Source: Bifidobacterium mellis
Lineage (GTDB): Bacteria; Actinomycetota; Actinomycetes; Actinomycetales; Bifidobacteriaceae
NCBI RefSeq assembly: GCF_000967265.1
Contig: NZ_KQ033885.1
Coordinates: 595,552-659,551, forward strand
Direction: 5' to 3'
Length of the DNA: 64,000 bases
This document shows, one piece after another, positions 1-64,000 of this stretch. Position 1 is the stretch's first letter. Each line of letters opens with the position of its first letter. A program made the position numbers and the translations under genes. The notes under the pieces were generated by a model. The model saw only the letters and a program-made list of their open reading frames with translations. It had not been told where the DNA came from and ran no database searches.

Positions 1-334
1 CCTCCGAGTCCAGCAGACGGCCGCTGATGTCGAACAGTCCGATGCTGACCAGGCTGCGGGCGAACTTGACGCCGATGACCTGGTAGCGGTCGGCGTTCAG
101 TGCCAATCCGATGGATCGACGGCCACCCTCTGAGTCCATGCTGCCGGTCTCGCTGATCAGGCCCAGGTCGATCAGGCGGGCCACCAGCTTGCCCACGGCC
201 GCCGGCGTCAGGTTGATGTCCCGGGCCATCTGGGCTCGGGAACTGGTGCCGTGCTGGTGCAGGTACTGGACGATGCGTGACTGGTTGAGCTCGGAGAGGG
301 CCTTTGGTGTGCTGGCGTATGGGCTGCCGCGCAT
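1..334 (-). CDS. ROK-family transcriptional repressor, N-terminal part (cut by window edge)
   Basis: About 111 residues are present; the gene runs off the left edge. Read on the minus strand it starts MRGSPYASTPKALSELNQ and contains a winged helix-turn-helix typical of NagC/XylR ROK repressors (SSRAQMARDINLTPAAVGKL, about residues 30-50). The first strands of the sugar-kinase-like ROK domain follow (RRSIGLALNADRYQVIGV). The start is supported by a strong AAGGAGGAGG site just upstream. It is divergent from the GH20 hexosaminidase gene at 759, and the 424-bp gap between them carries a tandem palindromic site (383-417), so it probably represses itself and possibly the hexosaminidase. The family is clear; the sugar effector (perhaps GlcNAc or a hexosaminide) is inferred from the neighbour only. 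Confidence 0.85.
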   Translation of the reverse strand, partial: MRGSPYASTPKALSELNQSRIVQYLHQHGTSSRAQMARDINLTPAAVGKLVARLIDLGLISETGSMDSEGGRRSIGLALNADRYQVIGVKFARSLVSIGLFDISGRLLDSE

Positions 335-382
335 GTCAACCTCCTCCTTGAGTGGTACAGTCACTACATTTTCGTGTACTTT

Positions 383-417
383 ATAAACAACGTTTATATA
401 TTAACATCGTTTATTAA
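383..417. promoter_or_regulatory. Tandem palindromic operator candidate between ROK repressor and GH20 gene
   Basis: Two similar A/T-rich inverted repeats lie in tandem. ATAAACAACGTTTAT (383-397) has perfect 6-bp arms, and TTAACATCGTTTATTAA (401-417) is a near copy. They start about 50 bp upstream of the ROK start codon on its own strand. ROK repressors commonly bind paired A/T-rich palindromes, so autoregulation is the simplest reading. In the rest of the 335-758 gap I see only a short direct repeat (CAACCTGT near 424 and 445) and no clear gene or good promoter for the GH20 gene. Confidence 0.5.
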
Positions 418-758
418 TCTTGCGCAACCTGTATCAACTCGTTTCAACCTGTTAAAGGTTTCTCGATAGAGGCAATTCCATCGTTGAACGCGTCATCGTT
501 GGCCAGAAAGTTCGCCAGTTTCTGCTTCTTGACCAATGCGACCAATCGTAGATTCTTGCAGGCTTGCCGTCTTGTGCGAATGCTGTTTGTATAACGGATA
601 TTTGGCTCTGCCGGTGTCCGCTCGGCCTGAATGCCGGAATCTCTTCTTGTCTCCGGCGTACGGGTAGGCTGAGGAGGTGGCCATCGTTGGCCATGGCTGG
701 AGCATGTCTCTGACGCGGTCGTCAGTGGCATCAGCCTGTTGCAGGAAAGGTATGGAGT

Positions 759-2759
759 ATGAGTCTTGATAATGGCATCGATGCCGTCGCCGATCCGTCC
801 AGGGAGCGGCCGTTGGCCCTGATTCCCCGGCCGCTCCACTTGCAAAGGGATCGGGGCCGGTTCTTGTTGCCGGTGGCGGGCAGAATTGTCTGCGGTACAG
901 CAGTTGACCAGGAGCTGGGTTCCGTCCTGAGTGGCCAGTTGACAGATACGATTAAGCAGGCCACGGGGATGGTCTGGGATCATTCGCGCGGGCAGGCTTG
1001 GACTGGCGCGGTCAGTCTGGATCTGGACCAGAATCTCGGTCCCCAAGAGTATCTTCTGTCCATCGCTGATCAGGGGGAGCGCCGGCCGATTGTCGATATC
1101 CGCGGCGGCGACGGTCAGGGACTGCGATGGGGGGTACAGACCCTTCGCCAGATCATCATGCAATGCGGTCCGGTGCTTCCCGCCCTGCACATCCAGGACC
1201 GCCCCGCCTACCCAACACGCATCTACAGTCTGGATGTGACCCGGGGTCGGGTGCCCACCATGGACTGGCTGCGGCACTGGGCGGACACATTGGCCCTGTA
1301 TAAGTTCAACCAGCTGCAACTCTACATTGAGCACACCATGGCTTTCCCGGGCATGAGCGAGGCCTGGAGGGGCACAAGCCCCCTGGAGCCCGGGCAGATC
1401 ACCGACTTCGATGACTATTGCGCCCGCCTGGGCATCGAGTTGGTGCCTTCGATCTCCACCTTCGGCCACCATTACACCAGCCTTCGCACTCGCGGATTCA
1501 GGGATCTGGGCGAGTTTCCCGAGCAGGCGGACCGGCCATACTCTTTCATAGAGCGTCAGGAGCATCACACCATCAATGTCAACCACCCACAGGCTCTGGC
1601 ATTCTCTACAGGGCTGATTGACGCCTATGCGCCGCTTATGCGTACGCGAAACTTCAATATCGGCGGAGACGAGACCTTTGATCTGGGCAAGGGGCGTTCG
1701 CGGCAGGACGGTTCCAGCAAGGATCCTGCTGACATGTATGCCGACTATCTGATCAGCCTGTGCGGTCACCTGCATGCACAGGGCCGTCATCCCATGTTCT
1801 GGGGTGATGTCGCTGTGTCCATGCCCAAGGTCCTGGACAGGTTGCCCAAGGACTGCACGCTGCTCAACTGGCTCTATGACCCGCAGGTAGAGCCGGACAA
1901 GGTTGCTCTTGTAGCCTCTACAGGGGCCCGGCAGATAGTCTGCTCGGCCGTTCACGACTGGAATCATCTTCTGCCTGGAATCGACAATGCATGGAACAAC
2001 ATCAGCCGTCTGAGCCGATACGGGATCCAATACGGTGCCGTTGGGGCCATGGTCACGGACTGGGGCGATTACGGGCATATCAACGATCCGCGTATGAGTT
2101 TGCCTGGCATGGCCTACGCCGCCCAGTGCTTCTGGAATCCCGATGACGATGATCGGGACCGGGTGGACAGGGATATGGGCCTGCTGGTCTATGGGGATGC
2201 GACGGGGGACTATCTGCCGGCGCTGATTCAGGCAGGCTCCAGTGTGGTCTTCGGCTGGGACGATATGGTGCGCTACTGGGAGCTGGACGACCGCCACGGC
2301 GGTCTTAATCAGGATGTGGCATCTACAGTGCCAGGCGTGCCTGAACCGGATCCGTCTGCCGATGTCGACGAAGCTCGCCGGAGCCTGCTTATGGTTTTGC
2401 GCAATCGTCTTGAGCAGGTGGATCAGCGTGATGCTCTGCTGGTCGACGCGGCTGCACGCATGGGCAGGGCGGCAGCCGAAAGCCAGGCTGATGTGCGCAG
2501 AACTCTGCAGGCTCAGTTGGTGGCTGTCCATGGCCAACGCCTCTTCAACGCATTGGGTCGTAGTCTGGCCGTTTGCCATGGCGTTCTGCCTGGAGCTCCG
2601 GATGCCGGCGCCGACCGGGGCCTGGCCGATGCTTTGGAGATCTGGTTCGAGTCCTACGCCACGGTTTGGCGTCAGGTCAGTCGCGAATCGGAGTTGGGGC
2701 GGATCGCCTCCGTGATTTGGGGCTTCGCCGACATTCTTCGGAAAGGGGCGAACTCCTGA
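759..2759 (+). CDS. GH20 beta-N-acetylhexosaminidase, cytoplasmic
   Basis: This 666-residue enzyme is predicted to release terminal beta-linked GlcNAc or GalNAc by substrate-assisted catalysis. An N-terminal GH20b-like domain (about 20-140) leads into the TIM barrel at SLDVTRGRVPTMDWLRHWAD (about 157-176). The catalytic Asp-Glu pair is D304-E305 in NIGGDETFDLGKG. There is no signal peptide or membrane segment, so it should act on imported oligosaccharides. The start follows a GGAAAGG ribosome site. The C-terminal 200 residues resemble the helical tail of GH20 enzymes that act on short substrates. It is divergent from a ROK repressor and could process GlcNAc-terminated antennae for the N-glycan locus downstream. 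The exact linkage preference cannot be read from sequence. Confidence 0.9.
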   Translation: MSLDNGIDAVADPSRERPLALIPRPLHLQRDRGRFLLPVAGRIVCGTAVDQELGSVLSGQLTDTIKQATGMVWDHSRGQAWTGAVSLDLDQNLGPQEYLLSIADQGERRPIVDIRGGDGQGLRWGVQTLRQIIMQCGPVLPALHIQDRPAYPTRIYSLDVTRGRVPTMDWLRHWADTLALYKFNQLQLYIEHTMAFPGMSEAWRGTSPLEPGQITDFDDYCARLGIELVPSISTFGHHYTSLRTRGFRDLGEFPEQADRPYSFIERQEHHTINVNHPQALAFSTGLIDAYAPLMRTRNFNIGGDETFDLGKGRSRQDGSSKDPADMYADYLISLCGHLHAQGRHPMFWGDVAVSMPKVLDRLPKDCTLLNWLYDPQVEPDKVALVASTGARQIVCSAVHDWNHLLPGIDNAWNNISRLSRYGIQYGAVGAMVTDWGDYGHINDPRMSLPGMAYAAQCFWNPDDDDRDRVDRDMGLLVYGDATGDYLPALIQAGSSVVFGWDDMVRYWELDDRHGGLNQDVASTVPGVPEPDPSADVDEARRSLLMVLRNRLEQVDQRDALLVDAAARMGRAAAESQADVRRTLQAQLVAVHGQRLFNALGRSLAVCHGVLPGAPDAGADRGLADALEIWFESYATVWRQVSRESELGRIASVIWGFADILRKGANS

Positions 2760-2980
2760 TCGGATTGGTTGTGATGGTCATGTCGAAAGGTCGGGAGAGC
2801 GCAAGGATGACCATCAATGAGTAGAGCGTCGCTCTGCGGCATTTTGAGCGTTTCTTGCACGGAGTCCCAGGATTGCATAAATCTCGAACCAGGCAAATTG
2901 TCATGCCAGGAGGAGCTCGACTTTCGTCGTTGGGTGCTAGTTGAGCGCCGGGTCTTATAGGGCGGAGGAGTTTCTTGAAA

Positions 2981-3061
2981 ACCACTGAGTGGTACCTGGG
3001 TTGGCAATACCACATCCATATAATTCAACGAATTGACAAAATCGATCCGTCCCCCTACTCT
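2981..3061 (+). promoter_or_regulatory. xylA promoter and upstream palindrome
   Basis: A good sigma-70-type promoter is visible: TTGACA at 3033-3038, a 17-bp spacer and TACTCT at 3056-3061. It predicts an untranslated leader of roughly 70-75 bases before the xylA start at 3142. A perfect palindrome ACCACT-G-AGTGGT lies at 2981-2993, about 40 bp upstream of the -35, and could bind a regulator. A TATAAT at 3019-3024 lacks a usable -35. No gene was found in the 2760-3141 gap. Confidence 0.6.
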
Positions 3062-3141
3062 TGGTGTTCAGGAGGCAGGAACTGGTTTCCTCCCCTGTGA
3101 ACGCCGTAAAGGCAGATGCAATAGGCAAAGGAGCATTTCGG

Positions 3142-4485
3142 ATGGGTCTGTGGGACGTCGACAAGATCGAGTACGTGGGTCGCCAGGGCGTGAAGGAAGG
3201 CCTGGGTTTCCGTTATTACGACAAGAACAAGGTGGTGGCCGGCAAGCCTATGAAGGACTGGCTGCGCTTCGCTGTGGCATGGTGGCACACCTTCAACCAG
3301 GGCCTGGTGGATCCCTTCGGAGATCCCACCGCGCAGAGGCCCTACTACCGCTACACCGATCCCATGGATCAGGCGCTGGCCAAGGTGGACTACGCCTTCG
3401 AGCTCTTCACCAAGCTTGGGGTCGAGTTCTTCTGCTTCCATGACCGCGACCTGGCTCCCGAGGGCGACACCCTGCGTGAGACCGATGCCAATCTTGACAA
3501 GGTGATCGACCGAATCGAGGCCGCCATGAAGGACACCGGGGTCAAGCTGCTCTGGAACACCTCGTCGCTCTTCACCAACCCCCGCTTCGAGGCCGGCGCC
3601 GGCACCTCGCCCTTCGCTGACATCTACGCCTACTCGGCAGGACAGCTCAAGCACAGCCTGGAGATCGGCAAGCGGCTGGGTGCCGAGAACTACGTATTCT
3701 GGGGCGGCCGCGAGGGCTACGAATCCCTCTGGAACACCCGTATGAAGGAGGAGCAGGACCATATGGCCGCCCTCTTCCACATGTGCGTGGACTACGCCAA
3801 GGAGATCGGCTTCGACGCGCAGTTCCTGATCGAGCCCAAGCCCAAGGAGCCCACGCTACACCAGTATGACTACGACGCGGCCACCACCATCAACTTCCTG
3901 CGCACCTACGATCTGCAGGATAACTTCAAGCTCAATATCGAGGGCAATCATGCCAACCTGGCCATGCATACATATCAGCATGAGGTCCGCGTGGCCCGCG
4001 AGGCCGGATTCCTGGGATCCTTGGATGCCAACCAGGGCGACAAGCTGATCGGCTGGGACATGGACGAGTTCCCCTCGGACCTCTACGATGCCACCGCCGT
4101 CATGTGGGAGGTGCTGGCCAACGGGAGCATCGGGCCCCGCGGAGGTCTGAACTTCGACGCCAAGCCGCGCCGTTCCTCCTTCCTGCCTGAGGACCTCTTC
4201 AGGACCCACATCGTGGGCATGGACACCTATGCCGCCGGTCTGCTGGTCGCGGCCAAGATGCATGAGGACGGCTACATCGAGCAGCTGCAGCAGGAGCGTT
4301 ACTCCTCCTTCGAGTCTGGCATCGGCGCCACGGTTGAGGACGGCACGGCCACGCTGGCCTCCCTTGAGGAGTACAGCCTTGACAAGCCGCAGGCCGAACT
4401 GATCGCCGCCGACAAGTCCGACCATCTTGAAGTGGTCAAGGCCACCATCAACAACTACATCGTCGAGGCTCTGGCCCAGGCCTGA
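3142..4485 (+). CDS. xylA: Xylose isomerase
   Basis: This 447-residue class II xylose (glucose) isomerase interconverts D-xylose and D-xylulose. The catalytic His100 and Asp103 lie in [13 protein letters not shown]. The metal-binding residues appear in order: Glu in [10 protein letters not shown], the Glu/His pair in [17 protein letters not shown], and Asp residues in [20 protein letters not shown] chose the ATG at 3142 because it begins with the family N-terminus ([13 protein letters not shown]), follows AAAGGAG, and lies downstream of the promoter ending at 3061. An in-frame ATG at 3061 would overlap the -10 element. Its partner kinase xylB is 18 kb away at 22809-24350, so the pathway genes are split. 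A hairpin terminator follows. Confidence 0.97.
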
Positions 4486-4505
4486 GCTTTAGCTAAGCAT
4501 CGCTC

Positions 4506-4546
4506 AACCCTGTACGACGGAATTCGCCCCGTCGGGCAGGGTTTTC
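4506..4546 (+). terminator. Rho-independent terminator after xylA
   Basis: AACCCTG and CAGGGTT arms enclose an inner CGACGG/CCGTCG stem and are followed by a TTTT run at 4542-4545. It lies 20 bases after the xylA stop. The rest of the 4486-4819 gap holds no gene, only the promoter/operator of the next unit. Confidence 0.85.
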
Positions 4547-4753
4547 TCGTGCGCTTTCGGCTACCCGGAATTCCTGTATGTCATCGTGAGGAGACACTCG
4601 GAAGTGTCTGCGGAAAAACAAAGCGGGGATTTTCTGATCTGAGTAATGCCTAAGGCTTGAGGAATGGCCATTCCTGGAGAACTGCATTTCTGTTCTTCTC
4701 AGCAACTTTTCTGTGTTTCCGAGGATTTTTGTGGCTCTTGTGTGGTAAAGGGC

Positions 4754-4778
4754 TATAATGGAACTAAATCGCTTTAGT
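4754..4778 (+). promoter_or_regulatory. -10 element and LacI-type operator of GH18/ABC unit 1
   Basis: TATAAT (4754-4759) is followed three bases later by a perfect 6-bp-arm palindrome ACTAAA-TCGC-TTTAGT (4763-4778). No good -35 is visible at 16-18 bp. The same arrangement, with one differing base inside the palindrome, occurs at 10332-10356 before the alpha-mannosidase. An operator overlapping the start of transcription with a central CG is typical of LacI-family repressors; the LacI gene near 18298 is the obvious candidate. Confidence 0.75.
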
Positions 4779-4819
4779 AGATCATCGAAGAACTACTGCG
4801 AACAACATGGAGGTTGTCG

Positions 4820-5746
4820 ATGTCGAATGAGGCAGAGGGCAGGCCAGACGGTAATCGCGAAAGTGACGAACCAGGACCTATTTTGGCCGGTTATTACCGC
4901 GCCTGGCACGATAACTGCGGAAAGCCGAAAAGGGGTTCGATTTCACTTGGCGATGTGCCTGCAGACCTGGATCTTGTGTCAATCATCACCAATGGAGAAG
5001 TCGATGATGATTTCTGGGTCGCTCTGCCGGCCTACATTGAAAAACTTCATGCGCAGGGCACAAAGGTGGTCAGAACCTTGTTTTTGGACTGCCTCTATCG
5101 GGATGCCTACGAGGATTGCGGCAAAGTCCACACTTTTGCCAGGCTTGGCGCAGAAAACGGCGGACCAGATCGCCGTGCGGACGAGATAATTGCCAACTAC
5201 CTGGAGCCCTTTGACTACGACGGCCTGGTGATTGATGTCGATCATGAACCTGAGTCCGAGCAAATGGCTGCCGTCGCCGAGGTGTTTCACGCTTTGGCGA
5301 GAAAGTGGGGACCGGGTTCAGCGTCCTCACGCCTCATGATCTTCGATCAGGATATTCTTCTGCCTCAGACCAGTCTGATTGCTCAGGTCTATCAGGATTG
5401 CTCCTATTACTTTGCCGACACCTATGGCATGGATGTTCGTCGTATTCAGGGACTTTTCGAGCAGGTTCGCGACTTTGTCCCTGCTTCGAAATTCGTCACT
5501 GGTTTTTCATTCTATGAAGAAGGAGGCCCTCGATGGGGTGATGTCACGTATCCGATTGAAGGAAGCAGGGTCAAAGATCTCCTATCCTGGCATCCGTTTG
5601 ATGCGTACCGCACGGGGGGACTGTTCGCCTATGCAATAGATCGCGATGGGGTTGCCCAAGGTGACGATCGGTTGCGGCGAACCGATTTTAAAACCATGCA
5701 CTATTTGAAAGAAGAATTGGAGAACAAAGGAGTCTCTCATGAATAA
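4820..5746 (+). CDS. EndoS-like GH18 protein, cytoplasmic, altered catalytic motif
   Basis: This 308-residue single-domain protein resembles the catalytic domain of endo-beta-N-acetylglucosaminidases that cut the chitobiose core of N-glycans (EndoS type). The shared features are GYYRAWHD near the N-terminus, QGTKVVRTLFLD, GFSFYEEG and GGLFAYAIDRDGVAQ at the C-terminus. The GH18 signature region reads D134-G-L-V-I-D139-V-D141-H-E143. Compared with the usual DxxDxDxE as I recall it for EndoS, the second Asp is Val137 and the catalytic Glu position holds Asp141, unless Glu143 substitutes after a shift. There is no signal peptide. The ATG at 4820 follows GGAGG with 6-bp spacing. It is first in an operon with an ABC importer and overlaps the next gene by 8 bp. 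A low-activity hydrolase, a changed specificity and a non-catalytic role are all possible. Confidence 0.75.
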   Translation: MSNEAEGRPDGNRESDEPGPILAGYYRAWHDNCGKPKRGSISLGDVPADLDLVSIITNGEVDDDFWVALPAYIEKLHAQGTKVVRTLFLDCLYRDAYEDCGKVHTFARLGAENGGPDRRADEIIANYLEPFDYDGLVIDVDHEPESEQMAAVAEVFHALARKWGPGSASSRLMIFDQDILLPQTSLIAQVYQDCSYYFADTYGMDVRRIQGLFEQVRDFVPASKFVTGFSFYEEGGPRWGDVTYPIEGSRVKDLLSWHPFDAYRTGGLFAYAIDRDGVAQGDDRLRRTDFKTMHYLKEELENKGVSHE

Positions 5747-7097
5747 ACTAGGAAAGATATCAGTCATGTTGCTGGCCGCAGCTACCAGCGTCGGGATTTT
5801 ATCGTCGTGCGGCTCTTCCGAATCGGATAAGAAAACAGTCAAGTTTGCCTACCAGGCCACCGGAGACACCAGTGCCATAAGCAAGTGGATGAAAGACGTC
5901 AAAGCTCAGTTTGAGTCTGAGAATAAAGGCGCTACTTTGAAGCTGGAGCCTATCAAGTCGAACGGGGATGACTACGGCAGCAAGCTGGCCTTGATGAGCA
6001 AATCCGAAAAAACCGCTCCAGACCTCATGATCCTTGACACGGAAATGATCCGTCCCTATGTCGCAGCTGGTTACCTGAAGCCCATTGATGACCAACTGAA
6101 AGGGTGGAAGGACTGGTCGCAGTATTTTGACAGTTCCAAGAACGCCGGCAAAGCCGATGATGGAAAAATCTATGCGGTGCCTCTGGGTACTGACACCAGG
6201 GGCATCTGGTATAACAAGGACATTCTCAAGAAGGCCGGCCTGAGTGACGACTGGCAGCCTAAATCCTGGGATGAGGTGATTGATGCAGCGACGAAGATCA
6301 AGAAAACGCAGCCTGATGTAATACCGATGAACCTCTATGCCGGCCGTCCTCTGGGAGAGGTCTCAGTCATGCAGGGCTTCGATATGCTTCTTTACGGAAC
6401 CAAGGGTGGCACACTATACAACACCAAGACTCAGAAGTGGGTCACTGGTTCCAAGCAATTCAAAGACTCCCTACAGTTCATCAAGGATATTTACAGCAAG
6501 GGTCTGGCGCCCACGCCCCAGCAGGCTCTGGATCCTCAGCTTGGTGACAAGGTCGGGCAACAGTGGATGCCTCAGTCCAAACTTGGTATGTCGATCGAGG
6601 GCAACTGGCTGGCTTCATCGTGGATGCCCGGCGGCGACAGCGAATGGACCGACTGGCAGAAGCATATAGGCTGGTGTGGATTCCCAACTCAGAACGGGCA
6701 GAAGCCTGGTCTGATTTCCATGTCTGGCGGTTGGGGCCTGGCGCTGTCCAGCCATACGCAGAATCCTGATCTTGCTTTCAAGGCACTCAAAGTTTTCCAA
6801 AATGAGAAGCATGCTGCCGCGTACGACACAATCTCCGGATCGATCGCGGTGCGCAAGGACGTAGAGCAAGACAAGAAGTACCTGGGATCCAATCCCACTA
6901 TCAAGTTCTTCACGGATTTGGCCAAGTACAGTCAGTACAGGCCGGCGAACTCCCAGTACAAAGAGGTTTCCGACCAGGTCGCAATAGCCACGGAAAGCGT
7001 ATTGACCGGCCAGAAGTCAGTCAAGGATGCAGCAGCTGAATACGATTCTGCGATAGCCAAAACCGTAGGTGCCGATCATACGCAAGCCGCGAAGTAA
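5739..7097 (+). CDS. Sugar ABC transporter substrate-binding lipoprotein (unit 1)
   Basis: A 452-residue family-1 extracellular solute-binding protein. The N-terminus is a lipoprotein signal peptide with lipobox L21-S-S-C24, so the mature protein should be lipid-anchored outside the membrane. The body has the usual carbohydrate-binding pattern, including APDLMILDTEMIRPYVAAG and YAVPLGTDTRGIWYNKDIL. It overlaps the GH18 gene by 8 bp and precedes two permease genes, so it should deliver glycans released by the secreted GH18 protein of the same unit. The substrate, probably an N-glycan-derived oligosaccharide, is inferred from context. Confidence 0.9.
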   Translation: MNKLGKISVMLLAAATSVGILSSCGSSESDKKTVKFAYQATGDTSAISKWMKDVKAQFESENKGATLKLEPIKSNGDDYGSKLALMSKSEKTAPDLMILDTEMIRPYVAAGYLKPIDDQLKGWKDWSQYFDSSKNAGKADDGKIYAVPLGTDTRGIWYNKDILKKAGLSDDWQPKSWDEVIDAATKIKKTQPDVIPMNLYAGRPLGEVSVMQGFDMLLYGTKGGTLYNTKTQKWVTGSKQFKDSLQFIKDIYSKGLAPTPQQALDPQLGDKVGQQWMPQSKLGMSIEGNWLASSWMPGGDSEWTDWQKHIGWCGFPTQNGQKPGLISMSGGWGLALSSHTQNPDLAFKALKVFQNEKHAAAYDTISGSIAVRKDVEQDKKYLGSNPTIKFFTDLAKYSQYRPANSQYKEVSDQVAIATESVLTGQKSVKDAAAEYDSAIAKTVGADHTQAAK

Positions 7098-7141
7098 CCG
7101 AATTCCATTCGCGGGTTTTCTTTCGCGACTGAGAGAAGAAA

Positions 7142-8032
7142 ATGAATAGCAGCACAAGAAAGAAATTGATAAACGCTGGGCACTACACCCCGATTCTGCC
7201 AGCAGCGGCGATGATGGTGATTTTCCTGCTTGGCCCAATCATATGGTCCCTGTATGCCTCGCTGACCGACTATTCAATGGTTGGTTCAACGGCTGTCAAC
7301 CCACACTTTGTTGGTCTGAAGAACTATGTGACGCTCTTTACGGATCCTGTTTTCCCCAAGTCCCTGTGGCTGACCATCCTTCTAATTCTGGCCTCGGCAC
7401 TAATTGGGCAGAACATACTGGGTATGGTCTTGGCTCTGCTCAGTCAAAAAGCGCCCAGAAGACTGACGAAGGTCGTTGACTCAATAGTTGTTTTGGCTTG
7501 GGTCATTCCGGATATAGTCGGGTGCTACTGCGCCTACGCGCTCTTTGCTGGCGGAGGCACTCTTGACGCTTTGGGCAAGGTGGTGGGAGCCGATTGGTCG
7601 GCCCTTCTCTACTACCATCCAATGACCATCGTCATCATTGTGAATGTCTGGCGCGGCACCGCCTTTTCAATGCTCATCTATCAAGCTGCTCTGAACGACA
7701 TCTCCAAGGATGTTATTGAAGCTGCTGAGATAGACGGCGCGAATGCCTGGCAGTCTTTCTTCAGAATCAAGCTACCTATCATGCGGCACTCGATTCTTAC
7801 CAATCTGATGTTGATCACCCTGCAGACACTCTCTGTCTTCAGCATCATCATTGTGCTGACGGGCGGGGGGCCAGGCACGAATTCGAGCACCCTTCCCGTT
7901 CTCGCCTACCTGGAGGCTTTCAACTTCTCGAAGTTGGGATATGGAACCGCCATCTCGGTGATATTGGTCGTTGTGGGTGCCCTATTCTCGGTGCTCTATA
8001 TCAAGTTGCTAAGGACGAATGATGAAGACTGA
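7142..8032 (+). CDS. Sugar ABC transporter permease, MalF/UgpA type (unit 1)
   Basis: A 296-residue inner-membrane permease with about six hydrophobic segments. The cytoplasmic coupling loop is EAAEIDGANAWQSFFRIKLP (about residues 198-217), which is the EAA motif that contacts the ATPase. It is the first of two permeases and overlaps the next gene by about 11-14 bp. A GAGAGAAGAAA stretch serves as ribosome site. No ATPase gene is present in either ABC cluster, so a shared MsmK-type ATPase encoded elsewhere is likely. Confidence 0.92.
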   Translation: MNSSTRKKLINAGHYTPILPAAAMMVIFLLGPIIWSLYASLTDYSMVGSTAVNPHFVGLKNYVTLFTDPVFPKSLWLTILLILASALIGQNILGMVLALLSQKAPRRLTKVVDSIVVLAWVIPDIVGCYCAYALFAGGGTLDALGKVVGADWSALLYYHPMTIVIIVNVWRGTAFSMLIYQAALNDISKDVIEAAEIDGANAWQSFFRIKLPIMRHSILTNLMLITLQTLSVFSIIIVLTGGGPGTNSSTLPVLAYLEAFNFSKLGYGTAISVILVVVGALFSVLYIKLLRTNDED

Positions 8033-8882
8033 AGCCACTCTTGATCCACGGATGAACGCACCACACAGATATGACTGGATGAAACTGGCCGCTGCGGTAC
8101 TGACAGCCCTGATAGGGTTTCTTTTCGCTGCGCCCATGCTCTGGCTGCTGGTGGCCTCCTTCAACACGCATGCGACCCTGTCTTCGTTCAACTTGGGTTT
8201 TTCCTTCCAGAACTTCGTCAAGGTATTCAACATGCAGACCTTCGGGTTGCCTATCGTCAACTCGCTGATCATCAGTATTGGCACATCGGTCCTGGTGGTG
8301 ACTTTTTCAGTCCTGGCAGCCTACCCTCTATCCAGATTCCGTTCAAAGACCACCAACCGGACCGTCAACGCCATCCTCTTCGCCAGCTGTCTGCCGATTA
8401 CAGCCATGATGGTCCCTGTATACGGGATATTCGTCCAGCTTCATCTGATTGATTCACTGACCGGGACTGTTCTTTTCATGACTGCCTGCGGATTGCCGCA
8501 AGGCATCTTCATGATGAAGAATTTCATGGATTCAGTGCCGGTTACCTTGGAAGAAGCCGCTTGGGTGGATGGAGCCACGAGGATGCAGGCCTTGTTCCAT
8601 GTGGTCGTGCCTCTGATGGTCCCATCGCTTCTGGTCATCTTTATTTCGGAATTCGCCGGGAACTGGGGGAACTTCTTCGTTCCCTTCATGCTTCTGATGT
8701 CTCCGGATAAGGAGCCGGCAGCCGTCAGTATATACACCTTCTTCGGGCAGCATGGCACGGTTGCCTACGGCCAGCTGGCAGCTTTCTCCCTGCTGTATTC
8801 AATACCTATTCTGATTATTTACGAAGTCACGAATAGATACATTGGCAACCAAACCCTGCTTGCCGGTGCGGTCAAGGAGTAG
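8022..8882 (+). CDS. Sugar ABC transporter permease, MalG/UgpE type (unit 1)
   Basis: A 286-residue permease of the second type, with about six membrane spans and the EAA loop EEAAWVDGATRMQALFHVVV. Two adjacent ATG codons (8019 and 8022) are possible starts inside the end of the preceding permease gene, which indicates translational coupling. It pairs with the permease at 7142 and the lipoprotein at 5739 to form one importer. Confidence 0.92.
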   Translation: MKTEATLDPRMNAPHRYDWMKLAAAVLTALIGFLFAAPMLWLLVASFNTHATLSSFNLGFSFQNFVKVFNMQTFGLPIVNSLIISIGTSVLVVTFSVLAAYPLSRFRSKTTNRTVNAILFASCLPITAMMVPVYGIFVQLHLIDSLTGTVLFMTACGLPQGIFMMKNFMDSVPVTLEEAAWVDGATRMQALFHVVVPLMVPSLLVIFISEFAGNWGNFFVPFMLLMSPDKEPAAVSIYTFFGQHGTVAYGQLAAFSLLYSIPILIIYEVTNRYIGNQTLLAGAVKE

Positions 8883-8970
8883 AGACGAAGCGTCGATGCC
8901 ACAGAGAGGAGGAAATCGACATTTTATCTGCTTCAGTTAAAGCAAAGGCAAGTTTGAAAAGAGATCAACC

Positions 8971-9948
8971 ATGAAAATCCGGAGATTGTTAACGGCATCA
9001 ATGGCCATATTGGCCTTAGCCGGAACGTCTGCGATAGGGGCGGCTACTGCCTGGGCCGAGCCTGCTGTTCAGGGGAAGACCCACGAGATGACCGTCGCCT
9101 ATTTCAGGGCCTGGAGGGATACGCATTCGGATCCGACTGTCAATTTCAACTCGATGTCGGATCTGCCCAAGCAGGTGGACATAGCCATCGCCTTCCCCAA
9201 CCCGGAGACCACTCAGGCCTTCTGGGACACTCTTCCTGGGCAGATTGAGTCCCTGCACAAGCAGGGTACAAAAGTGATCAGGAGTCTGGATATCAGCCTC
9301 TTCTATAAGGATGATTTCAACGACCCTCATGATCATCAGTCCCTTTCGCCCATGGAGAGCAACGCAGAGGGGTACGCCAAACGCGCCAGCGAGCTCAAGA
9401 AGTCCTATCTTTACTTCCCTGGACTGGACGGCTTTGTTGTCAACGCAGAGGCGAGCATGACCTCCACTGACGTTCAACGAGCCACAGGGGTTCTCAGGGC
9501 CATGTCGAGTTACTACGGGCCCAAGTCACCTGAGCCGAGTTCCATCTTTGCCTACAACACCAACAAGCCCGGAACCAACAGCCTTTATAGGGGAGTGTCC
9601 GACGTAGTCTCTTACGTCTTCGCCGATGCCTACGGGCGTTCGGTCGGAGCCCTCCAGCGGGATTGGGAGACCTACAAGGGCACAATCAAGAGCAGGCAGT
9701 ACATTCCGGGTTTCTCGTTCTATGAAGAGCGTGGCGGATGGTGGTATGACACCGAAGAGCCGATGTCAACCAGCAGGGCCATGCAGTACGCTCTTTGGGA
9801 GCCTGACGGCGGGGCCGATGGCGCACAAAAAGGCGGCATTTTTGAGTATGCCGTCGATAGGGATGGAGTGCGTCGTGGCGACGACAAGCTTCAACCTACG
9901 ACCTTCGAATGGACCAAGGCCCTTTCGGCAGCCATGAACAAGAAGTGA
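8971..9948 (+). CDS. EndoS-like GH18 protein, secreted, Asp-to-Asn in catalytic motif
   Basis: A 325-residue paralogue of the GH18 protein at 4820. It has a cleavable signal peptide ending about AATAWA-EP (residues 24-31) and no LPxTG or other anchor, so it should be released outside the cell. EndoS-like landmarks are YFRAWRD, NSMSDLPKQVDIAIAF, QGTKVIRSLD, GFSFYEERGGWWYD and GGIFEYAVDRDGV. The signature reads D153-G-F-V-V-N158-A-E160: the catalytic Glu is kept, but the Asp two positions earlier is Asn and the second motif Asp is Val156. The EndoS QVYG segment is ADAYG here (D219), as in the paralogue (ADTYG, D200). Asn at that position is normal in GH85 endoglycosidases. It closes unit 1 and is followed by a strong terminator. 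It is probably the enzyme that frees N-glycans for import. Confidence 0.75.
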   Translation: MKIRRLLTASMAILALAGTSAIGAATAWAEPAVQGKTHEMTVAYFRAWRDTHSDPTVNFNSMSDLPKQVDIAIAFPNPETTQAFWDTLPGQIESLHKQGTKVIRSLDISLFYKDDFNDPHDHQSLSPMESNAEGYAKRASELKKSYLYFPGLDGFVVNAEASMTSTDVQRATGVLRAMSSYYGPKSPEPSSIFAYNTNKPGTNSLYRGVSDVVSYVFADAYGRSVGALQRDWETYKGTIKSRQYIPGFSFYEERGGWWYDTEEPMSTSRAMQYALWEPDGGADGAQKGGIFEYAVDRDGVRRGDDKLQPTTFEWTKALSAAMNKK

Positions 9949-9964
9949 TGACCATCTGAAAATC

Positions 9965-10002
9965 GAGGGTCCTTCTGCCTTCCGGCACCTGGACCCTCTT
10001 GT
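9965..10002 (+). terminator. Rho-independent terminator after GH18/ABC unit 1
   Basis: GAGGGTCC (9965-9972) pairs perfectly with GGACCCTC (9991-9998), with an inner TGCC-TTCC-GGCA stem, followed by TTGTATT. It separates unit 1 from unit 2. Confidence 0.85.
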
Positions 10003-10331
10003 ATTGTTGAGGGCTTTCCCGATTGCTAGTGCCGATTCAACATATTGGGGGAAACGATCTCGGATATATACCCTTGAGAGCTGCCAATTCGCGAACAGTG
10101 AACAAGGGCCATTTCCGGGAGCTACAACATAAGGCTGAGGTGTGCTCGGAGGCTGCAAGTCTTGATAGGTCAATGGGTTTTCTCAAAGCAGTTGAAGGTC
10201 CCAAAATGTCGTGATACCGCCCTTCGTCAGGTATCCATCCTGGTGGAATCTGGGCTTATACCGACTTTTCGAACTTGTGAATAGAAACGCGCTATTTTGT
10301 TGGGGGCCATATCTTTGGATATTGGATAGGG

Positions 10332-10356
10332 TACAATTGAACTAAACCGCTTTAGT
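10332..10356 (+). promoter_or_regulatory. -10 element and LacI-type operator of mannosidase unit 2
   Basis: TACAAT (10332-10337) is followed three bases later by ACTAAA-CCGC-TTTAGT (10341-10356), a perfect 6-bp-arm palindrome. It matches the operator at 4763-4778 except for one central base, and the identity extends to flanking GA and AGA bases. No convincing -35 was seen. The remainder of the 9949-10392 gap, apart from the terminator at 9965, shows no gene. Confidence 0.75.
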
Positions 10357-10392
10357 AGAGATGCGAAGCGGACCTACGAGGAGGTTGTGAGG

Positions 10393-13300
10393 ATGCAGCT
10401 GAAGATAGAACGCGTGCTTGACAAGTGCGATCGTGTCATGCGTCAACGCGTGCTACCGAAGATTGAGCGGCCCATGGGCAAGGTCCAAGTCCGCTCTTTC
10501 GTCATTTCCGGGGAACCGATACCGTCATCGGAGTTCTTCAAGAAAGTACAGAGCAAGAGTGTGGACTTCCGGCCTCTCTCCTTGGGGGATACCTGGGGCA
10601 CGACCTGGGGGACCACCTGGATGGAGGTGACCGGTCGCGTCGATGCCGACTGGGCGACCAGGGCTCCTATCGAGCTGGTGGTCGACCTGGACTGGCATCC
10701 GGATGCGCCGGGCGGTCACTTTGAGGCCCAGGCATATAGGAGTGATGGTTCGATCATCAAGGCCGTCAATCCCCGCAACCGCTGGATTCCGCTTGACGGC
10801 ACTGACCTGGATGGGAATCCGACACATGACGAAGCTTCGGTCATCGACGCTGATGGAACCTTTACCATCTATCTGGAAGCGGCCTGCAATCCGCTCTTGC
10901 TTGGAACCCCCGCATTCGTGGAGACGCAGCTGGGCGAGGGAACCACGGGACGCGCCGATGAACCCAATGTCCTCAAGCAGATGGATGTCTGCCATTTTGA
11001 CCATGAGGCATGGAACTACTATATGGATCTTGAGGTCACAGCCCAGCTGATCCGTGAATGCAACGAGAGCCAACCTCGGTACTGGCGTCTGGGCAAGGCC
11101 CTGCAGCGTTCGCTGAATATCTACGATGAGCGTGACCTGACCACATTAGCACCGGCTCGACAGGCCCTGGCCGGTGTGCTGGCAGTGCCGGCGACCCCCA
11201 GCGCCCTGGATCATGCGGCAGTGGGGCACTCCCATATTGACTCCGCCTGGCTCTGGCCCAAGCGGGAGACCAGGCGCAAGGTGGCGCGGACGGTATCGAA
11301 CATGCTTGCGCTGATGGAGCGCGACCCTCAATTCATCTATGCCATGAGCTCGCCCCAGCAGTATGCATGGCTGGAGGAGGATCATCCTGATCTTTTCGCC
11401 CGTGTCAAGCAACGCATCCAGGAAGGTAGGTTCATCCCCGTCGGAGGGATGTGGGTGGAATCCGACGGCATGCTGCCCTCAGGGGAGTCGTTGACCCGTC
11501 AGTTCACCTATGGCAAGCGGTACTACCGGGAGCATCTGGGGGTGGATACGACAGTGGTCTGGGAGCCGGACAGCTTCGGCTATACGGGCCAGTTCCCTCA
11601 GATTGCCCGCCGTGCAGGAATGACTTCATTCCTCTCGCAGAAGATCTCCTGGAACGATACGACCAAATTCCCGCACCATACCTTTGATTGGCAGGGCATC
11701 GACGGCACTGCCATCTTCACGCATTTTCCTCCCATGGATACCTATGCCTCCAACATGACGGCCCGGGAGCTCAATCACTCCGAAGAGAACTACCAGGACA
11801 AGGACATCTCGACCAGGGCCCTGGTCCTGTTCGGCTATGGAGATGGCGGCGGCGGCACCACCAGGGAGATGCTGGGACGCTATGACCGTCTGCATGACGT
11901 TGAGGGGTCGGCCAAGGTGCGGTATCAGGCCCCTGAAGACTTCTTCCGGCAGTCAGAGGAGGAAATCCGCAAGGAGGCCGGTTCCGAGATGCCCGTCTGG
12001 AAGGGCGAGCTCTATCTGGAGCTGCACCGTAAGACTCTGACCTCCCAGCAGGATATGAAGCGGGGCTGCCGGCAGGAGGAGGCCATGCTGCGCACGGTCG
12101 AATACCTGTGCGCCTACGCCGGCTTGGTCGATGACTCCTACACCTACCCCCGTCAGGAGCTGGACGAGATCTGGCGCACGCTTCTGCTCAACCAGTTCCA
12201 TGACATTCTTCCGGGTTCCGCCATTTCCTGGGTGCACAGGCTGGCCAGGGAAGACTACCACAGGGACATCGCCCGTCTGGAGCAGATCGGCGATGAGGCT
12301 GCCCGCGTCATAGCCTCCGCACAACCACAGGCTTCCATGGTGTCCGATGCCAAGCTGATACCCATGGAGGGCAAGGGTCAGACGGCCTGGGAGGCTGTTG
12401 GACCAGTCCATGCCCAGGAGGGGCCTGAGGGCATCCAGCCTGTCCAGGTCAGTCAAGAGGGCGATGGATTCGTCATGGACAACGGTCTTATCCGTGCCGT
12501 CGTCGCTTCGGATGGCGAGGTTCATTCCATTCTTGACAGGACCTCCGGCAGGGATCTGGTTCCGCAGGGCTCCTCGGTGGGCGGATACGAGCTCTTCAAG
12601 GACGAGCCCTACATGTGGGATGCCTGGGATCTGGAACGTGATGCCCTGCTGACCGCTGCTCCGGTCGATGACCCAGTCACCATGGAGGCCTTGGAATCCG
12701 GTGTTCGGGTATCGCGTCGGCATGGGGAGACCACCATCGTGACCACAATCGGGCTGACCCCGGGCGGCAGGCAGTTGGACTTCACTGCTGACGTGGATTG
12801 GCACCAGGATGAGCAGCTGCTCAAGGTGGACATTCCCGTCGCCGTTCAGGCCAGGTACGCGCAATTCGAGTGCCAGTACGGCTTCATCGATAGGCCCATT
12901 CAGAAGAACAACGCCGCTGAAGAGGCTCAGTTCGAGAGCTGCACGCACCGATTCGTCAGGATCAGCGACGACGACCTTGCTGTTGGCGTGGTCAACGCTT
13001 CGACATACGGCGGCGACACCACACCGATTCACTACGACGAGAAGGCTGGCAAAGAGGCAGGCACCTTGGTCAGGCTGACCCTCCTGTCGGCTCCGGTCTT
13101 TCCCGATCCGCATACCGATAGGGGCAAGCACAGCTTTGCCTGGTCCATCGTCCCTGGGGACACCCAGGCTGACATTCTGCAAGCAGCCTATGCCCTCAAC
13201 GCGCCGGTCTTCCATCATGGACTGCCTGCCGTTGAGCCCCTGGCTGGTGTCGAGGATATTCAGGGCACTACCGTCATCGACTGGATCAAGACGGCTGATG

Positions 13301-13542
13301 ACGACAGCGGCGATGTGATCGTCAGGGTCTACAACCCGGATTCTTCGCCCTCCAAGGCCAGGCTGCGCACAGGATCCGTCCTGCAGGGGACGACTGTGAA
13401 AGAGACCAACTCCCTGGAGAATGGTCCTGTGCCCGAGGGTGTGCGGCCAGGCCTGTGCTCCGAACAGGGTGCACAAGCTGATGGGGCCTTGCTGGATCTT
13501 GTTCCCTTCCAGTTCACCACATTGAGACTCTCCAGGCGCTGA
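10393..13542 (+). CDS. GH38 alpha-mannosidase, cytoplasmic
   Basis: This 1049-residue enzyme is predicted to remove alpha-linked mannose from imported high-mannose or trimmed N-glycans. GH38 landmarks are the zinc-site motif H279-S-H281-I-D283, the nucleophile Asp393 in VWEPDSFGY, and His603 in NQFHDILPG. The long N-terminal region before the barrel and the C-terminal beta-domains match the large cytosolic alpha-mannosidase (MAN2C1-like) branch. There is no signal peptide. The ATG at 10393 has AGGAGG eight bases upstream; a GTG at 10387 would sit too close to that site. It is the first gene of unit 2, directly under the LacI-type operator. Confidence 0.95.
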   Translation: MQLKIERVLDKCDRVMRQRVLPKIERPMGKVQVRSFVISGEPIPSSEFFKKVQSKSVDFRPLSLGDTWGTTWGTTWMEVTGRVDADWATRAPIELVVDLDWHPDAPGGHFEAQAYRSDGSIIKAVNPRNRWIPLDGTDLDGNPTHDEASVIDADGTFTIYLEAACNPLLLGTPAFVETQLGEGTTGRADEPNVLKQMDVCHFDHEAWNYYMDLEVTAQLIRECNESQPRYWRLGKALQRSLNIYDERDLTTLAPARQALAGVLAVPATPSALDHAAVGHSHIDSAWLWPKRETRRKVARTVSNMLALMERDPQFIYAMSSPQQYAWLEEDHPDLFARVKQRIQEGRFIPVGGMWVESDGMLPSGESLTRQFTYGKRYYREHLGVDTTVVWEPDSFGYTGQFPQIARRAGMTSFLSQKISWNDTTKFPHHTFDWQGIDGTAIFTHFPPMDTYASNMTARELNHSEENYQDKDISTRALVLFGYGDGGGGTTREMLGRYDRLHDVEGSAKVRYQAPEDFFRQSEEEIRKEAGSEMPVWKGELYLELHRKTLTSQQDMKRGCRQEEAMLRTVEYLCAYAGLVDDSYTYPRQELDEIWRTLLLNQFHDILPGSAISWVHRLAREDYHRDIARLEQIGDEAARVIASAQPQASMVSDAKLIPMEGKGQTAWEAVGPVHAQEGPEGIQPVQVSQEGDGFVMDNGLIRAVVASDGEVHSILDRTSGRDLVPQGSSVGGYELFKDEPYMWDAWDLERDALLTAAPVDDPVTMEALESGVRVSRRHGETTIVTTIGLTPGGRQLDFTADVDWHQDEQLLKVDIPVAVQARYAQFECQYGFIDRPIQKNNAAEEAQFESCTHRFVRISDDDLAVGVVNASTYGGDTTPIHYDEKAGKEAGTLVRLTLLSAPVFPDPHTDRGKHSFAWSIVPGDTQADILQAAYALNAPVFHHGLPAVEPLAGVEDIQGTTVIDWIKTADDDSGDVIVRVYNPDSSPSKARLRTGSVLQGTTVKETNSLENGPVPEGVRPGLCSEQGAQADGALLDLVPFQFTTLRLSRR

Positions 13543-13564
13543 ATCGCCTGACCAAGGGTGTCTG

Positions 13565-13600
13565 TCCGGCCGGTTCGCTCGTCGTTTTGGACCGGCCGGA
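13565..13600 (+). repeat. Intercistronic inverted repeat between mannosidase and ABC lipoprotein genes
   Basis: TCCGGCCGGT (13565-13574) and ACCGGCCGGA (13591-13600) are perfect 10-bp complements around a 16-base loop. There is no U-run after it, so it is more likely an mRNA-stabilising or attenuating stem that sets the level of the downstream lipoprotein than a full terminator. Confidence 0.6.
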
Positions 13601-13643
13601 AGCTCCACAAAGAAGTGAGTAGTAAAAAAGAAAGGAAGCTCCG

Positions 13644-14945
13644 ATGAGAGCACTGAAGAAGTTAGCAGTATTGATCTGCGCGACTGCCATGGCGGGTTCG
13701 TTGGCGGCGTGCGGAGGAAGCAACAGCAGTTCAGGCGGGTCGAAGGACGGCAAGCCGTCAGGCGAGATCTCCTTCCAGACCTGGAACCTGAAGAACGACA
13801 AGTACACTCCGTATTTCAAAAACCTGATTTCGGCCTATGAGAAGTCGCATCCCGGCACCACCATCAAGTGGATCGATCAGCCCTCGGACAACTATGAACA
13901 GAAGCTGTCCGCCGACGCAGCAGCCAATTCCTTGCCTGACATCATCGATGCAGGTCCCTCACTGATGTACGGTCTGGCCAAGGCCGGAGCCCTGATGAAC
14001 ATCAGCAAGGAAGCTCCCAAGGCCCAGAACAACTACTACAAGAATGCCTGGGATGCAGTCACCTTCAAGGGCAAGGACATCGAGGAGGGAGCCTACGGCT
14101 TCCCCTGGTACGTCAACGATGGACCGACCTATTACAACACTGAGCTCATGCAGAAGTGTGGACTGGACCCCAACAAGCTGCCTGTGACCTGGGACGACTA
14201 CTTCTCTCAGGCGGACACCATGGTCAATAGCGGCTGTGGGGCCTACATGTCCACCATGATGGGAAGCTCCGTCGATGACTATGCATCGGCCGGCATCTCC
14301 ATCATGAACAAGGACCACACCAAGTACGTCTTCAATTCCCCTGATGCCGTCAAGCACCTGCAGCGCTTCGTCGACCTGTATAACAAGAAGGGAATCCCGC
14401 CGGAGGCTCTGAGCGCACAGTGGTCTCAGCAGGGCGAGTTCTTCCAGAAGGGCTCCATCGTGGCCATGGGCGGCAGCGCCTACTCGGCAGCGGACTTCAA
14501 GCAGAATTCTCCTGACCTGTACAAGCATTTGGCTGTGGGAACCAAGATCAGCGATCAGGGCAAGTCCGCCAGCCTGGCCTTTGAGATGCTGGCCGTCAAC
14601 GCCCAGACCAAGAACAAGACGCTCGCTCTGGACTTCGTCCAGTATGTGACCAATGCCAAGAACCAGCTGGAATTCGCCAAGAAGTCCAACACCTTCCCCT
14701 CCAGCAAGGGCGGTCTTGATGATCCCTACTATGCCAACATCGACACCAGCGATGTTCAGGGCAAGGCCCTGAAGATCACTCTGAACTCCGTAAAGAATGG
14801 ATACTCAAGCCGTCCTGCCGAGTTCACCGATGCCAATGGCAACCGTTACCTGCAACAGCAGGCCGCTCTGGCCCTGCAGGGCAAGCAGACAGCCAAGGAG
14901 TCCTTGGACAAGGCCGTCAAGTACGCCAACGAGAAGCTGCAGTAA
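13644..14945 (+). CDS. Sugar ABC transporter substrate-binding lipoprotein (unit 2)
   Basis: A 433-residue family-1 solute-binding protein. The lipoprotein signal peptide ends in lipobox L20-A-A-C23 and is followed by a Gly/Ser-rich linker. The ligand-binding body includes GEISFQTWNLKND and ADAAANSLPDIIDAGPSLMY. It follows a GAAAGGAAG ribosome site. It is the second distinct binding protein in the locus and differs clearly from the one at 5739, which suggests different oligosaccharide sizes or structures are captured. Confidence 0.9.
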   Translation: MRALKKLAVLICATAMAGSLAACGGSNSSSGGSKDGKPSGEISFQTWNLKNDKYTPYFKNLISAYEKSHPGTTIKWIDQPSDNYEQKLSADAAANSLPDIIDAGPSLMYGLAKAGALMNISKEAPKAQNNYYKNAWDAVTFKGKDIEEGAYGFPWYVNDGPTYYNTELMQKCGLDPNKLPVTWDDYFSQADTMVNSGCGAYMSTMMGSSVDDYASAGISIMNKDHTKYVFNSPDAVKHLQRFVDLYNKKGIPPEALSAQWSQQGEFFQKGSIVAMGGSAYSAADFKQNSPDLYKHLAVGTKISDQGKSASLAFEMLAVNAQTKNKTLALDFVQYVTNAKNQLEFAKKSNTFPSSKGGLDDPYYANIDTSDVQGKALKITLNSVKNGYSSRPAEFTDANGNRYLQQQAALALQGKQTAKESLDKAVKYANEKLQ

Positions 14946-14947
14946 CT

Positions 14948-15919
14948 ATGTGCCGCACCGACTCTTCCGCCATCCGGCCGAAGGCTTCCGCCCTCGGCCG
15001 GCACGGTGGGTCCCAGGCCGGGGTCCAAGGCGGCAAGGGGACCCACTGGACCACGGCCCTGGCCCCCTACCTGTTTGTCTTCCCGGCCTTTGCCATCGTT
15101 TTCATCTTCGTCATCGTAGCTGCGCTGAATACCTGCCGGCTGGCCTTTACTGATTCCACGCTGCTGCGCCCGGGCAAGTTCGTGGGCATCGAGAACTTCG
15201 TAAAGATTGTGCATGACGACTATTTCTGGACCGCGTTGCTCAATTCCACCCTCTACGTGGTCTGTGTGGTCCCCTTTATGGTCATCCTTCCCCTGATGCT
15301 GGCCAACCTGGTCAAAGGGAACTCCAGAATCATGGGGTTCTTCAGAACCTCCTTCTACACTCCTGTGGTCATGTCAGCAGTGGTGGTGGGAATGATCTGG
15401 ACCAACCTGTTGGATCCCAAGGGGCTGGTCAATTCGGTTCTGGAGTCCTTGCACATCATCCACAGCCCGATTCCATTCCTCAGCGATCGCTGGCTGATAC
15501 TGTTCACATCCATGTTCGTCACCATCTGGCTGGGTCTGGGATACTACATGGTCATCTACCTGACCGCGCTGGCCAACATCGATATCTCCCTCTACGAGGC
15601 CGCCTCACTGGATGGGGCAGGCCCGATAAGGCAATTCCTGTATGTCACCATCCCAGGAGTGAGATCCACCATCGTGCTGATCATGATGCTGTCCACCATT
15701 GCGGCCTTCCGCGTGTTCAACGAGATCTACGTGCTCACCAACGGCACGGCTGGTCCCGGCGGCGAGGACATCACCATGTCCATGCTCATCCAGAGGGAGG
15801 GCACGGGCATCCAGGCCAGGACGGGCTATGCCAGCGCTTTGTCACTGATTGTTCTGGTTGTTGTCGGAGCCATGCTGATTCTGCAGCAGATTATCCAGAA
15901 GCGGGGGGAGGACTCATGA
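14948..15919 (+). CDS. Sugar ABC transporter permease, MalF/UgpA type (unit 2)
   Basis: A 323-residue permease. A hydrophilic N-terminal extension of about 35 residues precedes the first membrane span (LAPYLFVFPAFAIVFIFVIV). The EAA loop is YEAASLDGAGPIRQFLYVTI. It begins only 2 bp after the lipoprotein stop and has a weak ribosome site, so it is probably translated by coupling; a later start is possible because the first 30 residues are not family-like. It overlaps the next permease by 4 bp (ATGA). Confidence 0.9.
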   Translation: MCRTDSSAIRPKASALGRHGGSQAGVQGGKGTHWTTALAPYLFVFPAFAIVFIFVIVAALNTCRLAFTDSTLLRPGKFVGIENFVKIVHDDYFWTALLNSTLYVVCVVPFMVILPLMLANLVKGNSRIMGFFRTSFYTPVVMSAVVVGMIWTNLLDPKGLVNSVLESLHIIHSPIPFLSDRWLILFTSMFVTIWLGLGYYMVIYLTALANIDISLYEAASLDGAGPIRQFLYVTIPGVRSTIVLIMMLSTIAAFRVFNEIYVLTNGTAGPGGEDITMSMLIQREGTGIQARTGYASALSLIVLVVVGAMLILQQIIQKRGEDS

Positions 15920-16755
15920 AAAGCGGTCACTCCAAAGTCACTGTTGGCAAGGTCATTCAGTATCTTGTGCTCATACTGGTCTTCATCCTGCTGGTGGGGC
16001 CCTTCGTCTGGGAGCTCTCGCTCTCCTTCAAGGGCAAGGGCGACAATGTCTATGCGGTTCCGCCCTATATCATCCCGAAGACGCCCACCTGGAACAATTA
16101 TCTATCCGTATTCAGGCAGGTTCCGGTCTTCCGGTACATGCTGAACACGGTGATCGTCGCCATTCTTTCCATCGGTGGCAACGTCATCTTCTCGACCATG
16201 GCCGGATACGCGCTGGGCCGGCTCAAGTGGCGCGGGCGCAACATGCTCTTCACTATTTTCATGGGCACCATGGTCATCCCCGTCGAGGGTGTGGTCATCT
16301 CCCAGTTCCTGATCGTCAGAAGCGTCGGCCTGCAGAACACCCTGTTGGCCGTCGCCCTTCCAGGCATGGTGGGCGCCGTCAATATTCTGCTCATGACCAA
16401 TGCCTTCAAGGGCATCCCGGATGAGCTGGAGGAGGCGGCCGAGGTGGACGGAGCCAATCTTTGGCAGCGGTTCTACCGGATATGCGTGCCCCAGGTCAAA
16501 GGCACCATGACCGTCGTCGGCATCTTCGCATTCGTGGGCGCCTGGAATGATTTCCTCTGGCCTCTGATTGTCATTTCCGACGAGTCCAACTACACGCTCA
16601 CACTGGGCATGAACCGACTCAAGGGCATGTTCGTTTCGGATCCCAGATTGATAGCAGCGGGGGCGCTGGTCTCCCTGATACCGATTCTGGTCTTCTTCGC
16701 CTGCTTCCAACGCTACTTCTTCCGTGGTCTGGAACAGGGTGGCATCAAGGGATAG
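15916..16755 (+). CDS. Sugar ABC transporter permease, MalG/UgpE type (unit 2)
   Basis: A 279-residue permease with about six membrane spans and the EAA loop EEAAEVDGANLWQRFYRICV. The ATGA overlap with the previous gene indicates coupled translation, preceded by a GGGGGGAGGA ribosome site. It completes the second importer of the locus; as in unit 1, no ATPase gene accompanies it. Confidence 0.92.
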   Translation: MKSGHSKVTVGKVIQYLVLILVFILLVGPFVWELSLSFKGKGDNVYAVPPYIIPKTPTWNNYLSVFRQVPVFRYMLNTVIVAILSIGGNVIFSTMAGYALGRLKWRGRNMLFTIFMGTMVIPVEGVVISQFLIVRSVGLQNTLLAVALPGMVGAVNILLMTNAFKGIPDELEEAAEVDGANLWQRFYRICVPQVKGTMTVVGIFAFVGAWNDFLWPLIVISDESNYTLTLGMNRLKGMFVSDPRLIAAGALVSLIPILVFFACFQRYFFRGLEQGGIKG

Positions 16756-16762
16756 CGTCATC

Positions 16763-18055
16763 ATGAAATTTGGAGTCAATTACACCCCCTCCCACAACTG
16801 GTTTTATTTCTGGCTGCATCCGGATTGGGATGCCGTCGCCGAAGACCTCGACGACATTGCGTCCATTGGGCTGGACCATATCCGCATCTTCCCGCTGTGG
16901 ACGATTCTCCAGCCCAACAGGACCTGGATCAACGATGCCGGCCTGGACGACCTGAGGCATATGGCCGCCATGGCGGATGAGCGAGGACTGGATGTCTATT
17001 CGGATGTCATCCAAGGGCACATGTCCAGTTTTGACTTCGTGCCCTCCTGGCTGGTCTCATGGCATGAAACCAATATGTTCACGGATCCGGACGCAGTCCA
17101 GGCGCAGGCCCGGTTGGTCGCTGCGGTCTATGAGGCCCTGGCGGACCTGCCGCATTTCCGCGGTCTGACCATCGGAAACGAGTGCAACCAGTTTACCGAC
17201 CGTGTCCATCCGCGCCGGATGCCCTCCACCTCCAAGGAGGCTGAAGGCTGGCTGCTGCAGCTGTTGAACCCGTTGAAGGAGAGGGCGTCCCAGGAAGGCC
17301 GCGTGCTTCTGCATTCCGAAAACGACGCGACCTGGTATCAGGATGGCCACGCCTTTCTTCCGCGATATGCGTCCAACATCGGAGATATGACCTGCATTCA
17401 TTCCTGGGTTTTCAACGGCGCCGCCCAGGAGTGCGGCCCCTTGGCCGAGGAGAGCACGCGGCATGCCGAGTATCTGGTGGAGCTTTCAAAGGCTTTTGCC
17501 GATCAGCCCCATCGGCAGGTTTGGGTGCAGGAGATCGGTGCACCGCTCAATGTAATGGGCGCAGAGCAGACCGCTGACTTTTGCAGGTCTTCAGTGGAGC
17601 ATGCTCTCGACTGCGGCGACATGTTCGGCATCACCTGGTGGTGCTCGCATGACGTCGACCAGCGGTTCGGTGATTTTCCTCCCTTTGAGCATCAGCTGGG
17701 TCTGTTCGATCAAGAGAAGCACCTCAAGCCCATAGGCCAGGCCTTCGCCCAGGCGGTGAAGGACTACTCCGGCAAGGAGGATTCTCGGCCCAGGTCCACG
17801 GCTTTGGTCGTGGATGTGGACGAGAACGATGATCCCTTGCTCAGATCTGCCTGTGCGCCCGGCGGGTCCATCTTCAACAAGTGGATGGAACTCAGCCGTC
17901 AAGGTTCAAGGCCGGCCCTGGTCACCTCCCTGCATGCGGCGGATAGGAGCTGGCTGCAGGACAGGGGCATCAGTGAGTGCATCGCCGTCAAATCTGTTGG
18001 CGGAAGCACCTATAGCGCCGTATCCGACCCCTCCCTCCTGCGGAAAAAGTCCTGA
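16763..18055 (+). CDS. GH5 glycoside hydrolase, probable GH5_18 beta-mannosidase
   Basis: A 430-residue cytoplasmic TIM-barrel enzyme. The predicted acid/base is Glu140 in LTIGNECNQF and the nucleophile is Glu257 in VWVQEIGAP, both in the GH5 pattern. The start MKFGVNYTPSHNWFYFWLHP and RIFPLWTILQPNRTWI resemble bifidobacterial GH5_18 beta-mannosidases, which cleave Man-beta-1,4-GlcNAc from the N-glycan core. The ATG at 16763 follows AAGGGA. It ends unit 2, after the alpha-mannosidase and importer, which fits removal of the last core mannose. The C-terminal 100 residues form an extra domain of unknown role. The subfamily is recalled from sequence likeness, not from an alignment. Confidence 0.78.
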   Translation: MKFGVNYTPSHNWFYFWLHPDWDAVAEDLDDIASIGLDHIRIFPLWTILQPNRTWINDAGLDDLRHMAAMADERGLDVYSDVIQGHMSSFDFVPSWLVSWHETNMFTDPDAVQAQARLVAAVYEALADLPHFRGLTIGNECNQFTDRVHPRRMPSTSKEAEGWLLQLLNPLKERASQEGRVLLHSENDATWYQDGHAFLPRYASNIGDMTCIHSWVFNGAAQECGPLAEESTRHAEYLVELSKAFADQPHRQVWVQEIGAPLNVMGAEQTADFCRSSVEHALDCGDMFGITWWCSHDVDQRFGDFPPFEHQLGLFDQEKHLKPIGQAFAQAVKDYSGKEDSRPRSTALVVDVDENDDPLLRSACAPGGSIFNKWMELSRQGSRPALVTSLHAADRSWLQDRGISECIAVKSVGGSTYSAVSDPSLLRKKS

Positions 18056-18095
18056 CCGCGGCATACCCGGCTTCCCGATTCGGCTCCTGCTCTCA

Positions 18096-18139
18096 TCTGA
18101 GGCTGGAATGTGAGCGATAACAAGCTCTTCGGCCTCAGA
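18096..18139 (+). promoter_or_regulatory. Inverted repeat enclosing a lac-operator-like element upstream of the LacI gene
   Basis: TCTGAGGC (18096-18103) and GCCTCAGA (18132-18139) form a perfect 8-bp inverted repeat. Inside it lies TGTGAGCGATAACA (18109-18122), which has both arms of the E. coli lacO1 operator without its central base. It sits between the GH5 stop (18055) and the LacI-family gene. It may be a terminator stem for unit 2 without a U-run, an autoregulatory operator, or both. Confidence 0.4.
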
Positions 18140-18297
18140 CGAGGTTGTGGGCCACGGTTTTGTGCGGATGAGGGTCTAAGTTAGGGTTAAAGGCCGATAT
18201 TCGTGTGCGCCTCAGGCGTGTGGCAGGCAGTCTGGCTTGCTGAGTCGGCCGAGCCGGATCACGGGTGTCGACGAGGATGGTTGATATGAGGTGGCGC

Positions 18298-19437
18298 ATG
18301 GGCGGCGAGTCTGATGGCGGAGAAACAGAAGCCAGAACGGGCTCGTCCGTTCACAGGGAGATGGATGATGCCAGGGTCAGCCTCAAGGACATAGCCAACG
18401 AACTGGGGATATCCCAGACCGCTGTCTCCTTCGCCATCAATGACAAGCCCGGAGTCTCCGACCAGACCAAGCGCAGGGTTCGCGAAGCAGCTGCCAGAAT
18501 GGGTTGGAAACCAGCATATGCCGCCCAGGCTCTGGGCAGTTCCAGGACCATGACAGTGGGCTTTGCCCCAGCCCGTTCCATGGATGCCTTCCAGACCGAA
18601 GGCTTCATGCTGCATTTCATGGCCGGCATACATGCCTCCCTGAGCCGGTCGGGCTACGGCCTGCTCTTCCGCCCCTGCGTCACCCTGGATGAGGAGCTGG
18701 ACACCTACAGGGACTGGGCCAGACGCAAGCGGGTCGATGGGGTGGTACTGGTGGACCTTCTCTCCGATGATCCCAGGCCCCGGCTCCTGCATAATCTGGG
18801 CCTGCCCGCTGTGTTGGCCGGGGGGCCCGACTCGGACAACTACCTGCCCTCGTTGTCCATCGACGATTCCCGAACTATGACGACGATCATGGACCATCTG
18901 AGTTCGCGTGGACATGTCCGGATCGCCTACTTGTCGGGGGACGCGAACCTCGACTATAGCCGCGCTCGTGTCTCTTCATTCCGGGAATTCGTCCGTCGGA
19001 AGAACCTCGGGGAACCGAAGGTGGAGTTCACGGATTTCACGCCTGATAAGGCCGCCGCCCTTACTCTTCGTCTGTCATCGGGGAAGAATCCGTATACGGC
19101 TTTTATCTATGAGAACGAGATCATGGCGGCGGCCAGTCTGCGCGTAATGCTGGAACACAGGATGGCATCCGCAACTGTGCCAGGATCTGATAATGTTATT
19201 GCGGCCACTGACTCGGTTTATATGAGTCTGCCGGCCATGGTCAGCTTCGAGGACAGCTTCATCTGCCAGAGCACCTATCCCTCCATCACGTCGGTCCATC
19301 GTGATGCCGGGCTCTACGGCACCAAGGTGGCCAACCTGCTTCTGAAGATCTTCCGGGGGGAGCAGGTGGGGGGCAACCGCCGTATCCTGACCCCCAAGCT
19401 GGTAATCCGCGAGAGCACGGCGCGTCCGGTTCGATGA
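18298..19437 (+). CDS. LacI-family transcriptional repressor
   Basis: About 379 residues. The helix-turn-helix is VSLKDIANELGISQTAVSFA (about residues 27-46), followed by the hinge helix and a periplasmic-binding-protein-like effector domain. It lies directly after the GH5 gene and before the GH2 beta-galactosidase. It is the best candidate to bind the paired ACTAAA-yCGC-TTTAGT operators at 4763 and 10341. The start is uncertain: ATG 18298 has GAGGTG four bases upstream, ATG 18286 has GAGGA eight bases upstream, and ATG 18361 would give the usual short LacI N-terminus but has its purine run directly against the codon. The inducer is unknown; a mannose-containing N-glycan fragment is a reasonable guess. 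Confidence 0.9.
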   Translation: MGGESDGGETEARTGSSVHREMDDARVSLKDIANELGISQTAVSFAINDKPGVSDQTKRRVREAAARMGWKPAYAAQALGSSRTMTVGFAPARSMDAFQTEGFMLHFMAGIHASLSRSGYGLLFRPCVTLDEELDTYRDWARRKRVDGVVLVDLLSDDPRPRLLHNLGLPAVLAGGPDSDNYLPSLSIDDSRTMTTIMDHLSSRGHVRIAYLSGDANLDYSRARVSSFREFVRRKNLGEPKVEFTDFTPDKAAALTLRLSSGKNPYTAFIYENEIMAAASLRVMLEHRMASATVPGSDNVIAATDSVYMSLPAMVSFEDSFICQSTYPSITSVHRDAGLYGTKVANLLLKIFRGEQVGGNRRILTPKLVIRESTARPVR

Positions 19438-19474
19438 AACCCGTGACAACTGCCGGGAATGGTGTGCTATGTAA

Positions 19475-22789
<3,315 letters not shown>

Positions 22790-22794
22790 CACAG

Positions 22795-22822
22795 GCTGGC
22801 GGGGCCTTTCATCCCCGCCAGC
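22795..22822. terminator. Bidirectional terminator between lacZ and xylB
   Basis: GCTGGCGGGG (22795-22804) and CCCCGCCAGC (22813-22822) are perfect 10-bp complements around an 8-base loop. The xylB stop codon (22809-22811) lies in the loop, so one arm is the last xylB coding sequence. There is no long U-run on either side. Confidence 0.65.
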
Positions 22823-24350
22823 GCAGGTACTGCTGGTAGACCTGCTCGCAGGGGGCTCCCGTCAGCGTGGTCTCGACGTCCACCGGCCAGACGGGTGGCT
22901 CCTCATCCCCGGTCAGAGCCCAGGCCGCCTGACGGGCCGCACCGATGGCCACATACTCGTCCGGCCGGGGCAGCTGCACATCCATGCCCAGGATTCCCGG
23001 GGCATAGGCTCTGACCGCTGGGGACTTGGCGCCGCCGCCGACCAGGAGGATCCTGGAGACCGTGGTGCCCAGTCGTTTCAGCAGCTCCAGGCAGTCACGC
23101 TGGGAGCAGAGCAGGCCTTCCACAAATGCCCTGGCCAGGTTGGTACGGGTGGTGTTGGCCAGGGTCAGCCCCTCCAGCCTGGCGTGGGCATCCGGGCGGT
23201 TGGGGGTGCGCTCGCCGTCGAAGTAGGGGATCAGGGTGATCCCTTCGGCACCCGGCGTAGACTTCTCCGCCAGCTCGGCCAGACCGTCATAATCCGTCCC
23301 CAGGGCGGCCAGGCCCGCATCCAGGATGCGTGACGCGTTGATGGTGCAGGCCAGGGGCAGCCAGTGGCCGGTGGCATCCGCGAATCCGGTTACCGAGGCG
23401 CTCATGTCATAGGCGGGGACCGGACTGACCGCTGCGGCGACACCCGAGGTCCCCAGGGAGATGGAGACGTCGCCCACCTGCATGGCCAGGCCCAGGGCCG
23501 TCATGGCGTTGTCGCCTCCGCCCGGTGCGATGATGCAGCCGCCGGGCACATCTCTGCCGGCGATGCGGGGGTCGGCCTTGGCTCCGACCTGGTGGGGGCC
23601 GAGAACCTTAGGCAGAATCACACGCTCAGCCATGCCGTCGGGCAGGGCCATGGCCAGCAGGTCACGCCGGTAGCGGTCGGCGGCTGGGTCGTAGTAGCCG
23701 GTGCCGGAGGCATCCGAGCGATCGGTGAAGAGATCCTCCAGCCCGGGTTCGGTCCCCGGGTCGGCCATGGGTCCATGACCGGCGATGACCCAGCTCAGCC
23801 AGTCGTGGGGGAGGCATATGGCTGCGATGGCCCTGGCATGATTCGGCTCCACCCGGCTGACCCAGGCCACCTTGGTGATGGTCAGCGAAGCTACGGGCGA
23901 GGAGCCCACAGCCCGAACCCAGGCTTGCTTGCCCCGCATGGCCAGGTCCTGATTCGGGTCCGGGTCCTTGTTTGGCCCATCGTTTTCCGCCTGAGCGCAT
24001 CCAGCCTCGCCGGTCCTGGACCTGGCCAGCCAGATGATCAGATCGTCGGCATCAGGAGCCGAACGCGTATCATTCCAGAGCAGGGCATCCCTGATCACCT
24101 GCCCCTGGCGGTCCAGCAGCACCATGCCGTGCTGCTGGCCGCCCACGCTGATGGCCGAGACATCATTCAGGCCTCCCGCCTGGGCAGAAGCCTGCTGAAA
24201 GGCCTTCCACCAGGCCATGGGATCGACGCTGGTGCCTGCCGGGTGAGGAGCCTTGCCGAAGCGGACCAGCCGACCGGTCCGGGCTTCGGTGACCCTCACC
24301 TTGCAGGACTGGGTCGATGTGTCCACTCCCGCCACCAGGATCTCATTCAT
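22809..24350 (-). CDS. xylB: Xylulokinase (FGGY family)
   Basis: A 513-residue FGGY carbohydrate kinase that should phosphorylate D-xylulose to xylulose 5-phosphate, which feeds the phosphoketolase pathway. Motifs are AGVDTSTQSCKV (phosphate-binding loop, residues 7-18), SVGGQQHGMV, LLWNDTRS, GGGDNAMTALGLAMQ, SLGTSGV and RILLVGGGAKSPAVRAYAPG. The start follows AGGAGG. It is convergent with lacZ and divergent from a ROK regulator (24543), as in xylose operons. A Gly/Pro/Asp-rich insertion after the LLWNDTRS region (about residues 118-140) is unusual but in frame. A related ketose substrate cannot be excluded. Confidence 0.92.
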   Translation of the reverse strand: MNEILVAGVDTSTQSCKVRVTEARTGRLVRFGKAPHPAGTSVDPMAWWKAFQQASAQAGGLNDVSAISVGGQQHGMVLLDRQGQVIRDALLWNDTRSAPDADDLIIWLARSRTGEAGCAQAENDGPNKDPDPNQDLAMRGKQAWVRAVGSSPVASLTITKVAWVSRVEPNHARAIAAICLPHDWLSWVIAGHGPMADPGTEPGLEDLFTDRSDASGTGYYDPAADRYRRDLLAMALPDGMAERVILPKVLGPHQVGAKADPRIAGRDVPGGCIIAPGGGDNAMTALGLAMQVGDVSISLGTSGVAAAVSPVPAYDMSASVTGFADATGHWLPLACTINASRILDAGLAALGTDYDGLAELAEKSTPGAEGITLIPYFDGERTPNRPDAHARLEGLTLANTTRTNLARAFVEGLLCSQRDCLELLKRLGTTVSRILLVGGGAKSPAVRAYAPGILGMDVQLPRPDEYVAIGAARQAAWALTGDEEPPVWPVDVETTLTGAPCEQVYQQYLRWRG

Positions 24351-24542
24351 GTCAGCCTCCTCGCTTTCCGGCTCCGATCAACGGAATATACCATCATAGT
24401 ATCCTAATTATTAAATCGATAAACTAAATGGCCGTGGTCCGGATGCGTTTCAATGGCTTACCTGCCGTCAGGCTGGAACGTAAGATGTTGAAAGGCCTCA
24501 GATTCAGCGGGCCTGTGTTCGTTCATGAAAGGTTGTTGAACC

Positions 24543-25778
24543 GTGACTGCCCTGCGCTCCATCAATCAGGATGATCTGAGGAACCACAACCTCTCGGTCA
24601 TTATCGACACCATTCTGCGGTCGCCTACCTTGCTCAGCAGGGCGGATCTGGCCAAGGCCACAGGGCTGACCAAGGCCACCATGTCGCTCCTGGCAGGGCT
24701 CCTGCTCAAAAATCGGGTGGTGCGTGAGGAGGAGCCTGAGGCCTCGCAGAGCAGCCACGGCCGACCCAGCACCCCGCTGTCCATCGCACACGGACGCTGG
24801 GCCGGTCTTGGCCTGCAGATCAATACCGACGGCTACGGCTGTCTGGCCATGGATCTTGACGGCACCCTGATTGATTCGGCCTGGGTCAAGGACGATATGC
24901 ACGATGCGGAACCCGACCAGGTCTTCGCCAACCTGGAGAAGCTGACCGAGCCCATCGAACGTAAGCTGTCACGTCGGCACTACCGCACAGTGGGTTCGGG
25001 CCTGGCCCTGCCCGGACTGGTCGGCGGCGACACCACCCTGCTTATGGCCCGAAACCTGGGATGGGAGCGTCTGGATCTGCAGGACTTCCCCCTGGTCCGC
25101 CGCCTGTCTCCACGAGTGGGCAACGAGGCGCGTCTGGCAGCCCTGGCACAGATTCCCGGCTACGCCGCCCAGCGTCCAGCCGGCGGAGATGAGGGGCCGC
25201 TTTCACCCACCGACTCCTTTATCTACATCTCGACTGATATCGGCATCGGCGGGGCTGTGGTGCGGCGCGGGGCCGTCGAGGTCGGGGATCATGGGTTCGC
25301 CGGCGAATTGGGCCATGCCTCGGTGGATCTGAATGGACCCACCTGCCGTTGCGGCCGCCGTGGGTGCCTGGAGACCTATGCCGGGCGTAGGGCCCTGGTG
25401 GAGGCGGCCGGCATCGCCACCGGAGCCGAGGCGGTCAAGCCCCAGGCCATGGAGGAACTCTACCAGCGCTGGCAGCAGGGTGATACCAAGGCCGTCGATG
25501 CCATCGACCGCGGGCTCGATGCCATGATCTCGGTCATCGCCTCCGCCATCAATATTGTTGACGTGGATACGGTCATCCTGGGGGGATTCTGGTCGCACTT
25601 CGGGGGGAACCTGGCCCAGCGTCTGCAGGATCGACTCAATCAGCTGACCCTGGGCCGGGATGCCGTGGACATCCGTGTGCTCATCCCTACCCAGGCCGAC
25701 TATCCGGCCCTCAAAGGGGCGGCACTGGTGGGCCTGCGTCGCTTCATCGACGATCCACTGGATTTCTTCGCGGATTGA
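24543..25778 (+). CDS. ROK-family transcriptional regulator, probable XylR
   Basis: A 411-residue ROK repressor. The winged helix-turn-helix is LSRADLAKATGLTKATMSLL (about residues 31-50). The ROK domain follows with a zinc-binding CRCGRRGC segment and an ATP-site-like ISTDIGIGGAVVRRG. The GTG at 24543 has GAAAGGTTG upstream. It is divergent from xylulokinase across a 192-bp gap holding an A/T-rich stretch (about 24395-24428, centred on ATCGAT) that could be its operator. Xylose as effector is inferred from this arrangement. Confidence 0.88.
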   Translation: MTALRSINQDDLRNHNLSVIIDTILRSPTLLSRADLAKATGLTKATMSLLAGLLLKNRVVREEEPEASQSSHGRPSTPLSIAHGRWAGLGLQINTDGYGCLAMDLDGTLIDSAWVKDDMHDAEPDQVFANLEKLTEPIERKLSRRHYRTVGSGLALPGLVGGDTTLLMARNLGWERLDLQDFPLVRRLSPRVGNEARLAALAQIPGYAAQRPAGGDEGPLSPTDSFIYISTDIGIGGAVVRRGAVEVGDHGFAGELGHASVDLNGPTCRCGRRGCLETYAGRRALVEAAGIATGAEAVKPQAMEELYQRWQQGDTKAVDAIDRGLDAMISVIASAINIVDVDTVILGGFWSHFGGNLAQRLQDRLNQLTLGRDAVDIRVLIPTQADYPALKGAALVGLRRFIDDPLDFFAD

Positions 25779-25821
25779 ACTGTCAAGGACTGATACGTCA
25801 AGGACCGGGCAGTCCAAAGGT

Positions 25822-26391
25822 TCAATGCTCAGCCTGAGACTGGTCGGAATTGGACTGGTCGGAATCTGTAGGCAGCTCCCTGCCGCCGACCCTGAAGAGG
25901 GCGTGGGCATCTCCGCCCTGCAGGCGTTTCAGATAGGTTCGCGCCCGGGCCATGCGTTCCACAGTGGTCTGGGCCAGCGGAGCTGGGAGTTGCCCGGGGT
26001 CGAACCAGCCGACTGACAGGCTCTCCTCGTCACCCACAAAGGGGTCGGCATTGCCGTTGGGGTCGGGCCGGCAGATGAACAGATGGTCCATGTACATGGT
26101 CCGGTCACCGTTGGCATAGGTGACCACCTCCCGGGAGGATGTGACCGCCGCCAGGTCGGTGACGATCACATCCACCCCGGTCTCCTCCTTGACCTCGCGG
26201 ACCACGGTGTCAGCCGGGTCCTCGCCCGGTTCGTTGATCCCGTAGACCAGGGCCCACTGGCCGGTGTCCGAGCGCCGACCCAGCAGGACGCGGCCCCGGT
26301 CGTCACTGACGAAGGCCGTCACGCCGTTCAGCCAGAGCAGGTCATGGCCTATGGACCGGCGCAGTTCGAGCACGAAGTCAGGGGTGGGCAT
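25822..26391 (-). CDS. Nudix hydrolase
   Basis: A 189-residue pyrophosphohydrolase with a complete Nudix box: Gly then five residues, Glu, seven residues and REVKEETGV (segment GINEPGEDPADTVV followed by REVKEETGV). The preceding strands read VTAFVSDDRGRVLLGRRSD. It begins 3 bp after the pepP stop on the same strand and so is the second gene of that unit. The C-terminal tail is Asp/Ser/Gln rich. The nucleotide substrate cannot be told from sequence. Confidence 0.9.
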   Translation of the reverse strand: MPTPDFVLELRRSIGHDLLWLNGVTAFVSDDRGRVLLGRRSDTGQWALVYGINEPGEDPADTVVREVKEETGVDVIVTDLAAVTSSREVVTYANGDRTMYMDHLFICRPDPNGNADPFVGDEESLSVGWFDPGQLPAPLAQTTVERMARARTYLKRLQGGDAHALFRVGGRELPTDSDQSNSDQSQAEH

Positions 26392-26394
26392 ATG

Positions 26395-27996
26395 TCAGTC
26401 CCGGTCCGGGTCGGCCAGCGCAGCCCGCTGCGCCATCCAGGCCTCCACCTCTTCCACGGTCTTGGGAATTCCTGCAGACAGCCACTGGGGTCCCTGCTCG
26501 GTCATGAGCACGTCGTCCTCCACGCGTACGCCGAGGCCGCGGAACTCCGGTGGCACCAGCAGGTCGTTCTCCTTGAAGTAGAGTCCGGGCTCGATGGTGA
26601 AGATCATCCCAGGGGTGATGGGGGCACCCTGGTAGGACTCGTACCTGGCCTCCGCGCAGTCGTGCACGTCCAGACCCAGGTGGTGGGCGCATCCGCAGGC
26701 GTGCCAGCGGCGGTGCTGCTGGCCTTGGGGGGAGAGGGACTCCTCCACGCTGACCTTGAGGATGCCCCACTCGTGCAGTGTTTCGGCCAGCACCCGCATG
26801 ACGGCATGGTGGATGTCCGAGTAGGTGGCGCCGGGCTTGGCGGCCTCAAAGCCGGCCTGCTGGGCCTTGAGCACGGTCTGGTAGATCCGCTTCTGCAGGG
26901 GGCTGAAGGTGCCGCCTACGGGGAAGGTGCGGGTGATGTCGGCCGTGTAGAGGCTGTTGACCTCCACGCCGGCGTCGATCAGGAGCAGGTCGCCCTTCTG
27001 GACAGTCCCGTCGTTGCGCATCCAGTGCAGGATGGGGGCGTGCTTGCCCGAGGCGATGATGGACCCGTAGCCCACGTCATTGCCCTTCTCGCGGGCGTTG
27101 GCGTTGAAGACGCCCTCCAGCATCCGCTCGGAGCGGGGCTTGCCCACCACCTGGGGCAGGTGGGTCAGGATCCTGTCGAACCCGTCCTTGGTGGCGGCGA
27201 TGGCCTTGCGCATCTCGCTGACCTCATAGTCGTCCTTGATCATGCGGGCCTCGGAGGTGAACTCCTCGAGCTTGTCGTCGGCTTCCTCATTGCGGTCCGG
27301 ACCGCCGATGCCGTTGGCCTTGCGGGCGGCCTCCACCTGGTTCAGGACCTCCTGGTCGGCGGTGCGGATCACACGCAGCTTGACCGCACCCTGGTCCGGT
27401 CCCAGATCCTTGGCGATGGCATCAGGGAAGGAGGCGATGTCCTTGGTGGGGATGCCGGTCATGACGGCCAGCTCCCGCAGCCCGGCCCGGGGACCCACCC
27501 AGTACTCCCCGTACTGTGAGGACCGGTAGTAGTCGCGGGTGGACTGATCGGCCCGGGGATGGACGAAGAGCTCAGGGGTATGGGTCAGGCCCTTGGCGGC
27601 CTCGGGACTGTCGGGGTCCACCGGGTTCAGGACCAGGATGGCTCCGGGTTCGTAGTCCTCGCCCAGGCCCGTGTAGTAGGCGAAGGTGGTGTCTGGGCGG
27701 AAGGCGTAGTCGTTGTCGTTGTTTCGGGTCTTGTAGGATCCTGCGGGGATGACCAGGCGTTCACCGGGGAAGCGTTGGCCCAGCTCACGCAGGCGGCGCT
27801 CGGTGTATTTGCTGGACTCCAGCGGCTCGATCTGCGGCTCCTGGGGCTGCCAGCCAGTGGTCATGAACTCCTGGAATGCGGGGGAGTTGGGGCGCAGGGT
27901 GCGGTTGTTCACCCGGTCCTCCATGTTCTGCTCATCCAGGTCCACGTTCTTGGGATCGGCGTCTCCTTGTAGATGCTCATGAGCGGATGCGGTCAC
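26395..27996 (-). CDS. pepP: Xaa-Pro aminopeptidase (M24B)
   Basis: A 533-residue metallopeptidase that removes N-terminal residues preceding proline. An N-terminal AMP_N domain (about residues 50-220) precedes the pita-bread catalytic domain. The metal ligands are recognisable: two Asp in DAGVEVNSLYTADITRTF, His in CAHHLGLDVHD, Glu in TIEPGLYF and Glu in GVRVEDDVLMT. I place the start at a GTG (27996) because AAGGAGG lies seven bases upstream; the longer frame further upstream has no ribosome site and no family likeness. It is co-transcribed with the Nudix gene. Confidence 0.93.
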   Translation of the reverse strand: MTASAHEHLQGDADPKNVDLDEQNMEDRVNNRTLRPNSPAFQEFMTTGWQPQEPQIEPLESSKYTERRLRELGQRFPGERLVIPAGSYKTRNNDNDYAFRPDTTFAYYTGLGEDYEPGAILVLNPVDPDSPEAAKGLTHTPELFVHPRADQSTRDYYRSSQYGEYWVGPRAGLRELAVMTGIPTKDIASFPDAIAKDLGPDQGAVKLRVIRTADQEVLNQVEAARKANGIGGPDRNEEADDKLEEFTSEARMIKDDYEVSEMRKAIAATKDGFDRILTHLPQVVGKPRSERMLEGVFNANAREKGNDVGYGSIIASGKHAPILHWMRNDGTVQKGDLLLIDAGVEVNSLYTADITRTFPVGGTFSPLQKRIYQTVLKAQQAGFEAAKPGATYSDIHHAVMRVLAETLHEWGILKVSVEESLSPQGQQHRRWHACGCAHHLGLDVHDCAEARYESYQGAPITPGMIFTIEPGLYFKENDLLVPPEFRGLGVRVEDDVLMTEQGPQWLSAGIPKTVEEVEAWMAQRAALADPDRD

Positions 27997-28151
27997 GTCC
28001 AGCCTCCTTGAAATTCCGGTTCTGACTATGTTGGTTCCATGGTAGTGCGTTCGGCCGATGTGACAGTCGGCTGTTTCGGCCCTCAATCGGGGTCGGTCGC
28101 GCATAGAATGGGCGGGAAGCATCCACAGCCAGCAGGAGGCGCAGGCAGAAT

Positions 28152-29573
28152 ATGTCATTCGAACACCCCAACAGCAAGGGTCAGGATATTCGCGATGTCG
28201 AGCGGGCCATCATGGCGCGTCCCGCCGAGCATGACAGCCCCAATCTGGACTTGGACAGGATGGGGATGATGCTGGACCTGCTGGGCCACCCCGAGCACAG
28301 CTTCCGGGTCATCCACGTCACCGGGACCAACGGCAAGGGGTCCACGGCGCGGATGGCCGAGGCTCTGGTGCGGGCCTACGGTCTGCGCACCGGGCTCTAT
28401 ACATCGCCACACCTGGAGCGGATCAACGAGCGGATCGCCATCGACGGCAAGGAGCTTTCAGACGAGGACTTCGTAGACCTTTACCAGCAGATCGAGGATT
28501 TCATCGCCATGGTGGACGACCGCTTCGCCCAGCAGGGCAGGGCTCCCATGAGCTTTTTCGAGGTACTTACCGCCATGGCCGTCTGGGCCTTCGCCGACGC
28601 CCCCGTGGACGTGGCCATAGTCGAGGTGGGGATGGGCGGCCGCTGGGATGCCACCAACGTCCTCGATGGCGATGCCTCCATCATCGGGCCGGTGGACATG
28701 GACCATATGCAGTGGCTGGGGGATACGGTCGAGCAGATAGCAGGGGAGAAGGCCGGGATCATCAAGCCCAAGTCCACGGTCATCGTCGGCGCCCAGCCCC
28801 ATGAGGATGCCGTCATGCCCATCATCGAGCAGGCCGTGCGTGAGCAGGGCGCCCCCACCCTCTTAAGGGATGGCAACGAGCTGGAGGTGGTCTCCCGCAT
28901 GCCCGCAGTTGGCGGTCAGGTGGCCACCTTGCGCACGCCCCAGGGACTCTACAAGGATGTGCCCATCGACAAGTTCGGCGAGCACCAGGCCCACAACGCC
29001 CTGGCGGCCTTGGCGGCGGCCGAGACCGTCATCCCCGTCAACGGGGCCCTGGACCAGGATCTGGTGGCCGAGGCCTTGAGCCAGGTGCGCATCCCCGGAC
29101 GGATCGAGCAGGTGCGCACCTCGCCCACCATCATCATCGATGGCGGGCACAACCTGAATGCGGCCCAGTCCCTGCGGGCGGCCATCGAGGAGAATTACGA
29201 CTTCAAGCAGCTGGTGGGCGTGATCTCCATGATGGCCGACAAGCAGGTGGAGGACTATCTGGGCATACTGGAGCCCGTGCTGGACAGCGTCGTGGTCACC
29301 GAGAACTCCTGGAAGGGCCGGGTCATGCCGGCCGAGGATCTGGAGCGGGTCGCCGTCCGGGTCTTCGGGCCAGACCGGGTGGTCCGGCGCGACCGGATGC
29401 CCGACGCCATCCAGACCGCCGTCGACATGGTCGACAGCGAGGACCAGACCGGCGTGGGCTATGGCCGGGGGGTGCTGATCTGCGGCAGTTTCGTCACCGC
29501 CGGCGACGCCCGCACCCTGCTGGCCGAGCGTCCCAACCCCGATCTGGCCAAGCCTAAGGCGGAGCGCGCCTGA
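28152..29573 (+). CDS. folC: Dihydrofolate/folylpolyglutamate synthase
   Basis: A 473-residue Mur-ligase-fold enzyme that adds glutamate to folates. Visible are the P-loop VTGTNGKGSTARMAEALV, TGLYTSPHLERINERI, the EVGMGGRWDATNV segment, VDMDHMQWLGDT and, in the C-terminal domain, PGRIEQVRTSPTIIIDGGHN. AGGAGG precedes the ATG with long spacing. A TAGAAT at 28104-28109 may be its -10. The stop overlaps the smc start codon by one base, so the two genes are translationally coupled. Confidence 0.93.
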   Translation: MSFEHPNSKGQDIRDVERAIMARPAEHDSPNLDLDRMGMMLDLLGHPEHSFRVIHVTGTNGKGSTARMAEALVRAYGLRTGLYTSPHLERINERIAIDGKELSDEDFVDLYQQIEDFIAMVDDRFAQQGRAPMSFFEVLTAMAVWAFADAPVDVAIVEVGMGGRWDATNVLDGDASIIGPVDMDHMQWLGDTVEQIAGEKAGIIKPKSTVIVGAQPHEDAVMPIIEQAVREQGAPTLLRDGNELEVVSRMPAVGGQVATLRTPQGLYKDVPIDKFGEHQAHNALAALAAAETVIPVNGALDQDLVAEALSQVRIPGRIEQVRTSPTIIIDGGHNLNAAQSLRAAIEENYDFKQLVGVISMMADKQVEDYLGILEPVLDSVVVTENSWKGRVMPAEDLERVAVRVFGPDRVVRRDRMPDAIQTAVDMVDSEDQTGVGYGRGVLICGSFVTAGDARTLLAERPNPDLAKPKAERA

Positions 29574-32500
29574 TGTATCTCAAGGAGCTGACCCTCAAGG
29601 GCTTCAAGTCCTTCGCCTCGGCCACCACCCTGCGCTTCGAGCCGGGCATCACCGCTGTGGTGGGCCCCAACGGATCAGGCAAATCCAATATCGTCGACGC
29701 CCTGGCCTGGGTCATGGGCGAGCAGGGGGCCAAGAGCCTGCGTGGCGGATCCATGGAGGACGTCATCTTCGCAGGCACCTCCTCCAGGCCGCCCCTGGGC
29801 CGGGCGCAGGTCAGCCTGACCATCGACAACACCGACCGGACCTTGGACATCGACTACACCGAGGTCACCATCAGCCGGACCATCTACCGCAACGGCGGGT
29901 CCGAATACGCCATCAACGGGTCAGACTGCCGCCTGCTGGACATCCAGGAGCTGCTCAGCGACACCGGGCTTGGCCAGCAGATGCACGTGATCGTCGGCCA
30001 GGGGCGGCTGGATGCCATCCTGCGGGCTGATCCGGCCGGCCATCGGGCCTTCATCGAGGAGGCGGCCGGCATCCTCAAGCATCGCAAGCGCAAGGAGCGG
30101 GCCCTGCACAAGCTGGCCAACACCGAGGCCAACCTGTCCCGCCTGGACGACCTGATCGGCGAGATTCATCGGCAGCTGGGGCCGCTGGGCCGCCAGGCCA
30201 AGGTCTCCCGCAGGGCCGACATGATCCAGGTCAGCCTGCGGGACGCCCAGGCCCGCATCCATGCCGACGACGCCCTGACCTCGCAGAGGAAGCTGGAGGA
30301 TCTGCGATCGCGGTTGGTTCAGACCCGGGGGCAGCTGGCCAGGGGGCAGGAGGACCTGACCAGGGTCAAGCTACGCATCGAACAGCTGGAGGGGCTGGAC
30401 CGAAAGTCCAGTCCGGCCCTGGATGCGGTCAACCAGCAGTGGAACGACCTGACCAAGCTGGGTGAGCGGGCCGGGTCCCTGGCATCCTTGGCCAGGGAGC
30501 GCAGCCGTTCGCTGGAGGCCGGCATGGTGGCCGACCAGGGACAGGATCCCGGGGTGCTCAGGCGGCGGGCCGACGAACTCAGGGGGCAGGCCGACCAGGA
30601 GGAGGGTCAGGTCGGAGCCGACCGGATCGCCCTGGATGGCTGTGTTCAAGCCCGTGCGGATCTGGAGCGGCGGCTGGCCGCTCACCGGCAGACCATGACC
30701 GAGCTGCGGCAGGCGGCCAGAAAGCGGCAGGCTCGGTTGGGCGACCTGGCGCAGCTGGTGGCCAAGGAGGAATCGGCTCTGGAGCTTTCCAGGCAGCGCG
30801 AGCGTGACCTGATCCGACAGCAGGATCAGGTCAAGGAGGGTCTGGAGCGTGCCAGAAACCGGGTGCGGAACCTGGACAGCCAGGAGGAGAGCCCTGACCA
30901 GGACGGCAGACAGGCCCTGGACCAGGCAGGCCGGGTCAGGGACCAGGCCCGCAGCAGGCTCAACGACTTGCAGGAGCGGGAACGTCGGATTCAGTCCGAT
31001 GCCATCTCGGCCCAGGCCAAGGCTGATGCCCTGGCGGACACGCTGGACCATCGCGGCGCCGGCGAGGCCCTGTCCCAGGCCGGGGATCCGGCCCTGCTCG
31101 GTCAGCTGACCGACTTCGTCCGCGTGGAGGGGGGCTGGGAGGAGCCCCTGGCCCAGGCCCTGAACAACTATGCCTCGGCCCTGGTGGCCAGGGATGGCCA
31201 GACGGTCGACCGGACCCTGGAGCGGGCCCGCCGGGACCGTTTGGGACGCGCCGCGCTGATCTCGGCATCAGGCCCGCTCAAGGGGGCAGGCGTAAAGCCC
31301 GGTGATGGCCCCTGGCGGTCGGCCGCCGACCTGGTGGTCCTGCGCGAGCATCCTGCCGACCCCGACCGTGCCCAGGGGGTGCTGGAAGCTGTCCGCAGTC
31401 TGCTGGCCTCCACAGCTGCCGTCGATGACGCTGATCAGGCCCGACGTGCCCTGAAGGATGGTTGGCAGCAGGCGTTGACCCGCTTGGGCGACCTCTACGA
31501 CCGGGTGGGTGCTGTGGGCGGTTCCGCCCCGGCCACCAGTGATCTGGCGCTGACCGCACGCAGGGATAAGGCCCTGGCACAGGTGGAGACCCTCCAGGAG
31601 GAATCCAAGGCATTGCAGCCGCAGATGGATGCGGCCCGTGCCGCCCTTGAGCAGGCTGAGCAGCAGCTGCAGGAGGCGCGCAACCAGTGCACCGAGGCCC
31701 GGGTCAAGGCCGAGCAGGCCGCCCGGGAGTTGGCCGCTGCCAGCAAGGAATCGGATCGGGCACAGGCCGGGGTCAAGGATCTGGATGACCGGCTGGCCCA
31801 GGTGCGCGACCAGGTGCGCACCCACGAACTCAAACTGGAGGATCTCAAGTCAGGCCTGGCCCGCGCCCAGGAGGACGGGGGGTCCGACCATGATGACCCG
31901 GAGGGCATGGAAGACCGGCAGCATGAATTGGAGACGGCCCTGGACCAGGCCCGCACCGCCGAGATGGAGGCCAAGCTGACCTGGACCGAGAGCGACCGGC
32001 GGCATGCCTCCCTGCTGCGGCAGATTGATCTGCTGCGGGATCAGGCCGACCAGGCCGAACGCCATCGTCAGCGGATAGGCGAGGAGAACCGTCGTCGCAA
32101 GGCAGGCATGGCCTCCCTGGGGCTTATCGCGCTCAGGGCCGACCTGCTGACCCAGCTGATCAAGGGGAGGATGGATCATGCGGCCCGCCGCCGGGATCAG
32201 CTCAGGGCCAAGGCTTCGGCCCATGGCAAGGAGCTGACCGATCTGAGGGCCAGCAGGGATGCTCTGGAACCCAAGGTGGCCGGTCTGCGCCAGGATGAGC
32301 ACGGTCTGGATCTGGAGCGGGAGCGCCTGGCCGGTGAGGACGGCCGTCTGCGTCAGCGCATCCAGGATGACCTGGGCATGGAACCGGGGGAGTTGATCCG
32401 CGAATACGGTCCCGATCGTCCGGTGCCCGTCCTGGACGACGAGGGCAATCCGGTGCCCCTGGACCAGGAGGGGACGGAGGAAGACGGGGATACGCCAGCC

Positions 32501-33211
32501 TTCAAAACGGTGCCCTACCAGCGTGGTGAGCAGGAGAAGCGGCTGGCCAAGGCCAAGCGGGACCTGGCCGCCCTGGGCAAGGTCAACCCGCTGGCCACCG
32601 AGGAATACGAGGCCCTTGAGTCCCGCAACCGCTACCTGCACGAGCAGCGTCAGGACGTGATAGGCTCCCGGGACGATCTGATGGCCCTGGTCAAGGATCT
32701 GGATTCGACCATGGTCACGGTCTTCAAGGAGGCCTTCGACGACACCGCCCAGGCCTTCGAGCGCATCTTCGCCACCCTCTTCCCCGGCGGGCGCGGGCGG
32801 CTGCGGCTGGAGGACCCGGACGACCTGCTGACCACCGGCGTTCTGGTCGAGGCCAGCCCGGCCGGCAAGAAGGTCCGCAGGCTCTCCCTGCTCTCGGGCG
32901 GGGAGCGGTCGCTGACGGCCCTGGCCCTGCTCCTGGCCATCTTCACGGCCCGGCCCAGCCCCTTCTACGTCATGGACGAGGTCGAGGCCGCCCTGGACGA
33001 CGTCAACCTGACCAGGCTGCTCAAGGCCTTCGAACAGCTGCGGGAGCATGCCCAGCTGATCATCATCACCCACCAGCAGCGGACCATGGGCATCGCCGAC
33101 GCCCTATACGGGGTCACCATGCGGGGGGACGGGGTGACGGCCGTCATCTCCCAGCGGTTGAAGGATCCGGATCGTTCCGGTTGCGAAGAGCCCGAGCCCG
33201 ATCAAGGGTGA
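29573..33211 (+). CDS. smc: Chromosome segregation ATPase SMC
   Basis: A 1212-residue SMC protein for chromosome compaction and segregation. The Walker A motif GPNGSGKS is at residues 31-38. Two long coiled-coil stretches (about 170-500 and 650-1000, rich in Gln, Arg, Asp and Glu) flank the hinge (about 505-640, including LLGQLTDFVRVEGGWEEPL). The ABC signature LLSGGERSLTALALLL is near 1106 and Walker B FYVMDEVEAALDD near 1132. Its kleisin partners scpA and scpB lie 20 kb downstream. The last 68 bp overlap the convergent racemase gene. Confidence 0.97.
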   Translation: MYLKELTLKGFKSFASATTLRFEPGITAVVGPNGSGKSNIVDALAWVMGEQGAKSLRGGSMEDVIFAGTSSRPPLGRAQVSLTIDNTDRTLDIDYTEVTISRTIYRNGGSEYAINGSDCRLLDIQELLSDTGLGQQMHVIVGQGRLDAILRADPAGHRAFIEEAAGILKHRKRKERALHKLANTEANLSRLDDLIGEIHRQLGPLGRQAKVSRRADMIQVSLRDAQARIHADDALTSQRKLEDLRSRLVQTRGQLARGQEDLTRVKLRIEQLEGLDRKSSPALDAVNQQWNDLTKLGERAGSLASLARERSRSLEAGMVADQGQDPGVLRRRADELRGQADQEEGQVGADRIALDGCVQARADLERRLAAHRQTMTELRQAARKRQARLGDLAQLVAKEESALELSRQRERDLIRQQDQVKEGLERARNRVRNLDSQEESPDQDGRQALDQAGRVRDQARSRLNDLQERERRIQSDAISAQAKADALADTLDHRGAGEALSQAGDPALLGQLTDFVRVEGGWEEPLAQALNNYASALVARDGQTVDRTLERARRDRLGRAALISASGPLKGAGVKPGDGPWRSAADLVVLREHPADPDRAQGVLEAVRSLLASTAAVDDADQARRALKDGWQQALTRLGDLYDRVGAVGGSAPATSDLALTARRDKALAQVETLQEESKALQPQMDAARAALEQAEQQLQEARNQCTEARVKAEQAARELAAASKESDRAQAGVKDLDDRLAQVRDQVRTHELKLEDLKSGLARAQEDGGSDHDDPEGMEDRQHELETALDQARTAEMEAKLTWTESDRRHASLLRQIDLLRDQADQAERHRQRIGEENRRRKAGMASLGLIALRADLLTQLIKGRMDHAARRRDQLRAKASAHGKELTDLRASRDALEPKVAGLRQDEHGLDLERERLAGEDGRLRQRIQDDLGMEPGELIREYGPDRPVPVLDDEGNPVPLDQEGTEEDGDTPAFKTVPYQRGEQEKRLAKAKRDLAALGKVNPLATEEYEALESRNRYLHEQRQDVIGSRDDLMALVKDLDSTMVTVFKEAFDDTAQAFERIFATLFPGGRGRLRLEDPDDLLTTGVLVEASPAGKKVRRLSLLSGGERSLTALALLLAIFTARPSPFYVMDEVEAALDDVNLTRLLKAFEQLREHAQLIIITHQQRTMGIADALYGVTMRGDGVTAVISQRLKDPDRSGCEEPEPDQG

Positions 33212-33887
33212 CCTGTGCCAGGACCGCCTGGGAGTCCACGATGGGCAGCTGCGGCATGGGGTAGGCCTCGTTGAGCACCGAGAGCTCGGTGCAGCCCAGC
33301 AGGACCGAATCGCAGTGGTAGTCGTTCAGGAAGGCATTGAGGACGCCCAGGTAGCGGTCCCGGTCCAGTCGCCCTTCCTTGACGTCGTCGTAGATCAGCG
33401 CGCTCACCCGGTCCTGCAGGGCCTGGTCCGGGTCCACCAGCCGGTAGCCGGCGCTGTCGGCCGGGCCCTGGTAGATGGCGGCATGGCGGGATCCCTCGGT
33501 GCCCATGTACCCCATGCGCGGATGGGATTTCGCGGGATAGTGCCGATCGGCCCAGTCGATGGTGGCCTGGGGCATGCTCAAAATGGGCACCGGGGTCAGG
33601 GCCTGGAGCCTGGGCAGAATCTGATGGGCGGTGTTGCAGGCCATGACCATGAAGGAGGCCCCTATGGCTGTGGCCTGGCGCACGTCCTCGGCCAGATAGG
33701 GGAAGGGGTCATCCTTGCTGCGGCCCAGGATGAAGTCGGTGCGGTCGGGCACGGTGGCGTGGTTGAAGACCACGTAGTCCAGAAAGTCCTGGTCCCGGTG
33801 CGCCCCGGTCAACCGGTCCAGCACCCGTACGAAACTCTCGGTGGCCAGCGTGCCCATGCCGCCCAGGACGACGAAGAAGTTCCTCAT
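33144..33887 (-). CDS. Aspartate racemase family protein
   Basis: A 247-residue Asp/Glu racemase. The catalytic cysteines are both present: Cys84 in MACNTAH and Cys199 in LLGCTELS. It overlaps the upstream ATP-grasp gene by 4 bp (ATGA), so the two are one operon. Paired with a D-aspartate-ligase-like protein and MurE, it most likely makes D-aspartate for the peptidoglycan cross-bridge. Its 3' end overlaps the convergent smc gene by 68 bp. The exact amino acid specificity is inferred from context. Confidence 0.88.
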   Translation of the reverse strand: MRNFFVVLGGMGTLATESFVRVLDRLTGAHRDQDFLDYVVFNHATVPDRTDFILGRSKDDPFPYLAEDVRQATAIGASFMVMACNTAHQILPRLQALTPVPILSMPQATIDWADRHYPAKSHPRMGYMGTEGSRHAAIYQGPADSAGYRLVDPDQALQDRVSALIYDDVKEGRLDRDRYLGVLNAFLNDYHCDSVLLGCTELSVLNEAYPMPQLPIVDSQAVLAQVTLDRARALRNRNDPDPSTAGR

Positions 33888-35128
33888 GCCAGTGTCCTTT
33901 TGTCACGGAAGTAGCGCCGGTAACGACGCCGATAGATCGCAAACATGTGTCGAATCAGCAGCCAGCGCCTGAAATTGCGGTCCTTGCTGTACTCCAGGGT
34001 GGTGCCCCAGTCCCCGCGGCGAATCATGGCCATGGCCTGTCGCTTGTCTTCGGATTCGGCGCAGTATTTGCGGAAGATGTCCTTGGGGATCTCCATCCAG
34101 AGGCGGTGCCCCCGGCCGAAGACGGTGCGTCCGTTGAAGGGGGTGTCCAGGACCAGGTCGTCCACGAAGTAGCGGGCCAGGTTGAAACCGTTCAGGGTGA
34201 CCACGTAGCTGCTGCGGCCCTGACGCAGATTGATCTCGAAGAGCTTGTAGACCCCGTCGCGCGGGTCGTATTTCATGTCGAAGTTGGCCATACCGCTGTA
34301 TTTGATGTCCTCGAGGAAGGCCTTGATCCGGTCGAAGATGTCCTGGTTGTAGTCGGGGATGATTGCCGCGTAGTTGCCCACGGCCTCGGGCGCGGGATCC
34401 TCCAGCAGGGGATGGCCCAGGAACATCATGCGCACCCGGTGGTGACGGTCCACATAGGCATTGAGCACCCTCATATTGTCATCGCCCCCGGGCACGAAGT
34501 CCTGGATGACCATCTGAGAGGTGTACCCGGCCTGGTAGGACCTGCGGATCATGGTGTCCAGCTCATCCGGGTTGCTGAAGATGAAGGCCTTCTTCCTGCC
34601 GGGAAAGTCGATGCCCAGCCACTCGTCGCTGTCCGCGGGTTTCATGGCCACCGGGTAGTCGAAGGGCAGGTTGCGGTGGCGGCCGGCTTTGACGTCATCT
34701 GCATCCACCGAAATAGTCTTCGGGTGGGGCAGGTCATAGCGGTCGCAGAGCTCATAGAATGAGGATTTCAGGGAGAGGGACCGGTTCAGTTCCTTGTCGA
34801 TGGCGTTGAAGACGAACCGCTCGCGCAGGGGCTCGCCGAATTCGTCCAGCAGGTTGGCGTAGGTGTCCCCGCAGGGCAGCAGGAGCAGGGTGGCCCCTGG
34901 GTGGTCCCGATGATAAGCGTCGGCCCACTCGTTCAGGGTGGACACGAAGACCTCGGGATTGGTGAAGTCGTGGACCAGATGCAGGTCCAGGATCCTGCTG
35001 TACTTGGTGGGGGAGAGCTGGTAGTGGCCGAATGCGGTGGAGACCAGGCCGTAGACCTCGTGGAAGGCTCGCGCCATCCCGTAGGTGTTGATGTCGGTAC
35101 CCAGTATGACCGGTTGGAATTCTTTCAT
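33884..35128 (-). CDS. ATP-grasp ligase, probable D-aspartate ligase for the peptidoglycan bridge
   Basis: A 414-residue ATP-grasp protein of the group containing D-Asp ligases, which attach D-aspartate to the lysine side chain of the peptidoglycan precursor. ATP-grasp features are FDYPVAMKPADSDEW (nucleotide lysine), MVIQDFVPGGDDNMRVLNAY and, for metal binding, LFEINLRQGRSSYV. The ATG at 35128 (MKEFQPVILGTD) has AGGTGG upstream; an in-frame ATG at 35149 lacks a good site. Immediate neighbours are an aspartate racemase (4-bp overlap) and murE (86 bp upstream). A carboxylate-amine ligase with another substrate remains possible. Confidence 0.8.
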   Translation of the reverse strand: MKEFQPVILGTDINTYGMARAFHEVYGLVSTAFGHYQLSPTKYSRILDLHLVHDFTNPEVFVSTLNEWADAYHRDHPGATLLLLPCGDTYANLLDEFGEPLRERFVFNAIDKELNRSLSLKSSFYELCDRYDLPHPKTISVDADDVKAGRHRNLPFDYPVAMKPADSDEWLGIDFPGRKKAFIFSNPDELDTMIRRSYQAGYTSQMVIQDFVPGGDDNMRVLNAYVDRHHRVRMMFLGHPLLEDPAPEAVGNYAAIIPDYNQDIFDRIKAFLEDIKYSGMANFDMKYDPRDGVYKLFEINLRQGRSSYVVTLNGFNLARYFVDDLVLDTPFNGRTVFGRGHRLWMEIPKDIFRKYCAESEDKRQAMAMIRRGDWGTTLEYSKDRNFRRWLLIRHMFAIYRRRYRRYFRDKRTLA

Positions 35129-35159
35129 GTTTTTGAAACCACCTACCATGTGCTCGTGC

Positions 35160-35179
35160 GCCCCACCCTGCCGTGGGGC
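35160..35179 (-). repeat. Short intercistronic stem-loop between murE and the ATP-grasp gene
   Basis: GCCCCAC (35160-35166) and GTGGGGC (35173-35179) pair around a 6-base loop. There is no following U-run on the minus strand, so it probably tunes rather than stops transcription from murE into the ligase gene. Confidence 0.45.
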
Positions 35180-35213
35180 ATTCGGCTTTCCATCTTAGAA
35201 CCTGCCGGGATCG

Positions 35214-36782
35214 TCAGACCTTGGCTGCGCCGGTGGCTCCCAGGTCGTAGCTTTTCGTGCCCAGCAGACGGGCCACCACGTGGTCGTCGCCCTCGTAGGG
35301 CACGTGGCGGCCTTTGTTCTTGAACCAACGTTCCTCGCCCTTGCCCGTGACCAGAATGATCCGCAGACGATCTCCGGGTTGGCCCGGTTGGCCAAGGCCC
35401 TGTTCGATGGCCTTAGTCCTGTCCAGTACGATGCTGGTCTCCAGGTTGGCGTTGGTGACGAAACTCAGCATCTCCTGGTCCACATGTTCCGAGCTTTCCT
35501 CGTTTTCGTCGTCAGCGGTCAGAATGAGCCGATCGACACGGTCCTGGGATGCCTGGACGATGCCCTTTCGGCGGTCGATTCCCCTGCCGCCGGTTGCTCC
35601 GCAGACCAGGGTGATCTCAGGTTTGCGCTCGCCGTAGCGCTCATCCACAAAGTCCAGCAGGGCCTTCATGGAGGCGTAATTATGGGCGTAATCGACATAG
35701 GCAATCCGGTTGTCGGCCTGGAAGCATTCCATCCTGCCGGCGATGCGGATCTTCTCCATGGCGTGGAGCGCATCGGCATCGGGTTCTAGCCCCAGCCTGT
35801 TCAGCATGGCAAAGGCGGCTATGGCGTTCAAGGCGTTGAAATCACCGGCTATGGACAGGCTGACCGGGGTCATGGGACCACTGGCAGGGCCGATCAGATA
35901 GTCGTTGCCCTTGCCCGGGGCCTTACGTGCCACGAAATCGGCCTCTTGGGTACCGAAACCGAAGGTGGTCACTGGAATGCCGGCGGCGCTCGCATCCTGG
36001 CGGATCAGGTCGGCCCTCCGGATGTCGGCTCCCATGACCAGCTGCCTGCTGTTGTAGGCTATGCGGCGCTTGCAGTAGAGGTAGTCCTCGAAGGTGGGGT
36101 GCTCCATGGGGCTGACGTGGTCGGGTGAGATGTTCAGGAAAGCCCCCAGGTCGAAGGTCAGTCCGTAGACGCGATCCACCTTGTAGGCCTGGGAGGAGAC
36201 CTCCATGACCAGGTAGCGCATGCCGGCATCCACCGCCTGGCGCATCATGCGGAAGAGGTCCAGCGACTCGGGCGTGGTCAGCTGGGATTCCACGTAATGG
36301 CGGCCGTCCAGGCAGTTGTCCACAGAGGAGAAGAGGGCCGCGCGACCTCCGGAGAGTTCGCCCAGCATGGCGTGCAGATAGTAGGCGGTGGTGGTCTTGC
36401 CCTTGGTGCCGGTGATCCCCACCAGGGTCAGCTGGTTCTGCGGATAGCCGTAGAAGGCGGCCGAGAGCAGGCTCATGGACTTGCGCACGTCATTGACGAT
36501 GATTCCCGGGGCGCTGGTGTGAGCGGACAGGTCCTGCTGGGCCACGTAGGCCGCCGGACCTTCGGGACCACAGGCATCCATGTACTCGGGCAGGAAATGC
36601 CCCTTGCAGAAGAGCAGGCTGCCGGGTCCCGCCTGGCGGGTGTCGTAGGTGACGTCGGTGAAGGGCTTGAGCAAATGGTGATCCGCGGGCTGATCCAAGG
36701 TCCATCGATCACCCTGAATCACCTCGCGCAGCTGATCGTGTTTGCGCAGCAGCTCCAGGGCCGAAGCCATCGTCAGCGCCAT
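35214..36782 (-). CDS. murE: UDP-N-acetylmuramoyl-tripeptide synthetase, non-DAP type
   Basis: A 522-residue Mur ligase that adds the third amino acid to UDP-MurNAc-L-Ala-D-Glu. The P-loop GTKGKTTT is at residues 125-132, TTPESLDL is the substrate segment, and Lys238 in FEDYLYCKRR is the expected carbamylated lysine. The C-terminal domain carries VDYAHNYASMKALLDF and VCGATGGRGIDRRKG. The DNPR tetrapeptide that marks diaminopimelate-adding enzymes is replaced by DDENEE (about 424-429), which fits L-lysine or ornithine. The start follows GAGGAGGAAG. It heads the murE / ATP-grasp / racemase cluster. Confidence 0.9.
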   Translation of the reverse strand: MALTMASALELLRKHDQLREVIQGDRWTLDQPADHHLLKPFTDVTYDTRQAGPGSLLFCKGHFLPEYMDACGPEGPAAYVAQQDLSAHTSAPGIIVNDVRKSMSLLSAAFYGYPQNQLTLVGITGTKGKTTTAYYLHAMLGELSGGRAALFSSVDNCLDGRHYVESQLTTPESLDLFRMMRQAVDAGMRYLVMEVSSQAYKVDRVYGLTFDLGAFLNISPDHVSPMEHPTFEDYLYCKRRIAYNSRQLVMGADIRRADLIRQDASAAGIPVTTFGFGTQEADFVARKAPGKGNDYLIGPASGPMTPVSLSIAGDFNALNAIAAFAMLNRLGLEPDADALHAMEKIRIAGRMECFQADNRIAYVDYAHNYASMKALLDFVDERYGERKPEITLVCGATGGRGIDRRKGIVQASQDRVDRLILTADDENEESSEHVDQEMLSFVTNANLETSIVLDRTKAIEQGLGQPGQPGDRLRIILVTGKGEERWFKNKGRHVPYEGDDHVVARLLGTKSYDLGATGAAKV

Positions 36783-36959
36783 GCCGTCTTCCTCCTCGTC
36801 TGATGGGATTCTTTCAGCCCGACTGCAATCCGGTCAAGGCCAGGTCCAAGTCTATAGTCCCGGCCAGGCAGGCACAGAGGAGTCCTGCCACCCCTTGACC
36901 GAAAATATACATATGCCTCGGGTCCCATACAGGAAGTGACCGGGTCCGGTGATGAAAGG

Positions 36960-37718
36960 TCAGAGCCAGGAGTCGGTGACCGGGCGGCGGCCCTGGGAGA
37001 TCAGGTGCTGGTTGAACTGTTCCCGCCACTTGGCCTGTGCCTGCCGCTGCCAGTCCATAAGGGAGTCCATGGTGATTCGGGCCACCTGGGGGAACAGGGT
37101 GGTCATGGGCTTGATCAGGTCCACGGCCGCCACAGTATCCGCCGTGGCATTGTGGAAGTTGCCGTGGGGGATGACGCCGTAGTACTCGCTGGTCATTCCC
37201 AAGTTGCGGCGGCCGGACCGATGGGAGATCTCCCTGTCCAGGACCAGAGGGTCCACCACCAGCAGATCGCCCTCGCTCAGGGGCTTGACCGAACCCGCGC
37301 ACCAGCGGGCGATGTCCCCGTCCAGCATCTGCACGTCGAAGGGGGCGTTGTAGGCCAGCAGGGGAATGCGCTTGTCCTGGGCGCGGGCGATGAATCCGGC
37401 CATCTGTGCTGTGGCCTGCTCAGGCTCCATGCCTTCGGCGGCCAGCTGCTGATCGGTGAACCCGTTGACCCGACTGGCCCCCTTGCTGATATGCCGGTGC
37501 GGATTGATTATCCAGGTGGCTACCGCATCCCCTGAGTAGCCCTTGGCCGGGTCGCGCAGAACCAGGCTGGCCGAAACAATGCCGTCCTTGCCCGGTCTGG
37601 TGCCCGTGGTCTCGGTGTCGAACCCCAGAAGCCAGGAGTCCCCCAGGCGTGTCGACCCCTCCTGCTGCGGGGCGGACGCAAGCGCCTGCTCCATGCTTGT
37701 GTGCTCGGTGTTTTCCAT
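36960..37718 (-). CDS. DEDDh-type 3'-5' exonuclease (DnaQ/RNase T fold)
   Basis: A 252-residue protein with the exonuclease motifs in order: Exo I D34-x-E36 in GFDTETTG, Exo II in AYNAPFDVQML, and Exo IIIe HNATADTVAAVD, where the His marks the DEDDh class. The segment HISKGASRVNGFTDQQL is typical of DNA polymerase III epsilon-like proteins. I chose the ATG at 37718 because it has AGAGGAGA eight bases upstream. It is divergent from the sigma-factor gene. It may act in proofreading, repair or RNA trimming; the precise role is open. Confidence 0.88.
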   Translation of the reverse strand: MENTEHTSMEQALASAPQQEGSTRLGDSWLLGFDTETTGTRPGKDGIVSASLVLRDPAKGYSGDAVATWIINPHRHISKGASRVNGFTDQQLAAEGMEPEQATAQMAGFIARAQDKRIPLLAYNAPFDVQMLDGDIARWCAGSVKPLSEGDLLVVDPLVLDREISHRSGRRNLGMTSEYYGVIPHGNFHNATADTVAAVDLIKPMTTLFPQVARITMDSLMDWQRQAQAKWREQFNQHLISQGRRPVTDSWL

Positions 37719-37815
37719 AAGCGATTTCTCCTCTGCCATTATGGTAACCGAGGAGCGACCTGCCCGCGACCGGGTCGGAACCGCAACGGGCGAGGGGGGA
37801 TGGCACAATGGGGGT

Positions 37816-38490
37816 GTGGCAGATACCAGCGAACTCGAAAGCAGAAAACGTCAATTCGAGGCCCTGGCCATGCCTGCGGTGGACGTGCTTTACCGACAGG
37901 CCATGCGCCTGACCAACAACCCCGACGACGCCCAGGATCTGGTCCAGGACACTTTCGAACGCGGATTCAAGGCCTTCGACCGTTTCCAGCCCGGCAGCAA
38001 CTTCGAGGCCTGGATGACCACCATCGAGCGCAATGCCTACTTCAACCAGTACCACAAGGCCAAGCGGCGCCCGCAGAGGGCCAACGACTCGACCGGCGAG
38101 TACAACGACTGGGACATCTATTCGGCCTCGGAACATGGGTCCGAGGGGCTCAAATCCGCCGAGCAGGAATACATGGAGACCTTCGCCCCCGAGGAGATCA
38201 TGGCAGCCCTGAACCGGCTCAGTCCGGAACGCCGACGGGTCTTCATCGACGCTGCCATTGACGGCAAGAGCTATCAGCAGGTGGCCGATGAGGAGGGTAT
38301 CAAGATCGGCACGGTCATGAGCCGGCTGAACCGTGCGCGCTCGCAGCTGCGCCAGGAGCTGGAGCGGTATGCCCAGGAGCGCGGCTACCAGCAGGGGCGC
38401 GGTGCTGCAGGCAAGCCCTCAGCGGAACAACATGGTGCCGGTGCTGCCAGGCCTAGTATAAAAAAAGAGATCAGCAGCAAGGGGCACTGA
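37816..38490 (+). CDS. sigH: ECF sigma factor, SigH/SigR-like
   Basis: About 224 residues. Region 2 is visible in VLYRQAMRLTNNPDDAQDLV and FERGFKAFDRFQPGSNFEAW, and region 4 in GKSYQQVADEEGIKIGTVMS and RLNRARSQLR. This is the pattern of actinobacterial SigH/SigR, which control thiol-oxidative and heat stress genes. A Gly/Ala-rich tail follows region 4. I place the start at GTG 37816 (VADTSELESRK); the ribosome site is poor, and a CACAAT six bases upstream could mean a leaderless transcript. An RsrA-like anti-sigma gene follows after 39 bp. Confidence 0.88.
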   Translation: MADTSELESRKRQFEALAMPAVDVLYRQAMRLTNNPDDAQDLVQDTFERGFKAFDRFQPGSNFEAWMTTIERNAYFNQYHKAKRRPQRANDSTGEYNDWDIYSASEHGSEGLKSAEQEYMETFAPEEIMAALNRLSPERRRVFIDAAIDGKSYQQVADEEGIKIGTVMSRLNRARSQLRQELERYAQERGYQQGRGAAGKPSAEQHGAGAARPSIKKEISSKGH

Positions 38491-38529
38491 GGGCCCCCGA
38501 AGATCGGGTATCAGGAAGCGGGCAGGAGC

Positions 38530-38817
38530 ATGGACGGACGCGTGGAGATGAGTCACTACGCCTACGATGACGGTGGCTCCGTCAGGGTGTCCCATACCAG
38601 CCTGCGCATCTACCAGGATGCCTCCTGCGTGGACCCCAGTGACTGCTTCGACCCGGAATCCTGTTGCGACGAGCGGGAGCGCATGGTCATCGAGGAGCTG
38701 CGCCGGTATCTGCGTCCCGAATGCGCGCCGGACTGTCTGCTGGATCGGCTCAGGCACATGTTCGATCAGATGGATGAACTGGAGCAGGGGACACCGGATC
38801 GCGCCACGGACAAGTAG
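38530..38817 (+). CDS. RsrA-like anti-sigma factor, cysteine-rich
   Basis: A 95-residue protein placed like the redox-sensing zinc anti-sigma factors that inhibit SigH/SigR. It has six cysteines (C33, C39, C45, C46, C65, C69). ERERMVIEELRRYLRPECAP resembles the RsrA core helix. The usual HxxxCxxC zinc motif is not intact: the pair near the end is C65-x3-C69. The function is therefore inferred mostly from position and general likeness. The start is either ATG 38530 (AGGAG one base upstream) or ATG 38548. Confidence 0.7.
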   Translation: MDGRVEMSHYAYDDGGSVRVSHTSLRIYQDASCVDPSDCFDPESCCDERERMVIEELRRYLRPECAPDCLLDRLRHMFDQMDELEQGTPDRATDK

Positions 38818-38889
38818 ATACAGCCAAGCAGGCCCGGTCGGCTTCTTGGCAGAAGAGCGGGTCTGTCCGGCTGTCTCGGTAGTTGCAGG

Positions 38890-38922
38890 AACCATGGTCA
38901 TGCCTATGCAGCCATGGTTTTT
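38890..38922 (+). terminator. Terminator of the sigma/anti-sigma unit
   Basis: AACCATGG (38890-38897) and CCATGGTT (38912-38919) are perfect 8-bp arms with a 14-base loop, followed by a run of T ending TTTTTATG. Confidence 0.85.
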
Positions 38923-38933
38923 ATGTATATATG

Positions 38934-38961
38934 CAAAACCCCGGCACCGTTGGTGCCGGGG
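38934..38961 (-). terminator. Terminator of the bL37 gene
   Basis: CCCCGGCACC (38939-38948) and GGTGCCGGGG (38952-38961) are perfect 10-bp arms with a 3-base loop. On the minus strand the stem is followed by TTTTGCATATA. It directly follows the bL37 stop codon. Confidence 0.9.
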
Positions 38962-38968
38962 CAGACGA

Positions 38969-39043
38969 TCAGGTGTTCGGCCTCTTGCCGTGATTGGCGG
39001 CCTTCTTGCGGCGATCCCTGCGCTTGCGTCCGCGCATGCCCAT
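38969..39043 (-). CDS. Ribosomal protein bL37 (24 residues)
   Basis: This small gene encodes 24 residues, from MGMRGRKRRDRRKKAANH to the end KRPNT. It is extremely basic and matches the pattern of actinobacterial bL37 as I recall it (RGRKKxxRxxxANHGKRPNx), a large-subunit protein first seen in mycobacterial ribosome structures. The start has AAAGGAG eight bases upstream, and a strong terminator lies 8 bp after the stop, so it forms a complete one-gene unit. It is easily missed by gene finders because of its size. Confidence 0.8.
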   Translation of the reverse strand: MGMRGRKRRDRRKKAANHGKRPNT

Positions 39044-39128
39044 GATTGGACTCCTTTGCTACTGATGAACCTATAAGCCTTGCCGATTATCGCACACCGG
39101 GCTGACCTTTGTCGACCAGCCAGGCTGC

Positions 39129-40097
39129 TCAGACCTCTTGCGCCCGGTATCCCACCTGGGTGGTGTAGACGGCGGCAGGCTGCAGAATGACCAGGTTCCG
39201 ACCAGTTCTGAAGGCGTTGGCATAGGCGGTCATGGGTTCCACGGCAACGCCGGCCGGACGCATGCCTGCGTCGAAGCCGGTCCCGGTGCAGACCTGCCAG
39301 GAGGTGATGGTCTCATCGCCCCAGAGCTGAATGCGGATGCCGTCCGGCCGGGTGAACCAGGCCGAGCAGGTGCCGTCATCGTCCCGCTCCACATCGGTCC
39401 AGGCATCGTCGAATTTCGCATCCTCGCCCAGCACAGGGCCCTGGCGCAGATCGGTCCGTCCCTGGACGGGTTCGGTGCCGGTGGGCAGCAGCCTGTCCGG
39501 ATCGACCACCACGTGGGTGCGGCAGGGGATGGACAGGGTGCAGGGGGCGTTGTCCTTCTGGATCTGGTCACCGACGCCCTGCTTGCCATTGGCCAGCCAG
39601 GGGTGGATGCCGAAGGCCCACGGTGCGGCCTCGTCGCCCAGGTTCAGGGCCCGTGTGGTCATGGTCAGCCCCTGGTCGTCCAGGGTGTAGGTGACGGTGA
39701 CCACCACGTCGAAGGGGTATCCGCCCATGTCCGGTACCCGCCAGGAGAGGCTGACGGAGTCCTCGGTCAGGGCCTGCAGCCCCCAGTAGGCCCGGTATCC
39801 GTAGCCGTGGATGGCGGTGTTCCGGTCGTGCTCGTCGATGGGCAGGGTGTAGGTGTGGCCCTGGAAGTCGTAGGTGCCGTCCTCGATCCGGTTGGGGAAG
39901 GGGACCAGCACGTTCCCGTTGCTGCAGGGTACGGTTCCATCCGGGTTGAATGAGGCCAGCAGGTCCTTTCCCCGGTATTTCAGGACGCGCAGGATGGCTC
40001 CCAGCTCGGTCACCACCGCCTCGTAATCCCCGTGACGGATGCTGTACTGCTGTCCTGTCCGGGGCACGGCCCCGCCCATCATCTCGTTCGTATGCAT
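39129..40097 (-). CDS. galM: Aldose 1-epimerase family protein
   Basis: A 322-residue mutarotase-like protein that should interconvert alpha and beta anomers of hexoses. Family features are NVLVPFPNRIEDGTYDFQGH, the catalytic His region TAIHGYGYRAYWGLQ, APWAFGIHPWL for the second His, and a C-terminal GVAVEPMTAYANAF with the catalytic Glu. The start follows GGAAGTGGGAG. It stands alone on the minus strand, divergent from ispH. Galactose is the likely substrate but glucose-6-phosphate epimerase activity is possible. Confidence 0.88.
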   Translation of the reverse strand: MHTNEMMGGAVPRTGQQYSIRHGDYEAVVTELGAILRVLKYRGKDLLASFNPDGTVPCSNGNVLVPFPNRIEDGTYDFQGHTYTLPIDEHDRNTAIHGYGYRAYWGLQALTEDSVSLSWRVPDMGGYPFDVVVTVTYTLDDQGLTMTTRALNLGDEAAPWAFGIHPWLANGKQGVGDQIQKDNAPCTLSIPCRTHVVVDPDRLLPTGTEPVQGRTDLRQGPVLGEDAKFDDAWTDVERDDDGTCSAWFTRPDGIRIQLWGDETITSWQVCTGTGFDAGMRPAGVAVEPMTAYANAFRTGRNLVILQPAAVYTTQVGYRAQEV

Positions 40098-40269
40098 GCT
40101 CCCACTTCCATAGTGCCGTTGATGCTTGGTACGTCACCATCCTAGCGCCTGGACGGTCTTGGCTTCTTGGTGAAAGAGTGGCGGATGGACTACCGGGGGC
40201 CACTCCGGCTTTCTACCATGGACTTGCATCGTCCGGGATTGTCCGGATTGACATCGATAAGGAGCGGCA

Positions 40270-41343
40270 GTGGCAGGATTTCGGACCACCGTGTGCGAAC
40301 AGCCGACCCCGCAGGGGCATGGGCGGGTCATCCTGGCTGATCCACGCGGGTTCTGCGCGGGGGTGGACCGAGCCATCCAGACCGTGCAGACCATCCTGGA
40401 TGCGGACAACCCCCACCAGGATCAGGGTCTGCCACCGGTCTATGTGCGCCGGCAGATAGTCCACAACCGGCATGTGGTCGAGGACCTGTCCCGGCGGGGG
40501 GCCGTCTTTGTGGACGAACTGGAGCAGATTCCTGACCAGGCCGTCCGTGCCGGGGTGCCCGTGGTCTTCTCGGCCCATGGAATCGCCCCCTCGGTCGTCA
40601 AGGAGGCCCAGCGGCGGGGGATGCGCGTGGTCGATGCCTCATGCCCACTGGTCAGCAAGGTCCACCGGGAGGTCCAGCGCTTCGTTCGCGACGGCTACTC
40701 GATTATCTACATAGGCCACCGTGGGCACGACGAGGCTGTGGGAGTCATGGGGGAGGCACCGGACCGGGTTCACCTGGTGGAGCACGAGGCCGATATCGAG
40801 GCCCTGGACTTCGGGCCCGACACCCCGCTGGTCATGCTGACCCAGACCACTCTGAGCCTTGATGAGACCGCCGACCTGGCCGCGGCCCTGCGCCGACGCT
40901 TCCCCTGGATTCAGGAGCCACCGGGCTCGGACATCTGCTACGCCACCCAGAACAGGCAGCAGGCGGTCAAGCTGGTGGCCGGCCAGGCGGACTGCATGAT
41001 TGTGGTGGGGTCGGCCAACTCCTCCAACTCGGTGCGCCTGGTCGAGGTGGCCCGTCAGGCCCTGGATATCCGGTTTCCCGGTCAGGGCGAGCAGAGGGCC
41101 CATCGGGTCGACGATGCCGGTGAGCTGGACCCGACCTGGCTGCAGGGCATGGACTCGGTAGGGCTCACCTCGGGTGCCTCGGTTCCTGAAAACCTGGTTC
41201 AGGGGGTGCTGGAGACCCTGGCCGCCCGAGGGTTCACCCAGGTGACCCGGGCCCGGGCGGTCGACGAGCACATGCACTTCGTCCTGCCTGCCGCACTGCG
41301 CCCCGCACGGGCATCCAGGAAGGTTCCACAGCCGCAGGGCTAG
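40270..41343 (+). CDS. ispH: 4-hydroxy-3-methylbut-2-enyl diphosphate reductase
   Basis: A 357-residue iron-sulphur enzyme, the last step of the MEP isoprenoid pathway. The three cluster cysteines are Cys29 (DPRGFCAGVDRAI), Cys125 (VDASCPLVSKVH) and Cys223 (SDICYATQNRQ). Substrate-binding FSAHGI, IGHRGHDEAVG and GSANSSNSVRLVEVA are also present. The start is a GTG with AAGGAG six bases upstream. It is longer than E. coli IspH because of N- and C-terminal extensions. Confidence 0.96.
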   Translation: MAGFRTTVCEQPTPQGHGRVILADPRGFCAGVDRAIQTVQTILDADNPHQDQGLPPVYVRRQIVHNRHVVEDLSRRGAVFVDELEQIPDQAVRAGVPVVFSAHGIAPSVVKEAQRRGMRVVDASCPLVSKVHREVQRFVRDGYSIIYIGHRGHDEAVGVMGEAPDRVHLVEHEADIEALDFGPDTPLVMLTQTTLSLDETADLAAALRRRFPWIQEPPGSDICYATQNRQQAVKLVAGQADCMIVVGSANSSNSVRLVEVARQALDIRFPGQGEQRAHRVDDAGELDPTWLQGMDSVGLTSGASVPENLVQGVLETLAARGFTQVTRARAVDEHMHFVLPAALRPARASRKVPQPQG

Positions 41344-41362
41344 ACCCCAACGCTAAAATCTC

Positions 41363-41869
41363 TCAGTCGGTGGCCAGAGGGGCGGTCTTGGCCTTGAGAA
41401 CGCGGATCAGATCCCGAGGGTCCAGGCCCAGGCTGATGCCGCGCTTGCCGCCGGAGACCATGATGGTGTCGAATTCCAGGGCGCCCTGGTCCAGCACGGT
41501 GATATGTGCGGTGCGTTGGCCGAAGGGCGATATGCCGCCCAGGACGTACCCGCTCTCACGCTCGGCCTGGGCCTTGTCGGCCATGCGGGCCTTCTTGGCG
41601 CCCACGGCCGCCGCCAGGTGTTTGAGGTTCAGGTGGCCGGTCACCGGCACAATGCCGATGACCCGCTCCTTGCCCGTGTCGGCCATCAGGGTCTTGTAGA
41701 CCGTGCGCGGGTCCAGGCCCAGCTTTTTGGCTGCCTCGATACCGTACCCCTGATCCATATGGTCCGCGTTGTGATGATACTCGTGGATGGTGAAAGGAAC
41801 CCCCAGACGCTCCAGCTGGGCCATGGCCGGAGTCGCGGCATCCGAATCCGCACGCTTCTTCTTGCTCAT
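41363..41869 (-). CDS. ybaK: Cys-tRNA(Pro)/Cys-tRNA(Cys) deacylase YbaK
   Basis: A 168-residue YbaK/EbsC-type editing protein that hydrolyses mischarged Cys-tRNA(Pro). The family pattern is clear: ATPAMAQLERLGVPFTIHEY, GLDPRTVYKTLMAD with the functional Lys, VPVTGHLNLKHLAAAVGAKK, GYVLGGISPFGQ and DTIMVSGGKRGISLGLDP. It is convergent with ispH, 19 bp away. Confidence 0.92.
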   Translation of the reverse strand: MSKKKRADSDAATPAMAQLERLGVPFTIHEYHHNADHMDQGYGIEAAKKLGLDPRTVYKTLMADTGKERVIGIVPVTGHLNLKHLAAAVGAKKARMADKAQAERESGYVLGGISPFGQRTAHITVLDQGALEFDTIMVSGGKRGISLGLDPRDLIRVLKAKTAPLATD

Positions 41870-41945
41870 GACTCCATGCTAAGGTACTGACCGTTTAGGG
41901 AGGCTGAGGGGTGTCTTTGGCGCGATCGCGCGGAAAGGGTGGTCC

Positions 41946-42542
41946 ATGACCGCTGTCAATGCCTGGCTGCTCGATGCGGTGACGGGCGGCTGGGGGCTGG
42001 CCGTGCTGTTCCTGGCCGCCTTTCTGGATGCCCTGATCATCCCCATACCCACGGAGCTGATGGTCCTGGCCACGGCTTCGGCCTTCCGGGCTACGGGAAG
42101 ACCCCTTCCCGTCCTGGTCTTTCTGGTATGCGCCCTGGCCTTCGCAGGCGGCGATGCCTGCACCTATGGACTGGGACGGCTGGTCCCGCTGAATCGTCTG
42201 GCCGTCTTCCGAGGTGCCGCAGGCAAGGCTGTGACCTCGTGGGCCCACCGGGCCCTGCTGCAGGGGGGTGGCTTCTTCACACTGGCCTCGCGCTTCGTGC
42301 CCTCGGGCCGGACCGTGGTCAATCTGACGGCCGGCGCGGCGCGGTATCCGCTGAACCGTTATCTGCCCCTGGCTGCCCTGGCCGGCCTGCTTTGGTCGAT
42401 TTATATGTGGACCCTGGGGTATCTGGCCGCCTCATGGCTGGAAAACAATCCTCTGGCCGTCATGGCCTTTGGCTTTCTGGCGGGGATGGTCGTCGGCCTG
42501 GTCTGCGACCTGGCCATGCGGGCGCTCACCCGGAGGCGCTGA
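41946..42542 (+). CDS. DedA-family membrane protein
   Basis: A 198-residue protein with about five hydrophobic segments and the DedA/VTT core: IIPIPTELMVLATASAFRAT, GGDACTYGLGRLV and SRFVPSGRTVVNLTAGAARY, where the FxxxxR segment is typical. Members of this family help lipid-carrier recycling and membrane homeostasis. The start follows AAAGGGTGG. It is divergent from ybaK. Confidence 0.88.
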   Translation: MTAVNAWLLDAVTGGWGLAVLFLAAFLDALIIPIPTELMVLATASAFRATGRPLPVLVFLVCALAFAGGDACTYGLGRLVPLNRLAVFRGAAGKAVTSWAHRALLQGGGFFTLASRFVPSGRTVVNLTAGAARYPLNRYLPLAALAGLLWSIYMWTLGYLAASWLENNPLAVMAFGFLAGMVVGLVCDLAMRALTRRR

Positions 42543-42593
42543 TTATCAACAAGGGGCCCGCCCCCCGTAGGGAACGGACCCCGAAATCGTTAT

Positions 42594-42610
42594 GGCCGGA
42601 GGTGCCGGCC
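42594..42610 (-). terminator. Short hairpin after gap
   Basis: GGCCGG and CCGGCC (42594-42599 and 42605-42610) flank five bases just beyond the gap stop codon. It could end transcription of gap and of the convergent DedA gene, but no good U-run follows. Confidence 0.4.
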
Positions 42611-42616
42611 GGATGC

Positions 42617-43672
42617 TCAGTCGCCTAGCTTGGCGAAGTAGAGCAGGGTGCGGATCATGTTGCTGGTGAAGCCATACTCGTTGTCGTAGAAGGCAACGGT
42701 GCGGACCAGCTGGTCGTCACCGTGGGTGTTGACATCGGTCTGGGTGGGATCGAAGATGCCGCCGTGGGTGTCGCCGATCACGTCGGAGGAGACGATGCCC
42801 TCGTCGTTGTAGCCGTAGTAGTCCTTGCCCTCGAAGGCCTTCTTGGCGGCGTCGTTGATCTCGTCGACGGTGACCTTCTTGTCCAGGACGCAGGTCAGCT
42901 CGGTGACGGAGCCGGAGGGAACGGCCACGCGCTGTGCATGGCCCTGAAGCTTGCCGTCGACGGAGGGAACGACCTTGCCGATGGCCTTGGCGGCACCGGT
43001 GGAGTGCTCGATGGTGTTGATGGCGGCGGCGCGGGTGTTGCGCGGCTTGTTGCCCTTGGGGCCGTCCAGCAGCATCTGGGAGCCGGTGTAGGCGTGGATG
43101 GTGGTCATGTAGCCGATGCGGATGCCGAAGTTGTCATCCAGCATCTTGACCATGGCGGCCAGGGAGCCGGTGGTGCAGGATCCGGCGGAGATGATCTTGT
43201 CGGAGGACTTCAGGGTCTCCTCGTTGACGCCGTAGACCACGGTGGGCGTGGTGTCGTCCTTGGCGGGGGCGGAGATCAGAACCTTCTTGGCTCCGGCGTT
43301 CAGGTGGGCCTGGGACTTCTCGGCCGAGGTGTAGAAGCCGGTGCACTCCAGCACATAGTCCACGCCGTCGTTCTTGACCCAGGGGATGTTGTTGGCGTCC
43401 TTCTCAGCATAGACCGGGTACTCCTTGCCGTCCACCACGATGGCGGTGTCGGTGGAGGTGACCGAGACAGGGGTGCCGTCGTCGTGACGGAAGGTGCCCT
43501 GGGTGCTGTCGTACTTGAGCAGATAGGCCAGAATGGCCGGGGTGGTCAGATCGTTGATGGCGGCAACCTCGATGTTGGAGGCGTCGCCGCCACGGGCCTG
43601 GAGCTCAAAGATGCGCCGGAAGGCCAGACGACCGATACGTCCGAATCCGTTGATGCCAATCTTTACTGTCAT
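42617..43672 (-). CDS. gap: Glyceraldehyde-3-phosphate dehydrogenase, type I
   Basis: A 351-residue NAD-dependent glycolytic enzyme. The Rossmann start is [18 protein letters not shown] and the catalytic Cys166 lies in [13 protein letters not shown]. The usual ASCTTN is SCTTG here, a form I recall from bifidobacterial enzymes. The C-terminal [20 protein letters not shown] is complete. The start follows AAGGGAG. It is monocistronic, with 189 bp of A/T-rich upstream sequence. Codon use is strongly biased (few rare codons), as expected for a highly expressed gene. Confidence 0.98.
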
Positions 43673-43861
43673 TCAATTCTCCCTTGGAGATTGGCCGTAT
43701 ACAGCACAAAAAATACCGGACCGTATATGGCCGATTACTGATAACATCTCATAGTTTATAGAACCCTGTGTACTTATAGCAAGCGACTACGCGGGTTCTG
43801 CCAAGGAAAAAACGAACAAAAAAATTGGTAGGTTTTGTTGTTTGTTTGCGCAACAAAACGA

Positions 43862-44287
43862 TCAAGAATTGTGAGTATTTTCGTTCGTATCAGCCAGCCA
43901 ATCCTCCCACTGCTGCTGACGGAATCCGACCAGGACACGCCGACCATCCAGCAGGATGGGGCGCTTGACCAGCATGCCGTCGGTGGACAGCAGCTGCAGA
44001 GCCTGCTCCGTGTCCATCTGCGGCAGGCGTTTGCTTAAGCCCTGGCTGCGATAGGCCTGACCCGAGGTGTTGAAGAATCGCCGCACGGGCAGGCCGCTCA
44101 TGTCCAGCCATTCGGTCAGTTCCTCCTGGGTGGGTCGGTCCTCTTTGATGTCTCTCTCGATGAAGTCCACATTGTGGTCACGCAGCCAGGTGCGGGCCTT
44201 GGCGCAGGTGGAGCAGCGGCTATAGCAGATGAAGAGCGGGTGCCGGACTGTCGGGGTCGCTGACTGGGTGGTAGATGATGCTGTCAT
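43862..44287 (-). CDS. ArsC/Spx-family thioredoxin-fold protein
   Basis: A 141-residue protein of the arsenate reductase/Spx superfamily. A CSTC motif (Cys25, Cys28) lies in ICYSRCSTCAKARTWL; further landmarks are ERDIKEDRPTQEELTEWLDM, RRFFNTSGQAYRSQGL and LVKRPILLDGRRVLVGF. These match the YffB/ArsC-like branch. The start follows AAAGGAAAAA. Whether it reduces arsenate or acts in redox regulation cannot be decided. Confidence 0.85.
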   Translation of the reverse strand: MTASSTTQSATPTVRHPLFICYSRCSTCAKARTWLRDHNVDFIERDIKEDRPTQEELTEWLDMSGLPVRRFFNTSGQAYRSQGLSKRLPQMDTEQALQLLSTDGMLVKRPILLDGRRVLVGFRQQQWEDWLADTNENTHNS

Positions 44288-44328
44288 GGTTTTTCCTTTC
44301 CAAGTGGAGTTTCAAGTCAAGAGGAGGC

Positions 44329-45138
44329 TCAGGCCAGCCGCCGGGAGGGATGGGTCTCCAGGGAGCCCAGGTCCGCCTTGGGCTCCAGGCTGGTGCTCCA
44401 GACCGGCTGGGGCGCCGAGGTGGGGTAGGTGACGAACACGGTTCCCTGCTCCAAGGCTATGTGTGCAGGCCTGCCGGGCAGAAACTCGTTGCTGACACCG
44501 GTCACCTGCTGGTTGGTCATGGTCATGCCGTCCGTCTGGTATTTGAGGCCCTGTTCGACCACGCCCAGAGCCTGGTCGCCAGCCGCCAGGACCGAGACCA
44601 TGGACCTGGGCGGGCAGTCCCAGGCGGGGAAGTCCAGGCTTCCAGGGCCAAGGGCCGTGACCAGCATTCCCTGTCCCCAGAGTTCGGCCCGGCCCCCGCT
44701 GGCGGCGATCAGATGGATCAGGTTCAGGTTGGCCAGCGTGTGGTCCATGCGCCCGCCCAGGCCACCATATATAAGGAATCGTCGACAGCCCCGCTGCCAG
44801 CCCACTTTGACTGCAGCCAGCAGGTCCGTATCGTCCTTCTCGGCAGGCAGGACCCGGCGGGGGATGTCTGTTCGTAGTCTTCGGCTACCAACGGGCAGGG
44901 AATCGAAGTCGCCCACGACCAGGTCGGGCTCGTCACCATGCTCCAGGGCTGGCTCCAGTCCTCCGTCCGCCGCGATGACCAGGGCCTGTCCTCCGCGTGC
45001 CACCTCTTCGCCAAAGTATTGTCCGGCGCCCCAGATCCGGCAGAGCGGTGCCTGACTCGCCTGGCTCGTATGGTCCGACTGACCGTCATCCTGCATGGGA
45101 TTCTTCTTTCTGCGCTCGCCCATCGGACGCGCCCCCAT
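44329..45138 (-). CDS. Thiamine pyrophosphokinase
   Basis: About 269 residues. TPK landmarks are ALVIAADGGLEPALEHGDEP, DLVVGDFDSLP, the ATP/Mg segment PAEKDDTDLLAAVKVGWQRG and YGGLGGRMDHTLANLNL. The C-terminal beta-barrel domain includes YQTDGMTMTNQQVTGVSNEF, the thiamine-binding SNE type. It converts thiamine to thiamine diphosphate. The start is uncertain: an ATG at 45138 overlaps the azlD stop (TGATG) and would be coupled, while ATG 45096 gives a shorter protein. Confidence 0.85.
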   Translation of the reverse strand: MGARPMGERRKKNPMQDDGQSDHTSQASQAPLCRIWGAGQYFGEEVARGGQALVIAADGGLEPALEHGDEPDLVVGDFDSLPVGSRRLRTDIPRRVLPAEKDDTDLLAAVKVGWQRGCRRFLIYGGLGGRMDHTLANLNLIHLIAASGGRAELWGQGMLVTALGPGSLDFPAWDCPPRSMVSVLAAGDQALGVVEQGLKYQTDGMTMTNQQVTGVSNEFLPGRPAHIALEQGTVFVTYPTSAPQPVWSTSLEPKADLGSLETHPSRRLA

Positions 45139-45494
45139 CATCCCAGACCAACCAGACCGACCAGGAAGGCCAGCCAACCCTGCACCAGGGCCATGTAGGT
45201 CAGGGTCCCGCAGGCGATGCTGACCATCATGTTCCGCCAACGCAGGTGAACCAGGGCCGTGACCAGCAGGGCCAGGGCCTCGTAGAGCCCATGGTCGCCC
45301 CCCATCAGGTTGGTGTGCCTCAAGGAATAGACCACCAGCAGTCCCATGACGGCGGCGGGCAGCAGACGTCCCAGCCGGGTCACCAGTGCCGGCGGTCGAC
45401 GCCCCTCCGGCCAGATTATGAAGGGCAGGAATCTGGTGGCCATGGTTCCCAGGACCACAATGCCTATGGTGATCAGTTGCTGTGCAGTGGTCAT
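45138..45494 (-). CDS. azlD: Branched-chain amino acid exporter small subunit AzlD
   Basis: A 118-residue membrane protein with about four spans and the AzlD pattern TMATRFLPFIIWPEGRRPP, VTRLGRLLPAAVMGLLVVYS and RWRNMMVSIACGTLTYMAL. The ATG at 45494 overlaps the azlC stop (ATGA) and a GGGAGG site lies upstream. It should form an amino-acid exporter with AzlC. Confidence 0.9.
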   Translation of the reverse strand: MTTAQQLITIGIVVLGTMATRFLPFIIWPEGRRPPALVTRLGRLLPAAVMGLLVVYSLRHTNLMGGDHGLYEALALLVTALVHLRWRNMMVSIACGTLTYMALVQGWLAFLVGLVGLG

Positions 45495-46228
45495 GAGGCC
45501 TCCCTCTGGTTGTGGAAGTCCAGGAGGATGAAGATGGCCAGGATGACCACCATGGACGGGATGATGAACCGGTCGGGTCCGAAGACCAGCAGGCAGGCCA
45601 GGGAGGCCAGCAGACCGATAAGGGCCGGCACGCGGGCTTCGGCCTGCCGCCACTGCTCCAGGAAGAGGACCAGGAACATGGCGGTCAGCACGAAATCCAA
45701 CCCCTTGGTGTCGAAGTTCGCCAGGTTGCCCAGCACAGCGCCCAGGGTGGCGCCGCCTACCCAGTAGATCTGGTTGAGCAGGGTGACGAAGAAGAGATAC
45801 CAGCCCTTGTCGGTCCCGGCCGGGTGGGGGTCGGCGGACTCCAGGGCGAAGGTCTCATCGCACATGCCGAAGATCAGGTAGGGCTTCTTCCGGCCCGTCC
45901 CTCGGAAGACCGGCAGCATGGCCAGGCCGTAGAAGAGGTGCCGCGCATTGACCATCAGGGTCAGCATCAGCGCGCCCCAGGGATTGAAGGTGGACATGAG
46001 CAGGTCCACGGTCACGAACTCCATGGACCCGGCATAGATCAGGGCACTCATGGCCAGCGGATAGATCACCGGGAATCCGCGGCTGGTCATCAGAAAGCCG
46101 TAGGAGATCCCCAGCACAAGGAATCCGGCCATGATGGGCAGGGTCCTCGGGAAGGCCGCAGCCAGGGAGCCCAGGATGATCCCGGAGGACCCCGCATCTT
46201 CGTCCACCTCTTCCTGCGCTCGCTGCAT
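45491..46228 (-). CDS. azlC: Branched-chain amino acid exporter large subunit AzlC
   Basis: A 245-residue membrane protein with several spans and the AzlC/YgaZ motifs LPIMAGFLVLGISYGFLMTS, SALIYAGSMEFVTVDLL and MVNARHLFYGLAMLPVF. The ATG at 46228 has AGGAGG six bases upstream; the longer frame beyond it has no family likeness. It heads an operon with azlD and thiamine pyrophosphokinase and is divergent from msrAB. Confidence 0.9.
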   Translation of the reverse strand: MQRAQEEVDEDAGSSGIILGSLAAAFPRTLPIMAGFLVLGISYGFLMTSRGFPVIYPLAMSALIYAGSMEFVTVDLLMSTFNPWGALMLTLMVNARHLFYGLAMLPVFRGTGRKKPYLIFGMCDETFALESADPHPAGTDKGWYLFFVTLLNQIYWVGGATLGAVLGNLANFDTKGLDFVLTAMFLVLFLEQWRQAEARVPALIGLLASLACLLVFGPDRFIIPSMVVILAIFILLDFHNQREAS

Positions 46229-46366
46229 GACCCGCCTCCTGGCCTCGTTTTGGAGATGGTCATATGATAATCGCCGCTTGCGCCGCATGGGCAAGCCGGT
46301 CGACAATGTGAGAAGGCTGTCAAGAGGCGAGGGAGGTGGAATAGCTGCTCTCCGGCTCCTGTTGAA

Positions 46367-46378
46367 CCTATCGATAGG
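46367..46378. promoter_or_regulatory. Perfect 12-bp palindrome upstream of msrAB
   Basis: CCTATCGATAGG lies 22 bp before the msrAB start in the azlC/msrAB divergent gap. It is perfectly symmetrical and could be a regulator site, though its closeness to the start codon would place it in the leader. Confidence 0.35.
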
Positions 46379-46400
46379 CACCGGCATGTGAGGAGGAATC

Positions 46401-47378
46401 ATGGACAAGAACAAGATTTCAACCAACAACCCGGCCACGGTCGTCCTGGCGGGGGGTTGCTTCTGGGGCATTGAGCGGTTCTTCCAGGAGGTGGACGGGA
46501 TCATCGACACCCAGGTGGGATACGCCCAGTCCACAGTGCCCAACCCCAGCTATGAACAGGTCTGCAGCGGTGTCACCGATGCCGTGGAGAGCGTGCGGCT
46601 GACCTATGATCCCCAGACGGTCAGTCTGCGGACCCTGACCCTGCTTCTGCTGGATGTGATCGACCCCTTCTCGGTGGATCGGCAGGGCAACGACCGGGGC
46701 AGGCAGTATCGCAGCGGCCTCTACTGGGATCCCGAGCATCGCGAGCAGGAGGAGCCCGTCTTCCGGCGCGCCCTGGAGGAGCTGGAGCGCAGGACAGGCC
46801 GTCATCCCGCTGTGCAGGTGGAGGCCCTGATCAACTTCTATCCGGCGGAGGAGTCCCACCAGGACTACCTGCTCAAGAACCCCGGCGGTTACTGCCACAT
46901 CCCGCTGGAGGCCATCGCCAACGCCGCCTCCCGCCAGCGCTACATCGAACGCATCTGGTCCTTGGACCCCGAAAGCTACGAGGTCACCCAGCATTCGGCC
47001 ACCGAACGGCCCTTCACCAACGCCTACGACGGCGAGTTCCGCCCGGGCATCTATGTGGACGTGGTCAGCGGGCAGCCGCTCTTCTCCTCGGCGGACAAGT
47101 ACGACTCGGGCTGCGGCTGGCCCGCATTCACCAAGCCCATCGATCCCCGACTGCTGGTCAACCGCAAGGACTACAAGCTGCTGGGTCGGCCCCGGATCGA
47201 GGTGCGGACGGCACAGACCGGCATCCATCTGGGACACGTCTTCGACGACGGACCAGCCGACCGTGGCGGGCAGCGCTACTGCATGAACTCCGCAGCCCTG
47301 CGGTTCGTACCGCGGGATCGGATGGAGGAGGAGGGCTACGGCGACTACCTGCACCTGGTGGACGGCGCGACCTCCTGA
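46401..47378 (+). CDS. msrAB: Bifunctional methionine sulfoxide reductase MsrA-MsrB
   Basis: A 325-residue fusion that repairs both stereoisomers of methionine sulfoxide. The MsrA part (about 1-175) has the catalytic Cys20 in [31 protein letters not shown] and a candidate resolving Cys165 in GGYCHI. The MsrB part (about 185-325) has [20 protein letters not shown] and catalytic Cys294 in [10 protein letters not shown]; the paired CxxC zinc sites of some MsrB proteins are absent. The start follows AGGAGG. It acts in the cytoplasm, as there is no signal peptide. Confidence 0.95.
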
Positions 47379-47400
47379 CGGGGCATGGTCCTGAGGGCTG

Positions 47401-47620
47401 TGCTATACTGCTACTCGGCTTGAGAAATCAAGAAAGCGGATGATCCCACCTGGGAGCCTTCCATGGCTTCGGGTTCGACCTGCACCGGTGACGGTTGGCC
47501 GTCATCATATACGGTGCAAGCATTGGTTGTTGCGTTGCCATACGGCTGCGACGGTCATGTTCGAAACCTATGGGTTCTTCGCCGGGCAGTGGATGTTGTG
47601 GTATTTGAGAAGGAGTCATC
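47401..47620 (+). promoter_or_regulatory. Extended -10 promoter and long leader of infC-rpmI-rplT
   Basis: TGC-TATACT (47401-47409) is an extended -10 element with no good -35. It leaves a leader of about 205 bases before infC. The leader can form short stems (for example GCAA...TTGC pairs near 47515-47550), which is where L20- or IF3-dependent control is found in other bacteria. I cannot fold it reliably by eye. Confidence 0.5.
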
Positions 47621-48289
47621 ATTAGCGACGAACCAAGGATTAACGACGATATACGAGTGTCTCAGGTACGCCTGATCGGGCCCAACGGCGAGCAGGTGGG
47701 AATCATTGCGACCTCCGTCGCCCTCAACCTGGCCAAGGAGGCCAACCTTGACCTGGTCGAGGTTGCACCCAAGGCCAAGCCTCCGGTCGCCAAGCTCATT
47801 GATTACGGCAAGTTCAAATACAACGAGAAGATCAAGGCTCGTGAGGCGCGCCGCAACCAGAGCATGTCGGAGATCAAGGAGATTCGCTTCAGATTGAAGA
47901 TCGACGACCACGACTTCGAGGTCAAGGAGGGGCACGTGCGCCGCTTCCTGTCCGCCGGAGACAAGGTCAAGGTCACCATCATGCTGCGTGGGCGCGAGCA
48001 GTCCCGGCCCATCGGTGGCGTGGAGCTCCTGCGCAAGCTGGCTGACGACGTCGCGGATCTGGGCTCCATCGAGTTCGCCCCCAAGCAGGAGGGGCGCAAC
48101 ATCATCATGACCCTGTCGCCCAAGGGCAAGAAGGTCCACACCCAGTCCGAGCAGCGTCGGCGGGGTGGCCAGGCCCGTGCCGAGCGCAAGGCCCGCCAGG
48201 CGGCCCATCTGGCTGCCAAGGCCGACAACAATACTTCTCCCAAGCAGATGAAATCCAAGGAGGGCAGCAATGCCGAAGATGAAAAGTAA
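47621..48289 (+). CDS. infC: Translation initiation factor IF-3 (ATT start)
   Basis: A 222-residue IF-3. The true N-terminus is [19 protein letters not shown], so translation begins at ATT 47621, five bases after AAGGAG (47610-47615). A GTG at 47657 would delete the conserved NDDIRV start and has no ribosome site. An AUU start is known from E. coli infC, where IF-3 represses its own translation; the same autocontrol is inferred here. Further family blocks are [35 protein letters not shown] and [14 protein letters not shown] Lys/Arg/Ala-rich tail extends the protein. Its end overlaps rpmI by 20 bp. Confidence 0.95.
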
Positions 48290-48464
48290 CTCCGCCGCAT
48301 CCAAGCGCGTCCGGACCACGGGTTCGGGCAAGCTCATGCACGCCGGGACCGGTATGCGCCACAATCTGGAGCACAAGTCGGCCAAGAAGCGTCGTCACCT
48401 GTCCACTGACGAGGTGCTCGCTCCGACCCAGTCCAAGAACATGAAGAGGATGCTGGCCCGCTGA
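48270..48464 (+). CDS. rpmI: 50S ribosomal protein bL35
   Basis: A 64-residue protein beginning [20 protein letters not shown], with the basic AKKRRHLS segment and ending NMKRMLAR as in bL35. AAGGAGG lies five bases before the ATG, inside the end of infC, so it is coupled to infC translation. Confidence 0.97.
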
Positions 48465-48512
48465 GCGGGTGCTGTCGCGTCGAGTGAGATTTTAGAAAGC
48501 TGAGGAATATCT

Positions 48513-48896
48513 ATGGCACGAGTCAAGCGGGCAGTCAACGCGCATAAGAAGCGTCGGGTCGTCCTGGAGCGGGCGTCAGGCTACCGTGGCCAGCGCTCCC
48601 GTCTCTACCGCAAGGCCAAGGAGCAGCTGCTCCATTCATATACATACAACTTCCGGGACCGCAAGGCCCGCAAGGGTGACTTCCGCAAGCTGTGGATCCA
48701 GCGCATCAACGCCGGATGCCGCGCCCAGGGAATCACCTACAACCGCTTCATCCAGGGTCTGCGCCTGGCCGGGATCGAGCTGGACCGTCGTGCCCTGGCC
48801 GATCTGGTCGTCAACGACATCGACACCTTCAACGCCATCGTGGCCGAGGCCAAGAAGGCCCTGCCTGCCGATGTGAACGCCCCGGTCGCTGCCTGA
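48513..48896 (+). CDS. rplT: 50S ribosomal protein bL20
   Basis: A 127-residue protein with the bL20 pattern: [40 protein letters not shown] and [20 protein letters not shown]. It ends the infC operon 48 bp after rpmI, and a terminator follows. In other bacteria L20 represses this operon by binding its leader. Confidence 0.98.
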
Positions 48897-48923
48897 TCCA
48901 CTGACCTGAACACTGTATTGCAG

Positions 48924-48949
48924 GAACCCCGCCTTTCGCGGGGTTCTTT
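48924..48949 (+). terminator. Terminator of the infC-rpmI-rplT operon
   Basis: GAACCCCGC and GCGGGGTTC (48924-48932, 48938-48946) pair around five bases and are followed by TTT. Confidence 0.9.
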
Positions 48950-49013
48950 GCATATTTGACCATTCCTCGGCGGGACGGTAAGTTGATTGACGACAACGAT
49001 GCCGGGAGCCGCC

Positions 49014-50774
49014 ATGAACGATGATCACAGCGTAGACGCATGGGCTGTCTCGGCAGAATCGGCGGATCAGGTCAGTCCATCACCGGGCAGCGGCACTGCC
49101 AAGCGGGCCGGATTCAGTCAGCCGCGCCCTATTTTGCGGTCGCGGGTTTTTCTCTATGTGACGGAGTTCTTCTCGGGTATGGCCGTCATGGCCGCCGAGC
49201 TGGGGGCCTCCCGCCTGCTGGCTCCTTACTTCTCTTCCTCCCAGATCGTGTGGACCATCATCATCGGGACCATCATGATCGCCCTGGCCCTGGGTGCCGT
49301 GGTCGGCGGCCGCTGGGCCGACAGGAATCCAGACCCGGACAGGCTCTACCTGTGCATCATGGCCGCGGCCGTCTGGATCGCCCTGATTCCCCTGGTCGGC
49401 AAGTATCTGATCATCCTGATCTCGGGACTGCTGATCGTGGCCGTCTCGACCAACTTCCTGGTCCTGGCGGCCTTCATCTCCTGCCTGATCATCTTTGTTC
49501 CGCCCCTCTTCCTCCTGGGGACCATCACCCCCGGCCTGGTCAAGAGCGCCACCGATTCCCTGGACGACAACGCTTCGGTGGTCGGTCGGCTCAGCGCCTG
49601 CAACACCGTGGGGTCCATCCTGGGCACTTTCCTGCCCACCTTTGTGACCATCCCGGCCGTGGGGACCTTCGTCACCTTCCTGATCTTCTCCGGGATACTG
49701 CTCCTGGTGGCCTTGGTCTACTTCCTTTCCTCCCATGCGCACCGCCTGGCCTGCCTGATCGCCACGGTGGCCTTTGTGGTCTCGGCCGCCCTGTCACCGA
49801 TGACGGGGTTCGCCTTCTGGGAGAAGGGCCTGGCCTACGAGGGCGAGTCCATCTACAACTACCTGCAGGTCAAAATCCTGGCGGACAGAACCATCCTTTC
49901 CACCAACGTCCTCTTCGGCGTTCAGTCGGTGACCATGAAACATCCCGGGATGACCGGCATGTACTACGACACGGCCCTGGCGGCGCCGCTCATGGCCGAT
50001 CAGGCCCGCTCGGCCCTGATCCTGGGCATGGGGACGGGGACCTACGCCCGGCAGCTGAGGCGGTACTATCCCCGGATGGCCATCCAGGGGGTGGAGATCG
50101 ACCGGACCATCAGCGACCTGGCCACCAAGTATTTTGATCAGCCCGCCGATATTCCGGTTTCCACCTACGACGGCCGAGCCTGGCTGGCAGCCAGTGGCCA
50201 GCGCTTCGACCTGATCATGGTCGATGCCTATCAGGACATCACCATCCCCTTCCAGATGAGCTCCACCGAGTTCTTCAGTCTGGTCAGGAAGCACCTGAAT
50301 CCGGGCGGGGTCATGGTGGTCAATATGAACATGATCGACGACGGTCAGGGGTCCATCAATGCAGCCCTGACCAATACCATCACCAGGGTCTTCGGATCCG
50401 ATGCCATTTTGACGGCCGACGTGCCACAGACCACCAACCGCGAGCTCTTTGCGCGTCGCCCCGCTTCCGATGATTTTCCGCAAACAAAAGGTGTCAGGAA
50501 GGCTGCGATGGGGGATTACCCGGGTTCCGGCCTGCTGGCGGAGGCGGCCACCAGGGTCAGCCCTGATCCGGACCTGTCCCGGATGATGGATCAGGTCAGC
50601 TCCCGCCTGAGCACGGTCGGGGATGCAGAGGGGAGGGTATTGACCGATGACAATGCGCCGGTGGAGCTGCTGGGCATGCACGCCATCGACGGCATCATCA
50701 GCAGGGAGGCCGGCCCCTACCGACGGATTCTTGAGCACGAGGGGATTCAAGGGCTGATCCGGGAGGTCTCCTGA
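49014..50774 (+). CDS. Membrane protein fused to a spermidine-synthase-like domain
   Basis: About 586 residues. The N-terminal half (about 40-265) is a block of some seven or eight membrane spans beginning FLYVTEFFSGMAVMAAELGA, followed by GTITPGLVKSATDSLDDNAS. The C-terminal half is a Rossmann methyltransferase-like domain related to spermidine synthase: ALILGMGTGTYARQLRRYYP, VEIDRTISDLATKYF, DLIMVDAYQD and LTDDNAPVELL. The ATG at 49014 follows GGGAG. Such fusions are common in actinobacteria and their substrate is unknown, so a polyamine role should not be assumed. Confidence 0.85.
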   Translation: MNDDHSVDAWAVSAESADQVSPSPGSGTAKRAGFSQPRPILRSRVFLYVTEFFSGMAVMAAELGASRLLAPYFSSSQIVWTIIIGTIMIALALGAVVGGRWADRNPDPDRLYLCIMAAAVWIALIPLVGKYLIILISGLLIVAVSTNFLVLAAFISCLIIFVPPLFLLGTITPGLVKSATDSLDDNASVVGRLSACNTVGSILGTFLPTFVTIPAVGTFVTFLIFSGILLLVALVYFLSSHAHRLACLIATVAFVVSAALSPMTGFAFWEKGLAYEGESIYNYLQVKILADRTILSTNVLFGVQSVTMKHPGMTGMYYDTALAAPLMADQARSALILGMGTGTYARQLRRYYPRMAIQGVEIDRTISDLATKYFDQPADIPVSTYDGRAWLAASGQRFDLIMVDAYQDITIPFQMSSTEFFSLVRKHLNPGGVMVVNMNMIDDGQGSINAALTNTITRVFGSDAILTADVPQTTNRELFARRPASDDFPQTKGVRKAAMGDYPGSGLLAEAATRVSPDPDLSRMMDQVSSRLSTVGDAEGRVLTDDNAPVELLGMHAIDGIISREAGPYRRILEHEGIQGLIREVS

Positions 50775-50880
50775 GCGCACCTCGATCCCAAGCGCGTTGG
50801 ATGCATGGAAACAGGGGAGCGGGGCGTTAGAATATGGCCTAAAACCAGCACTGATGAAGAGAACCGGAGGTTAAGCGGTA

Positions 50881-51810
50881 GTGGACGGTGATCATCGGAA
50901 GGGGCTGATTACATTGTTGGATCAGTTCCTGGCCTACACCGGTCTGGAACGGGGTCTTGCCCCCGCAACGGTCAAGGCCTACAAGTCCGATCTGAGTATG
51001 TACATCAATTGGTTGTCCGGTCGAGGCATCACCAGCCTGGAGCAGATCCAGACCGCCGATGTGGAGGGTTTTCTGGCCCATCTGGCCGATGAGAGTCCAG
51101 CCAGTCGCTCACGGAGGATGGCCGCCGTCCATGAGTGGCACCGCTTCGCCCTCAAGCAGGGGGTGACCGACCAGGATGTCTCCCGTACCGTCAAGGCTCC
51201 CAAGGGCACCTCGGCCCTGCCCGATGTGCTGGACGTGGACCAGGTGACCCGGCTGTTGGATGTGGCCGCCATGGGCGGGTCCAAGGATCCTGTGGTCCTG
51301 CGGGACAAGGCCCTGCTGGAATTCATGTACGCCACCGGCTGCCGGGTCTCGGAGGCTGTGGGGACCGATCTGGAGGACATGGACCTTAACGAGCGGGTGG
51401 TCCGTCTGACCGGCAAGGGCGACAAGCAGCGTCTGGTACCCATGGGCTCCTACGCCTGCCAGGCCATGCAGGCCTATCTGAATCTGGGACGGGCCAGCCT
51501 TTGCGATCGGGCCACCAAGGGCAAAGAGCTGCGGGCCGTCTTCCTCAACAAGCGGGGCAAGCGGCTGACCAGGCAGACGGTCTGGCAGGTGGTCAGGGAT
51601 GCCGGACGCCGGGCGGGACTGAACAGACCCCTGCACCCCCACACCCTGCGGCACTCCTTCGCCACTCATCTGCTGGAGGGAGGCGCCGATGTGCGTTCCG
51701 TCCAGGAGCTGCTGGGCCATGCATCGGTCACCACGACACAGATCTACACACACGTCAGCCCCCAGGCCCTGATGGAGACCTACCAGACGGCCCATCCCCG
51801 CGCTCGCTGA
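50881..51810 (+). CDS. xerD: Tyrosine recombinase XerD
   Basis: A 309-residue site-specific recombinase for chromosome dimer resolution. The N-terminal SAM-like core-binding domain (about 10-100) precedes the catalytic domain with Arg in ATGCRVSEAVG, His-x-x-Arg in HTLRHSFATHLL, His in LLGHASVTTTQIY and the nucleophilic Tyr in that last segment. The start is GTG with GGAGGT eleven bases upstream. It lies just before parA-scpA-scpB, a conserved order in actinobacteria and firmicutes; the partner XerC is at 59181. Confidence 0.93.
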   Translation: MDGDHRKGLITLLDQFLAYTGLERGLAPATVKAYKSDLSMYINWLSGRGITSLEQIQTADVEGFLAHLADESPASRSRRMAAVHEWHRFALKQGVTDQDVSRTVKAPKGTSALPDVLDVDQVTRLLDVAAMGGSKDPVVLRDKALLEFMYATGCRVSEAVGTDLEDMDLNERVVRLTGKGDKQRLVPMGSYACQAMQAYLNLGRASLCDRATKGKELRAVFLNKRGKRLTRQTVWQVVRDAGRRAGLNRPLHPHTLRHSFATHLLEGGADVRSVQELLGHASVTTTQIYTHVSPQALMETYQTAHPRAR

Positions 51811-51855
51811 CCCGCCAACCCGCGAATGCGGTCGGAAACTTGATAGGGTAGAGGC

Positions 51856-52695
51856 ATGCCTACGGATTTGTTAGGGCGCGAGTATGAGACGTTCGCTGCC
51901 CCGGAGCCTTTGAAACAGCACGGCCCGGCCCGTGTCCTCGCCATGTGCAACCAGAAGGGCGGCGTGGGCAAGACCACATCATCCATCAACATCGCCGGGG
52001 CCATGTGCCAGTATGGGCGACGGGTGCTGATTGTGGACTTCGACCCTCAGGGTGCGGCCACCGTGGGTCTGGGCATCAATGCCAACAGCGTGGACAACAC
52101 CATTTACACCGCCATGTTCGACACCTCCCTGGATGTTCACGAGGTGGTCAGGCACACCCGTTTTGACGGTCTGGACATCATCCCGGCCAACATCGATCTG
52201 TCGGCCGCCGAGATCCAACTGGTCACCGAGGTCGGCCGGGAGCAGGCCCTGGCGGCAACCATCCGGCCCCTGCGGCAGGAGTATGACGCCATCATCATCG
52301 ACTGCCAGCCCTCGCTCGGTCTGCTGACCGTCAACGCCCTGACTGCCGCGGACGGGGTCATCATCCCTGTGGCGGCCGAGTTCTTCGCCCTGCGCGGCGT
52401 GGCCCTGCTCATGCAATCCATAGAGAAGGTCCGCAGCCGCATCAACCCCGACCTGCAGATCTACGGGGTGCTGGTCACCATGTACACCAAGACCCTGCAT
52501 TCGGACGAGGTGCTTCAGCGCATCTACGAGGCCTTCAAGGGCAAGGTCCTGCACTCAATCATCAGCCGGTCCATCAAGCTGCCCGACGCCACGGTGGCCG
52601 GTGAGCCCATCACCATGTTCGCCCCCGAGCACAAGACCGCCAAGGAGTATCGGGAGGTCGCCCGGGAGCTGATCGCCCGCGGCATCGTGGCGTGA
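51856..52695 (+). CDS. ParA/Soj-family ATPase
   Basis: A 279-residue Walker-type ATPase. The deviant Walker A is CNQKGGVGKTTSSINIA, Walker A' is RVLIVDFDPQGAATVGLG and Walker B is DAIIIDCQPSLGLLT. The start has TAGGGT six bases upstream and only AGAGG next to it, so a leaderless transcript is possible. Its stop overlaps the scpA start (GTGA). The link to scpAB suggests a role in chromosome segregation, but it may be a second ParA besides the one near the origin. Confidence 0.92.
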   Translation: MPTDLLGREYETFAAPEPLKQHGPARVLAMCNQKGGVGKTTSSINIAGAMCQYGRRVLIVDFDPQGAATVGLGINANSVDNTIYTAMFDTSLDVHEVVRHTRFDGLDIIPANIDLSAAEIQLVTEVGREQALAATIRPLRQEYDAIIIDCQPSLGLLTVNALTAADGVIIPVAAEFFALRGVALLMQSIEKVRSRINPDLQIYGVLVTMYTKTLHSDEVLQRIYEAFKGKVLHSIISRSIKLPDATVAGEPITMFAPEHKTAKEYREVARELIARGIVA

Positions 52696-53495
52696 GCGGA
52701 TCAGCGGACGGCTTCGCCGTCGATCTGGATGTCTACCAGGGACCCTTCGACCTGCTGCTGGGCATGCTGGCCAACCGAAAGCTCTCGCTGACGGAGGTAT
52801 CCCTGGCCTCCATCACCGGGGAATTTCTGGACTATGTGCGCACCCTGGACTTCAGCCAGGGCCTGGATCAGGCCAGTGCCTTCCTGGATGTGGCCTCGGT
52901 TCTGGTGGAGGCCAAGAGCGCTGCCCTCCTGCCTGTGGAGGACGAGTCCATGCGCGACCAGGCCTCCATGGACGCCCTTCGGGAGCGTGATTTGCTCTTC
53001 GCCAGGCTGTTGCAGTACCGGGCCTTCAAGCAGGCGGGGCAGGACTTTCGAGCCAGGTTGGCCGCCAACTCGGGCCGCTACGCGCATCCCGGCCATCTGG
53101 AGCCCCAGCTGACCCACCTGCTGCCTGATCTGGTCTGGACCCTGAAGCCGGAGGATCTGGCCCTGCTCTGCGCCAATGCCCTGGTCAACGCTCCGGCCTC
53201 AGAGGTACGTCTGGACCAGTTGCACGTGCCCCTGGTCGACCTGAACAAGGAGGCTGACCAGGTTCGCCAGGCCCTGCTGGAACAGCCCGGTCAGCCGGTG
53301 GCCTTCGCCGATCTGGTCGCTTCCTCCAAAGGCCGGGCGCAGGTGGTGGCCCGATTCCTGGCCGTACTGATCTTCTTCAGGCAGGAACTGATCCAGTACC
53401 GTCAGGATGGCCCCTACCAGCCGCTTTACCTGCGCTGGATTGGACCGACACAGGAGCCGGAAACGGCCTTGATCAGTGAGGGGGACTTCGCATGA
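52692..53495 (+). CDS. scpA: Segregation and condensation protein A
   Basis: A 267-residue kleisin that bridges SMC heads. The N-terminal FAVDLDVYQGPFDLLLGMLA and the helical segment DYVRTLDFSQGLDQASAFLD are typical, and the C-terminal winged helix includes FADLVASSKGRAQVVARFLA and VLIFFRQELIQ. The start is a GTG overlapping the parA stop by 4 bp; its own stop overlaps scpB (ATGA). Confidence 0.95.
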   Translation: MSGSADGFAVDLDVYQGPFDLLLGMLANRKLSLTEVSLASITGEFLDYVRTLDFSQGLDQASAFLDVASVLVEAKSAALLPVEDESMRDQASMDALRERDLLFARLLQYRAFKQAGQDFRARLAANSGRYAHPGHLEPQLTHLLPDLVWTLKPEDLALLCANALVNAPASEVRLDQLHVPLVDLNKEADQVRQALLEQPGQPVAFADLVASSKGRAQVVARFLAVLIFFRQELIQYRQDGPYQPLYLRWIGPTQEPETALISEGDFA

Positions 53496-54166
53496 GCCAA
53501 TCCTCGGCTCCCGACACCCGTCCCGAATATGTGGACTTCGATGTGCAGGACTTTCCCGGCGGGCTGGCCGCCTGTCTGGAGGCCATTTTGGTGGCCACGG
53601 ACCGGCCGCTTACCGCAGAGGACTTCTCCCGGGTGCTGGCCGTGGACCCGGCACCGGTCAATGCCGCCCTGGAATCGCTGGCCGAGTCCTACAGCGACCG
53701 AGGATTCGAACTGCGTCGGACCGCCCGGGGCTGGCAACTGGCCAGCCGGGCCGCCTACCAGCCCGTTGTGGCGGCCTTCGTCAAGGACGGTCAGACGGCA
53801 CGTCTCTCCCAGGCGGCCCTGGAGGCCCTGGCCATCGTGGCCTACCGCCAGCCCATGACCCGTGCCCAGGTGGGTCAGATCCGCGGGGTCAACTCGGACG
53901 GGGTCATCCGGGCCCTGCTGGTGCGCGGCCTGGTTCGTGAGGAGGGCCTGGATGAGCAGACCCATGCCGCCCTGCTGGTCACCACTGACCTTTTCCTTGA
54001 GCGGATGGGTCTGCAATCCTTGGAGGATCTGCCCTCCCTGGCCCCCTTCCTGCCCGACGAGGATTCGGCCCTGGCCCAGGCCCGCCAGGAGCTGTCCGGG
54101 CAGCTACAGTCCCCGGATCCGGTCCAGGGTTCGCATCATGATTCGCCCCAGGGCAAGGAGCGGTGA
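53492..54166 (+). CDS. scpB: Segregation and condensation protein B
   Basis: A 224-residue partner of ScpA and SMC with tandem winged helices: LAACLEAILVATDRPLTAED and QAALEALAIVAYRQPMTRAQ, the latter followed by IRGVNSDGVIRALLVRGLVR. It is translationally coupled to scpA and ends the segregation operon. Confidence 0.94.
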   Translation: MSQSSAPDTRPEYVDFDVQDFPGGLAACLEAILVATDRPLTAEDFSRVLAVDPAPVNAALESLAESYSDRGFELRRTARGWQLASRAAYQPVVAAFVKDGQTARLSQAALEALAIVAYRQPMTRAQVGQIRGVNSDGVIRALLVRGLVREEGLDEQTHAALLVTTDLFLERMGLQSLEDLPSLAPFLPDEDSALAQARQELSGQLQSPDPVQGSHHDSPQGKER

Positions 54167-54280
54167 TCGCCTGTCACACAAGGCGGTTACACTTGTCTCT
54201 GTTTGTCCAATTCCTGGACCACGCCAACCGGCAGACAGGCCGGTGGGGGCATGGATAGCATTCACGAGAATGAGGTTTTG

Positions 54281-56200
54281 ATGGCGGTACGCGGCGATAT
54301 ACGAAATGTGGCGATTGTGGCACACGTTGACCACGGCAAGACCACCCTGGTCAACGCCATGCTGCAGCAGTCGCACGTCTTCTCCGAGCGGGAGGAGGTG
54401 CCCGACCGGGTCATGGACTCCAACGACCTGGAGAAGGAGAAGGGCATCACCATCCTGGCCAAGAACACCGCCGTCAAGTACACCGGCCCCCTGGCAGCCA
54501 AACTGGGCCAGCCCGACGGCATTACCATCAACGTGGTGGACACCCCCGGCCACGCCGACTTCGGCGGCGAGGTGGAACGCGGCATCTCCATGGTCGACGG
54601 GGTGGTCCTGCTGGTGGACGCCTCCGAGGGGCCCCTGCCCCAGACCCGCTTCGTCCTGCGCAAGGCCCTGGAGGCCAAACTGCCCGTCATCCTGGTCATC
54701 AACAAGACCGATCGGCCCGATGCCCGCATCTCCGAGGTGGTCTCCGAGTCCACCGATCTGCTCCTGGGTCTGGCCCAGGACGTGAGCGAGGAGGGAGTGG
54801 ACCTGGACCTGGATTCCCTCCTGGACCTGCCGGTGATTTACTGTGCAGCCAAGGCCGGCAAGGCCTCCGTCAATCAGCCCGCCGACGGCGCTGTGCCCGA
54901 CAACGACGATCTGGAGCCCCTCTTCGAGGCCATCCTGAACAACATCCCCGCCCCGGAGTACGAGGAGGGCGCTCCCCTGCAGGCCCACGTGACCAACATC
55001 GACGCCTCCGACTACCTGGGCCGTCTGGGCCTGGTGCGCATCTACAACGGCACCCTGATCAAGGGCCGCCAGTACGGCCTGTCGCGCGTGGACGGATCCA
55101 TCGAGAACTTCAAGCTGACCGAGATTCTGCGCACCAAGGGCCTGCAGCGTTCCCCGGTGGACGAAGCCGGCCCCGGCGACATCGTGGCTGTGGCCGGTGT
55201 GGAGGACATCATGATCGGCGAGACCATCGTCGACCAGGACGATCCACGCCCCTTGCCTCTGATCCACGTGGACGACCCGGCCGTCTCCATGACCTTCGGC
55301 ACCAACGATTCGCCCCTGGCCGGCACCGAGGGCAAGGACCACAAGCTGACCGCCCGCATGCTCAAGGACCGCCTGGACCGCGAGCTGATCGGCAACGTCT
55401 CCATCAAGGTGCTGCCCACCGACCGGCCCGACGCCTGGGAGGTTCAGGGCCGTGGCGAGCTGGCCCTGGCCATCCTGGCCGAGCAGATGCGCCGCGAGGG
55501 CTACGAGCTGACCGTGGGCCGCCCCCAGGTGGTCACCAAGACCGTGGACGGCAAGCTTCAGGAGCCCATGGAGTCCGATACCATCGACGTGCCCGAGGAG
55601 TACATGGGCGCGGTCACCCAGCTCATGGCCGATCGAAAGGGCCGCATGGAGACCATGACCAACCATGGCTCCGGCTGGGTCAGGATGCAGTTCACCGTGC
55701 CCTCCCGTGGCCTCCTGGGCTTCCGCACCGCCCTGCTGACCGCAACCCGCGGCACCGGCATCTCCTCGTCGATCTCCGCAGGCTATGCCCCCTGGGCGGG
55801 CGACATCAAGACACGGCAGAACGGATCCATGGTCTCCGACCGCTCGGGCAAGGCCAGCCCCTACGCCATGCAGAAGCTCCAGGCCCGCGGCGAGTTCTTC
55901 GTCAAGCCCCAGTCGCCCGTCTACGAGGGGCAGATCGTGGGCATCAACAACAAGCCCGGCGACCTGGACATCAACATCACCCTGGAGAAGCACATGACCA
56001 ACATGCGTTCCTCCACCGCCGACGTGCTGGAGACCCTGACCCCGCCCATCGACATGAGTCTGGAGGAGTCCCTGGACTTCGCCAACGATGACGAGTGCGT
56101 GGAGGTGACCCCCGAGTCCATCCGCGTGCGCAAGATCATCCTGGACAGGGATGCCTGGTACAAGTGGAACGCCCGTCAGCGCAGGGCCAACAAGAAGTAA
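54281..56200 (+). CDS. typA: Ribosome-associated GTPase TypA/BipA
   Basis: A 639-residue translational GTPase. Motifs are G1 AHVDHGKTTL, the EKEKGITI switch, G3 DTPGHADFGGEVERG and G4 NKTDRPDAR. Later domains are EF-Tu domain 2-like and EF-G-like, and the C-terminal BipA domain includes SRGLLGFRTALLTATRGTG. I chose the ATG at 54281 (MAVRGDIRNVAIV) with GAGG upstream; ATG 54251 would add ten residues. Base composition is strongly C/G at third positions, suggesting high expression. A hairpin follows. Confidence 0.96.
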   Translation: MAVRGDIRNVAIVAHVDHGKTTLVNAMLQQSHVFSEREEVPDRVMDSNDLEKEKGITILAKNTAVKYTGPLAAKLGQPDGITINVVDTPGHADFGGEVERGISMVDGVVLLVDASEGPLPQTRFVLRKALEAKLPVILVINKTDRPDARISEVVSESTDLLLGLAQDVSEEGVDLDLDSLLDLPVIYCAAKAGKASVNQPADGAVPDNDDLEPLFEAILNNIPAPEYEEGAPLQAHVTNIDASDYLGRLGLVRIYNGTLIKGRQYGLSRVDGSIENFKLTEILRTKGLQRSPVDEAGPGDIVAVAGVEDIMIGETIVDQDDPRPLPLIHVDDPAVSMTFGTNDSPLAGTEGKDHKLTARMLKDRLDRELIGNVSIKVLPTDRPDAWEVQGRGELALAILAEQMRREGYELTVGRPQVVTKTVDGKLQEPMESDTIDVPEEYMGAVTQLMADRKGRMETMTNHGSGWVRMQFTVPSRGLLGFRTALLTATRGTGISSSISAGYAPWAGDIKTRQNGSMVSDRSGKASPYAMQKLQARGEFFVKPQSPVYEGQIVGINNKPGDLDINITLEKHMTNMRSSTADVLETLTPPIDMSLEESLDFANDDECVEVTPESIRVRKIILDRDAWYKWNARQRRANKK

Positions 56201-56223
56201 GCCTTCTCTCACAATCAGCCTTG

Positions 56224-56259
56224 GTCCGACCCGGCCGCCCCACGGTGACCGGGTCGGAC
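56224..56259 (+). terminator. Hairpin after typA
   Basis: GTCCGACCCGG (56224-56234) and CCGGGTCGGAC (56249-56259) are perfect 11-bp arms with a 14-base loop. The following TAGTCTTG is only weakly T-rich and may instead contain the -10 of the next gene. Confidence 0.6.
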
Positions 56260-56272
56260 TAGTCTTGAACCC

Positions 56273-56737
56273 ATGAAGTCTCAGATTTCCAAATCCAAGG
56301 ACCAGACCGCCTCCCGTTCGATGGGGGAGTCCGGCAAGGTGAGTCCCTTCCGCTGCCTGCTGGGTCTGCCCATCGGCCTGGCGGTGGGCGTGCTGGGAAC
56401 CCTGGTCCAGCGCTCCGGGGCCGCCCAGGGTCTGCCCTGGGGGATGGTCCTGGCCTATCTGCTGGTGGCACTGGCCTCCTGGTGGGTCCGCTGCGACAGC
56501 GGCACCATGGGTCTGGCCCTGCATCTGGTGGCCTCGACGGTCACGGTCTGGCTGCTCTCCATGAGGGGGCCGGGCGGCGATGTGCTCATGCCCTATGCCA
56601 ACTTCCCTACATTCTTTGCCAAGTATGCGGTCTTCCTCTGGATGGGCGGGCTGGTCCTGATACAGACCCTGGCCATCTGCCTGCCAGCCTCCTGGTTTGC
56701 TGACGGCCCCCTGCGTCGTCAGGGGCGATCGGCATGA
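56273..56737 (+). CDS. Small integral membrane protein of unknown function
   Basis: A 154-residue protein with a charged N-terminus of about 25 residues and four hydrophobic segments (CLLGLPIGLAVGVLGTLV, MVLAYLLVALASWWV, LALHLVASTVTVWLLS, YAVFLWMGGLVLIQTLAICL). It resembles small actinobacterial membrane proteins of the DUF6113 kind, but I do not recognise a function. No ribosome site is visible, and TAGTCT lies seven bases before the ATG, so it may be leaderless. Its stop overlaps the pheA start (ATGA). Confidence 0.75.
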   Translation: MKSQISKSKDQTASRSMGESGKVSPFRCLLGLPIGLAVGVLGTLVQRSGAAQGLPWGMVLAYLLVALASWWVRCDSGTMGLALHLVASTVTVWLLSMRGPGGDVLMPYANFPTFFAKYAVFLWMGGLVLIQTLAICLPASWFADGPLRRQGRSA

Positions 56738-57720
56738 GCCGGGTTCCGTCAGAAGCACCGGCGACTCCGCCCGACCGTATTCCCCTGCACTTCCTGGGTC
56801 CCGAGGGGACCTTCACCCACCAGGCCGCCCTTGAGGCCGCCAACCTCATGGCAACAAGGCTGGGTTGCCAGACGGATCTTAAGCCCTGCACGGATGCGGC
56901 TGCCATTGTGGAGGCCGTGGAGGAGGGCCGAGGCTGGGGGGTGCTGGCCTGGGAGAACAACGTGGAGGGCCATGTGGTGCCCAACATGGACGCCCTGATC
57001 GACGCTCAATCGGTAGCGGGCTTCGGCATGGTCCGTCTGCCCATCGTCTTCGATGCCTTCGTCCGGTCCGACCATGCCCCCCTGCGCCAGGTCGGCGCCC
57101 ACCCCCACGGACTGGCCCAGTGCAAGGGCTTCATCAAAGAGACCGGCCTCAATCCAGTGCCGACCAACTCCAACGCCGCTGCCTGCCGTGATCTGGGCCC
57201 CGATCAGGTGGCTCTGGGGCCGCGCATCTGCGGGAGCCTCTACGGGCTGGAGACCTACCGGCGCGAGGTGCAGGACTATCAGGGGGCCCGCACCGACTTT
57301 CTTGTGCTGGCACCCCGGGATCAGGCAGCCGGGCTGGCGCGCCGCCTGGCGCCGGGCGGGGATTTCGAGTCCATCGTCACTTTTATCCCCCTGAATACCG
57401 GGCCGGGCGTGCTGGCCAACCTGCTGGACCGTCTGCGTGATGCGGGCCTTAACATGACCTCTTTCATGTCCCGGCCCATCAAGGGGCACGACGGGACCTA
57501 CAGCTTCGTAGCCAGCATCGACGCCGCACCGTGGCAGAAGGGTCTGCATCAGGTGCTGGCCGACCTGCTGGAAAGGGGGGACTGGCTCAAGACCCTGGCG
57601 GTCCATCCGCGCACCCCGCATCCAGCGCCCCCCATCCGTGAATGGATGCTGCCCAGGGCGGGGGCCTTCCGGGGTGAGGACCCCGATTCCGAGACAATCA
57701 GCAAGGAGTTGTTATGGTAG
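56734..57720 (+). CDS. pheA: Prephenate dehydratase
   Basis: A 328-residue enzyme converting prephenate to phenylpyruvate for phenylalanine synthesis. The catalytic domain starts LHFLGPEGTFTHQAAL and includes GWGVLAWENNVEGHV, NSNAAACRDL and the catalytic Thr in GARTDFLVL. A C-terminal ACT domain (about 205-285; SIVTFIPLNTGPGVLANLLD) should give feedback control by phenylalanine. It has no chorismate mutase domain. It overlaps its neighbours at both ends, forming an operon with tyrA. Confidence 0.94.
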   Translation: MSRVPSEAPATPPDRIPLHFLGPEGTFTHQAALEAANLMATRLGCQTDLKPCTDAAAIVEAVEEGRGWGVLAWENNVEGHVVPNMDALIDAQSVAGFGMVRLPIVFDAFVRSDHAPLRQVGAHPHGLAQCKGFIKETGLNPVPTNSNAAACRDLGPDQVALGPRICGSLYGLETYRREVQDYQGARTDFLVLAPRDQAAGLARRLAPGGDFESIVTFIPLNTGPGVLANLLDRLRDAGLNMTSFMSRPIKGHDGTYSFVASIDAAPWQKGLHQVLADLLERGDWLKTLAVHPRTPHPAPPIREWMLPRAGAFRGEDPDSETISKELLW

Positions 57721-58823
57721 ATGAATCCGCGCCCTTCCCACACATGGACCTGTCCGGGCCCGAGCACATGCACCCGATAGCGGGCATGGCCGCCTCACCG
57801 GTGCTGACCTCGGCCCACAAGATCGCCGTTGCGGGACTGGGTCTGATCGGGGGATCGTTGGCCCGCCGCCTGGCCGCTCGGGGTCGGTTCGTGATCGCCT
57901 GGAACCATAACGACCGTCCCTATGAGCAGGCCCGCAGCCAGGGAATCCATTGCGTGGACACCCTGGAGGAGCTGGCCAAGGGCAAAGCGGACGTGCTGGT
58001 GCTGGCCACCCCCTTGCGGGCCATGCCCGACGTGCTCCAGGCCCTGGCCCCGGTGCTGACCCGTGGCACCACCCTGACGGACGTGGGCAGTGTCAAGGGT
58101 CCGGTCCGCAGGCAGGTCGAACAGGCCGGTCTGGCCGATCGTTATGTAGGTGCCCATCCCATGGCCGGCAGCGAGGGCTCCGGCTATGAGGACTCGGACC
58201 CGGCCCTCTTGGAAGATGCCCTTTGGGCACTCTGTGTCGATGAGCATACGGATTACAGCCGTTTTCTGACCGTGGCCGATATGGTCACCCAGGGGCTGGG
58301 CAACCGGCTGATCGCCCTGGACGATGCCACCCACGACCGGGCTGCGGCACTGATTTCGCACATGCCCCATGTGGTGGCCACCGCCCTGGCCAATATGCTG
58401 ACGAGGTCGCCCGACCGTCGTGTGGCCTCGGCTTTGGCGGCCGGGTCCTGGCGGGACATGACCCGTGTGGCCCTGACCGATCCGGAAAGGACCCGGGCCA
58501 TGGTGGAGGAGAACGCCGACCAGGTGGCCGACCTTCTGGATGCCTTGGTCGAGAATCTGCAGGGCATGGCTTCACTTCTGCGGGACCTGGGGCCGGAGGC
58601 CGACGAAAAGCGTCGGAGCTTCTTTCTCCAGGCGGACCCCTTCCGACGCTACAAGGCTGCCCTGGGCGACCGGGAGCAGATGCCCACAACTGATCTGGAA
58701 CTGGATCCGCAGGGGGGCAACTGGCGGCAGGAGCTGCTGGATTCAGCCCTGCGCGGCGAGCAGGTCTCGGCCTTCCTGACCACCAGCCGGGCCCGGGTGC
58801 TGCACCCGCCGGTCATCGACTGA
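57714..58823 (+). CDS. tyrA: Prephenate dehydrogenase
   Basis: A 369-residue NAD(P)-dependent enzyme of tyrosine synthesis. The Rossmann start is IAVAGLGLIGGSLARRLAAR. Conserved blocks are LTDVGSVKGPVRRQVEQAGL, YVGAHPMAGSEGSGYEDSDP and the helical C-terminal domain with DRAAALISHMPHVVATAL. AAGGAG lies inside the pheA end and the start overlaps pheA by 7 bp. There is no clear ACT domain. Confidence 0.94.
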   Translation: MVDESAPFPHMDLSGPEHMHPIAGMAASPVLTSAHKIAVAGLGLIGGSLARRLAARGRFVIAWNHNDRPYEQARSQGIHCVDTLEELAKGKADVLVLATPLRAMPDVLQALAPVLTRGTTLTDVGSVKGPVRRQVEQAGLADRYVGAHPMAGSEGSGYEDSDPALLEDALWALCVDEHTDYSRFLTVADMVTQGLGNRLIALDDATHDRAAALISHMPHVVATALANMLTRSPDRRVASALAAGSWRDMTRVALTDPERTRAMVEENADQVADLLDALVENLQGMASLLRDLGPEADEKRRSFFLQADPFRRYKAALGDREQMPTTDLELDPQGGNWRQELLDSALRGEQVSAFLTTSRARVLHPPVID

Positions 58824-59085
58824 AATTCGGAGGGTCCGGTCTGGGCGAGCGGCGTTCCGGGACCGGCTTCAGCGCCACCATGTCTGCCGCCTTAAGGGTC
58901 ACGCGCTCCCCGGGACGCGACCCATTGGCCGCCGGATCCCTGTCCAGGATCAGCCGATGCCCGTCCCAGTCGACCACATGCCCTACGTAGTCGCGGAACT
59001 TGGGCCTTCCGTCTTGCGGGTCCGACCCCAGGGCAATCCTGACCACCAGCCGTGCCCCGGCCGGTATGGTTGCTGGCAAACGCAT
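58813..59085 (-). CDS. Small conserved protein of unknown function
   Basis: A 90-residue protein starting MRLPATIPAGARLVVRIALG. The first 60 residues look like a small beta-barrel (SH3-like) with RDYVGHVVDWDGHRLILDRD, similar to N-terminal domains seen in some actinobacterial proteins; the tail is Pro/Arg rich. The second of two in-frame ATG codons is preferred because AGGAGG lies seven bases before it. Its end overlaps tyrA by 11 bp, and it is divergent from xerC. Confidence 0.7.
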   Translation of the reverse strand: MRLPATIPAGARLVVRIALGSDPQDGRPKFRDYVGHVVDWDGHRLILDRDPAANGSRPGERVTLKAADMVALKPVPERRSPRPDPPNFSR

Positions 59086-59180
59086 GGCCATCCACCTCCT
59101 GGGTCAGTATCGCCTGCGGCTGCGACGAGGGTGTAAGCGCCTAGACTGTATTGTACAGCCAAGTGAAGGGAGCGCCCGTA

Positions 59181-60113
59181 GTGGACCAGGATCTGCAGGA
59201 CTTCACCGACTATCTTTCCCGGGTGGCAGGCAAGAGTCCCAACACCGTGCGTTCCTACCGGGCCGATCTGGCGGGCTTTCTGCACCTGATGCACCTGCAT
59301 GGCATCGATGACCCAGCGCAGATCGACCTGGCCACCATCAGGTCCTGGCTGGCTCACGAGGCAGCCACTCACGCCCGCTCGACCATGGCCCGGAAGACGG
59401 CCGCACTGAGATCCTTCTTCGGTTGGCTGAGCAGACATGGCCGGATTGAGACCGACCCCACCCTGGCCCTGAGCAGTCCCAAGCAGTCCGAGCACCTTCC
59501 ACGGATCCTGACTCACGACCAGGCCCGCACCCTGATGGATACTGTCGACCAGGATCCGGTCGAGCACCGGGAGGACGAGAAAGTTCAGGCGGCCCTGCAG
59601 GTGCGGGACGCGGCCATGCTGGAGCTGCTGTACGCCACGGGCATGCGTGTGGCCGAGCTGTGCGGGCTGGACCTGGATGACGTGAACAGGCGCAGCCGTA
59701 CTGTAAAGGTCCTGGGCAAGGGTTCCAAGGAGCGGGTCCTGCCCTATGGCCTGCCCGCCGAACGAGCCCTGGATCGCTGGCTGGGGGAGGGGCGGCCGGT
59801 CCTGGCGGGCGTAAGGGCCAAATCGGCCCGCAAGGCAGGTCAGGCCCTCTTCCTGGGTCAGCTGGGCGGCAGGGTTGGCCAGCGCCAGGTCCGCAAGGTG
59901 GTCCACCAGGCGGCCGGTCAGGCCGGTGTGCCCGACATCGCCCCCCACGCCCTGCGGCACTCGGCCGCCACGCATATGCTGGATGGGGGAGCCGACCTGC
60001 GCGAGGTTCAGGAGATGCTGGGCCACTCCTCCCTGCGAACCACCCAGCGCTACACCCATGTCTCCATCGAGCAGCTGCGGGCCCGGTACAGGCAGGCGTT
60101 TCCCCGGGCCTGA
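59181..60113 (+). CDS. xerC: Tyrosine recombinase XerC
   Basis: A 310-residue recombinase, partner of XerD in dimer resolution. The core-binding domain includes AGKSPNTVRSYRADLAGFLH. The catalytic residues lie in ATGMRVAELCGLDL (Arg), KVLGKGSKERVLP (Lys), HALRHSAATHML (His-x-x-Arg) and LGHSSLRTTQRYTHV (His and Tyr nucleophile). The GTG at 59181 is chosen because GGGAG lies upstream. Its stop codon lies exactly at the start of the duplicated region that precedes the oligopeptide-binding genes. Confidence 0.92.
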   Translation: MDQDLQDFTDYLSRVAGKSPNTVRSYRADLAGFLHLMHLHGIDDPAQIDLATIRSWLAHEAATHARSTMARKTAALRSFFGWLSRHGRIETDPTLALSSPKQSEHLPRILTHDQARTLMDTVDQDPVEHREDEKVQAALQVRDAAMLELLYATGMRVAELCGLDLDDVNRRSRTVKVLGKGSKERVLPYGLPAERALDRWLGEGRPVLAGVRAKSARKAGQALFLGQLGGRVGQRQVRKVVHQAAGQAGVPDIAPHALRHSAATHMLDGGADLREVQEMLGHSSLRTTQRYTHVSIEQLRARYRQAFPRA

Positions 60114-60203
60114 GATTCGGCAAGTGAGACGAGACCTGTCCTGTGAAACATACTGGTATCAGAATGTGGCGTATCGCAGCCTACACGTCGGTCAAGAACC
60201 TTC
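60111..60203 (+). repeat. Upstream repeat, copy A (before first oligopeptide-binding gene)
   Basis: This stretch is similar over about 90 bp to 61948-62039. Shared blocks include GAAACAT, CAGAAT-TGGCGTAT and TACACGTCGGTCA. It begins with the xerC stop codon. It probably holds the promoter and a regulator site, copied with the gene. No canonical -35/-10 pair stands out. Confidence 0.7.
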
Positions 60204-60251
60204 CAAGTGTATGCGCGAGAATGAGAGTCGGCTAAGGGGGGAGCAGCAGCA

Positions 60252-61928
60252 ATGAAAAAGGGATCACAGCTTACGCTCGTATCCGCAACCATCTGTGCCT
60301 TGGCGCTTTTGGCCAGCGGCTGCGGCAGTGGCAGCGGCACCAACACCGAGGGTGCCGAACAGTCGTCCGGCAGCCAGGCCAGCAACAACGCCGTGGTCTC
60401 GGTCCACGGATGTGAGCCCGCCCAGCCGCTCATTCCCAGCAGTACGGCGGAGAGCTGCGGCGGGCAGGTCGTAAACGCCATCAACTCCAGACTGGTACGC
60501 TTTGACGACCAGGGCAAGGCCCGCAACGATCTGGCTTCGGAGATCAAGGGCAACGACGACATGTCCCAATACAAGATCACTTTGGCTGATGGGCGCAAGT
60601 TCTCGGACGGCACCCCCATCACGGCCAAGTCCTTCACCAAGGCCTGGTCCTGGAGCGCCAACGTGACCAACGGTCAGCTGAACGCCAGCTTCTTCGCCAA
60701 CATCAAGGGCTTTGAGAACCTGCAAAGGCAGGGCGTGCCTGCGGATGCCCAGTTCTCCGGATCGAAGGTCATCGATGAAAAGACCTTCACCGTGGACCTC
60801 AGCTCGCCCTCATCCACCTTCCCCATCCAGGTGGGCTACATGGCCTTTGCGCCCCTGCCCGAGTCCTTCTACAGGGATCCCAAGGCCTTCGGGGAGAACC
60901 CGGTCAGCTCGGGTCCCTACAAGTTTGAGTCCTGGCAGCACAACGCCCTGATCAAGCTTGGCAGGAACAGCGACTACGACGGGGAGGTCAAGGTCCAGAA
61001 CGGTGGCATCGACTACAAGGTCTACACCGACCTTGGTTCCGCCTATTCGGATGTGCAGGCGGGCAACCTGGACGTGATCGACAGGATCCCCACCTCTGCT
61101 GTCAAGACCTTCATGACCGACAGCATGGTGCAGAGCTACAACAAGCCCGGATCCGGTCTGCAGATGTTCACCATCCCCACCGCCATGGAGCACTTCGGCC
61201 AGGATCAGGAGGGTCATCTGCGCCGCCAGGCCATCTCCATGGCCATTGACCGCAAGATGCTGATCGACAAGGTTCTGGGCGGCCTGGGCGTGCAGCCCAC
61301 CGACTTCACTGCACCTACCATCCCGGGCTATGCCAAGAGCCTCAAGGGTTCGGACAACATCAGGTACAGCTCCAAGAAGGCCAAGGAGTACTGGGCCAAG
61401 GCCGATGCCATCAGCCAGTGGCCGGTCGACAGGACTTTCAGGATGCTCTACAATGCAGACGGCGGCGCCAAGGACTTCTATGACGGCATGGCCAATTCCA
61501 TCAAGAACACGCTTGGAATCAAGGCCGAGGCCACACCTGTACCCACCTTCAGCGAGTTCCGAGGCAACATCAAAAAGCGCCTCTACAAGGATGCGGCCTT
61601 CAGGTCATCCTGGTCACCTGACTATCCATCGCCTGAGACCTACCTGATGAGCAACTTCGCAAGCTCTGCGGCCGACGGCAACGGGTCCAACGACGGCGAC
61701 TACAAGAATCCCAGGTTCGACGCCTTGCTGCAGCAGGCAGCCAAGGCCCAGGACACCAATGAGGCCAACAAGTTCTTCCAGCAGTCGGAGGAGATCCTCC
61801 TGAAGGACATGCCGGCGGTGCCGCTCTACTACGCCAACAACACCGGCGCCTCCGCCAAGAGGGTCCACGGTATGCGTCTGGGCTGGGACGGCTTCCCGAT
61901 CTTCGCGGAGCTTTCCAAGGACCAGTGA
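60252..61928 (+). CDS. Oligopeptide ABC transporter substrate-binding lipoprotein, copy 1
   Basis: A 558-residue family-5 (OppA/DppA-type) solute-binding protein with lipobox L20-A-S-G-C24, so it should be anchored outside the membrane. Family blocks are KFSDGTPITAKSFTKAWSWS, NPVSSGPYKFESW, HFGQDQEGHLRRQAISMAID and WSPDYPSPETYLMSNFAS, close to the Gram-positive OppA consensus. GGGGGGAGCAGC precedes the ATG. It is closely similar to the next gene along its whole length. No permease or ATPase follows within the window. The ligand is presumably peptides. Confidence 0.92.
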   Translation: MKKGSQLTLVSATICALALLASGCGSGSGTNTEGAEQSSGSQASNNAVVSVHGCEPAQPLIPSSTAESCGGQVVNAINSRLVRFDDQGKARNDLASEIKGNDDMSQYKITLADGRKFSDGTPITAKSFTKAWSWSANVTNGQLNASFFANIKGFENLQRQGVPADAQFSGSKVIDEKTFTVDLSSPSSTFPIQVGYMAFAPLPESFYRDPKAFGENPVSSGPYKFESWQHNALIKLGRNSDYDGEVKVQNGGIDYKVYTDLGSAYSDVQAGNLDVIDRIPTSAVKTFMTDSMVQSYNKPGSGLQMFTIPTAMEHFGQDQEGHLRRQAISMAIDRKMLIDKVLGGLGVQPTDFTAPTIPGYAKSLKGSDNIRYSSKKAKEYWAKADAISQWPVDRTFRMLYNADGGAKDFYDGMANSIKNTLGIKAEATPVPTFSEFRGNIKKRLYKDAAFRSSWSPDYPSPETYLMSNFASSAADGNGSNDGDYKNPRFDALLQQAAKAQDTNEANKFFQQSEEILLKDMPAVPLYYANNTGASAKRVHGMRLGWDGFPIFAELSKDQ

Positions 61929-61947
61929 TGTCAAGCAGCTGCGGGTC

Positions 61948-62039
61948 TGAGACCGGCAAATGAGATGAGACTTGCTTTACGAAACATCTTCGTACCAGAA
62001 TATGGCGTATTGTGGCTTACACGTCGGTCAGGGATCCTT
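61948..62039 (+). repeat. Upstream repeat, copy B (before second oligopeptide-binding gene)
   Basis: This is the homologue of 60111-60203, starting 20 bp after the first binding-protein gene. A 12-base match AGCAGCTGCGGG just before it (61933-61944) also occurs in the end of xerC (60070-60081), hinting at where the duplicated unit began. An extra 45-50 bp separates this copy from the second gene, compared with copy A. Confidence 0.7.
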
Positions 62040-62119
62040 GAGGTTCGGTCATCCCGGTGTCCTTGGTTGCAGACGTGATGTTGACACTCGGTAAATATAT
62101 AAACATAGGAGCAGCAGCA

Positions 62120-63790
62120 ATGAAGAAGGGTTCACAGCTTACGCTTGTATCCGCGACCATCTGCGCCTTGGCGCTTTTGGCCAGCGGCTGCGGCGGTGGT
62201 TCAGACACCAAGGGCGCTCAGCAATCGTCCAGCAGCCAGTCGAGCAACAATACCGTCGTTTCGGCCCATGGGTGTGAGCCGGCCAAGCCGCTCATCCCCA
62301 GCAACACAGTCGAGAGCTGTGGCGGGCAGGTGGTGGACGCCATCAACTCGAAGCTGGTCCGCTTCGACAACCATGGCAAGGCCCACAATGATCTGGCTTC
62401 GGAGATCAAGGGCAACGACGACATGGATCAGTACAAGGTCACCCTGGTCGATGGGCGCAAGTTCTCGGACGGCACCCCCATCACGGCCAAGTCCTTCACC
62501 AAGGCCTGGTCCTGGGCGGCCAATGTGAACAATGGCCAGCTGGGATCCAGCTTCTTCGCCAACATCAAGGGTTATGACGATCTGCAGAAGCAGGGCGTGC
62601 CTGCGGATGCCCAGCTGTCCGGCCTGAAGGTCATCGATGACAAGACCTTCACCGTGGATCTGAGCTCGCCCTCGTCCACCTTCCCCATCCAGGTGGGCTA
62701 CACCTCCTTTGCGCCGCTGCCCGAGTCCTTCTACAAGGACACCAAGGCCTTCGGGGAGAACCCGGTCAGCTCGGGTCCCTACAAGTTCGATTCCTGGCAG
62801 CACAACACCATGATCAAGCTTCGCAAGAACACCACCTACAAGGGTGATGTCAAGATTCAGAACGGCGGCATCGACTACAAGGTCTACACGGATGTCGCCT
62901 CGGCCTACGCCGATGTGCAGGCAGGCAATCTGGATGCAATCGATACCGTCCCCACCTCGGCCCAGAAGACCTTCATGAAAGACAGTCTGGTCAAGGGCTA
63001 CAACGAGCCCGGCTCCGTCCTGCAGATGTTCACCATCCCCACCACCATGGAGCACTTCGGCCAGGACGAGGAGGGCCACCTGCGCCGTCAGGCCATCTCC
63101 ATGGCTCTGGATCGCAAGATGCTGATCGACAAGGTTCTGGGCGGTCTGGGCGTGCAGCCCACCGACTTCACCGCACCGACCATCCCTGGCTACTCCAAGA
63201 ATCTCAAGGGGTCCGATAACCTGAAGTACGATGCCAAGAAGGCCAAGGATGCTTGGGCCAAGGCCGATGCCATCAGCAAGTGGCCCGCTGACAAGAGCTT
63301 CCAAATGGTCTACAACGCCGATGGTGGTGCCAAGGACTTCTATGACGGCATGGCCAACTCCATCAAGAATACACTGGGGATCAAGGCCGTGGCCACCCCT
63401 GTGCCCACCTTCAGCGAGTTCCGTGGCAACGTCAACAAGCGTGCCTATAAGGATGCGGCCTTCCGGTCGGCCTGGTCGCCCGACTACCCCTCTCCCGAGA
63501 GCTACCTGCTGAGCAACTTCGCCAGCTCGGCGGCCGACGGCAACGGGTCCAACGACGGCGATTACAAGAACCCGAAGTTCGACGATCTGCTGAAGCAGGC
63601 TGCCAAGGCCAAGAACACCGACGAAGCCAACAAGCTTTTCCAGCAGGCCGAGGAGATCCTCCTGCAGGACATGCCGGCTGTGCCGCTCTACTACGCCAAC
63701 AACAAGGGTGCGTCAGCCAAGAATGTGCAGGGATTGACTCTGCGCTGGAACAGCTACCCGAACTTTGCGGAGTTGTCCAAGAAGCAGTGA
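62120..63790 (+). CDS. Oligopeptide ABC transporter substrate-binding lipoprotein, copy 2
   Basis: A 556-residue paralogue of the gene at 60252 with the same signal peptide and lipobox L20-A-S-G-C24. Most residues are identical. Differences cluster in the linker after the lipid anchor and at scattered surface-like positions (for example LRKNTTYKGDVKIQNGG against LGRNSDYDGEVKVQNGG). The ATG at 62120 follows AGGAGCAGCAGC; a longer in-frame start would spoil the signal peptide. It ends before a strong hairpin. Two near-identical receptors suggest diversified peptide ranges or dosage. Confidence 0.92.
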   Translation: MKKGSQLTLVSATICALALLASGCGGGSDTKGAQQSSSSQSSNNTVVSAHGCEPAKPLIPSNTVESCGGQVVDAINSKLVRFDNHGKAHNDLASEIKGNDDMDQYKVTLVDGRKFSDGTPITAKSFTKAWSWAANVNNGQLGSSFFANIKGYDDLQKQGVPADAQLSGLKVIDDKTFTVDLSSPSSTFPIQVGYTSFAPLPESFYKDTKAFGENPVSSGPYKFDSWQHNTMIKLRKNTTYKGDVKIQNGGIDYKVYTDVASAYADVQAGNLDAIDTVPTSAQKTFMKDSLVKGYNEPGSVLQMFTIPTTMEHFGQDEEGHLRRQAISMALDRKMLIDKVLGGLGVQPTDFTAPTIPGYSKNLKGSDNLKYDAKKAKDAWAKADAISKWPADKSFQMVYNADGGAKDFYDGMANSIKNTLGIKAVATPVPTFSEFRGNVNKRAYKDAAFRSAWSPDYPSPESYLLSNFASSAADGNGSNDGDYKNPKFDDLLKQAAKAKNTDEANKLFQQAEEILLQDMPAVPLYYANNKGASAKNVQGLTLRWNSYPNFAELSKKQ

Positions 63791-63825
63791 TGATCGTGCC
63801 GGAAACGGCATAATCCGTCGTCGCT

Positions 63826-63871
63826 GACCCGGCCGGATCCGCACCAAAGCGGATCCGCGCCCGGGTCTTAT
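63826..63871 (+). terminator. Hairpin after second oligopeptide-binding gene
   Basis: Inner arms CGGATCCGC and GCGGATCCG pair around ACCAAA, with outer GACCCGG/CCGGGTC arms (63826-63832, 63861-63867), followed by TTAT. It separates the second and third genes of the array. Confidence 0.75.
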
Positions 63872-63919
63872 GCACTGGCGGCGGATTCGGGAAACCAACC
63901 AAAGGAAAGAGCAGTATAT

Positions 63920-64000
63920 ATGAAGAAGCAATCGGCCCTGACCATTGCTGGCGCCGGACTGTGCGTCATGGCGCTCACGCTGGGCGCCTGCGGGGGATCC
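63920..64000 (+). CDS. Third oligopeptide-binding-type lipoprotein, N-terminus only (cut by window edge)
   Basis: 27 residues are visible: MKKQSALTIAGAGLCVMALT followed by LGACGGS. This is a lipoprotein signal peptide with lipobox L21-G-A-C24. AAAGGAAAG lies 12 bases upstream. Position and signal-peptide style suggest a third tandem binding protein; the mature part is outside the window, so another lipoprotein is possible. Confidence 0.7.
   Translation, partial: MKKQSALTIAGAGLCVMALTLGACGGS

What the first reader, a model, noticed from the sequence alone, without database searches (positions are those of the whole stretch)
4820..9948. Pair of EndoS-like GH18 proteins, one inside and one outside the cell, both with non-canonical catalytic motifs
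Both proteins carry EndoS-type landmarks (YYRAWHD/YFRAWRD, GFSFYEE, YAxDRDGV), but the DxxDxDxE motif is changed differently in each. The cytoplasmic one reads D134-x2-V137-x-D139-x-D141, with Asp where the catalytic Glu should be. The secreted one reads D153-x2-V156-x-N158-x-E160, with Asn in place of the oxazoline-stabilising Asp. The second position resembles GH85 enzymes and also the Asp-to-Gln/Asn mutants used as glycosynthases. Both also share ADxYG where EndoS has QVYG, so the two changed sites may have co-evolved. This could define a new GH18 branch with altered chemistry, or a transglycosylating or binding role. The EndoS comparison is from memory.
Basis: partly seen in the sequence, partly recalled or inferred. 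Interest (0 to 1): 0.78.

Follow-up and report, generated by a model that had tools for sequence, protein, structure and literature searches.

The report
Paired N-glycan cutters with rewired centres
A gut bacterium of the Bifidobacterium asteroides group carries two related proteins of a sugar-cutting family, one exported and one kept inside, whose normally fixed catalytic amino acids have been rearranged and kept under selection within a small gene set that looks built for eating protein-linked sugars; whether they still cut, and by what chemistry, can now be tested directly.

Summary
Window 8971-9948 encodes an exported, and 4820-5746 a signal-less, EndoS/Endo-CoM-type GH18 barrel (PF23916, E=2.8e-65 and 4.2e-50). 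Their motifs are D-x2-V-x-N-x-E and D-x2-V-x-D-x-D. This is not decay or chance. In a 98-row alignment, Asn for the oxazoline Asp occurs only in the exported clade (6 of 98) and Asp for the catalytic Glu only in the internal clade (6 of 98). Loss of the buried second Asp together with Gln-to-Asp at QxYG occurs in all 12 and none of the other 86. With motif columns blanked, the pair forms one supported clade with two branches; the internal branch reaches a Lactobacillaceae genome. dN/dS is 0.02-0.20. Among conserved columns, changes fall mostly at the catalytic centre. The genes flank an ABC transporter in a 14.9-kb cassette with close matches to known GH38 and GH5_18 mannosidases. A LacI-type palindrome with two places in the genome precedes both operons. 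Best reading: an N-glycan foraging system whose GH18 proteins use a rearranged active site. Activity is unproven. New variant of a known kind.

The parts
4764..4777 (.). palindromic operator-like site CTAAATCGCTTTAG just downstream of a TATAAT-like box, before operon 1
   Evidence: pattern CTAAANCGNTTTAG (drawn up from this site) found twice in the window and at only these two places in the 2.13-Mb genome; present at the same place in L023-L026 and before the same operon in L022
4820..5746 (+). internal (signal-less) EndoS-type GH18 protein, motif D134-x2-V137-x-D139-x-D141, D200 in FADTYG
5739..7097 (+). ABC transporter sugar-binding protein (lipoprotein-type start, by eye), overlaps the end of the gene before
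7142..8032 (+). ABC sugar permease 1
8019..8882 (+). ABC sugar permease 2
8971..9948 (+). exported EndoS/Endo-CoM-type GH18 protein, motif D153-x2-V156-x-N158-x-E160, N196 in YNTN, D219 in FADAYG
10342..10355 (.). second operator-like site CTAAACCGCTTTAG, before GH38
10387..13542 (+). GH38 alpha-mannosidase, matched by solved alpha-mannosidases 7ufr-7ufu at 1146-1269 bits
13644..14945 (+). second ABC sugar-binding protein
14948..16755 (+). second pair of ABC permeases (14948-15919 and 15916-16755)
   Evidence: ORFs; weak homology (22-26%) to the first permease pair of L022; no family scan was run on them
16724..18055 (+). GH5_18 beta-mannosidase, closest to BlMan5B
   Evidence: 6mp2, E=8e-173; no Pfam match
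18265..19437 (+). LacI-family regulator, likely to bind the two operators (inference)
   Evidence: conserved next to the module in L022
4493..19418 (.). extent of the cassette absent from genome G144 (empty site between xylA and the GH2 gene)

Best explanation
The block is an N-glycan foraging cassette under one LacI-type repressor. The exported GH18 protein is an endo-beta-N-acetylglucosaminidase that frees N-glycans outside the cell with a rearranged centre: Glu160 remains acid/base, Tyr221 still holds the acetamide oxygen, Asn158 takes the oxazoline-orienting place as Asn does in GH85, and Asp219, placed where relatives have the Gln that touches the anomeric oxygen, replaces the buried Asp lost at 156 as the charge that tunes Glu160. 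The freed glycan is imported by the ABC transporter encoded between the two GH18 genes. The internal GH18 protein, with Asp139 kept and Asp141 plus Asp200 at the scissile oxygen in place of Glu plus Gln, acts on imported glycans or glycopeptides that still carry the chitobiose core. GH38 and GH5_18 then dismantle the mannose core. Shown: sequences, clade, conservation, purifying selection, gene order, shared operator-like sites. Inferred: each catalytic step, the transported sugar, repression by LacI, the location of the internal protein, and its substrate.
For: Family and fold. Rewiring at the catalytic centre: of 31 columns conserved in at least 90% of 86 typical rows, the exported clade departs in all six rows at exactly 156, 158, 196 and 219, and keeps 27 of 31 in all six. 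Pair conserved in a second genus at 60% (exported) and 44% (internal) identity with the same five-gene order. dN/dS 0.021-0.096 exported, 0.17-0.20 internal. Pathway: GH5_18 and GH38 matches. Operator-like pattern at two places in the genome, both before these operons. Roles of positions: EndoE product O1 bonds E186 and Q243, N2 bonds D184 and E186, O7 bonds Y245 (PMC8894350 passages); EndoS D231 shares a proton with D233 (PMC5951799 passages); GH85 uses Asn (PMC8374693 passages).
Against: No activity was measured. In EndoS, Ala mutations at Q303/Y305 abolished hydrolysis and D233Q is a transfer-favouring mutant, so the natural changes could equally depress hydrolysis. A cytoplasmic endo-enzyme has no chitobiose bond to cut if the exported one has already cut it. 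The internal gene is frameshifted in one genome (G128) and evolves faster. The two binding proteins' nearest solved relatives bind other sugars or are unassigned (1eu8 trehalose/maltose; 6wpm); the one N-glycan-type binder I recall, 5swa, is a weak match to the first (E=1e-4), so import of N-glycans rests on gene order.
Confidence: 0.5

Rival explanations
1. The exported protein is an active endo-enzyme but the internal one is a pseudoenzyme that binds imported glycan as a sensor, chaperone or shuttle for the mannosidases.
For: Internal clade lost the catalytic Glu in 6 of 6 rows, kept the substrate-contact columns 202, 233, 234, 271, 274 (internal numbering), is less constrained and is broken in one genome that keeps the rest of the cassette.
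Against: Asp is fixed at the Glu position across two Bifidobacteriaceae genera and a Lactobacillaceae genome, and Asp139, Asp176 and Asp200 are invariant; a mere binder need not keep an acid there.
Confidence: 0.22
2. Both proteins are non-catalytic glycan-binding proteins, like chitinase-like lectins: the exported one captures N-glycans for the transporter, the internal one senses them.
For: Both depart from DxxDxDxE; mutations at the changed sites lower or abolish hydrolysis in EndoS.
Against: The exported protein keeps Glu160 and Tyr221 in all six rows; without it I recognised no other endo-acting enzyme in the cassette. A lectin would not explain the concerted Gln-to-Asp gain.
Confidence: 0.13
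3. The exported protein is a natural transglycosylase: hydrolysis is weakened and glycans are moved between acceptors.
For: Its changes fall at D233, D279 and Q303 (EndoS numbering), and D233Q/Q303L and D233Q/D279S EndoS mutants hydrolyse less and keep transferring.
Against: The substituting letters differ (N, N, D instead of Q, S, L); a nutrient cassette gains little from transfer; GH85 enzymes with native Asn hydrolyse (established knowledge).
Confidence: 0.1
4. The altered motifs are drift in decaying copies.
For: One frameshifted internal copy in G128.
Against: dN/dS 0.02-0.20, invariant substitutions across genera, most other conserved family columns kept.
Confidence: 0.03

Closest known systems
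Endo-CoM of Cordyceps militaris (GH18, PDB 6kpl/6kpm/6kpn)
   Different: Endo-CoM has the normal D-x-D-x-E and QSYG (alignment); it belongs to enzymes described for fucose-containing glycans (PMC5762919, title and passages).
EndoS / EndoS2 / EndoE (GH18)
   Same: Same PF23916-type barrel; positions of EndoS Y305, E349/E350, Y402, D405 kept.
   Different: D231, D233 or E235, and Q303 are changed here; the window proteins have no extra domains.
GH85 endo-beta-N-acetylglucosaminidases
   Same: Asn/Glu catalytic pair, as in the exported protein (PMC8374693 passages).
   Different: No GH85 profile among Pfam hits up to E=1; sequence and fold are GH18.
EndoBI-type GH18 of other bifidobacteria (NF049901)
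   Same: Same domain family; host in the same bacterial family.
   Different: DGLDIDME and QQYG normal; far branch of the tree; the window proteins score 94.7 and 134.1 bits against a cut-off of 900.
Solved GH38 alpha-mannosidases 7ufr-7ufu and GH5_18 BlMan5B 6mp2 (Bifidobacterium longum, organism recalled)
   Same: Very close matches of the downstream genes of this cassette.
   Different: Here joined to a rewired GH18 pair with an ABC transporter between them.

Membership tests
EndoS-type GH18 (PF23916) | Profile match over the curated cut-off | tested here: met
   171.1 and 220.8 bits against 27
EndoS-type GH18 (PF23916) | Barrel fold of the EndoS/Endo-CoM type | tested here: met
EndoS-type GH18 (PF23916) | DxxDxDxE catalytic signature | tested here: not met
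   at columns 156, 158, 160: V or A, N, E in 6 of 6 exported rows and V or I, D, D in 6 of 6 internal rows; all 86 other rows keep D, D, E
EndoS-type GH18 (PF23916) | Substrate-contact residues (EndoS Y305, E349, E350, Y402, D405) | tested here: met
   columns 221, 252, 253, 293, 296 kept in all 12 rows; mapping to EndoS numbers by hand count
EndoS-type GH18 (PF23916) | Endo-beta-N-acetylglucosaminidase activity | not testable with these tools
   needs protein and assay
GH85 | Asn/Glu catalytic pair | tested here: met
   N158/E160 in the exported clade only; that GH85 uses Asn is from PMC8374693
GH85 | GH85 sequence profile | tested here: not met
   no GH85 model among Pfam hits up to E=1
Chitinase-like lectins / pseudo-GH18 | Catalytic Glu lost | tested here: inconclusive
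   exported: Glu kept; internal: Glu replaced by another acid, Asp, in 6 of 6 rows
Bifidobacterial N-glycan utilisation locus | GH38 and GH5_18 mannosidases, sugar ABC transporter and local regulator | tested here: met
Bifidobacterial N-glycan utilisation locus | Growth on N-glycans with induction of the cluster | not testable with these tools
   needs culture

The most novel reading that the evidence does not exclude
A GH18 branch that has moved its catalytic carboxylate: the buried Asp of DxxDxDxE is gone and a new Asp sits at the Gln that touches the anomeric oxygen, creating a new variant of substrate-assisted catalysis (Asn/Glu/Asp outside, Asp/Asp/Asp inside). [quoted passage not shown] this would be the first endo-enzyme for pollen or bee glycoproteins (the fucose and diet part is inference).
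Probability: 0.2. Interest if true: 0.85.

Novelty: new variant of a known kind. Interest (0 to 1): 0.62.

Why it matters
DxxDxDxE is the textbook mark of GH18, and EndoS-type enzymes are used to cut and rebuild glycans on antibodies. A natural branch changed at the very sites that engineers mutate, kept under purifying selection in a small N-glycan regulon, would show how far the GH18 centre can be rewired and could yield a natural transfer enzyme or an enzyme for plant and insect N-glycans. A 2023 review says no GH18 or GH85 enzyme with activity on plant N-glycans had been described (PMC10154615 passage). If the proteins turn out to be binders, they would be a new kind of GH18-derived binding pair in nutrient uptake.

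Tried and rejected
A displaced catalytic Glu (E143 after D141) was rejected: Asn and Pro in the other two lineages. Pseudogene decay was rejected. Xylose genes (xylA 3061-4485, xylB-like 22812-24350) as part of a plant N-glycan pathway were dropped: they flank a site where other genomes hold other cassettes or, in G144, none, and no xylA or xylB match fell in the 19.8 kb around the module in the second genus (L022). The genome holds one GH29 hit and eight GH43 hits, none near the module. PF00704, the general GH18 model, finds nothing in the genome. Wider searches for the internal type: among 397 genomes sampled from the family of S. harbinensis, 15 matched, one of them (S. harbinensis itself) at E=1e-136 and the others at E=1.0e-39 or weaker; in 348 of its phylum it was the only match. 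In 347 genomes of the window's order 13 matched; those outside the genus scored E=8.4e-82 or weaker, and the nine of their rows that entered the alignment (L144, L145, L146, L148, L149, L150, L152, L156, L157) fall among the 86 typical rows. Phylum sample of 396: 13 genomes with a match, the window's own strong and the other 12 at 30 bits or less. One weak plasmid hit (Enterococcus faecalis, 27.9%). Limits: the genome-contig scan used two conserved peptide patterns, so members without them are missed, and it kept the best 80 of 85; the 98 rows include near-identical orthologs; domains under 240 aa, duplicates contained in another row, and one row under 100 bits (second gene of L055) were dropped before the counts. 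The tree tool warned of long branches (L096, L085) and of odd letter make-up in four rows, among them L045, a neighbour of the clade. The operator pattern was drawn up from the site at 4764, so that site matches by construction; with two mismatches allowed, 6 of 100 shuffles also reach two matches, with none allowed 0 of 100. In one search loci lying on the minus strand were read in the wrong frame; one search corrected this. EndoS and EndoE numbers for our columns were counted by hand from the alignments, anchored on the D234M title (one-residue offset to EndoS assumed) and on D184/E186 of EndoE. The structure paper of Endo-CoM was not held.
Full report

Which organism. The closest named records are Bifidobacterium sp. 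7101, B. choladohabitans and B. asteroides ESL0199, at 98-99% identity of the exported protein; these belong to the bee-gut B. asteroides group (host recalled). Among 189 genomes of the family, 13 have the domain and 6 have the pair: five of the same genus and one of another genus, G162. In G128 the internal gene is split into two frames.

How unusual the motifs are. I aligned 97 distinct domains from loci plus Endo-CoM. At column 158 (exported numbering) 92 rows have Asp and 6 Asn, the 6 being the exported clade. At column 160, 92 have Glu and 6 Asp, the 6 being the internal clade. At column 156, 86 have Asp and 12 an aliphatic residue. At column 219, 86 have Gln and 12 Asp. These twelve are the same rows, six of each clade. 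At column 196, the six exported rows have Asn for Asp. Of 31 columns conserved in at least 90% of the 86 typical rows, the exported clade departs in all six rows at exactly 156, 158, 196 and 219; the internal clade departs in all six at 156, 160, 197 and 219, in five of six at 75, and in the Lactobacillaceae row alone at 96, 153 and 183. Change among conserved columns is thus mostly at the catalytic centre. The rows are not independent: five exported and four internal rows come from one species group.

One origin. With columns 153, 156, 158, 160, 196 and 219 blanked, a 73-row tree joins the exported and internal rows (four of each kept) into one clade (99/90), with each branch monophyletic (100/99 and 100/96). 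The internal branch includes Schleiferilactobacillus harbinensis (ITGLVIDVDH, FVDCYG, no signal sequence by eye, next to ABC permease genes). Among 397 genomes sampled from its family 15 matched, it alone strongly, and it was the only match in 348 of its phylum. The simplest order of events is loss of the buried Asp and gain of Asp at the Gln site in the ancestor, then a split into an Asn/Glu branch that is exported and an Asp/Asp branch that stays inside. The neighbours of this clade in the tree are two Pseudomonas proteins (97/82) with the typical motif; one of them was flagged for odd letter make-up.

Selection. Pairwise dN/dS (my own Nei-Gojobori script) is 0.021-0.096 for ten exported pairs and 0.17-0.20 for six internal pairs, the broken G128 copy left out. 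Both are under purifying selection, the internal one less so.

What the changed positions do in relatives. In EndoE with product, O1 of GlcNAc -1 bonds E186 and Q243, the acetamide N bonds D184 and E186, and O7 bonds Y245 (PMC8894350, passages). Counting by hand along the 7puj alignment, Q243 is our column 219, D184 is 158, E186 is 160 and Y245 is 221. In EndoS, D231 (column 156) shares a proton with D233 and keeps D233-E235 protonated, Q303 (column 219) touches O1, and Ala mutations at Q303 and Y305 abolished hydrolysis (PMC5951799, passages). EndoS D233Q/Q303L and D233Q/D279S hydrolyse less and keep transferring, and D279 and Q303 are described as near the catalytic residues (PMC5825150, abstract and passages). 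GH85 enzymes use Asn for this Asp (PMC8374693, passages). So the exported protein is altered at four of these sites (V for D231, N for D233, N for D279, D for Q303) and keeps the acid/base Glu and the Tyr. The internal one has V for D231, D for E235 and D for Q303 and keeps D233 and D279. A coherent, unproven reading is that the buried charge moved to the Gln site; an Asn at 158 no longer needs a proton-sharing partner.

Setting. The genes run internal GH18, binding protein, permease, permease, exported GH18, then GH38, a second binding protein and two permeases, GH5_18, LacI. The GH5_18 protein matches BlMan5B at E=8e-173 and the GH38 protein matches 7ufs at 1269 bits; that these come from B. 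longum is recalled. The order of the cassette is kept in four genus relatives, L023-L026, apart from the broken internal gene of G128. In G162 the five-gene GH18/transporter operon is conserved with LacI, GH5_18 and GH38 beside it, and a mannose-isomerase-like gene nearby. The 14.9 kb from 4493 to 19418 is missing in G144, where xylA is followed by the GH2 gene. L187, L188 and L189 carry other sugar genes in that place. Against the pathway reading, the binding proteins give no clear sign of N-glycan binding: their best solved matches are a trehalose/maltose binder and an unassigned one.

Regulation. A palindrome CTAAANCGNTTTAG lies next to a TATAAT-like box before the internal GH18 gene (4764) and next to a similar box before GH38 (10342). 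I drew the pattern from the first site; the second is the independent find. It occurs at only these two places in the 2.13-Mb genome, at 0 in 100 shuffles of the window, and at the matching two places in L023-L026. In G162 it lies at two places before the internal GH18 operon and at one before GH38. L187 and L189, from genomes without the GH18 domain, have it before GH38 only; L188, L190 and L036 have none. This ties the odd GH18 pair to the mannosidases in one small regulon; that the LacI protein binds it is inferred.

Function. The exported protein is most likely an endo-enzyme that frees N-glycans; the transporter imports them and the mannosidases digest them. The task of the internal protein is the weak point: if the exported one leaves a single GlcNAc, there is no chitobiose left to cut inside. 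It may act on free glycans or glycopeptides that keep the core, or it may bind rather than cut. A plant or insect substrate is attractive for a bee-gut organism: a 2023 review knew no GH18 or GH85 enzyme active on plant N-glycans (PMC10154615 passage), and type II PNGases accommodate core alpha-1,3-fucose with an active-site Glu replaced by Gly and its function taken by another Glu (PMC9522356 passages). This remains a guess: the xylose genes beside the cassette belong to the insertion site, not to it.

Verdict. Real, conserved, unusual, and well placed in a likely pathway; chemistry unproven. New variant of a known kind. Each catalytic claim can be tested with two small proteins.

Noticed in passing
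window 4493-19418; L187, L188, L189, L190: The gap between xylA and the GH2/xylB-like genes looks like a hot spot for exchange of sugar-utilisation cassettes in this genus; G144 has an empty site and three others carry different gene sets.
   Followed up: partly
window 4764-4777 and 10342-10355; L022 10060, 10204, 16093: Palindrome CTAAANCGNTTTAG, only two places in the whole genome, both before the operons of this cassette; present in a second genus.
   Followed up: yes
L036 2464-3378: Schleiferilactobacillus harbinensis carries a lone internal-type protein with the same Asp-for-Glu and Gln-to-Asp changes beside ABC permeases and an AraC-like regulator (neighbours named by eye).
   Followed up: partly
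L020/L021 and L023 3999-4960 (G128): Internal GH18 gene split by a frameshift in Bifidobacterium sp. 7101; the rest of the cassette is present; could be an assembly error.
   Followed up: no
L022 4481-5725: The exported protein of the second genus has an added C-terminal Listeria-Bacteroides repeat domain (Flg_new), absent in the window.
   Followed up: no
window 759-2759: A GH20-family protein only distantly related to solved members (best E 2e-10), next to xylA; substrate unknown.
   Followed up: no
window 5739-5746: The binding-protein gene starts inside the last codons of the internal GH18 gene, suggesting coupled translation.
   Followed up: no
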